Assembly (NCBI GenBank): GCA_013002045.1
Contig: JABDKV010000273.1
Span: 1 to 37,352 of the forward strand
Source: Gammaproteobacteria bacterium
GTDB lineage: Bacteria; Pseudomonadota; Gammaproteobacteria; Steroidobacterales; JABDKV01
DNA: 37,352 nucleotides
Direction of reading: 5' to 3'
This document shows positions 1 to 37,352 of the stretch, piece by piece. Made by a program: the position numbers and the translations under genes. The first letter of the stretch is position 1. Each line of letters starts with the position of its first letter. Below the pieces are notes generated by a model, which worked only from the letters and a program-made list of their open reading frames with translations, ran no database searches and had not been told where the DNA came from.

Positions 1-806
1 ACTTCCTGCGTCGATTCGGCAATCATCAGGCCCCAGCTGACCCCGTCTTTAACCCCCAGACCGAGGAAGCTGAGGATTACCTCCGACTTGATTGCCGCGA
101 CGAAGACGATCGTGGCCTGCACCAACAGGATATGCAGCGTGTTGGGAATGACATGCCGCACGATAATAGTCAGTTCCGCCACGCCAAGGGCGCGTGCCGC
201 CTCAACGAATTCCAGGCTGCGCAACTTGATCACTTCACCACGCACCAGCCTGCCGGTGGTCGTCCAGAACGTCGCCACCATCGCAATATGCATGGCATAG
301 GCGTAGCCCTGCAAGGCAAAGGCAATCGCTGCTACAAACAGGTAAAACGGGATCGAGTCGAGCACACCCTTGAGCCACAAAACAATTTCGTCAATCCAGC
401 TGCCATTGAAATAGCCGGCCATTGCACCGAGCAATCCACCCACCAGGGTCGACAACACGGCGACCACCAGTCCTACCTCGAAGGCGACTCGCGTGCTGTA
501 AATACAGCGCTCGAAAATATCCTGACCGATGACATTGGTGCCAAATCGATATTCCGCCGAAGGATCGGCCCACATCGGTCCACTAACTTCGCTCCAGCCC
601 TGACCCCATAAACCTAGCCAGACACCGAGCGCAATCAGCAGGTAAACGACAACGATGGCCAGCCCCAGCAAGCCGAGACGATCGTGGCGGAACTTGTACA
701 GGGCCTTCGACCACAATGAGGCCCGCTGAGCGGTCTCGAGTTCGCCACCCGCGGGTTGCACCGGCGCATCGACACCCGGATTGATGTCTTGTTGCGGCGT
801 AGTCAC
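1..806 (-). CDS. ABC transporter permease, OppC/DppC-like (truncated by window edge)
   Basis: Not in the ORF track (GTG start). Minus-strand reading from GTG at 806 is open to the window edge: VTTPQQDINPG...FRHDRLGLLGLAIVVVYLL...EFVEAARALGVAELTIIVRHVIPNTLHILLVQATIVFVAAIKSEVILSFLGLGVKDGVSWGLM, typical BPD_transp_1/OppC EAA loop. 4-nt overlap with the stop of the upstream permease. Confidence 0.93.
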   Translation of the reverse strand, partial: MTTPQQDINPGVDAPVQPAGGELETAQRASLWSKALYKFRHDRLGLLGLAIVVVYLLIALGVWLGLWGQGWSEVSGPMWADPSAEYRFGTNVIGQDIFERCIYSTRVAFEVGLVVAVLSTLVGGLLGAMAGYFNGSWIDEIVLWLKGVLDSIPFYLFVAAIAFALQGYAYAMHIAMVATFWTTTGRLVRGEVIKLRSLEFVEAARALGVAELTIIVRHVIPNTLHILLVQATIVFVAAIKSEVILSFLGLGVKDGVSWGLMIAESTQE

Positions 807-1756
807 TTCAGAGACACCCTCGGATCGACAACCTTGTAGAGGATGTCGGTCAGCAATAGCGTGAAGACGAACAACACCGCCGTCAGCCCGACCACTGCCT
901 TGAGAACCGGCTGGTCACCGGTGGTGATGGCGTCGTAGGTGACCTTGCCGACACCGGGGATACCAAAATAACTTTCGATCAACAGGCTGCCACTAATGAC
1001 CACCAGCGGGATCGAAAACATAATGCGCGTGATAATCGGAATCAGGCTGTTCTTGAGAATATTCTTGTACAGCAGTTTGGCCGGGGGAATACCAAAGGCG
1101 CGCGCCGTACGCACATGATCGCGGGTCATTTCCTCAACCAGCACGGCACGATAGAAACGAGTGTTATAGCCGAGCGCGACAAACACCGTGGCCAGCGTCG
1201 GCACGGTCACGTAGCGCAGGTAATCGCTCAGGCTGTAAACGTCCCAGCCACGGACAGGGAACAGATTCAGCCCGTAGCTGGAAGAGAAAATCAGCTGGAA
1301 TGCGATAATCGCGATCAGGAAGCTAATACTCATGCCAACCACGGCACCGGTCATGATCAGCTTGTCGATCCAGCCACCGCGATGGTATGCGGCGATCAGC
1401 GCCAGAACTATCCCGAGCACATTACCGAGGATAAAACCCGGCGTGACCAGTGCCAGGGAAATCGGGATCGTGCGCAACAGCAGGCGACTGACACGCTCCC
1501 CGGTCGAATCCGAATGACCGAAGTCCAGTGTCACCAGTTCACGCAAATAATCGAAATAACGGACAACGAAAGGCCGGTCGTAACCGAGTTCGTGCCGTAT
1601 CTCTTCGATCTGCTGCTGGGTCGGATTCTTGCCGAGTAGCTCGTAGGTTTTATCAGGTCCGAAGTAGACCATCAGTACAAAGCTGATGAAGGTGACACCA
1701 AGCACCAGCGGTATTCCGCTGAGCAACTTGCGCAAGGCGTACTGCAGCAACTCCAC
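803..1756 (-). CDS. ABC transporter permease, OppB/DppB-like
   Basis: ORF 317 aa; RTARAFGIPPAKLLYKNILKNSLIPIITRI EAA loop, IESYFGIPGVGKVTYDAI and C-terminal DILYKVVDPRVSLK typical of DppB/OppB. Confidence 0.93.
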   Translation of the reverse strand: MELLQYALRKLLSGIPLVLGVTFISFVLMVYFGPDKTYELLGKNPTQQQIEEIRHELGYDRPFVVRYFDYLRELVTLDFGHSDSTGERVSRLLLRTIPISLALVTPGFILGNVLGIVLALIAAYHRGGWIDKLIMTGAVVGMSISFLIAIIAFQLIFSSSYGLNLFPVRGWDVYSLSDYLRYVTVPTLATVFVALGYNTRFYRAVLVEEMTRDHVRTARAFGIPPAKLLYKNILKNSLIPIITRIMFSIPLVVISGSLLIESYFGIPGVGKVTYDAITTGDQPVLKAVVGLTAVLFVFTLLLTDILYKVVDPRVSLK

Positions 1757-1759
1757 TAG

Positions 1760-3568
1760 TCAGGGCGTCGCCGCCGGGGGCTCGGCAATATCGACATAAG
1801 GCAACCAGAAACCGTTGACGATATTGCGGTCGGGGTAAGCGACCACATCATCGTGCCACATGAGCAGGTTGGTTCGCGCCAGCCCGGTTATCGCCACACA
1901 ATTATCGACCAGTATCTGGTTCATGCGACGGTAGATCGCAGTGCGTTCGGGTCCGGGTTGCATGACAGAAGATTGTGCGTACAGCCGGTCGTATTCGGGA
2001 TTAGCGAAGTTGGCGTCGTTGGACCCGGGCGATCCATTCGGTCCGTAGAACAACTGCAACGTGTTTTCGGCATCCGGGTAATCAAGACCCCACGACTTTG
2101 TTACGAATGGCAGCTGGCTCAACTTCCATGCCTTGGACACATCGCCAAAGGTCGCATACTGCTTGAGCTCAATTTTCTCTGGTGGATAACCTATTTCCCC
2201 CATCATGCCGCGAAACTGCTCGTACATCTGTCGTTGCTTGACCGAGCCGGCAATACCATAGACCAGTTTGGGGAGGTTGTCGGGGGTCCAGCCATGTTGG
2301 GCGAGCAGCGCTTTAGCGCCTTCGATATCGCGTTCGAGACTATCGCGTGGCGCGTCAGGATCGTATTCGGGCACGACAGGCGGAATCACACCGGGGAACA
2401 GCCTGCCGATTCCGTTGTAAAAGCGCTCATTACGCGCCTGCCAGTCGAAGGTCTTGATCATCGCGCAACGTAATGCCTTGTTGCGTTCCTCGCGCTCCGG
2501 ATCGTCGTTGTAACCGAATTCCTCGAAATCCATATTGAAGTTCATGAAAATTACTTCCGGAGCGAGTATCGGCAGCATGTGATAGTTCGCGGCAAATTCC
2601 GGACGGGGTGTAATCGGGTTTTTAGAGGTCAGCACCGTGTCGAACTGCTCGGTCGGGATCTTGGCAAACTGGATCTCGTCACCCTTGGTAAAGGAATTCC
2701 AGCGCGCCGCATCCTCGCCGATAAACTGTACCTCGACTCGATCTACAAAAGGCGGGGTCCGACCCTCGATTTGCTCGAGTCCGAAACCCTGGTGCAGCTG
2801 CGGGTCGAATCCCAGGGCGGCCAGATCAACGGGCACTTTGCGGTAGTCCGGGTTCTTTTCCATCACGGCTCGAGCCGAGTCGAACCGCACGACACGGAAA
2901 GGTCCCGAACCCACCGGTCGGATGGAAAACTCACGCCCGTAATGCTCGACCGCCTCGCGTGGCACGATGGCGGAAAATCCCATTGTCAGCGTGTGCACAA
3001 ACTGCGGGTATGGGCGCGTCAGGGTGACTTCGATGGTGTGGTCATCTAAGGCACGCAGACCTGTCGCCGGGTTGTCATAGTCGCTACCCGCTTCCTTCCA
3101 CGCGTCAAGTCCGGCGATGCGCCCCTGCCAAACCCAGGCGCCCTGGGAACGCGACTGCGGATGGAAGTGACGCTGCAACGAGTAAATAAAGTCGGCCGCG
3201 GTCACCTCGCGGCCCTTGCCATCCGGAAATGCCGGGTCATCGACAAAAAATACACCGGGCTGGATGCGAATGGTGTAAACCAGGCCGTCGTCAGATACCT
3301 GTGGCAAGTCCGTCGCCAGGTTGGTAGTCAACTCATAGGGTCTTGCCAGGTATTTGTAGGAGTACAACGTGTCGTAGGCGTTGAGAATAATAAAATTGCT
3401 ATAGGTGGTCGCCGCCTGCGCCGGGTCGAGCGAGCTTGGCGCCTGGTCGAACGAGTGCTTGTAAACCTTGAGCCCGGCGTTGCCATTGCCATTACCGCCG
3501 CCACTACCACCGCCACAGGCGGTGGCAAAACATATCGCTATAAACAGGATCAGCTTTCGAACGCGCAT
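1760..3568 (-). CDS. ABC transporter substrate-binding lipoprotein, family 5 (oligopeptide/dipeptide)
   Basis: Signal peptide with lipobox (ATACGGG), SFDQAPSSLDPAQAATTYSNFII..., typical SBP_bac_5 layout; adjacent to OppB/OppC permeases. Confidence 0.92.
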   Translation of the reverse strand: MRVRKLILFIAICFATACGGGSGGGNGNGNAGLKVYKHSFDQAPSSLDPAQAATTYSNFIILNAYDTLYSYKYLARPYELTTNLATDLPQVSDDGLVYTIRIQPGVFFVDDPAFPDGKGREVTAADFIYSLQRHFHPQSRSQGAWVWQGRIAGLDAWKEAGSDYDNPATGLRALDDHTIEVTLTRPYPQFVHTLTMGFSAIVPREAVEHYGREFSIRPVGSGPFRVVRFDSARAVMEKNPDYRKVPVDLAALGFDPQLHQGFGLEQIEGRTPPFVDRVEVQFIGEDAARWNSFTKGDEIQFAKIPTEQFDTVLTSKNPITPRPEFAANYHMLPILAPEVIFMNFNMDFEEFGYNDDPEREERNKALRCAMIKTFDWQARNERFYNGIGRLFPGVIPPVVPEYDPDAPRDSLERDIEGAKALLAQHGWTPDNLPKLVYGIAGSVKQRQMYEQFRGMMGEIGYPPEKIELKQYATFGDVSKAWKLSQLPFVTKSWGLDYPDAENTLQLFYGPNGSPGSNDANFANPEYDRLYAQSSVMQPGPERTAIYRRMNQILVDNCVAITGLARTNLLMWHDDVVAYPDRNIVNGFWLPYVDIAEPPAATP

Positions 3569-3588
3569 CTCGCCCCTCTCGTTGATAA

Positions 3589-4368
3589 TTAACTGTTGCG
3601 ACGATAAAGAATCATCGTCGTATCGTCGGGCTTGCTGGGAACGCCCGACTGCGGTTCCCGCATGCGCCGGCTAACGACATCGGCGACCCGTTGCGCCGCC
3701 TTTGCTATCGGTCCGACCCTGACGAAGTCTATCAGTTCGTCGAGATGCAAATTATCGAGCACCCCGTCGGTTGCCAGGATCAGCGTGTCGCGGCGTGCCA
3801 TGGTCAGGCTACCGCCAATCTCGATGCGCATGTCTTCGGCGCCGATCACGTTGGAGACGATGTGCCGGTCGGCATGGTGCATCGCCTCGCCCTCATCGAT
3901 CATACCGGCCTCGAGCGCATAGCCAACCGGCGAATGCGGAACCGTCTGCATATGCAGGCGTCCACGCTGTCCGACGAGTATCACGGTGGAATCGCCGACG
4001 TGTATCGGTCGTACCGTGTTCTTTTCAATCTGGGCAATGGCCACCGTGGTCGCAGCGCCCTGGCTCGATTCGAGTATCTGCCGGTTGGCCAGCTCGACAG
4101 CATCGATGACGTCCGACCGACCGCCGTCGTCCAGTGCCGCGAGCGCGCGGGTCACCGCAGCCGACGCCAGGTGCGCCGAGCGGCTGCCACCGACGCCATC
4201 GGCAACTGCCAGCACCGCACCGTCACCGAGCGGGACTACGACGGCGGCATCTTCGTTCGGCCCCGCCTTGTCCGGGCAGCGGAATGTAATCGCGACGGCC
4301 TCGCCACCAGGCAGGCTGACTGCCTCGGGCCCGAAGCTCTCGCGTTCATGCACGAGTAAGGCTTTCAC
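3589..4368 (-). CDS. PP2C-family Ser/Thr protein phosphatase
   Basis: Motifs NEDAAVVVPLGDGAVLAVADGVGG and LILATDGVLDNLHLDEL. Probable GTG start at 4368 (VKALLVHERESFG), overlapping the kinase stop by 1 nt (TAGTG). Confidence 0.88.
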   Translation of the reverse strand: MKALLVHERESFGPEAVSLPGGEAVAITFRCPDKAGPNEDAAVVVPLGDGAVLAVADGVGGSRSAHLASAAVTRALAALDDGGRSDVIDAVELANRQILESSQGAATTVAIAQIEKNTVRPIHVGDSTVILVGQRGRLHMQTVPHSPVGYALEAGMIDEGEAMHHADRHIVSNVIGAEDMRIEIGGSLTMARRDTLILATDGVLDNLHLDELIDFVRVGPIAKAAQRVADVVSRRMREPQSGVPSKPDDTTMILYRRNS

Positions 4369-5687
4369 TAATTCTCCAACCGGGTCGCACACCACGGGCA
4401 CCAGCTCCAGAATTCATGCAGAACTCCCTGGCTACAGCTATCGCAACGACCGTCGCCCCCGGGTATTTTCCAGCGCCGCCGCACCTTGGTCTGGCACCAG
4501 GGGCAGTAACGCATCCACGGCATAAGCAACTTGCGCTTACAACGGCGATTAGTGCAGCGCGCTGTGTAACGTTTGTCGCTGTACTCCCGTTCAGTGGCGT
4601 CGTCATAGCCGGCACCGTAGCACCATGGACAATAACGCCAGTCCAGCTTCATGCCGCGATCGCAACGTGAACATTGCGACGGCATGGCGGTCTCGCCGAC
4701 CAGGAAGCGATCGGCACAACCACACCAGGGACAAGCCTGCATCGTTTCGGCCACCGGCCCCTGACACTGTCTACATTCGAATCGCGTTTCCAGTACACGA
4801 CCGAAGCGACGACGGAACTGTCGCCAGCGTATTTCGTGCCACGACGGTCCGGTGCGTTCGGGCTGGCGTTTACGTCGTTTGCCAGTGGCCCAGGCCTGCG
4901 TACGCACACGCAGGCGCTGGAATTCCGCCAGCATCGCACCGGCATCGGCAAAACGCTGTGTTGGCTTGAGCGCAATTGCCTTGCGCAACATGGCAACGAA
5001 TTCCGGCGGTACACGCTGACGCAGTCGCGCAAAACCGGGCGGTGGCCAGTCGAATGGCCATTCCGGCAGTTGCCCGGTCAGCATGCGATAGATGATCAGG
5101 CCCAGCGAGAAGACGTCAGAGCGATAGGTTGGCCGCCCCATGGCCTGCTCGGGCGCCAGGTATCCGAGCGTACCTGAGCCGGAGGCACGCACGGTGCGCA
5201 GGGCAACGCGGGCGATGCCGAAATCGGCAAGCCGCAGGTAGTTGTCGGGAAACAGGATGAAGTTCTCGGGCTTGAGATCGCAATGAATTACACGTAACGC
5301 ATGGGCGTAAGCCACGGCCTCGAGCATCTGTTCGGTGAAATCGAGCACAGTCTCCAGACGCAGCCGATGACTGATACGGTCACCGAGTGTGCCCTGCCCC
5401 AGCGGGGTGATAATGGCAAACCTGCCATCGATGAAGTTGGCATCACGAATGGGCAGGATGTGCGGATGCGCGAGACGGGCAGCGAGCCTGACCTCTTTCT
5501 TGAATTCCGCCGACAGATCTTCTCCCGGGTGACCGGCATGCGGCACTTTCAGCGCGACGCGTACGCCCAGTATCGGATCGGTAGCCTCGTACACGGCAGC
5601 GAAACCGGTCACCGCCAGCCGCTTCTCTATACGATACTTGCCCAATCGCTGGCGGCGACGAAATAGCCCACCCTGACTTATGCTCAT
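4368..5687 (-). CDS. Ser/Thr protein kinase with C-terminal tandem zinc-ribbon (CPWC) repeats
   Basis: ALKVPH (Lys), VIHCDLKPENFIL, LADFGIARVAL, GTLGYLAPEQ, DVFSLGLIIYRML; then four CxxC/CPWC ribbons. Start taken at ATG 5687 (MSISQGGLFRRR); the ORF track extends further upstream. Confidence 0.92.
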   Translation of the reverse strand: MSISQGGLFRRRQRLGKYRIEKRLAVTGFAAVYEATDPILGVRVALKVPHAGHPGEDLSAEFKKEVRLAARLAHPHILPIRDANFIDGRFAIITPLGQGTLGDRISHRLRLETVLDFTEQMLEAVAYAHALRVIHCDLKPENFILFPDNYLRLADFGIARVALRTVRASGSGTLGYLAPEQAMGRPTYRSDVFSLGLIIYRMLTGQLPEWPFDWPPPGFARLRQRVPPEFVAMLRKAIALKPTQRFADAGAMLAEFQRLRVRTQAWATGKRRKRQPERTGPSWHEIRWRQFRRRFGRVLETRFECRQCQGPVAETMQACPWCGCADRFLVGETAMPSQCSRCDRGMKLDWRYCPWCYGAGYDDATEREYSDKRYTARCTNRRCKRKLLMPWMRYCPWCQTKVRRRWKIPGGDGRCDSCSQGVLHEFWSWCPWCATRLEN

Positions 5688-5766
5688 CGGCGCAAGTTTA
5701 CGCGAGTCATTCGTCACAGGGCCATTATTGTCGTACTCTCCAGCCGGACTGCGACGGACCGACCAA

Positions 5767-6951
5767 GTGCGAATCATCACGTTCACAACGCTGTACCCCA
5801 ATGCGCAACAACCGGGGCACGGGATTTTCGTGCAAACCCGGCTGCAACGCCTGTTGCAGTTCGCGCCCGAAATCGACGCCAGGGTCATAGCACCGGTGCC
5901 GTACTATCCCCCCGGCCTGCCCGGCCCCGCGCATTATCGCCAGCTGGCCCGGGTCCCGAACACCGAGACCCTGCACGGGATCGAGGTCGATCATCCCCGC
6001 TTCCTGGTCCTGCCAAAGATCGGGATGAACCTGGCCCCGGGCACACTGGCGCGCGCCGCAATCACCGCAGCGCGGCGATTGCGTGCCACGGGTTTCGATT
6101 TCGACCTGATCGATGCGCATTATTTCTACCCCGATGGCGTGGCCGCTGCGCAAATGTCGCAGGCACTGGGTGTGCCTTTCACCGTGACCGCACGCGGTAG
6201 TGACATCAATGTCATAGCCGATTATCCAAAACCGCGTCAGCGTATTGTTGCCGCAGCCAATAACGCGGCACAGGTATTTACCGTCAGCGCAGCGTTGCGC
6301 GACCGACTGGTTCGGCTTGGTGCGGCGGCGGATAACATCGTGGTGGCGCGCAACGGCGTCGATCCAGACCTGTTCGCACCGGTGGACGACCGGGAGGCGC
6401 TGCGCCGCGATCTCGGGATGAGTTCCACGACACTGATCTCGGTCGGTAACCTCGTCGAATTAAAAGGCCATCACCTGGTCATCGACGCCCTCGGTGCGCT
6501 CGAGCAGACCCACCTGTGGATTATCGGCGATGGCCCGGAAAAGTCCCGCCTGGTGCGACAGGCGCAACAACTGGGGCTAACCGATCGTGTGCGATTCATA
6601 CCGCGCACCGATCAACAGACCCTGCGTCGATACTATGCTGCCGCTGATGCACTGGTGCTGGCATCGAGTCGTGAGGGCTGGGCCAATGTGCTGCTAGAAG
6701 CGATGGCTTGTGGCACCCCGGTCGTGGCCACGGCTGTATCGGGTAACCCCGAAGTCGTCGCCGATCCGGCGGCCGGTGAACTGGTGGACCAGCGCAGCAG
6801 TCACGGTCTGGCGGCAGGCATCCGGCGGCTGTTGCAACGCCAACCGGACCGAGGCCAGGTACGTCGCTATGCAGAACGCTTTTCCTGGGACGCGACCTCG
6901 GCTCTGCAGGCCAAAGTATTCGCGCGGATCATCCGGGAACGAAATTCGTAA
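5767..6951 (+). CDS. GT4-type glycosyltransferase
   Basis: VRIITFTTLYPNAQQPGHGIFVQTRL..., FTVTARGSDINV, VARNGVDPDLF, ASSREGWANVLLEAMACGTPVVATAVSGNPEVV. GTG start at 5767 preferred over the ORF-track ATG at 5680, which would overlap the divergent kinase start. Confidence 0.9.
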   Translation: MRIITFTTLYPNAQQPGHGIFVQTRLQRLLQFAPEIDARVIAPVPYYPPGLPGPAHYRQLARVPNTETLHGIEVDHPRFLVLPKIGMNLAPGTLARAAITAARRLRATGFDFDLIDAHYFYPDGVAAAQMSQALGVPFTVTARGSDINVIADYPKPRQRIVAAANNAAQVFTVSAALRDRLVRLGAAADNIVVARNGVDPDLFAPVDDREALRRDLGMSSTTLISVGNLVELKGHHLVIDALGALEQTHLWIIGDGPEKSRLVRQAQQLGLTDRVRFIPRTDQQTLRRYYAAADALVLASSREGWANVLLEAMACGTPVVATAVSGNPEVVADPAAGELVDQRSSHGLAAGIRRLLQRQPDRGQVRRYAERFSWDATSALQAKVFARIIRERNS

Positions 6952-7061
6952 CAATTACCGGCCGGCATAACACCAGAACAGCTCTCGCTGAAATCGAAGA
7001 ATCGACGGCAACTCATTCATCCCACTGACTTTTTGACCTGAATCCACCCTGCCTGTGGACG

Positions 7062-7079
7062 CTGGCACGGTTTCTGCAT
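7062..7079 (+). promoter_or_regulatory. Putative sigma-54 (-24/-12) promoter
   Basis: cTGGCACGgtttcTGCAt against consensus TGGCACG-N4-TTGCW: one mismatch, correct GG-GC spacing; 36 nt before the ATG of the 51-aa lipoprotein. Confidence 0.75.
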
Positions 7080-7114
7080 TGCTCCGGACACATTCACGTT
7101 TCGGAGCTGAGACC

Positions 7115-7270
7115 ATGCTGAAGCACACAACCTTCGCTGCCCTGATTGCTGCCGGTCTGCTTGGCCTGGCTGCCTGCGATACCAACGACGGCCCGGCTGA
7201 AGAACTGGGTGAAAACCTCGACGAGACAGCCGAAGAACTCGAAGACGCGGTCGAAGATGCCTCTAACTGA
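7115..7270 (+). CDS. Small acidic lipoprotein (51 aa, entericidin-like size)
   Basis: MLKHTTFAALIAAGLLGLAACDTNDGPAEELGENLDETAEELEDAVEDASN: lipobox LAAC and acidic amphipathic tail. Upstream GGAGctgagacc. Confidence 0.8.
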   Translation: MLKHTTFAALIAAGLLGLAACDTNDGPAEELGENLDETAEELEDAVEDASN

Positions 7271-7289
7271 ACACTGACAATCCCGTGCC

Positions 7290-7310
7290 GGGTGCCCGTT
7301 ACGGGCGCCC
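7290..7310 (+). other. Intergenic hairpin, no U-tract
   Basis: GGGTGCCCG-TTA-CGGGCGCCC: 9-bp stem with one G-T wobble and a 3-nt loop, between the 51-aa lipoprotein and the next ORF. Confidence 0.6.
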
Positions 7311-7338
7311 ACACGCTAATCGGAATGAGAGTCGAACA

Positions 7339-7740
7339 ATGAAAAAGTTAGCCACCAGGTCACAACCAGAGCCGGTTCGATTCGCAATCGGTCTCGCCGC
7401 CATAGGCGCCATACTGGTCATCCTCTCCGGATGCAGCACACAGCCGACACTGCACTCTTACGATGCGGTCAGTCGTGCCATGCACGCCGTCCGCGTGGCC
7501 GACTCTGACGGCGCCGCCAGCGGTGCGCCATCGGAATACCAGCTGGCAGCAGACCGACTGGCGTCGTCGCGATCAGCCTACGACGACAACCGTTTCGAAG
7601 ATGCCCGTCGCCTGGCTGAGCAGGCGCATATCCATGCACGTATTGCTGTTTCGCGCTCACGCACGATGGCGACCTATGCTCGCATCAGTGCGCTGGATCG
7701 CAACCGCTTAGCCAGTAACAACTCCGGGGGCCGCCCATGA
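7339..7740 (+). CDS. DUF4398-like lipoprotein
   Basis: ATG at 7339; lipobox LSGCSTQPT; helical YDAVSRAMHAVRVADSDGAASGAPSEYQLAADRLASSRSAYDDNRFEDARRLAEQAHIHARIAVSRS resembles DUF4398. Confidence 0.75.
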   Translation: MKKLATRSQPEPVRFAIGLAAIGAILVILSGCSTQPTLHSYDAVSRAMHAVRVADSDGAASGAPSEYQLAADRLASSRSAYDDNRFEDARRLAEQAHIHARIAVSRSRTMATYARISALDRNRLASNNSGGRP

Positions 7741-8228
7741 TTCGCATGCTGATAGTTACACTCGCGCTGGTCGCCAGCGGCTGCACCACTGCTCGCCACC
7801 ACCAGTTTGAGGGAATCGAGTACACCCAGGTTTATCTGGCCGATATTGCCGCGATTCCGGCGGTACAACAGGTCGCGGCGACTGAGCTGGCAGACGCCTA
7901 CCAGCGCCTGGCCGTGGCGGAACTGATGGCCGAGCTGGGCCGCGATGAACGGGAAATAGAACACCAGGCCTATATGGCACGGCAATACGCCGCACTGGCG
8001 CTGGAAATGATGGAACTCGATGCCGCCCGAATCGAACTGGCGACGCGTCTCGACCAGGCGCCGCAACGCGAAATATCGCCGGTTCCCCGTCTTGCCGGAA
8101 TGACAATGATGCTAAAGCCGCGTCAGGTGGGAGCAACCCAGGCCGCCCGCGAACTGCGGGAATACCGGGTCGCGTTACGTTTCGATCGCCGTCTGTCGCA
8201 ACCTGTTGCCCAGGTCGCAGGACGCTAG
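7737..8228 (+). CDS. Helical lipoprotein (DUF4398-like partner)
   Basis: MIRMLIVTLALVASGCTTARHH lipobox; ATGA 4-nt overlap with the previous gene; Ala-rich helical body. Confidence 0.72.
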   Translation: MIRMLIVTLALVASGCTTARHHQFEGIEYTQVYLADIAAIPAVQQVAATELADAYQRLAVAELMAELGRDEREIEHQAYMARQYAALALEMMELDAARIELATRLDQAPQREISPVPRLAGMTMMLKPRQVGATQAARELREYRVALRFDRRLSQPVAQVAGR

Positions 8229-9238
8229 TCCCGATAGGTTGCCTGGCGCGCACGTGTCGTATCGAGCCCGATAAAAGTGCCGCCGTGCTCATCACATAGC
8301 AGGCGCATCAGCGTGGCAAAACGATCGCCACTTTCCTGCAGTCGCGGATCCTGCTGGAACATCACCGGGAATCCCACTGCGTGTATACGCACCAACCGGT
8401 TACCATCGGGTCCGACGCGATTAATCTTGTTTACGGCATTGAGCACCGGCTGTATCGAACCACCGGTAAACTCATCGCCGAATACGTAGAGACTGATTTT
8501 CTTGTCTGACGAATAGAAGGTCGATATCGCACGGGTAATACCTTCGACCGGACTCGAATTACTAAACGGCGTCCACGTGCGCAGCATGTCGACGATGGCC
8601 GTGCGCCGGGCCTTCGAGTCCGGAATCCAGCGCCCGCGATAACGACTGAACATGTATTGCCCCATGTCGTTCATCACCTGTATGCCCTTGACGTCAGGGT
8701 ATACCTCGAGCGTCTCCCGCACCTTCTCCAGTACCAGCGGCCAGGCATAATTCACCATGCTGCCGGAGGTGTCGATAATAAAAATAATGTACTCGCTGTC
8801 GGCGGGTATACCACCGACGACACCGGTGGGCTCGCTGTCGAACACCTGCAACGCATCGAGATCGCGTGTCAGCTTGTCGCGCGTAGCTGCCAGACGGCGC
8901 TCAAGTATGTTGGCAACAGTCGCATCCTGGTCGGACACATCAAACTCACCACGTACATCACTGAGCATATTTGACAGTCGCGCCAGCTCGCCTTCACGAC
9001 GCGATATCTCGTCGTTGCGATCTTCGAGCTCGGTCGACACCACCGCCACCTGGCTACGAAGTGCACGCGCCAGTTGCTGCTGCTCTTCTACCTGGGTGCG
9101 CAACGTATCGGTGGTGCGCTCCAGCACCATAGGCTCCGTGTACTTGGTAATGACCAGCAGCAACAGGATCGCCCCAAATCCACAGGCAATGGCGTCGAGA
9201 AAAGACAGGCTGAATGGTTGTATGTCCCGGCGTGCCAT
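8225..9238 (-). CDS. vWA-domain protein with N-terminal membrane helix (second of pair)
   Basis: MARRDIQPFSLSFLDAIACGFGAILLLLVITKYTEP; coiled-coil; YIIFIIDTSGSMVNYAWPLVLEKVRETLE (MIDAS DxSGS). Confidence 0.87.
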   Translation of the reverse strand: MARRDIQPFSLSFLDAIACGFGAILLLLVITKYTEPMVLERTTDTLRTQVEEQQQLARALRSQVAVVSTELEDRNDEISRREGELARLSNMLSDVRGEFDVSDQDATVANILERRLAATRDKLTRDLDALQVFDSEPTGVVGGIPADSEYIIFIIDTSGSMVNYAWPLVLEKVRETLEVYPDVKGIQVMNDMGQYMFSRYRGRWIPDSKARRTAIVDMLRTWTPFSNSSPVEGITRAISTFYSSDKKISLYVFGDEFTGGSIQPVLNAVNKINRVGPDGNRLVRIHAVGFPVMFQQDPRLQESGDRFATLMRLLCDEHGGTFIGLDTTRARQATYRD

Positions 9239-9239
9239 A

Positions 9240-10337
9240 TCAGGGCCAGTCGCGTGAGGGGCTCATGAACGATCCACCGGTCACCATAGCCAGTCGCCAG
9301 TACTGGCTGGCGGCGGCGGGGTCTCCTTCGATGGGCATCAATATCGTGTTGACCGGGATCCCGAATGGCAATTCGTCGAGCGCACGTCGAAACAGTCGCA
9401 AGCGGTTGCGTGCCGAGATCGTACGGCGATTGTTGGGTGTGACGCCGATGGTCGGCAGGCCGTCGGTAATCAGGATAATGTTGTCGGGCATCGGGTCCAT
9501 GTCACCGATAACCGATAGCGCATTAATCAGGCTGGTCCCGTTGCCGGGATCGAGCTGGCGCAATGCCGAGGCAACCTGCGCTATCTGTTGCTCGTCGTTG
9601 GCAGCAAACCAGCGCCCTTCGCTGGCGTCGATCACCGGGCCCGCCGTTTCATTAAAGTGATAAACCTGGAAGTCGGCCGTTTCCGGCAGATTCGTCAGCA
9701 ACCATTCGACTGTCTGCACCGAGCGCTGCCACTTCGGCCCCTCGAGCTTGCGTTCGAGCGGCATGTTGCGCCGACGGATGATGTTGACCAGGGTCGAGTC
9801 GAGCATGCTGGCCGATGAATCGAGCATAATCAGGATATTGCGGCCGCCGAGGCGCAACCCTGTCAGGTATTGGCGACTCCCGGTGCCGAGAAAACTGCGC
9901 GCTTCCAGTTGTGCCAGTCGTTTCTCTTCGGCGGCGCCTTCGAGGCGACGCGCCCGCGCTTCCAGGGCGCGGATATCCGCCATCATGCGCTCAACACTCT
10001 CGCGCTGCGCCATTGTCATTTCATTGCGGTCTGCCAGTTCGTCGCGCGCCTTGCCAGTCTCCTCGAGGATCTGACTGACCCGGGCCTGCAATTCAATTAT
10101 CTGTGTATCGGCTGACTGGATTTGCTGCTCGGAAGTGATCAGGAATTCCCGGTCCCTCTCGATTTGCTCTTCGAGTTGTTGTAATTCGATCAGCAACTCG
10201 GCGTTGATATCGTCTGAACGATCCAGCGTCGAGTGGTGAATCAGCATGAACACCAGCACCGTCGCACCGAAGCCACACGACATGATGTCGAGAAACGACA
10301 AAGAGAAAACCGTGAAGCGTCTTTGCTTGCGTGCCAT
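9240..10337 (-). CDS. vWA-domain protein with N-terminal membrane helix (first of pair)
   Basis: MARKQRRFTVFSLSFLDIMSCGFGATVLVFMLIHHSTLD; coiled-coil; NILIMLDSSASMLDSTL and NIILITDGLPTIG (vWA). Confidence 0.87.
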   Translation of the reverse strand: MARKQRRFTVFSLSFLDIMSCGFGATVLVFMLIHHSTLDRSDDINAELLIELQQLEEQIERDREFLITSEQQIQSADTQIIELQARVSQILEETGKARDELADRNEMTMAQRESVERMMADIRALEARARRLEGAAEEKRLAQLEARSFLGTGSRQYLTGLRLGGRNILIMLDSSASMLDSTLVNIIRRRNMPLERKLEGPKWQRSVQTVEWLLTNLPETADFQVYHFNETAGPVIDASEGRWFAANDEQQIAQVASALRQLDPGNGTSLINALSVIGDMDPMPDNIILITDGLPTIGVTPNNRRTISARNRLRLFRRALDELPFGIPVNTILMPIEGDPAAASQYWRLAMVTGGSFMSPSRDWP

Positions 10338-10341
10338 GTGC

Positions 10342-11700
10342 TCAGCTTTGTTCGCTCACCAGCAATAACACCTGGCTGCCGCCGCCGAGCCGGATAACAT
10401 CGCCGCTATGCACGACCGCGCTGCCGTCGACGCGAGCATCGTTGACCCAGGTTCCGTGACTGCTGTGGTCCTGCAGCCGCACCTGGCCGTCGTTCGGTAG
10501 TAAAGAACAGTGCGTTCGCGATATACCCGACAACTCGCCAGTCAGAACAATGTTTTTCCCCTCATCTCCTGGATCGCTGCCAAAAACCAGCGCACCCCCC
10601 TGCAGGCGCCAGGCGCGATCACCAACAATGACATGTGTTGGCGTGTCACCTGTGACGGGCGGTGTTGCTGACGGCGGCTGCAATCGAGCCCCTGTTTGCC
10701 CATCCCAGCGCACACTGGTGGCAAAGCTGACGGTGCCGTCACCACTGACAATTTCGTCGCGCAGCCGCAGCGCCCCCAGGGCGGCGGCGCCACGCGGCAG
10801 CTCGAGCACTTCGCTTGCCTCGGATGCCAGCGCCTTATGCAGTCCTGGCAACTGCTGCAAGCGGTGGTCGATCATCAACACCAGCTGCTCGCCTGGTCGG
10901 GTCAGAGTCGCCAGGTGGCGGCGCATCCTCGCCAGCAACGATTCGAGTGCCGTGCCAATGACATCGCGTCCGACCTCGACCGAGTGCGTTTTGTCGTCGA
11001 ATTCGACGCTGGCACTAACACTGCCGTCACGCTCGATAGCGCTGAGCCAGTCGGGCAGTCGATCGAACATCTGTTGTTCGGCTGCCGCCGAGTGCATTGG
11101 GTCATAACGGGTGTTGCGCACAAACAAATCGGATACGACACGTGCGGCGGCGGCATGCATTTCGCGTTGACCGCATTCGTCGACCACCTCTACCTTGTCG
11201 CGCCGCAGTCGCCCGCCCTGCTGTAACCGTGTCAGCACCACCTGGTGCAACATCAGGTCGATATGGATGATCTGCTTCCCGGGCTTTGGCGTCGTCGTCG
11301 CCGCCACGGCGGTGTCAACCAGTGCGCTGACCGGCAACCCGGCTTCGCGCGCGATACCGAGTAACAGGCTTAGTTGTTCGCGACTATAGCTGCCGGGAAC
11401 AGTCAGCAACACCTCATCGGCAGTCGTTTCGAGGCTGCTAAAAACATCATGCAGGTGGTGATAGGCAAGATCGGCCATTGTCGCTGCGCCACGCACGCCC
11501 GCGGGTAATGCGGCCAGGCTAAGCTCCTGCCAAAAACGGCTGAACACACGGGAGGGTTGCAACCGGGCCTGGGCCGCAGCAGCGGCTCCGGTAGTGACAC
11601 TACCATCAACGAGTGCATAACCGGGACTGTCCACACGCACGCCGCCGCTATCGACACCAAGCAAGCCGGCATCGTTGATTTCGATTGCGAGCCTGCCCAT
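10342..11700 (-). CDS. Hsp70/actin-fold ATPase-like protein with C-terminal FHA domain
   Basis: EVLLTVPGSYSREQLSLLLGIAREAGLPVSALVDTAVAATT (Hsp70-like); C-terminal LVFGSDPGDEGKNIVLTGELSGISRTHCSLLPNDGQVRLQDHSSHGTWVNDARVDGSAVVHSGDVIRLGG (FHA). Confidence 0.82.
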   Translation of the reverse strand: MGRLAIEINDAGLLGVDSGGVRVDSPGYALVDGSVTTGAAAAAQARLQPSRVFSRFWQELSLAALPAGVRGAATMADLAYHHLHDVFSSLETTADEVLLTVPGSYSREQLSLLLGIAREAGLPVSALVDTAVAATTTPKPGKQIIHIDLMLHQVVLTRLQQGGRLRRDKVEVVDECGQREMHAAAARVVSDLFVRNTRYDPMHSAAAEQQMFDRLPDWLSAIERDGSVSASVEFDDKTHSVEVGRDVIGTALESLLARMRRHLATLTRPGEQLVLMIDHRLQQLPGLHKALASEASEVLELPRGAAALGALRLRDEIVSGDGTVSFATSVRWDGQTGARLQPPSATPPVTGDTPTHVIVGDRAWRLQGGALVFGSDPGDEGKNIVLTGELSGISRTHCSLLPNDGQVRLQDHSSHGTWVNDARVDGSAVVHSGDVIRLGGGSQVLLLVSEQS

Positions 11701-12518
11701 CAGCGCACCTGCAGGTGTTGAACGAGTCGGTCGTCGCAGTAGTCCTGCGACTCCAGCACCAGCCGTTCCTGCAGTAGCTGCAACTGGTGCATCAGGAACA
11801 TCAGCACGATGCTTAACAGCAAAGCAATGAAGGTTGAATTAAAGGCCACACCCAGGCTCTCGGTCACGCCCGAGATATTGCCTTCGACAGCCTGGTGGGC
11901 CTGGCCCAGCGCTTCACCGATGCCACGAACGGTACCGATAAAACCGATCGACGGAATGGCCCACGCAATGTAGCGCACCATCGACAGTTCCGAATCGAGG
12001 CGTTCCGACTCCGACTCACAAACGGTCCGTACCGCAGTCGAGACATCCTGGATATTGCGCGTCGAGCGGAATCGATGCAGTGCAGTCAACAATGCCCGGG
12101 GCAGTAGCCGGTTGCGTTCATGCTCGGGTAAAGCCTGCACCGGACGCGAGAATTGCCGCGTATCCTCGGGCAGGATACTCATGCCTTCGTTAAGCGGCAC
12201 CAGGTCACGTTGCAACATGCGCCGCTCACCCAGCGACTGCCATGCTTTGAAACCCATGATAGCCATGGCCCACAGCATCAGGATAAAACAGGTTTCCTGT
12301 TCGAAGTCGCGGATCAGGACATAGATCGATCGCTCCGGCACGTAGTTCTCGTCCACCGCCATCTGCGCCCGTTGCTCGGCCATCACTTCGGCTGCCTGCG
12401 GTCGTACCACCGAGACATACATGCCATGCACGATAATGACTGAAACGACGAGGGCGAAAACCTGGAACAGGAACTCGACCGGGATGTTGTGGCGCTTGAC
12501 GCCGGCTACGCTGGCCAT
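11700..12518 (-). CDS. MotA/TolQ/ExbB-type proton channel family protein
   Basis: RYIAWAIPSIGFIGTVRGIGEALGQAH...GVTESLGVAFNSTFIALLLSIVLMFLMHQLQ matches the TolQ/ExbB/MotA two-helix signature; two N-terminal TM segments. Confidence 0.85.
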   Translation of the reverse strand: MASVAGVKRHNIPVEFLFQVFALVVSVIIVHGMYVSVVRPQAAEVMAEQRAQMAVDENYVPERSIYVLIRDFEQETCFILMLWAMAIMGFKAWQSLGERRMLQRDLVPLNEGMSILPEDTRQFSRPVQALPEHERNRLLPRALLTALHRFRSTRNIQDVSTAVRTVCESESERLDSELSMVRYIAWAIPSIGFIGTVRGIGEALGQAHQAVEGNISGVTESLGVAFNSTFIALLLSIVLMFLMHQLQLLQERLVLESQDYCDDRLVQHLQVR

Positions 12519-12520
12519 GC

Positions 12521-12718
12521 TCAGATATCCGTCGGGAAGGCGACGGCCGTATCGGCTTCGACTTCCTCGGTAGGTGTAAACGATTCGCGATCAACGCTGG
12601 CAGGCGCCTGTTGCTCGGTCTCGGTATCAGTCTCGCTGCTTTCCTCGACCGGTTCCTCCTGGGCCAGCACTGGCCAGGCCGCCAGTGACAGTACAGCCAT
12701 CATCATCAGCCATCTCAT
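12521..12718 (-). CDS. Small acidic exported protein (65 aa)
   Basis: MRWLMMMAVLSLAAWPVLAQEEPVEESSETDTETEQQ...: signal peptide with ALA-Q cleavage site; 2-nt gap to the next gene. Confidence 0.65.
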   Translation of the reverse strand: MRWLMMMAVLSLAAWPVLAQEEPVEESSETDTETEQQAPASVDRESFTPTEEVEADTAVAFPTDI

Positions 12719-12742
12719 GCGTATTCTCCTGCGATAAACGGT

Positions 12743-15151
12743 TTAGCGGGCATAGCGTGCCAGCCTGAATCCAACATCTTCGCGTCCACCCCTGCCGTAA
12801 TCGCGGTAAGCACCGCGTAACTCGACTATGCCACCGTGCTTCCAGCTGCTGCCACGAATCACGTGACGATTGCCCCGCCGCGGGCCGACCGGATCGACAA
12901 GGGACAGGTAAGGATCGGCAGTCGACGCTTCGTAAATATCATGCATCCACTCGGCAACGTTGCCATCGAGGTCACGCAGTCCAAGTGCATTAGCGGGAAA
13001 ACTCCCGACCGGCGCAGTCACACTGAAGCCGTCGTCGTAATTGTCGAGGCGTTGCACTACCAGATTGCGTGCGGCATTGTCGGCAAGATTGGCACTGCCT
13101 TGTGGTGGTGGCAGTGTATCTCCCCACGGATACTTCGTCGCGCGTGCGCCGCCGGCAAAACGCGTAACCCAGACCCATTCTGCCTCGGTGGGCATGCGGT
13201 ACCCGGTCGTCATCGGCCGTCGACCGACCAGCCGACCGTCGCGCTCGACATAGGCCGGGGGCAGTCCTTCACGCTCACTCAGCCAGTTGCAGTAGCGCGC
13301 CGCCTGTTGCCACCCCAGGCGTACCACCGGCTGATCGTCGCCTTCGAGGCTGAGCCCGCCGACAAAGCCGGAGTTATGCGTGTCCATGAATTCGCGATAC
13401 TGCGCGTTGGTGACTTCGTTCTCGCTGATATAAAACTCACGTGTCAGTTCGACATCGCGACGGATCTCGTTACTACGCCGGCCCTGTTCACGCCGCGGCG
13501 AACCCATCTGCAGTGCCCCGGTTGGCACCAGTACCAGCGTATGCCCTTCGTCCGAGGTAATCACCGGGTCCAGCACCGCGGCCTGGGCCTCGGCAATGGT
13601 CTTGAGAATGACACTGACTCGCTGCTCGATCCCTTCACGCGGGGTGATGGTTTCGATATGCGGCGCGTAACCCTTCTTGTGTATCTCGATACGATGCGGC
13701 GCCGTCGTCAACGACAAGGTCTGGTTAGCACTGCCGCGACTTGTACCGTCGACCAGCACCTCGGCATCCTCGGGACTGGCCACGATACGCACGCTACCGA
13801 GGATGGGTGCCAGGCGCACCGACACTTCCGTTTGTTCGCCCGGCGCCAGCTCCACACTACGGGTAGCGGTGCGGTAACCGGGACGGCTCAATACGACCTG
13901 GTGCGACGCATCCGGCGTAACTGCGACCGACAGAGGGGTGCGCCCCTGGAACTGGCGATCGACACTGACACTGGCACCCGCGGGGTTCGAAGTCAGCATC
14001 ACGATGCCATCGGCTGGCTCAAACGCGATTGCTTCGAGTTCGAGCGGTTGCCCGGCAACGACTGTGACCGTGCGTTCGACGGGCTTATAACCATCGAGTT
14101 GCAAGAGCAGTTGCTGTTCACCGGCTTCGACTTCAGCGACCAGCGGGGTTTGCCCCAGCGTCACACCGTCACTGCTCAGGGTCGCGCCGGGCGGCGTCGT
14201 CTCGATCGTGACTGGGGCCCAGTTTGGCTGCAATACCACCTCGACCGACTGACGTTGGCCACGGCCCGAGATTTCGATCTCCTGTTCGAACGGCAAATGG
14301 TTGCGGGCGATAATACGCAAGCTATGCAACCCGGGTGCGACCTCGGCATCAGCCAGTGGTGATGTACCAATCTCCTGGCCATCGACGACGATACGGGCAC
14401 CGTTGACCGCGCCGGTATCGACCGTCAGCAGGCCCGGTAATTTCTCCATCTGCAGAGCGAACTGCTGGTTGCTGGCATTGCCCACCGTGATGGTCTCACG
14501 CAAGGGCTTGTAGCCTTCGAGATCGGCCGCCACACGGTACTGGCCGGGTCGCAGGAGGTAACGCCCACCAACCCGCGGCTTGAACACCGCCCCTTGCAGT
14601 TCGAGCGACTGCGGCTGCGGCGCAATTGCGATATCGATCGAGCGTGCGGTAAACATGAACCAGGCAGCGATACCCAGCAGTAAGGCCGAGACGGCCACGC
14701 CAAGCTGTAACCATGGCAATGCGCGACCACCCGCTGCAGCGCTGCCGTGACCGGGATTGAATGCAACCGGTTCGATCACAGCATGCGAATCAGCGGCCTG
14801 TGGCGGCGGAGTCTGGGCAGCGCTGCGTGAACGCACATGCAGATCGATTTCATTGCGCCGGATACGACATACGATATGCGCTTCGGGCAATACCACAATA
14901 TTTCCATCACCGAGCCAGCAAGACTGCTCGCATGGCGAGCCGTTCACGCGCACACCGGCATCAGAGTCTGACTCGATGAATGGCACCCCGTCGACAATGC
15001 CCAGTCGACCCAATACCCGGTCATCACTGCCGCTGACCGGGATATCGGCACCGCGACCGCCGATTTGCAACGGTAGTTCGTCCGCCTGCCAGGTACGGGT
15101 GCCACTGTCGTCGTGGATACGGATGACCGGGTTCAAATTCGTTCCTCGCAC
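12743..15151 (-). CDS. FHA-like / TM / PEGA repeats / FGE-sulfatase-modifying-like protein
   Basis: N-terminal FHA-like (LPLQIGGRGADIPVSGSDDRVLGRLGIVDGVPFIESDSDAGVRVNGSP); TM LGVAVSALLLGIAAWFMF; repeated PEGA units (GYKPLRETITV, GYKPVERTVTV, GYRTATRSVEL, GYAPHIETITP); C-terminal FISENEVTNAQYREFM...YRMPTEAEWVWVTR...LGLRDLDGNVAEWMHD...HVIRGSSWK. Confidence 0.86.
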   Translation of the reverse strand: MRGTNLNPVIRIHDDSGTRTWQADELPLQIGGRGADIPVSGSDDRVLGRLGIVDGVPFIESDSDAGVRVNGSPCEQSCWLGDGNIVVLPEAHIVCRIRRNEIDLHVRSRSAAQTPPPQAADSHAVIEPVAFNPGHGSAAAGGRALPWLQLGVAVSALLLGIAAWFMFTARSIDIAIAPQPQSLELQGAVFKPRVGGRYLLRPGQYRVAADLEGYKPLRETITVGNASNQQFALQMEKLPGLLTVDTGAVNGARIVVDGQEIGTSPLADAEVAPGLHSLRIIARNHLPFEQEIEISGRGQRQSVEVVLQPNWAPVTIETTPPGATLSSDGVTLGQTPLVAEVEAGEQQLLLQLDGYKPVERTVTVVAGQPLELEAIAFEPADGIVMLTSNPAGASVSVDRQFQGRTPLSVAVTPDASHQVVLSRPGYRTATRSVELAPGEQTEVSVRLAPILGSVRIVASPEDAEVLVDGTSRGSANQTLSLTTAPHRIEIHKKGYAPHIETITPREGIEQRVSVILKTIAEAQAAVLDPVITSDEGHTLVLVPTGALQMGSPRREQGRRSNEIRRDVELTREFYISENEVTNAQYREFMDTHNSGFVGGLSLEGDDQPVVRLGWQQAARYCNWLSEREGLPPAYVERDGRLVGRRPMTTGYRMPTEAEWVWVTRFAGGARATKYPWGDTLPPPQGSANLADNAARNLVVQRLDNYDDGFSVTAPVGSFPANALGLRDLDGNVAEWMHDIYEASTADPYLSLVDPVGPRRGNRHVIRGSSWKHGGIVELRGAYRDYGRGGREDVGFRLARYAR

Positions 15152-17226
15152 CGTATGGTCAATGGTGATGGTCTTGAGCCGGGTTGGACCACCAACTCGT
15201 GTCGCACGTCACGGAAACCATCGCAGCGACCGGTAACGGTATAACGACCCGGCAGCAATTCGATCTGTTGCTGCTCGAAGCGTCCGAGCGGGCCAACGCG
15301 GTAAATCGTCACCTCGGTTTGCCGATCGGACTGCAGCACAACTGTGACGGGTTCATTGGCTCGCGCCAGCATTGCCTGCAGGTCTGCACTGAGTTGTCGT
15401 AGTCGTGGCGCGGGAGTCTGTACATCGCTGATCTGTCGCACCAGTGTGTTTGCCTGGCGACGACTTTCATCGGTGGTGAAATCGCCGTCTTCGAGCAGGT
15501 TCTGTGACCTCACGGTCAGCGATGCCAGCAATCGCGCGCGATCACGACCCTGCTGGGCGAATACCAGTGCCGGGTCGAGCTGTAGTAGCTCGGTATACAG
15601 GGCGATGGCTTCCTCCCATTGCTGTGCCTGTTCAGCCGCGCGGGCGCTCGCACGCAACCGCCGAATACTGGCCTGGTGCGAAGCGACGCGAACCTGGGTG
15701 CGGGCATCGCGCACGGCAGCGGAATCCGGTCGCAGCTCGGCAGCACGGTTAAGAGCCGTTCGCGCCGCGGCGTAGCGACCCTGGTCCAGCGCTGTGAATG
15801 CCGCACTCATCGCTGCGTTGAAATCGCGCTCGGCGACCATGTCTTCAAGGTCGGAGATTTCATTGCTAACAATGGCATCCTCGGGATCGATCAGTAGTAC
15901 TTCCTGCAGTCGCGCTATTGCGCCTTCGTAGTCTCCTGCAGTGCGCAGGCGTGTTGCCGCGGCCCGGATCTCTGCCGTCTGGTTGAGAAACTGCGCCCGC
16001 CGCATCGCCTCTCGCACCGCCTCGTCCTCGGGCTCGATCGCCAGTGCAATACGAAAGTGTTCTGTCGCGCCGTCGCCATCGGCTGCGGCAAATGCCTGGA
16101 AACCGGCGTCACGATGAAATGCGGCTATGCCAGGCGCTTCGTTACGCAACTGCGTCAGTAATTGATCGGCAGCGGTCAGTTCGCGGATTGCGGCAACCAG
16201 TTCGAACTCACCGGCCAGTCGCTCGCCTTCCTGCAACAGGGCCTGGGCGCGTGCTGCGCGTTGCTCGGCCCAGCGACTGACATCCATACTGTTGAGCGCC
16301 AACCAGTTTTCGTAAACAACCCCGCGCAGTCGTTTGACTTCCTGCTGTTGTTGCTGCAGACGCACTGCAGCCGCGCTTTGCCGCTCCACGGCCGAACCAC
16401 CACCGGTGGCGGTGCCCGGGTCGAGCCAGCCCGGTAGCACAAACGCCAGCGCCAGCGTGGCAACGGCAGCCACACCGAGCAATATCCATCTCCACGACAA
16501 TCCTGTCGGTGCCGCATGGTCGTCGCTGGTCGCAACGGCGTCGCGCCCGATCGGCTCGATGCGCTCAAAGTGGTCTGATTGCGTGCCTCGTTCGGTCAAC
16601 ATTCGATCCATTTTCGTTGCCACTTCAGACAACGACAATTGCAAATTGTTACCCAGCAGGTCGCTCACCAGTCGCGCCAGGTCGCGATCGGCGAGTGCCG
16701 CTCCATCGTCACCCGGCACCAGGCCGGTGGCCAACTCATGGACCATTTCGCCCAGGGCGCGCATGTCATCAGCGACAACGGCCTCGCCAGCAGCGGGATC
16801 GAGCAGACGCACCCGACCATCGTCGCCGACGAGAATATTGTGCAGGCTCAGGTCACCGTGGGCGAGACCACGACCATGGGCGTGATGCAGGGCATCGATG
16901 ACCATGCGCAACAACGGCAGCCAGCGCTGACGTGGCGCACCTATATAGTCTCGTAATTCGTGCCCCTCGACTGCTTCCAGTGCGATGAAGGGCCGCGGCT
17001 GATCAGCATGCAGCGCCAGCACCCCGATGTAAGCCGGATGCGCCATGCTACGCAGCCAGTCGGCCTCATGCGCCAGCCTCTCGGGATTGTCGTCGAACTT
17101 CAGCGCGACGAGTCTGTCACCGTCGTGATCCAGCGCCTGCCAGACCTGCGCTCGTCCGCCGCTGCGGATCGGCGCGATCAATTCGAAGCGATTGGCGTGC
17201 CGCTGACCCGACTGCAGCCGGCTCAT
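15133..17226 (-). CDS. Atypical membrane Ser/Thr kinase-like protein with periplasmic TPRs and PEGA-like C-terminus
   Basis: FELIAPIRSGGRAQVWQALD, VALKFDD, LAHGDLSLHNILV, LLDPAAG; TM WILLGVAAVATLALAFVLPGW; TPR-like repeats; C-terminal PEGA-like ELLPGRYTVTGRCDGFRDVRHELVV. Confidence 0.82.
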   Translation of the reverse strand: MSRLQSGQRHANRFELIAPIRSGGRAQVWQALDHDGDRLVALKFDDNPERLAHEADWLRSMAHPAYIGVLALHADQPRPFIALEAVEGHELRDYIGAPRQRWLPLLRMVIDALHHAHGRGLAHGDLSLHNILVGDDGRVRLLDPAAGEAVVADDMRALGEMVHELATGLVPGDDGAALADRDLARLVSDLLGNNLQLSLSEVATKMDRMLTERGTQSDHFERIEPIGRDAVATSDDHAAPTGLSWRWILLGVAAVATLALAFVLPGWLDPGTATGGGSAVERQSAAAVRLQQQQQEVKRLRGVVYENWLALNSMDVSRWAEQRAARAQALLQEGERLAGEFELVAAIRELTAADQLLTQLRNEAPGIAAFHRDAGFQAFAAADGDGATEHFRIALAIEPEDEAVREAMRRAQFLNQTAEIRAAATRLRTAGDYEGAIARLQEVLLIDPEDAIVSNEISDLEDMVAERDFNAAMSAAFTALDQGRYAAARTALNRAAELRPDSAAVRDARTQVRVASHQASIRRLRASARAAEQAQQWEEAIALYTELLQLDPALVFAQQGRDRARLLASLTVRSQNLLEDGDFTTDESRRQANTLVRQISDVQTPAPRLRQLSADLQAMLARANEPVTVVLQSDRQTEVTIYRVGPLGRFEQQQIELLPGRYTVTGRCDGFRDVRHELVVQPGSRPSPLTIRCEERI

Positions 17227-17232
17227 CGATGG

Positions 17233-18441
17233 CTATTCTGGCTCGCCGGGCGTCGCGGCACCGACCACCGGCAAACCGGTCTCGGTCGAATAGATCTCAC
17301 GCAGCAATTCCCGCCACTGTTCGAATTGCTCATCGACCGACCCGGTCAGCGTAATGGTTTTGCCTTCGATTTCGAGTACGGCAGGGCGCACCTCTAGTTC
17401 GAAGGAATCACCGAGCTCGCGCATGGTTTCGGCATGCACCTGGATTTCTGGTCGCATCGGTAACGTGCTGAGCACGGCCGACACACCGGCGAGCGCGCCG
17501 ACACGACCCGAGTAACTGGCCCATGGGTCATCGCTACTGGCGTCAACCGCCAGACCACCGACAATCAGGGCGGCACCGGCAATGGTGCGGTTCTTGATCT
17601 CGCGTTCCAGCCGACGCAGCTCGACGACTTCTTCGTAATTAAAGCGCCGCCAGTCGTCATAGGCCGGTCCCACCTGCCTGGCAAACACGCTGTAGTGCTG
17701 GTCGAGCGTATCGATGAACAGCAGGTCTCGCTCACGAATCTTGCGTACCCGCCCGAGCATGGGATCGTCACGCGCGGGCAGCCGGCGTACGACGGTACGC
17801 CCGTCGTTGTCAGCGACGTACCCGGCAAATGATGTCGGTGCAATCTCCGCGGCAAAACGCAGCTCGGTGATCTCGCGCAGACGTGCGATCTGCTCGTTAT
17901 CAAGCGTGTTACGGAAAGCAAGCAGGTCATTGGCCACTTCGTTGTACAGGTCCTGGAACGGATCCTGATCGGACGCTGCCATATCGTCACGATAATTCAG
18001 TCGCCCCGCAAGGTCGCTGTACTCGTGCGCATCGATCCAGACACGACCCGTCGCATCGATCGCGCTGATCTCGAGCACCAGGCGCTCTCCATCCGACTGG
18101 ATAATACGAGCCGTTATCGTCAGGTCGACCGTTTCGCTGCCGCGTGGCAGCACCCTGACGGCACCCCAATGGCCGGTTTCCTGCAGCGTGTCACGCAGCA
18201 CATAGGGCATGTACCGCGCTTCGGCATCGCGAACGCCGGCGACCAGGCGCATCTCGTTCTGCTCGCGTATATCGTCCGGCACATTGGCATCGAATACGCG
18301 CACGCCGACATCGAGTAACAGTTCTTCGGGCACACTCTCAACCGCCGACAGGGCCGGGGTTGCGTTAATGGTTATAACTTCCTCATGTACGCATCCGGCC
18401 AGCACCAGTATGCCGGTTGCTATCAGAACTGCTCTCATCAT
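17233..18441 (-). CDS. Lipoprotein of unknown function
   Basis: MMRAVLIATGILVLAGCVHEEV lipobox; 402 aa, 4-nt overlap with the upstream gene; no recognised domain. Confidence 0.7.
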   Translation of the reverse strand: MMRAVLIATGILVLAGCVHEEVITINATPALSAVESVPEELLLDVGVRVFDANVPDDIREQNEMRLVAGVRDAEARYMPYVLRDTLQETGHWGAVRVLPRGSETVDLTITARIIQSDGERLVLEISAIDATGRVWIDAHEYSDLAGRLNYRDDMAASDQDPFQDLYNEVANDLLAFRNTLDNEQIARLREITELRFAAEIAPTSFAGYVADNDGRTVVRRLPARDDPMLGRVRKIRERDLLFIDTLDQHYSVFARQVGPAYDDWRRFNYEEVVELRRLEREIKNRTIAGAALIVGGLAVDASSDDPWASYSGRVGALAGVSAVLSTLPMRPEIQVHAETMRELGDSFELEVRPAVLEIEGKTITLTGSVDEQFEQWRELLREIYSTETGLPVVGAATPGEPE

Positions 18442-20231
18442 TGACTCGTAGTGGCCTCGCCTTGTTCGAGGCTTTCTTTATAGGCGTAGTATTCCTGCCA
18501 CAAGCGCTCACGTAACTCCGGGTCGGTCTCGGCAACGGCCGCTTCGCGCAGCTGCCGCGCAACAATATCGTCGTCCTGCGCCGGTCCGCGCTCCTCGAGT
18601 GCGAACTGCTCGTTCTTTGTCCCGTCGGCAGTCGGGTCTTTGCGGCCATCGGCGTTGCGCTCACGATCGGCCCAGCGACCGGCACGGCGATTTTGTGGAT
18701 TATCGCCGGAACCACGTGCGCCGTCGCGGCTGTTAGCCATCGCGGCATTGCTGTCGCTTTCGATACCGGATGTCGCGGTGTCACCCATGACGGCTCCACC
18801 GACATCGTCACCGGCATCGCTCATACCAGGCGCAGCCGAGCTACCTGATTCATTCATCTTGCCATCGAAAACTGCCAGCGACTTGTCCAGCTGCTGGTCG
18901 AGCACCGCGACGCGCTCGTCAGCCGACATCTCGCCCTGGTCCGGCTCCGCTGCTTCGGTCTTGCCGACCATCGCTATCAGCGACCCTGCCGCATTTAACA
19001 GGTCAGCGGTGGCCTCAAGAGTCTCACCGGCATTTTTCATGTCCTGCAGCAACACGCCAACAACCATCGATACGCCACGAGCGAACTCTTCCATTGCGCG
19101 TTGGATCTCGGCCGGGTCAGTAATCGGTTCGGCATTCGGATCGGCACCGGCGGCTGCCGCCATAACGGCAATCGCAGAAGCCACGACCGCCTCGGCGGCC
19201 GCCTCCAGCGCCGCCCGTGCAGCAGCCATTTGTACCGCTTCAGCATCGGCATCGCCATCACCGGCACCAGCTGCGGCGATCAGTGCCCGCCGGGCACGAT
19301 TCAGTGCCGCGTTGGCAGTTGCCAGGGCATCGTCGGCGATCTGTAACGAACCGGCTGTAATCTGTTGTCTGTTTGGTTGACCGCGCTGCCCTTCGCTTTC
19401 ATTGATGACGGCGAACGGATCGAAATTTTCGGGTCCGTCGTTGTTGCTGCTGGTTCCCTGGTCCCCCACCTCGTCACCACCGCTGGCTTCATCGGTTCCC
19501 TCCCCGGGAGCGGCGCTGTCATTGCCGTCGCTGGTGGCGCTCGATGGCTGGCCACCCTGACCGCCGTCGGCATTGCTGGAGGTGTCATTGGTAGACCCGG
19601 GAGTCACCCACGGATCGAAAGAATCGCGATCACCCGAGCCTTGCGCATCAGTCATGACGACCTCGCGTGCACGCTCGATAGTCGATTCGGCTTCGGCAAC
19701 TGCCTCGGCCGCGGCATCGACGGCGGCATTGGCAGCTTCGAGTGCTGCAGCAGCGCCAACATCTTCGGTGGTCGCAGAGTCGCCTGCAGGCCGGCCATCA
19801 TCGGCAGTTGGCGCGTCCGGGTTATTCGTCCCTGCGCCTGGCCGCTGGGCTGAGGCGACGCGAACATCGGCATCGCCGTCCTCGCCGCCGCGCTGCCCTT
19901 CAAGACGTCCGCTCTCGCCGCTGCTACCGGTGACAGCACCGTTGCGACTGGTGCGCGTCGGAACTTGTCCGGTTTGCGGTGCGGTTGCAGTGGAATTTGG
20001 GCTACTTTGCCCGCGCGACGAAGACTGCCCGCGAGTCCCGGGATCGGGCATTTGGCTCGTGGGGCTGCTCGATGGTACCGGCGTACCCGAGGACGTACTG
20101 CCACCGCCGGCGGGTCCGCCACCATCACCTTCGGACTCCTGTCGTTGCGGTGTACTGCTGAAACAGGCAGACACGACAAATGGCACGACTATCGCCGCTA
20201 CGAAGATTCTCAACCGGTTGGAAACTTTCAT
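18438..20231 (-). CDS. Low-complexity Ser/Gly/Ala/Asp-rich lipoprotein
   Basis: ATG at 20231 (MKVSNRLRIFVAAIVVPFVVSACFSSTPQ) with lipobox VSAC; long Gly/Ser/Thr/Pro linker followed by Ala-rich helical segments. Confidence 0.72.
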   Translation of the reverse strand: MKVSNRLRIFVAAIVVPFVVSACFSSTPQRQESEGDGGGPAGGGSTSSGTPVPSSSPTSQMPDPGTRGQSSSRGQSSPNSTATAPQTGQVPTRTSRNGAVTGSSGESGRLEGQRGGEDGDADVRVASAQRPGAGTNNPDAPTADDGRPAGDSATTEDVGAAAALEAANAAVDAAAEAVAEAESTIERAREVVMTDAQGSGDRDSFDPWVTPGSTNDTSSNADGGQGGQPSSATSDGNDSAAPGEGTDEASGGDEVGDQGTSSNNDGPENFDPFAVINESEGQRGQPNRQQITAGSLQIADDALATANAALNRARRALIAAAGAGDGDADAEAVQMAAARAALEAAAEAVVASAIAVMAAAAGADPNAEPITDPAEIQRAMEEFARGVSMVVGVLLQDMKNAGETLEATADLLNAAGSLIAMVGKTEAAEPDQGEMSADERVAVLDQQLDKSLAVFDGKMNESGSSAAPGMSDAGDDVGGAVMGDTATSGIESDSNAAMANSRDGARGSGDNPQNRRAGRWADRERNADGRKDPTADGTKNEQFALEERGPAQDDDIVARQLREAAVAETDPELRERLWQEYYAYKESLEQGEATTSQ

Positions 20232-20551
20232 CGGGCCACCCAATGCCAGATGTGAGATGTGTTGTTGCCCGCAATCGCCTCGCTGGCAACACCCTTTGCG
20301 TTAGACGACCCGTCGGCGGAAGGGTTCAGCTTGTATTGCGCGAAACAACAGCTTACACCATCCCGTGCAACTGCGGCCGCAGCGGTCAGCTGGCGCCAGT
20401 GTGCACGTCCTGCGGTAGTCTAATACACTGATAAGCAGACCAAAATGCCCTGGCGCGGGAACTAAGCCAGGTGCACTCAATCTGATACTGGGGGTGCGGG
20501 GCGCTGGCTTATCTGGCGTCAGCGGCCTGCTGTAGCGCAAAGTGAGCCAAC

Positions 20552-21187
20552 ATGAATAAATTCCGGGTTACCCCATTCCTGACAATATTGCTGTGCGCCT
20601 GCAGTACCACGGTGCCGCCGACAGATACCGAGTTTCCGACACCGCTGGTCGAGGACTTGCCGGCTGCGGTCGGTATTTACTACGACGACGAGTTACGCAA
20701 TTTTACCTATAACGAAACCGTCTCCGACGGTACCAGCTGGACCATCGAGCTGGGACAGTCGAACCTGCGCCTGTTCGACCGTCTGCTGGGCGCCATGTTC
20801 GATCGCACGGTGCAGTTGCGCAGCATTGACGATGTACGCAACGACCCGACGCTGGACGGCGTCATCCGCCCGGTTCTCGAAGAGTACGCATTCCTGACGC
20901 CAAACGAACTGGGGTCGCGCTTCTATGCTGTGTCCATACGCTACCGGATATACCTGTACGATAACCAGGGCAACGAGATCGCAGACTGGCCGATCAATGC
21001 CTACGGGCAGAGTCGCGCTGCTGTCCTGAACGCCGGTCGCATGCGAGTCGGGCCGTTGCAGGACGCCACCAATCTGGCGATGCGTGACGCCGCAGCGGGT
21101 GCGATAATCCTGCTGCGCGAACAACCGGAGATCATGGCGCTGACGACGGAGGGTACGGCTGACGATGCAGCGATGTTCAGTGAATAG
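20552..21187 (+). CDS. Lipoprotein of unknown function
   Basis: MNKFRVTPFLTILLCACSTTVPP lipobox; 211 aa. Confidence 0.72.
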   Translation: MNKFRVTPFLTILLCACSTTVPPTDTEFPTPLVEDLPAAVGIYYDDELRNFTYNETVSDGTSWTIELGQSNLRLFDRLLGAMFDRTVQLRSIDDVRNDPTLDGVIRPVLEEYAFLTPNELGSRFYAVSIRYRIYLYDNQGNEIADWPINAYGQSRAAVLNAGRMRVGPLQDATNLAMRDAAAGAIILLREQPEIMALTTEGTADDAAMFSE

Positions 21188-21845
21188 AATTATTAGCTTT
21201 GTCACGCTCTTTGCCATGGTCGGGTCCAGCGGATGCGTTACCTCGCGCATTGAACAGGCACGTCATACCAGCACTGGGCTGCAGGACGGCGACGGTGTCG
21301 TCATCCTTGCGCAACGCCAGAATGTCGACTACCAGACAGAAGACGGGTTCGTCAGTTGTCTCAGTAATGAGCTCGAAAACAAATCGCTCGGTATTACAAT
21401 GCATCCCGAGCAGGAGTTCATGGACATGCTGTTTCCGTGGTTCGAGCCTGCCCATGCACCAACTCATGCAGAGGGCCTGCGTGAGTTACTGGCCCGCCCA
21501 GGTGTGGCCGAGCGTATAGCCGAGACCGGTGTGCGTTATCTCGTCTGGATTGACGGCAATACCGAGATCGTTGACGGCGGCGGCAACCTGTCGTGTACAG
21601 TTGGCGCAGGTGGTGCCGGTTGCTTCGGCTTTCAGTGGTGGGAAAACGATTCGACCTACGAAGCAGCGATCTGGGACCTGGATACCCTCGAGCATGCAGG
21701 CACGATATCGACAGAGTCGGTAGGCACGTCCTACCTGCCCGCTATAGTCATTCCCATTCCGATCATCGCACGCACCAAGTCAGCCGCCTGTAATGGTCTG
21801 GCGCGTCAGCTAAGGGAATTCCTGGTCGCTACTCCCATCGATTGA
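21180..21845 (+). CDS. Lipoprotein of unknown function
   Basis: Probable GTG start at 21180 (VNRIISFVTLFAMVGSSGCVTSR), overlapping the upstream gene by 8 nt; lipobox SSGC. Confidence 0.7.
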   Translation: MNRIISFVTLFAMVGSSGCVTSRIEQARHTSTGLQDGDGVVILAQRQNVDYQTEDGFVSCLSNELENKSLGITMHPEQEFMDMLFPWFEPAHAPTHAEGLRELLARPGVAERIAETGVRYLVWIDGNTEIVDGGGNLSCTVGAGGAGCFGFQWWENDSTYEAAIWDLDTLEHAGTISTESVGTSYLPAIVIPIPIIARTKSAACNGLARQLREFLVATPID

Positions 21846-23159
21846 CTCTGACCACAATTCCGGGTCGGTACCTTCTCCCCGAAGCACGTAGGTATAGCGG
21901 AAAGTCACCCCTTCGGTCGCTACCGCAGTACCGTTTTCGAAGCGGGGTCTGAATTTGGCTTTATGCAACGCGGTCCTGAAGTCGCGTTTCATCTGCCAGT
22001 GAGCGGTGCCACCGACGATCTGTACGTCACGCGCAATGCCTGCTGGCGTCACAGTGAAACTCACATCGATATGCACTTCGGGTGCGCCACGCAACATGTT
22101 TTCGTCGGTCAACGGTGGGTGAAAACGCAGGCGGAACGGTCGGCCGAGCAACGCCTCGGCCTTTTCCGGGTTTGCACCCTCATCGGTTATCAGGTTCCAG
22201 GCGCGAGTGTAAACCTCCATCGCCTTGTCGCGGCGACGCGCGAGCATGAACCAGTCACCCAGTTCAACCAGCGAACCGGCGTGCTCCACCACATCGGCGT
22301 TGGGATTACTGGCATAGATACCGATCGCTCGTTGCAGCGTGGCCTGGCCTTCCTTGAGCGGCTCGTCCTGCACCAGGTAGGTTCGGGCCAAACGACGTAA
22401 CGGGTCGGTAATTCGCAAATCATCGGGGCCGTAGGCATTCTCGATCAGTTCTACAGCGCGACGGTAGTTGCGACGCGCTACCGGATGCAACCCAATTCGT
22501 TCATACCAGGCTCCCAACTTGTTGAGCGCCGGCACCAGCTCGGGCGAGTCCGGACCGTACTGCCGCTCATTCACCCGGAAAGCAAAACGGTTCTCGCGGT
22601 TGGCCTCACCGAGCTGGCCCATCTGGAAATAGCTTTCGGCCAGCTGGTCGGCAATATCGAGTTGCTCGAGGTTCAGAATGCCAAGCTTGCGATGGGTGAT
22701 ATGTCGCGCACGCCGCAATGCTTCTACGGCACTTGCCGATTTACCAATCCGGTTATAGACACTGGCGAGATCGCTTAACGGCTGCACCAGCGCATAGGAG
22801 AAAATATCGTCACGTGCTGCGGTGATGGCTATCGCCCGCTCGAGCGATTGCGCAGCCGCTGGCAGTTTTTTGGCGGCAAATTGCAGATCAGCCAGTTGCA
22901 GCAGCGGGTCGACCAGCTCGCGGGCATCGTTGCCGTGCGCTGTTCCCAGCAGACTGACCATTTGCCGCTGTGCCTGCAGCGCTGCCTCGAGATCGTTGCG
23001 TTGCGACGCCAATTCGAACGCCGCACGTGCCGCAGCAATATCCCGATCGATCTGACTCACGGCCTCGCCCGGCTCCACTTCTGCCGCCAATTCCTCGGCA
23101 GCGAGGGCAACCGGCGGCGTCAACAGAAGCAAAGTCGTTGCGAGCAGCCAACGTCTCAT
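21810..23159 (-). CDS. TPR-repeat protein with C-terminal TonB-like domain
   Basis: Signal peptide; TPR-like helices (AAAQSLERAIAI, SAVEALRRARHI, VARRNYRRAVELIENAYG); C-terminal VHIDVSFTVTPAGIARDVQIVGGT...FRTALHKAKFRPRFENGTAVATEGVTFRYTY. Confidence 0.8.
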   Translation of the reverse strand: MRRWLLATTLLLLTPPVALAAEELAAEVEPGEAVSQIDRDIAAARAAFELASQRNDLEAALQAQRQMVSLLGTAHGNDARELVDPLLQLADLQFAAKKLPAAAQSLERAIAITAARDDIFSYALVQPLSDLASVYNRIGKSASAVEALRRARHITHRKLGILNLEQLDIADQLAESYFQMGQLGEANRENRFAFRVNERQYGPDSPELVPALNKLGAWYERIGLHPVARRNYRRAVELIENAYGPDDLRITDPLRRLARTYLVQDEPLKEGQATLQRAIGIYASNPNADVVEHAGSLVELGDWFMLARRRDKAMEVYTRAWNLITDEGANPEKAEALLGRPFRLRFHPPLTDENMLRGAPEVHIDVSFTVTPAGIARDVQIVGGTAHWQMKRDFRTALHKAKFRPRFENGTAVATEGVTFRYTYVLRGEGTDPELWSESIDGSSDQEFP

Positions 23160-24616
23160 TGAACAACCTTCAGTAATTGCCCCGGTTGCAGCTCGCCATC
23201 GGGATAGAGGCCATTGATCAGCCGCAGCTCCTGCTCCGCGTAGCGTCCCAGCGGCGACATGTCCGCGAGGTTGGTAAAGGTCGTATCTTCTGCTGCACGG
23301 ATCACTCGCAAAGTATGTCGCGCCACGCGACGTCGCTCCAGTCCCTCGAGCACCCGCAAACTGTTCATGGCACCGACGAAGCGCCAGTCACCGGGGATAT
23401 TGACGCCCGTCTGTTGCGCGGCCCCGGCGAAGACATAGGCATATCCATCGTGGGTCACCACACCGTAACGCACCGGGCGCTCACCGAAAGGTGAGTTGGC
23501 ACGTGGTGCGACCGCCGTATAGCCGGCCAGGCCAGCGGGCCGGATCTCGCGCCCCTCGCGCATTTCGCTCAGGTGCAACTTGTCGCGCATGACTTCGCGT
23601 GGAGTCAGAGGCTCGTCCAGGCGTCGGCGCGTGATGACCAGCACCGCGTCACCCGCTTCGGATTTGGCAGTCAGCCGCATCGGCTGCTCGTCGGTTGTCC
23701 AGCCGCGCGGCAGGGAAACGGCAATGCCCATACCAGGATGATAGACCTCGCCAGTGCCACCGAAACCCTCGACCCGACTTTTGCCGAAAGTCACGCCATC
23801 CATCAGGTTCATGTAAACGGAAGGATCGACTTCGTGAACTTCGTCGGCCTGCACCTCCGCCGCGGCATCGATGACTTCACGCAGCCGCTTGTCATTGTCG
23901 GGGTGCGTAGACATGACACCGTGATAAACACGCGGTGACCGGCTTTCGACTTCAGCCCGCTCTATCTCGAAAGTCTCCTGCGCTTTCAGCACGCGCACGA
24001 CATCGATCATCGACTCGGGCAGGTAGCCGGCACGCGCCAGGTACTCGGCCCCCAGACCGTCGGCTTCGAGTTCGAGATTGCGACCATAGCCACTAACCAG
24101 TGCGCCCCCGGCGATGTTGGTCAGCGACCCGACCTCGCGCGACCCGGTGAGGACGGTCGCCGCTGTCGATGCAACACCACTGAGCAACCCACGACTGTGT
24201 TTACGCGCAGCATGGCGGGCCGTGACATGACCGATCTCATGACCGAGCACGGCGGCCAGTTCGGCTTCGTTGTTGAGATAGGCCATTAACCCGCGCGTGA
24301 TATAGATGTATCCACCGGGTAATGCGAAGGCATTGATTTCTTCACTGTCGAGCAGTGTGAAATGATAAGTCAGTTGCGGACGATGGCTGTTGGCTGCAAG
24401 ACGCTCGCCGATCGCTTGCACGTAGCTCTGCAAGTCGCGATCTTCGTAAATCTTGTATTCCTGCATGATCTGCTGGTGATACTGTCGGCCGATCGCGATT
24501 TCGCGCTCCTCCGACATCAGGATCAGGTCTTTCTCACCCGTTACCGGGTTGGTGCCACAAGCCGCCAGGACAGCGGCGGCCACCGGCAGTAGCAACCATC
24601 GTCGTGCACAATTCAT
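23156..24616 (-). CDS. M48-family metalloprotease lipoprotein
   Basis: ATG at 24616, lipobox LAACGTNPVTG; HEIGHVTARHA zinc motif; C-terminal LysM-like segment NLADMSPLGRYAEQELRLINGLYPDGELQPGQLLKVVQ. Confidence 0.9.
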   Translation of the reverse strand: MNCARRWLLLPVAAAVLAACGTNPVTGEKDLILMSEEREIAIGRQYHQQIMQEYKIYEDRDLQSYVQAIGERLAANSHRPQLTYHFTLLDSEEINAFALPGGYIYITRGLMAYLNNEAELAAVLGHEIGHVTARHAARKHSRGLLSGVASTAATVLTGSREVGSLTNIAGGALVSGYGRNLELEADGLGAEYLARAGYLPESMIDVVRVLKAQETFEIERAEVESRSPRVYHGVMSTHPDNDKRLREVIDAAAEVQADEVHEVDPSVYMNLMDGVTFGKSRVEGFGGTGEVYHPGMGIAVSLPRGWTTDEQPMRLTAKSEAGDAVLVITRRRLDEPLTPREVMRDKLHLSEMREGREIRPAGLAGYTAVAPRANSPFGERPVRYGVVTHDGYAYVFAGAAQQTGVNIPGDWRFVGAMNSLRVLEGLERRRVARHTLRVIRAAEDTTFTNLADMSPLGRYAEQELRLINGLYPDGELQPGQLLKVVQ

Positions 24617-24725
24617 TCGGATGCCCCAGGAAACTTCACTTACGCCATTATGCGACGCGCAACGGTCTACAGCCATTACCGCCGCGGATCAGTTTATTCG
24701 ACGTGCGAAGCGCGTGGAAGTTGCA

Positions 24726-25613
24726 TCAGCCGAAGCGGCCCGTGATGTAGTCCTCGGTCAGCTTGTGCGCCGGGTTGGTGAAAATCTGGTCAGTCTGGTC
24801 GACTTCGATTAGCCGGCCCAGATGAAAATACGCAGTGCGCTGCGACACCCGTGCTGCCTGCTGCATTGAGTGCGTCACAATGCAAATGGTGTACTTGTGA
24901 CGCAGCTCGTCTATCAGGTCCTCGATCCGCGCGGTGGCGATCGGGTCCAGTGCTGAGCAGGGTTCGTCCATCAGGATGACTTCGGGATCGACTGCAATCG
25001 CGCGTGCGATGCACAATCGTTGCTGCTGACCACCGGACAGGCCGGTTCCGGGCTGGTCGAGGCGATCCTTGACCTCTTCCCACAAACCAGCCTTGACCAG
25101 GCTTTGGTGAACCATTTCGTCGAGCTCTGTCTTGTTGCGGCACAACCCATGGATCTTTGGACCATAGGCGACATTGTCGTAGATCGACTTGGGGAACGGG
25201 TTTGGCTTCTGGAAGACCATGCCAACACGCGCCCGTAAAGGCACGACATCGACGTCCTTGCCCTGGATGTCTTCGCCATCGAGCAGGATCTGTCCGCTTA
25301 CCCGGCAGATCTCGATGGTGTCATTCATCCGGTTGAGGCAACGCAGGAAAGTGCTCTTGCCGCACCCTGAAGGACCAATCATCGCGATCACCTCATTCGC
25401 GGCGATGTCCAGGCTGACATCGAAAATCGCCTGCTTGTCGGCATACCAGACATTGCAGTTGCGCACCGATATACGCGGCGATTCGACCTCGACCTGGCCG
25501 ACGGTCTGAAAACCCTTTTCTTCCTCGACCGCCATGACACCCGGACGTTCGTCGGGCACGGCTTCGGTCGCAGCTGAGGACTCATCCATCATATCGTGCA
25601 CTGTACCAGCCAT
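24726..25613 (-). CDS. pstB: Phosphate ABC transporter ATP-binding protein PstB
   Basis: Walker [80 protein letters not shown]. Confidence 0.97.
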
Positions 25614-25616
25614 AGC

Positions 25617-26906
25617 TCACCATCGTCGTTCGAATTTGCGTCGCAGGTAGACCGCGAGCAGGTTCATCAGCAAAAGGAATACCAGCAGCACCATGATCGC
25701 CGCTGACGTTTTTTCAACAAAGGCACGCTCAGGACTGTCGGCCCAGAGAAAAATCTGCACGGGCAGCGCGGTCGAGGGGTCGCTGAAACCGCCGGGAATG
25801 TCGACCACGAATGCCACCATGCCGATCATCAGCAATGGTGCCGTCTCACCCAGTGCCCGCGCCATCCCGAGAATCGCGCCAGTCAGCACGCCCGGCATCG
25901 CCAGCGGCAGCACGTGATGGGTGACCGCCTGGGTGCGTGAGGCACCCATCCCCAGCGCCGCTTCGCGGATTGACGGCGGCACCGACTGCAACGAGGCGCG
26001 TGAGGCGATAATGATAGTCGGCAAGGTCATCAGCGCCAGCACCACACCACCGACCACCGGCGCTGACCGTGGCATGCCGACAAAATTGATTAACACCGCC
26101 AGACCGAGCAAACCAAACACGATGGACGGCACCGCAGCAAGATTATTGATGTTGACTTCAATAAGGTCTGTCAGGCGACTGCGTGGGGCAAACTCCTCGA
26201 GATAAACCGCGGCTGCCACCCCGATCGGGAAGGCCAGCACCATGGTCACGACCAGGGCCAGCAGCGATCCGGTTGCGGCGCCGAGTATGCCCGCCATTTC
26301 CGGGTCGCGTGAGTCACCCGAGACCAGGAAAGTCCGGTTCAGCCGCAGGTCCAGTCGTCCGTCCGCCACCAGCTTGTCGATCCAGCCCAATTCCTCGTTG
26401 GATATGCGCCGCTCGCTCTCGTCGAGCGTCCTGTCGATATATCCCTTGACCAGCATATCCACTTCGTCGTCTGCGACCAGCCAGACATCGATCACCTCGC
26501 CAATCAGTTGCGGCCTGCTGACCACCATGTCTCGCAACTGGTAGACGGCGCCGGAACTGACCAGCCCGCTCACGGCACGCCTTTCCCTGCGTGAATCGAC
26601 TTCCGGGAAATAGTCCAGCAGCGCGTCGCGAATCAACCGCCCATAGTCTGCCCGCCGCAATTCGTCGTTTGAAGTTGTTTCCGGTGATCCCAGCACCGAT
26701 GTACTGAGTTCGATCTGCAGCCGGACCTGAGCGTGCTGAAACGCTGACCAGCCATTGCCGAAAATCGTAACAAACAGGAACAACAGAAACAGGATGCCGA
26801 CACTCAATGCCGCCACACCCATGCGGCGGAACCAGCGCTCTTTGCGATGTCGTCGCGCCAGTCCGGCGTGCACGATATCGATAGTCTTGTTGGATTTGTC
26901 ACTCAT
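25617..26906 (-). CDS. pstA: Phosphate ABC transporter permease PstA
   Basis: Start at ATG 26906 (MSDKSNKTIDIV); C-terminal permease with REAALGMGASRTQAVTHHVLPLAMPGVLTGAILGMARALGETAPLLMIG; large N-terminal periplasmic domain. Confidence 0.95.
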   Translation of the reverse strand: MSDKSNKTIDIVHAGLARRHRKERWFRRMGVAALSVGILFLLFLFVTIFGNGWSAFQHAQVRLQIELSTSVLGSPETTSNDELRRADYGRLIRDALLDYFPEVDSRRERRAVSGLVSSGAVYQLRDMVVSRPQLIGEVIDVWLVADDEVDMLVKGYIDRTLDESERRISNEELGWIDKLVADGRLDLRLNRTFLVSGDSRDPEMAGILGAATGSLLALVVTMVLAFPIGVAAAVYLEEFAPRSRLTDLIEVNINNLAAVPSIVFGLLGLAVLINFVGMPRSAPVVGGVVLALMTLPTIIIASRASLQSVPPSIREAALGMGASRTQAVTHHVLPLAMPGVLTGAILGMARALGETAPLLMIGMVAFVVDIPGGFSDPSTALPVQIFLWADSPERAFVEKTSAAIMVLLVFLLLMNLLAVYLRRKFERRW

Positions 26907-28284
26907 AGATTTCGCGATAACGGCGCACGATACGCAGCGCAATAATATTGAGAATCAGCGTGACCACGAACAGCATCAGCCCCAATGCGAACGCGGCCAG
27001 CGTCTTCGGACTGTCGAATTCCTGGTCACCGACAAGCAGGGTTACGATCTGCACCGTGATAGTGGTTACCGACTCCAGCGGATTAAGCGTAAGGTTGGCA
27101 GCCAGGCCCGCAGCCATGACCACGATCATGGTCTCACCTACCGCTCGCGACATGCCGAGCAAAACACCGCCGACGATACCGGGCAAGGCCGCCGGGATAA
27201 CGACATTGCGTACCGTTTCCGATTGCGTCGCACCCAGTGCGAAGGCACCGTCGCGCATCGCCTGCGGTACCGCATTGATGACATCGTCAGACAGTGACGA
27301 AATAAACGGAATAATCATGACCCCCATCACCAGGCCGGCTGCAAGCGCACTCTCGGAAGCAACATCCAACCCGAGCACTGAGCCCCACTCGCGTAGCATC
27401 GGTGCCACGGTCAGGGCTGCGAAAAACCCGTAGACCACTGTCGGAATGCCCGCCAGCACCTCGAGCAGCGGCTTGGCCACTGAGCGCACACCGGGGGCCG
27501 CGTACTCGGACAGGTATATCGCCGACATCAATCCAATAGGAACCGCTACCAGCATCGCAATCAGAGAAATTAGCAACGTACCGACGAATAACGGTACTGC
27601 ACCAAAAGAACCTGAGGAGCCGACCTGGTCAGCGCGGATCGCCGTCTGCGGACTCCATTCGAGTCCAAACAGGAATTCCGTTATCGGGACCGATTGAAAA
27701 AACCGCAGCGCCTCGAACAAAACCGACAGCACAATACCGACAGTCGTCAGTATCGCGATCGAGGCACAGGCCATCAGGAAAAACCGGAAAACAGTTTCCA
27801 CCCGGGTTCGCGCTGACAGATTGGGGCGCAGCACCATGATACCGATCGCGGCGCCCAGCAACCCTACCGCGAGTGCCAGCAAGCCACGTAACTGCTTGCT
27901 GCGCGCTTTCATCTCGACCAGGCGCGCGGCGCCGTCGGTAATCGCGGGATCCGATGAGGGAGCAACACCGGCGGCGACATTCAGCAATTCCGCCCGTGCC
28001 AGGTCGCGCTCGTCCGAGGTCATCGCCTGATACTGTGCCGGCAACTCAGTCCACACTTTACCCATAACGATCCGGTCCTCGAGACCGGTCCAGCCCAGCA
28101 GCAATGCCACCGCAGGCAGACTGGCCCACAGGGCGGCCAGTACACCGTAGTGCACCGGCAACGAATACAGCTGGCGCGGGTTACCCGCGACCAGCGCCAG
28201 CGCACGCGCGCGCCCACCGACATACGTCAGTGCCGCCAGTGTCGCCAGCACGATCAATAGGGTTCCTGTCTGCATTGTCTCCAC
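26899..28284 (-). CDS. pstC: Phosphate ABC transporter permease PstC
   Basis: AIYLSEYAAPGVRSVAKPLLEVLAGIPTVVYGFFA, MRDGAFALGATQSETVRNVVIPAALPGIVGGVLLGMSRAVGETMIV; overlaps pstA. Confidence 0.95.
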   Translation of the reverse strand: METMQTGTLLIVLATLAALTYVGGRARALALVAGNPRQLYSLPVHYGVLAALWASLPAVALLLGWTGLEDRIVMGKVWTELPAQYQAMTSDERDLARAELLNVAAGVAPSSDPAITDGAARLVEMKARSKQLRGLLALAVGLLGAAIGIMVLRPNLSARTRVETVFRFFLMACASIAILTTVGIVLSVLFEALRFFQSVPITEFLFGLEWSPQTAIRADQVGSSGSFGAVPLFVGTLLISLIAMLVAVPIGLMSAIYLSEYAAPGVRSVAKPLLEVLAGIPTVVYGFFAALTVAPMLREWGSVLGLDVASESALAAGLVMGVMIIPFISSLSDDVINAVPQAMRDGAFALGATQSETVRNVVIPAALPGIVGGVLLGMSRAVGETMIVVMAAGLAANLTLNPLESVTTITVQIVTLLVGDQEFDSPKTLAAFALGLMLFVVTLILNIIALRIVRRYREIYE

Positions 28285-28318
28285 CGGTACGACGCCATCC
28301 CCGGGCGTCTACCTGCTG

Positions 28319-29062
28319 TTAATCCAGTTCGTCGAGCTTGCGTTCGACCTCTGCGAGACTGGCATGACTCTGCATACCAATGTGTCGCACGTCTTTGCCA
28401 TGCGCGAGATAGATCACGTATTCACAAATGTTCTTGGCGTGATCGCCGATCCTTTCCAGTGCACGCGCGACCCACATCACGCTAAGCAGCGGACGAATGG
28501 TGCGCGGGTCTTCCATCATGAAGGTGATCAGCTGCCGCAGGATTGATTCATAGTGTTCGTCAACCTCGACATCGCGCTTGGCGACTTCGAAAGCCTCGTC
28601 GGCGTCGAGCCGGGCAAAGGCATTCAGCGAGCTATGCACCATTTGCTTGACGTGCGAACCCAGATTGCGGATCTCGCGATAACGGTTCTTTGGTTGCTTG
28701 GCCATTGCCAGGCCCGCCGCCAGGTAGCCGATTTTCTCTGCTTCGTCACCGATCCGCTCGAGGTCGGTGATCGTCTTGATCACCGTTACGACGAAACGCA
28801 AATCGCTGGCTGTCGGAGAGCGCTTGGCCAGGATGCGACTGCACTCTTCATCGATGGCGACTTCCAGGCTGTTGACCTTGTAATCGTCACGGGCGACTTG
28901 CTCGCCGAGATCGCTATCGCCCTGCGTCAGCGCCTTCATCGCCAGGTCGAGCTGTTGCTCTACCAGGCCGCCCATCTTGAGGACATTAGTACGCACCTCT
29001 TCGAGTTCCTGGTCGAACTGGCGTGATATATGGTGCGAAAACTCTATTTTCTTGTCAGCCAT
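28319..29062 (-). CDS. phoU: Phosphate signalling regulator PhoU
   Basis: SHHISRQFDQELEEVRTNVLKMGGLVEQQLDLAMKAL..., ERIGDEAEKIGYLA, ALERIGDHAKNICEYVIYLAHGKDVRH. Confidence 0.96.
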   Translation of the reverse strand: MADKKIEFSHHISRQFDQELEEVRTNVLKMGGLVEQQLDLAMKALTQGDSDLGEQVARDDYKVNSLEVAIDEECSRILAKRSPTASDLRFVVTVIKTITDLERIGDEAEKIGYLAAGLAMAKQPKNRYREIRNLGSHVKQMVHSSLNAFARLDADEAFEVAKRDVEVDEHYESILRQLITFMMEDPRTIRPLLSVMWVARALERIGDHAKNICEYVIYLAHGKDVRHIGMQSHASLAEVERKLDELD

Positions 29063-30380
29063 GTCCTATTGCCCTGTCTCCCGTAATAATCGGCTCAACC
29101 ACGACCCTTTCTGCAGGGAACAGGCAGCTGAACACAGATCCTTTATCGATTTCACTGGTGACCTCGAGTGTCGCACCGTGTCGTTCGAGCGCACTGCGCA
29201 CGATTGCCAGGCCGAGACCGGTACCACCACCCTGCCGCGAACGACCTTTGTCGACGCGATAGAAACGCTCGGTAATCCGCGGTATGTCATCGGCATGGAT
29301 GCCAATGCCATCATCCTCGACGAGCAGCGCAGCGCCATCGTCGTGGCGGATCCAGCGGGCGGTGATTATACCGCCGTCGCGAGTGTAACGAATCGCATTG
29401 CTGAGCAGGTTGGACAGCACCAGGACCACCTCGGGGCGATCGCCCAGCAAGGCAAGCCCCGGCTCGGCATCGATAACCAGCCGACGTCCACCAGCCGCAC
29501 TCGAGCGGGCGTCTTCGCAGACCTTCACCAGTAACGCGGACATGTCAATCGGCGTCAGCTCGGCCGAGCGATAGAGCCGATCGAGTCGCGACAGGTCCAG
29601 CAGGTCGCGCAGCAAGTCGCTCATTCGATTCGACTGGCGCGTCATCTCCGCCAGCGGTTCGTGCCAGGTGACGTCGATCTCCGGGTCGTCACGCATTCCA
29701 TCGAGATAACCGCGTATAACCGTCAATGGACTGCGCAGCTCGTGTGATGCGTTAGCAACAAAATCCCGTCGCGCTGCCTCAGCATGCTCGAGTTCAGTCA
29801 CGTCGCGGATTACAAGCAGGTGCCGGTTGCCCAAAAGCTTCATCGACTCCAGTCCCAGCAGCCGCCCCTCCTCCGCACGCGAATCGATCACCAGCTGCTC
29901 CGCATCGGCGTCGCGCAGGAGTTGGTCGATGACATCGGGGTGTCGCACAAAGTTAGTAACGCGCTGCCCGGTGTCATGGGCAACATCCAGATCAAGCATA
30001 CGCACGGCCGCATCATTGACCCACTCGATGCGGAAATCGCTATCGAGCAGGACCATGCCATCAGTAAATGAAGACGCAGCATCACGCGCCCAGCGCAACC
30101 ACGAAGCCACCCGCCGCGTCCGCGAGCGTTCGCGGCGACGACGCCGGTCGATCACACTGGCAACATCACTCCAGCCCATATCGAGCGATTGCCGCTCGCC
30201 ACTCTCGACCCAACGTTGCAGGCGACCGCGCTGCCACAACTGCCAACAGGCGACCAGCATCGCGTAAACGCTTAGCATCACAAATGGATAGCCGTCCCAC
30301 CAGCCGATCGCAAAGACGATGACGGCGCCGGCGATAAACAGGGCCAGTCGTGCCAGGCTGTGTGACTGACGCCGGATCAC
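29055..30380 (-). CDS. phoR: Phosphate regulon sensor histidine kinase PhoR
   Basis: PAS domain, [23 protein letters not shown] (H-box), [51 protein letters not shown]. Probable GTG start at 30380 overlapping the phoB stop (GTGA). Confidence 0.94.
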
Positions 30381-31066
30381 GAGGCGGAAAACCGGTAGCC
30401 AGCGCCACGCACTGTCTTGATGTAAGCATCGCAACCACCATTGGCCAACGCCTTGCGCAGCCGACGGATGTGTACGTCGATGGTGCGCTCTTCGACATAA
30501 ACGTTGCGCCCCCAGACCCGGTCGAGCAACTGCGTGCGGCTATGAACGCGTTCGGGATGGGTCAGAAAAAACCGCAGTAGTTTGAATTCGGTCGGCCCCA
30601 GCGACACTTCCTCACCGCCCGCCATCACGCAATGACTCCCGAGATCGACTTTCAACTCGCCGGCCTCGATAACCTCAGATCCATCTCCGGGTGCGGCGCG
30701 GCGCAGCACTGCCGTGATCCGCGCCTGCAGCTCACGTTGCGAAAACGGTTTGGTGATGTAGTCGTCGGCACCGCTGTGCAAACCGGCCACCTTGTCATCC
30801 TCGGTGGCCCGGGCTGTCAGCATGATTACCGGTACATCCTGGTAGTCAGCATTGCGTTTCAGCGAGCGGGTCAACTCGAGACCGCTACTGTCGGGCAACA
30901 TCCAGTCCACCAGTATCAGGTCCGGAACTGTCTCCGCGAGTTGATCGAAGGCTTCACGACAGTTCGCCGCCTCCATGACGGCGAAGCCACCACGACGCAA
31001 TCCGAACGTGACCATGTCACGAATCGGCTTTTCATCTTCGACTACCAGGATGTTTGGCGCAGACAC
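30377..31066 (-). CDS. phoB: Phosphate regulon response regulator PhoB
   Basis: [23 protein letters not shown]..., [45 protein letters not shown], winged-helix C-terminus VRGAGYRFS. Confidence 0.95.
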
Positions 31067-31096
31067 GGTGTTCCTCCGTCAGAGACCCGTGCGCGG

Positions 31097-31130
31097 ATTA
31101 GAGCAGGCGGTTGTTTCAGAAATATGACAT
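31097..31130 (-). promoter_or_regulatory. Putative PhoB box and -10 element upstream of phoB
   Basis: Minus strand: aTGTCATATTTC TGAAACAACC gcctgc TCTAAT. Two half-sites with 11-bp period (Pho box consensus CTGTCATAWAWCTGTCAY), then a -10-like hexamer. Confidence 0.55.
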
Positions 31131-31204
31131 TTCCGTACTTGTTGCGCCACAGGCCACGCCCGCCACTATTGTTCCAGTCATCTGGAACTGGTTAAATATA
31201 CAGT

Positions 31205-32263
31205 ATGTCGCGACGAAAGCCTGCATCCATCGACTCCGCAATCGTCGGCCGCGGCTCGGCGTCGCGTATGCCCGGACGCTATGCGACCCGAGCCTGTATC
31301 AGCGAGGAAATGCCTACCGCGCCGGAAACCACGGTCAGCGAGGAGCAGGTGCGCTCGATAATCAGCCGTAATGCCTCGCCCGACATCCCGTTCGAGCAAT
31401 CGATCAACCCCTACCGCGGCTGCGAGCATGGATGCATCTATTGCTATGCCCGCCCTACCCATGCCTGGCTTGGATTGTCACCCGGTCTCGATTTCGAGTC
31501 CCGCCTGGTGGCCAAGACCGATGCGGCTGACGTCCTGACTCGCGAGCTGTCCAGTCCCGGTTACGTGGTCAAACCCATCACGCTCGGTGCCAATACCGAT
31601 CCCTACCAGCCGATAGAAAAACAGCGCCGCATCACCCGCAAGCTACTCAAGGTAATGCTGGATTTCCGTCACCCGGTCGTCATCGTCACCAAGAGTGCCC
31701 TGGTGCTGCGTGACATCGACCTGATCAAGGCACTGGCACGCCGCGGTCTGTGCCGGGTCGCACTCAGTATCACCACATTGGATCCGTCCCTGAAACGCAT
31801 CATGGAGCCACGTACCGCCTCGCCGGCCAGGCGGCTCGCATGCGGTGAGGAACTGGTTGCCAGCGGGGTCGCTGTCTCGCTGCTGCTGGCACCGATCATA
31901 CCGGCCATCAATGACCACGAAATCGAGGCAATCGTGGCGGCCGCAAAGGCGGCCGGCTTTGCATCTGCCGGATACGTTCTGTTACGCCTGCCGCACGAAG
32001 TTGCGCCGCTGTTCCAGCAATGGCTGCAAACGCACTTTCCCGACCGCGCCGGGCATGTCATGAGCCTGGTGCGCCAGACCCGGGGTGGAAAAAACTATGA
32101 CGCCCAATTCGGTCAGCGGCAAAGCGGTACCGGTCCGGTGGCGGCCATGATCCGGCAACGCTTCCGCCGGGCGACCCGGATGCATGCACTGGATCGGCCC
32201 GGCCCAGAACTCCGATGCGATCGGTTTCGCGACCCCGGGGATAGCCAAATCGCCCTATTTTGA
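31205..32263 (+). CDS. PA0069-family radical SAM protein (SplB-like)
   Basis: NPYRGCEHGCIYCYARPTHAWLGLSPGLDFESRLVAK (CxxxCxxC), PITLGANTDPYQPIEKQRRITRKLL, ALSITTLDPSLKRIMEPRTASP. Confidence 0.92.
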   Translation: MSRRKPASIDSAIVGRGSASRMPGRYATRACISEEMPTAPETTVSEEQVRSIISRNASPDIPFEQSINPYRGCEHGCIYCYARPTHAWLGLSPGLDFESRLVAKTDAADVLTRELSSPGYVVKPITLGANTDPYQPIEKQRRITRKLLKVMLDFRHPVVIVTKSALVLRDIDLIKALARRGLCRVALSITTLDPSLKRIMEPRTASPARRLACGEELVASGVAVSLLLAPIIPAINDHEIEAIVAAAKAAGFASAGYVLLRLPHEVAPLFQQWLQTHFPDRAGHVMSLVRQTRGGKNYDAQFGQRQSGTGPVAAMIRQRFRRATRMHALDRPGPELRCDRFRDPGDSQIALF

Positions 32264-32375
32264 ATGATTTAACATAGTAATATGAATTTTCATTGAAAGA
32301 TGAGCGCTATGATATTGATCTGCATTGGGAGATCAGATAGGTTCGAGTAATCATTCAAACAAGGAAGGTTTTTAC

Positions 32376-32516
32376 GTGGCACAACGCAATCGAGAGCGCC
32401 TGATGAAAACCACCGCGGAACGCAAGCTGAAAAAACGCTGGTCATTTTTTGACCGGGTCTTGCGTGGCCGTGACACGACAGAGCGGTTTATACCCCGCCC
32501 CGTCACCCGTAGTTAA
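32376..32516 (+). CDS. Small basic protein of unknown function (46 aa)
   Basis: GTG at 32376 with AAGGAAGG spaced about 7 nt upstream: VAQRNRERLMKTTAERKLKKRWSFFDRVLRGRDTTERFIPRPVTRS. Confidence 0.55.
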   Translation: MAQRNRERLMKTTAERKLKKRWSFFDRVLRGRDTTERFIPRPVTRS

Positions 32517-32580
32517 AGATCGGCCCAACGCGGCCGTTACCTTCCTGTGACGTTTGTACACATTTCAGGGAGAGCGGCTC

Positions 32581-33429
32581 ATGCAGGTCGTCGACCTATA
32601 CGAAGAAATAAGCGCAGCCATCGCGGCTGACGAACTGGCCCTGCCGAGTCTTCCGGATATTGCCTTGCGGATACACCGTGCGGCCAGCGACCCGGACTGC
32701 ACTTTCGCCACGATCGGGCGTGTGCTGAAACGCGATACCGCGATCTCGACGCAATTGATCCGCATGGCCAATGGCCCCCTGTATCGAACCCGGGTCCCGG
32801 TAACCAATGTGCGCTCGGCGATTCACCGGCTCGGTGTGCCGGGAGTCCGTAATTTCGTTACCACGGCGGCCTTGCGCAATCTGTTCAAGACCACCGATCT
32901 GAAGCTGACTCAACGGTTCCGCCAATTGTGGGAGCAATCGTGCGAGATCTCGGCGATGACGGCTGTACTGGCGACCTTCTGTGCCGGTTTCGATCCCGAT
33001 GACGCGCTGCTGGCCGGGCTGTTGCAGGACGTCGGCGCAGTAACGCTCTTGGGACAGGTCAGCAGAAGCAGCGATGCAACGCCCGATGACGAGATGCTGG
33101 ACAGAGCTATCGAGGAGTGGGCGCCGCGTGTTGGCGTACTGGTACTGACGCACTGGGGTTTCGACCAACGCTATATCGATGTCGCCAGGGCACGACACGA
33201 CTGGCACTTCGACAGTGGCGACGAAAAGACGACAATTGTCGATGTCATTACCGCGGCACGGCTACATTTCTATCGCGAAAAAAGAGTCCCCGGTTCATGG
33301 CCGGAGTTTGCCGCTATTCCCGCCTACCGCAAGCTGCCGGTACGCGACCTCAGTGAAGCCGGCGGCCTACTCCTGCTTTGCGAAGCAACGGAAGAGATTG
33401 AACAGGTGCGCCAGATGCTGCGTGACTAA
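32581..33429 (+). CDS. HDOD domain protein
   Basis: ATG at 32581 after AGGGAGAG; LPSLPDIALRIHRAASDPDCTFATIGRVLKRDTAISTQLIRMANGPLYRTR...VRSAIHRLGVPGVRNFV typical HDOD. Confidence 0.88.
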   Translation: MQVVDLYEEISAAIAADELALPSLPDIALRIHRAASDPDCTFATIGRVLKRDTAISTQLIRMANGPLYRTRVPVTNVRSAIHRLGVPGVRNFVTTAALRNLFKTTDLKLTQRFRQLWEQSCEISAMTAVLATFCAGFDPDDALLAGLLQDVGAVTLLGQVSRSSDATPDDEMLDRAIEEWAPRVGVLVLTHWGFDQRYIDVARARHDWHFDSGDEKTTIVDVITAARLHFYREKRVPGSWPEFAAIPAYRKLPVRDLSEAGGLLLLCEATEEIEQVRQMLRD

Positions 33430-33899
33430 TCACGTGGTTTGGCGCGGACGTAAATTACTTTTGTTACCTCTGCCACAGTGGCACCGTCATCATCGACAAT
33501 CGGAAACGCGAACTCAGGGCGATAGGCGTCGCCGCTAGCGGTCTGCTCGCGAATTTCGCCGATGGTTTCCCGAGTCAGCCTGATACGCGCGTGCACCGTC
33601 CCGCGCCCCGGCTTTACAAAGCGAATACTGGCTGCCTGGTCCCAAACCACGTAGTCGCGCCCAAGGGCACCTACCAGTAGCAGCATCAGGTGGGGGTCGA
33701 CCATCGAATACAGGCTGCCACCGAAATGCGTACCCACAGCGTTCCTGTTGTACCAGCGCAACGGCATCCTGACATCGAGACCGGTCCAGTCATCGGCTAC
33801 CTTGTCGACCCGCACGCCGGCGCCCAGATACGGCGGATACCAGTTGAGAAACCAGCGCAGGCGCCGCGGAGTCCAGTTTCTTAGCAAGGTTTTCTCCAA
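33426..33899 (-). CDS. DUF4442 / hotdog-fold thioesterase-like protein
   Basis: RWFLNWYPPYLGAGVRVDKVADDWTGLDVRMPLRWYNRNAVGTHFGGSLYSMVDPHLMLLLVGALG typical DUF4442. Confidence 0.85.
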   Translation of the reverse strand: MEKTLLRNWTPRRLRWFLNWYPPYLGAGVRVDKVADDWTGLDVRMPLRWYNRNAVGTHFGGSLYSMVDPHLMLLLVGALGRDYVVWDQAASIRFVKPGRGTVHARIRLTRETIGEIREQTASGDAYRPEFAFPIVDDDGATVAEVTKVIYVRAKPRD

Positions 33900-33985
33900 T
33901 ATCTCGGTATTGCCCGAGCTTACCAGTGCGGGTAATCGATACTACAATGCAGCTATACAACACTTTACGGCCCGGGAGAACGCAA

Positions 33986-34540
33986 ATGCCTACTGTACTT
34001 GTGCCACTGGCAGAGGGTTGTGAGGAACTCGAGACCATTACCATCGTCGACCTGTTACGGCGTGCGGGTGTTGAGGTCACCACAGCCGCACTGGGGGAAC
34101 GCAATGTGACCGGGTCACACGACATCACCATTGTTGCCGACGCGACACTGGACGACGTTGCCAGTGTGGACTTCGACATGATCGTGTTGCCGGGTGGCCT
34201 GCCTGGGGCTGACAACCTGCAGGCTGATTCACGTATCCGTGAACTACTGAGTGAGATGGCGTCGGCGGGTCGCTATGTGGCTGCGATCTGTGCCGCACCC
34301 AGGGTCCTGGCTGCTGCGGGGCTGCTCGATGGCAAGCACGCCACCAGCTACCCGGGATTCCTGGCCGACTACGAAGTCGATTACCAGGAGAAGACCGTTG
34401 TACAGGATGGACGCATTATTACCTCTCGAGGACCGGGTACTGCGATCGATTTTGCCTTGTCGCTGATCGAAAACCTGTGTGGTCGCGAGCAAAGAGATAG
34501 CGTTGAGTCGGCGCTGCAGCGACCTCCCCGGGCCGCCTGA
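33986..34540 (+). CDS. DJ-1/PfpI family protein (YajL-like)
   Basis: MPTVLVPLAEGCEELETITIVDLLRRAGVEVTTA..., VLPGGLPGADNL, AAICAAPRVLAAAGLLDGKHATSYPG (nucleophile Cys). Confidence 0.9.
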   Translation: MPTVLVPLAEGCEELETITIVDLLRRAGVEVTTAALGERNVTGSHDITIVADATLDDVASVDFDMIVLPGGLPGADNLQADSRIRELLSEMASAGRYVAAICAAPRVLAAAGLLDGKHATSYPGFLADYEVDYQEKTVVQDGRIITSRGPGTAIDFALSLIENLCGREQRDSVESALQRPPRAA

Positions 34541-35018
34541 GCTCAGCAACGCCTGGTGTGAAAACCCGACTGCATCCAGCGATACCCGGCGTGCCAGGGG
34601 CACCACTGCATTGAATGTTTTCTTCTATGGCCTGTTCATGGACACCGACCTGCTTGCTGCGCACGGGATCAGGCCAGTTGCGACACGTTCGGGCGTGGTC
34701 GAGGGATATACATTGCGCATTGGTGCGCGGGCCACGCTCGTTCGCCACACAGAGAGCCAGGTTCACGGCGTCTTGATGGAGCTCGGAACAGCAGAGCTTA
34801 GCGCCCTGTACGCTGCAGAGAGCGTTGCCGACTACGTCCCGGAGCCGGTTTCTGTTCAACTCCGCGATGGCAGCGAGGTCGATGCCACCTGTTACAACCT
34901 GCCGCCGGACAAAATCGCAGGAAGCAATCCGCACTATGCCGCCAGGCTGCTGCAGCTTGCCAGGCAACTGGGATTCCCGGCGTCGTACCTTGAGCAAATC
35001 CGGCAGGCGCAGTCATAG
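34479..35018 (+). CDS. Gamma-glutamylcyclotransferase/AIG2-like protein (start uncertain)
   Basis: NVFFYGLFMDTDLLAAHGIRPVATRSGVVEGYTLRIGARATLVRHTESQVHGVLMEL resembles the GGCT-like fold. The true start may be internal, e.g. near the TTG before NVFFYG. Confidence 0.68.
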   Translation: MVASKEIALSRRCSDLPGPPELSNAWCENPTASSDTRRARGTTALNVFFYGLFMDTDLLAAHGIRPVATRSGVVEGYTLRIGARATLVRHTESQVHGVLMELGTAELSALYAAESVADYVPEPVSVQLRDGSEVDATCYNLPPDKIAGSNPHYAARLLQLARQLGFPASYLEQIRQAQS

Positions 35019-35059
35019 TCAAAGGACCGGCGAGCGGGTGGCAGTCTGCACCGGTCCCT

Positions 35060-35095
35060 GAGCTATCCCCGTGCTTTGCGGCACGGGAATAGCTC
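35060..35095. terminator. Bidirectional hairpin between convergent genes
   Basis: GAGCTATcCCCGTGC-tttgcg-GCACGGGaATAGCTC: 15-bp arms with one mismatch between the convergent GGCT-like gene and pstS; no clear U-tract. Confidence 0.65.
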
Positions 35096-35104
35096 TAATC
35101 CGGT

Positions 35105-36166
35105 TCAATCGGCTGCGAGCAGATGCAATTCACCCAGCAGATTGACCGTGGCGTGCATGCGGCCACGCTCGAAATCTGGCATCGGGATCAGGCCACGATC
35201 GCTGAGATAGCCTTCCGGACCCCAGGTGCGCTCCGCTGTGTACTCGCCGAGGAACTCAGCGATTCCCGGGATAATATCGACATGCGCTTTCTTGACGTAG
35301 AAGTACAGCGGCCGTGAAACGGGGTAGTCACCCTCGGCGATGGCATCAAATTGCGGTTCGACTCCATCGACCAGCGATCCCTGTACCTTGTCAGAGTTCT
35401 GGTCGAGAAAACTGAAACCGAAAATGCCGAGTGCAGCGGGATTGACGTCCAGTTTTTGCACAATCAGATTATCGTTCTCACCCGCTTCGACATAGGCACC
35501 GTCTTCGCGCACTGTGTGACAACGCGCCTTGTAGGCATCTTTATCGGTCTTCTTGATCGCCTTGACCCACGCAAAGGTCGTGCAACCACCTTCCATGGCC
35601 AGTTCGACAAAGGCATCGCGTGTACCGGATGTCGGCGGCGGACCGAGCACTTCAATATCGACCTGCGGCAGCTCGGGATTTACATCGCTCCATTTCTTGT
35701 AGGGATTAGGCACCCAGGTTTCGCTGCCATCCGGATTGGGCACATCACGCGCAAGCCCGAGGTAGATGTCGCGACGAGTCAGTTCGTAACGTTCTGCCTT
35801 GCGCGAATTAGCCAGCACAATGCCATCGTAGCCGATCTTGACCTCGACGATTTCATCAACGCCATTAGCGCGGCACTGATCCAGTTCCGACTGCTTGATG
35901 CGACGGGATGAATTGCTGATATCCGGATGTGCCGGTCCTATACCCGAACAGAACAGCTTCATTCCGCCACCCGATCCGGTCGACTCGATCTTGGGTGTCT
36001 TGAAATCTGTGGAACGCCCAAACTGCTCTGCCACGACCGTCGAGAACGGGTACACAGTCGAGGACCCAACGATACTAATGTAATCGCGCACGGTTTGAGC
36101 GTGCGTCGCAGTCAACGGTGCCAGAATCAGCAGCACGGAAAAAACCCACCTAAAACACTTGGTCAT
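35105..36166 (-). CDS. pstS: Phosphate-binding periplasmic protein PstS
   Basis: YISIVGSSTVYPFSTVVAEQFGRSTDFKTPKIESTGSGGGMKLFCSGIG...HPDISNSSRRIKQSE...GPPPTSGTRDAFVEL. Confidence 0.94.
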   Translation of the reverse strand: MTKCFRWVFSVLLILAPLTATHAQTVRDYISIVGSSTVYPFSTVVAEQFGRSTDFKTPKIESTGSGGGMKLFCSGIGPAHPDISNSSRRIKQSELDQCRANGVDEIVEVKIGYDGIVLANSRKAERYELTRRDIYLGLARDVPNPDGSETWVPNPYKKWSDVNPELPQVDIEVLGPPPTSGTRDAFVELAMEGGCTTFAWVKAIKKTDKDAYKARCHTVREDGAYVEAGENDNLIVQKLDVNPAALGIFGFSFLDQNSDKVQGSLVDGVEPQFDAIAEGDYPVSRPLYFYVKKAHVDIIPGIAEFLGEYTAERTWGPEGYLSDRGLIPMPDFERGRMHATVNLLGELHLLAAD

Positions 36167-36223
36167 AACAAGTCGACTCCTATTTTAAATTCCTGACGAG
36201 CCACCGGCTCGAACGCTGCGCAT

Positions 36224-36257
36224 AACATAGCGGCACTTTATTGCAGTTTTATTGCAT
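36224..36257 (-). promoter_or_regulatory. Putative PhoB box and -10 element upstream of pstS
   Basis: Minus strand: TGCAATAAAAC TGCAATAAAG tgccgc TATGTT; perfect 9-bp direct repeat at 11-bp period, 6 nt before a -10-like hexamer. Confidence 0.7.
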
Positions 36258-36296
36258 TCCGCCGGATTCACTACGGATCGGACAGGCGTCGCCCCT

Positions 36297-37352
36297 TCAA
36301 AAAACGAACTGAAACTGCATGAAGCCCGTGTGTTCGTCAGTGCCCCTGACGCCGTTGACATTCTTGCCCATCCGATAGGTGAACTGCGCCTTCATCTTGT
36401 GCTTGTTGAAGTAATAATTGGCGCCCACTGAGGTGCGCTCCCACGGCGTTGCATAGCCGTCGGCGTCCTGGGTGTCCCAGGCAGCCACGAGTTCGACGTT
36501 GTTCGGGAACAGATACCCGCCTTCGACAGCGATCTTCTCCAGATCGGTGCCACCATTGCTGTAGACGCCGCCGGTGAAATCGCTGACCACGGTGTCAGCG
36601 TCGATGCTCTGGTAGTCAACATCGGCTGAAAAGCCATTGCCACGGGCGCTGACACTCACTTCGACGCCGGTGGCGCTGTCGAGATCGGCCTTGCTTCCGC
36701 TTAACGCAACGCCGTTCGCGTCGGTGTAGGTATTGTTGTCATCGTCGTTACTCCAGCTGAAGACCGCCAAGCCAAAGCCCATTTTCAGACTGTCGCTACG
36801 GAAATCGACCTGATCGTATTTCATCGATCCCATCGGCATGTAATCCAGGCGCCCGGCGACAACGACGCCTTCATTCCAGTCGCCGGACTCATTGACTGGC
36901 GTATCGAAATCCAGCCGGCGTACATCCGGATCGTGACTCTCCGCGCCCAGCGACAGTTTGTAAGCGAGCTTTTTGTCAGCAGTACTGCCGTCGAGCCGCA
37001 GCCCCAGCTGCCGGTCCGGTGCGCCGTAATTGTGGTCTCCGGCGAAGCTTCGCTCCACCAACTGCTGCCGCTTTGACGACGCCAGAAACTCCCGCGCGAA
37101 CGGGGTCTTGGTGTTGCCGATAAACAGACTCAGGTTGTCCCAGCCCGTGTAGCGCATGTAGGCGTCTTTGACCGCCACTTCGTTGTCACCGGCAGATTTT
37201 CCAAAGTCGATCTGGATTTTCCCGTCCCAGTCAGCGGTGACGGTGCCAGCGATGTAGGGGCGAAGGCGGCGAAAGAAAAGGTCGTCGCTGCTATCACCAA
37301 CGTCAGGATCCATATTGACGTACTGCAGCTGGATGCGCCCGCCCAGTTCAAT
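36297..37352 (-). CDS. OprP/OprO-like porin (N-terminus outside window)
   Basis: IELGGRIQLQYVNMDPDVGDSSDDLFFRRLRPYIAGTVTADWDGKIQIDFGKSAGDNEVAVKDAYMRYTGWDNLSLFIGNTKTPFARE..., terminal FMQFQFVF; open to the window edge. Confidence 0.87.
   Translation of the reverse strand: MELGGRIQLQYVNMDPDVGDSSDDLFFRRLRPYIAGTVTADWDGKIQIDFGKSAGDNEVAVKDAYMRYTGWDNLSLFIGNTKTPFAREFLASSKRQQLVERSFAGDHNYGAPDRQLGLRLDGSTADKKLAYKLSLGAESHDPDVRRLDFDTPVNESGDWNEGVVVAGRLDYMPMGSMKYDQVDFRSDSLKMGFGLAVFSWSNDDDNNTYTDANGVALSGSKADLDSATGVEVSVSARGNGFSADVDYQSIDADTVVSDFTGGVYSNGGTDLEKIAVEGGYLFPNNVELVAAWDTQDADGYATPWERTSVGANYYFNKHKMKAQFTYRMGKNVNGVRGTDEHTGFMQFQFVF

Follow-up and report, generated by a model that had tools for sequence, protein, structure and literature searches.

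A nine-gene operon that probably encodes a trans-envelope machine built on a TolQ-like channel and two vWA proteins

To our knowledge, the list of proton-driven 5:2 motors is short: the flagellar stator, Ton, Tol, the T9SS/gliding motor, Agl and Zorya. A further class, the TolQ plus paired TPH-vWA motors, was predicted from a seed in Idiomarina and reported from Proteobacteria and Verrucomicrobia (PMC12204202; Mol Biol Evol 2025, Fig. 4c-d). There the TolQ plus paired-vWA design was inferred independently, with AF3 models, and one criterion of the class is that conserved threonines ring the pore of the TolQ-like subunit. Since this class was proposed in 2025 (PMC12204202), the TolQ-vWA engine of the locus described here is not new; a literature search found no paper on the whole cassette in which it lies.

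The window, i.e., the whole stretch of 37,352 nucleotides that was analysed, carries nine genes on the minus strand between positions 8225 and 20231; adjacent genes overlap or are separated by no more than 24 nt. The tight same-strand packing claimed in the initial annotation was thus confirmed, with every gene at the coordinates given there. In the order of transcription, the genes and their marked codons are:

18438-20231, minus strand: lipo1, a predicted outer-membrane lipoprotein (from sequence; lipobox ...VSAC) whose linker is long and of low complexity
17233-18441, minus strand: lipo2, a predicted outer-membrane lipoprotein (LAGC) with an alpha/beta N-terminal domain and long helices (68-sequence alignment, AF2)
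15133-17226, minus strand: atypical Ser/Thr-kinase domain, TM helix (about 248-266), periplasmic TPR repeats and a weakly PEGA-like C-terminal end (Pkinase E 8.6e-10, plus TPR)
12743-15151, minus strand: degenerate FHA-like domain, TM helix (about 150-168), five PEGA domains and an FGE-like domain without catalytic cysteines (Pfam, hhalign)
12521-12718, minus strand: small exported acidic protein of 65 aa, signal peptide ...WPVLA followed by Q, ending VAFPTDI-COOH, with a conserved C-terminal motif
12524-12538, minus strand: codons of its conserved C-terminal FPTDI tail
11700-12518, minus strand: TolQ/MotA/ExbB-like channel subunit of 272 aa (MotA_ExbB E 2.5e-15)
10342-11700, minus strand: Hsp70-like nucleotide-binding-domain fold with a C-terminal FHA domain and no TM helix (FHA E 1.3e-12)
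9240-10337, minus strand: vWA1, an N-terminal TM helix with Asp17, a coiled-coil-like region and a periplasmic vWA domain (VWA_2 in 21/21 members)
10287-10289, minus strand: codon for the invariant TM aspartate D17 of vWA1 (SFLDIMSCGFGA)
8225-9238, minus strand: vWA2, a TM helix with Asp15 and a vWA domain, paralogue of vWA1 (hhalign)
9194-9196, minus strand: codon for the invariant TM aspartate D15 of vWA2 (SFLDAIACGFGA)

Overlaps are found between lipo1 and lipo2 (4 nt), the kinase and PEGA-FGE genes (19 nt), and the TolQ-like and Hsp70-FHA genes (1 nt). The remaining junctions are gaps: lipo2/kinase, 6 nt; PEGA-FGE/small gene, 24 nt; small gene/TolQ-like, 2 nt; Hsp70-FHA/vWA1, 4 nt; and vWA1/vWA2, 1 nt. 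The domains called earlier (MotA_ExbB, FHA on the Hsp70-like protein, PEGA plus FGE, Pkinase plus TPR, and VWA_2) were all supported by E-values.

In the TolQ-like protein, residues P189, G192, F193, G195, T196, R198, N227 and T229 are invariant among 151 sequences. Thus two threonines, T196 and T229, are invariant, and a third, T219, is kept in 150/151; they are candidates for a pore-facing position. The protein is not TolQ, ExbB or MotA proper, because it falls below the NCBIfam equivalog cut-off (for TolQ, 33.9 vs 221 bits), and the genome's own TolQ lies elsewhere and scores 288.9 bits. The vWA domain of vWA1 matched VWA_2 with an E-value of 1.7e-4, and vWA2 by itself gave a weak vWA match (E 0.11); profile comparison showed the two to be full-length paralogues (hhalign 99.8%, E 2e-29). 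In both, the MIDAS (DxSxS + T/S + D) is intact and invariant or nearly so (D173-S175-S177-T268-D292 in vWA1; D156-S158-S160 ... D255 in vWA2). The TM aspartate is kept in 142/142 vWA1 sequences (D17) and 134/134 vWA2 sequences (D15). No TolR, ExbD or MotB gene was found within the operon, and the vWA helices gave no match to Pfam ExbD or MotB. By their anatomy, the vWA proteins are the likely equivalent of the TolR/ExbD/MotB axle, a reading based on position, invariance and gene content. The earlier proposal that a TolQ-like channel with vWA partners could supply ion-driven force therefore stands as far as the machine is concerned; the vWA proteins, however, are better described as its axle than as partners. 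As in the class of PMC12204202, two distinct vWA genes adjoin the TolQ-like gene, tolR, exbD and motB are missing, and the TM helix of the vWA proteins holds the conserved aspartate that binds protons. The motor is thus matched to that class by gene layout and TM aspartate.

The PEGA-FGE protein of the window contains five PEGA domains and an FGE domain (E 1.9e-42), and both types of domain were present in 26/26 family members. The FHA domain assigned to this protein in the initial annotation was found by Pfam in 0/26 members; profile-profile comparison nevertheless supported a degenerate FHA fold (hhalign, 95.9%, E 6e-9). No cysteine occurs at residues 762-786 in any of the 26 members, so that the catalytic pair is absent, and the whole FGE domain has one cysteine at most. 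A true formylglycine-generating enzyme was hence rejected. The best NCBIfam match of the FGE domain is GldK/PorK (E 1.6e-34). PorK's cysteine-less FGE fold forms a ring hub over a proton-driven motor (PMC12421860), and gliding has been proposed for vWA motors (PMC12204202). These data would speak for a role in secretion or gliding: as a proteobacterial counterpart of the T9SS/gliding core, the cluster would use its motor to drive a PEGA-FGE ring in the periplasm, and this ring would move surface proteins or export them. We consider this unlikely: the GldK/PorK model TIGR03525 scored 119.9 bits against a cut-off of 350; the protein is anchored in the inner membrane by an internal TM helix and lacks a lipobox, so that it is not a lipoprotein; and Sov-like translocon, PorN or adhesin genes were neither seen in the operon nor recognised among the conserved neighbours. 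An identity as GldK/PorK was discarded on the same score and topology.

The small exported protein bears the most striking conserved motif of the cassette, which the earlier reading of this DNA had passed over. The tail [FYM]Px[DN]I-COOH was found on the small protein in 125/126 distinct loci. For the reverse strand the count was 0/126, and for shuffles 1/1260. In lipo1, which has no Pfam match, a helix-like C-terminal tail (DDDIVARQLREAA..E.DPELRE.LW.EY..YK) is conserved across the family alignment as well as in more remote members; an HMM match to lipo1 was obtained in 90/97 distinct loci. Lipo2 was found in 92/97 loci, and its AF2 model has a pLDDT of 90.1. The window protein had no match in Pfam, and scattered weak ones were seen elsewhere. 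The best PDB matches of lipo2 are TolB proteins, at a non-significant E-value (0.013) that is suggestive at most, and a TolB-like assignment was not adopted. Several neighbours are candidate accessories:

20552-21187, plus strand: accessory lipoprotein x211 (linked in 43/88 loci; side and strand vary)
21165-21845, plus strand: accessory lipoprotein x226 (42/88 loci, together with x211 and the TPR-TonB_C protein)
21810-23159, minus strand: accessory exported TPR protein with a TonB_C-like end (TPR_12 3e-20, TonB_C 7e-5; 42/88 loci)
4368-5888, minus strand: possible accessory, a second Ser/Thr kinase with a zinc-ribbon match (Pkinase 1.4e-30), found next to the operon in the window's relatives and upstream of lipo1 in others
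3589-4401, minus strand: possible accessory, a PP2C-type phosphatase adjoining the second kinase (PP2C_2 5.6e-12; linked in 16/88 loci)

Because some named loci duplicate other genomes, counts were made on distinct loci, with duplicate pairs (e.g., L071 and L214) merged. All eight large genes occur in the same order in 59/97 distinct well-flanked loci, and 11 further loci lack Hsp70-FHA alone and otherwise keep the order, so that the neighbourhood comparison did not refute the claim that the genes are conserved together. TolQ-like, vWA1 and vWA2 were found together in 93/97 distinct loci. The shared gene order is far beyond chance. The operon was present in 83/97 genomes of the window's taxonomic order and in a second class of the same phylum, with Microbulbifer and Exilibacterium among its cultured carriers; pairwise protein distances correlate across it, and a search for plasmid copies gave no match. 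We conclude that the cluster is a vertically inherited operon. This inheritance bears on the idea of a Zorya-type anti-phage defence system, which a MotA-like channel with a TM-Asp partner, a weak ZorA match (E 7.6e-4) and PADLOC kinase matches might suggest. The ZorA subfamily cut-off was missed by far (12.4 vs 500 bits), the kinase matches are generic, and there is no ZorB-like gene, the ZorB peptidoglycan-binding domain, ZorC, ZorD and ZorE all being missing. Furthermore, almost all genomes of its taxonomic order carry the operon, with the gene order kept, and it has no plasmid match, in contrast to patchy defence islands. A Zorya-type role is thus highly improbable, and Zorya, PD-T4-6 and MADS were all dismissed as weak or generic kinase matches. 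The genes are passed on like those of a core operon, and our best guess is therefore that the machine serves the maintenance or remodelling of the envelope at the outer membrane rather than defence.

The kinase domain retains the catalytic Lys43, the HxD Asp125, Asn130 and the DFG Asp143, with DPA in place of DFG; it thus has the key residues of Hanks-type Ser/Thr kinases and is a predicted kinase. The Hsp70-like call was borne out by the AlphaFold2 model (pLDDT 93.5): its best Foldseek matches in the PDB are Hsp70s (best E 2e-17), with a TM-score of 0.72 by target length against the DnaK nucleotide-binding domain. An FHA domain replaces the Hsp70 substrate-binding domain (SBD), and by reading, the DLGTT and GGGTFD motifs are lost, so that the nucleotide motifs look degenerate. 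The phosphothreonine pocket (S-R-x-H and N) is intact at S394, R395, H397 and N420. Two bitopic proteins with cytoplasmic kinase/FHA and periplasmic TPR/PEGA/FGE modules, as first proposed, are supported and conserved as a set.

The kinase domain is fused in 56 distinct loci, separate in 9 and absent from the locus in 54. These counts include kinase-TPR fusions that the second-kinase model also claims; the linkage count for that model is inflated for this reason and was set aside. It is present solely where Hsp70-FHA is also present (63/63 loci). Of the loci with a kinase, 34/39 have an intact FHA phosphothreonine site, vs 0/22 of the kinase-free ones. On the tree, this pattern comes down to about four kinase changes, so the co-occurrences are not statistically independent, and the 3-4 independent pairs are too few for a statistical proof of coupling. 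The Hsp70-FHA gene is missing too in 18/52 kinase-free distinct loci, and both are lacking from all loci that were retrieved from the other class. Because of these 18 loci, kinase/FHA was rejected as the core of the system. Phospho-signalling, for which the cluster had first been named, is present as kinase and FHA modules; it is, however, a nested add-on of one lineage group, outside the core, and about half of the distinct loci are kinase-free. The same loci weigh on a regulatory or mechanosensing device, in which a vWA/TPR/PEGA layer would sense the envelope state and the motor-like channel report to the kinase and FHA layer. The kinase, the FHA reader and, in some genomes, a linked PP2C phosphatase speak for it. 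Yet the core is kept in loci that have neither kinase nor FHA protein, and therefore a signalling output cannot be its basic role; we regard this device as quite improbable.

Taken together, the cluster probably encodes one trans-envelope machine, composed of motor, scaffold and tethers, with a lineage-specific phospho-switch. From homology and its invariant residues, the TolQ-like protein would form a proton-conducting ring, within which vWA1 and vWA2 would provide two aspartate helices, standing in for TolR, ExbD or MotB. We propose that proton flow therefore moves the periplasmic vWA heads. Via their intact metal sites, the heads may engage the inner-membrane-anchored TPR and PEGA-FGE proteins, the FGE fold acting as a docking hub with no enzyme role. 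They may also engage the tethers, namely lipo1, lipo2 and the small [F/Y/M]Px[D/N]I-tailed protein, the partners of its tail and of the lipo1 tail being guesses. Force would therefore reach the outer membrane in a way that resembles Tol-Pal or the T9SS core. In the group of the window genome, where the kinase domain sits on the TPR protein, co-occurrence suggests that a threonine phospho-switch is layered on the motor; the Hsp70-like-FHA protein would read the signal and gate motor assembly or activity.

Several envelope machines share parts of this design. Tol-Pal (TolQRA-TolB-Pal) likewise couples a PMF-driven TolQ-family ring to outer-membrane lipoproteins, whereas the cluster is without TolR, TolA, TolB and Pal, in a genome with a separate TolQ. 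The T9SS/gliding core (GldKLMN/PorKLMN) also has a PMF motor and a periplasmic cysteine-less FGE-fold protein; in the cluster, vWA heads replace the GldM arch, GldN and Sov are absent, and PEGA-FGE is anchored in the inner membrane. In the T6SS threonine-phosphorylation pathway (PpkA/PppA/Fha), a transmembrane Ser/Thr kinase and an FHA reader are attached to an envelope machine. The cluster is alike in its kinase and FHA protein (and, in some loci, a linked PP2C), but it has no T6SS genes and the layer is optional. In Myxococcus AglRQS, one homologue of MotA/TolQ is combined with two Asp-helix proteins that differ from each other (PMC9389320); there AglQ and AglS are described as MotB homologues, and a vWA axle, PEGA-FGE and an FPxDI protein are not described. 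The text of PMC12204202 covers the motor-vWA pair only and leaves kinase-TPR, PEGA-FGE, Hsp70-FHA, lipo1/lipo2 and the FPxDI-tailed protein unmentioned. The view that this is not a named system thus holds for the full cassette, not for the TolQ-vWA pair, which is published as a predicted class. What is new here is the C-terminal tail of the small protein, the lipo1 tail, the nested phospho-layer and the cysteine-less FGE domain; neither the full machine nor its job appears to have been described. More tentatively, the cluster may represent a complete and so far undescribed class of rotary machine that crosses the envelope. A TolQ-like ring would hold a heterodimeric vWA axle, PEGA-FGE and TPR proteins would form a scaffold at the inner membrane, and two lipoproteins would sit in the outer membrane. 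The exported [F/Y/M]Px[D/N]I tail would be a dedicated ligand for the vWA metal site or a TPR groove and, in one lineage group, threonine phosphorylation would switch the machine via a chaperone-fold FHA protein. The short candidate binding tails are open to peptide tests, and the cultured carriers allow gene deletion. The cluster also suggests a route by which a motor may gain a phospho-switch, and to the vWA-axle proposal of 2025, which came without a parts list or a function, it supplies a conserved parts list.

Nine genes follow one another on the minus strand at 8225-20231, with neighbours overlapping by up to 19 nt or separated by up to 24 nt. In the order of transcription they encode two predicted outer-membrane lipoproteins (lipo1 and lipo2), a kinase-TM-TPR fusion, an FHA-like-TM-PEGA(5)-FGE protein (PEGA-FGE), a 65-aa exported protein, a TolQ/MotA-like protein, an Hsp70-like-FHA protein (Hsp70-FHA), and the paired vWA1 and vWA2. 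The initial annotation had described this cluster accurately: the gene set, the strand and the tight junctions were all found. The draft genome is 3.1 Mb in 339 contigs, of which the window is contig 90; the closest named relative in the scan is Gammaproteobacteria MAG Ww579 (86% identity in the TolQ-like protein). Convergent with vWA2, and outside the conserved neighbourhood examined, lie two neighbouring plus-strand DUF4398 lipoprotein genes (7285-8228). A row of PstCAB-PhoU-PhoR-like phosphate genes adjoining an M48 protease gene (23156-30434) is ordinary.

The TolQ-like gene is present in 83/97 genomes of the same order (38/43 genera), and vWA1 in 32 of the 369 genomes sampled across the class; named carriers include Woeseiaceae, Microbulbifer and Exilibacterium, and the operon is also found in a second class of the phylum. 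Gene presence and order were counted in 97 distinct, sufficiently flanked loci: every one has vWA1 and TolQ-like, 95 have PEGA-FGE, 93 vWA2, 92 lipo2, 90 lipo1 and 85 Hsp70-FHA. The complete eight-gene order was observed in 59 of these loci, and Hsp70-FHA was the sole absentee in 11 more. Another 16 miss only a match to the kinase-TPR model; most of them do hold the fusion, claimed instead by the model of the second, separate kinase. Pairwise identities of the operon proteins were correlated (r 0.25-0.87, at least 0.5 in 19/21 pairs; permutation count 0/300 in every pair except one), which is what joint vertical descent would give. Among 72,556 plasmids there was no match. We conclude that the operon is a real, inherited unit. 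Loci L065 and L066 (genomes G012 and G025) are a divergent second copy that lacks Hsp70-FHA and resembles the other-class version; its TolQ-like protein in G012 has 38% identity across most of the sequence. The TolQ-like gene of L181 and L185 is placed after vWA2, not before Hsp70-FHA.

The TolQ-like protein matched MotA_ExbB (E 2.5e-15) and none of the curated TolQ, ExbB and ZorA models; a genuine TolQ is encoded elsewhere in the same genome. Its channel-helix residues, including P189, G192, T196, N227 and T229, are identical in 151/151 sequences. vWA1 and vWA2 align as paralogues along their length (hhalign 99.8%). Both start with a short basic stretch and a single hydrophobic helix with FLDxxxCGFGA, whose aspartate is invariant (142/142 in vWA1, 134/134 in vWA2). 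After the helix come a coiled-coil-like segment and a vWA domain whose metal site is complete. No TolR, ExbD or MotB gene is present. Given this absence, the aspartate-bearing TM helix and the established biology of 5:2 motors, the vWA proteins are likely the axle of a 5:2-type motor.

The small exported protein has a variable acidic body and a C-terminus of the pattern F.PSE.I..D..V.FPxDI-COOH. When relaxed to [FLIMYW]P.[DN][IVLF] next to the stop, the motif was found at this position in 125/126 distinct loci (reverse strand, 0/126; shuffles, 1/1260). The other-class version consists of little more than a signal or anchor helix, to which roughly 16-18 residues are attached, e.g. SIQLDSPATFPVDI; in L202 and L203, where its gene lies directly upstream of the TolQ-like gene, this very short conserved periplasmic tail ends in FPVDI. 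Lipo1 carries a low-complexity linker and the conserved end DDDIVARQLREAA..E.DPELRE.LW.EY..YK. From their sequences, both proteins look like tethers with docking motifs; speculatively, the tails could bind as acidic ligands to the vWA metal sites or, through the C-terminal carboxylate, in TPR grooves.

The kinase could be scored in 119 distinct loci: it is fused to TM-TPR in 56, a separate ORF within the locus in 9 and absent in 54. Among loci also showing vWA1, Hsp70-FHA was present in 63/63 with a kinase versus 34/52 without. The FHA phosphothreonine residues were intact in 34/39 kinase loci versus 0/22 kinase-free loci, and the FHA-like N-terminus of PEGA-FGE is mostly confined to kinase loci. 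The phospho layer is an add-on to the operon. The earlier proposal that FHA reads phosphorylation is supported for this genome, but the association is not independent proof because the tree holds only some four changes in the kinase. The Hsp70 fold has good support, and its ATP motifs look degenerate or lost. The Hsp70-like domain (10342-11700) has a near-invariant RFDP motif at residues 198-201.

Genes flanking the operon:
20552-23159: lipoproteins x211 and x226 and an exported TPR-TonB_C-like protein; with the operon in about 42/88 loci
3589-5888: separate kinase and PP2C pair (both on the minus strand); linked to the operon in close relatives

The sides and strands of the first three genes vary; they nonetheless occur nearly always together, in at least three arrangements, suggesting an accessory module. 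In other families a kinase and PP2C pair lies directly upstream of lipo1.

The lipo2 model is of high confidence (pLDDT 90.1) and had no significant match in the PDB; the best ten hits were all TolB, with E 0.013 or worse. PEGA and FGE domains were detected in 26/26 PEGA-FGE homologues, and no cysteine lies where the FGE active site would be. The same loss is reported of T9SS PorK, in which the FGE fold serves as a structural hub that sits above a proton motor (PMC12421860), so that docking would be the better reading for the FGE domain of PEGA-FGE.

Taken as a whole, the operon is a real, conserved trans-envelope motor cassette, and our best guess at its cellular job is that it maintains the envelope by delivering phospho-gated force to the outer membrane. 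The literature search of open-licence papers returned no paper combining its modules. The vWA-axle inference has already appeared in PMC12204202, which reports TolQ-like genes accompanied by heterologous TM-vWA gene pairs, with no tolR/exbD and with a conserved helix aspartate that AF3 models place inside the pentamer; it gives the function as unknown and does not mention kinases or forkhead domains. The motor class was already predicted in 2025; the full architecture, the tail motifs and the layered phospho-switch are apparently new.
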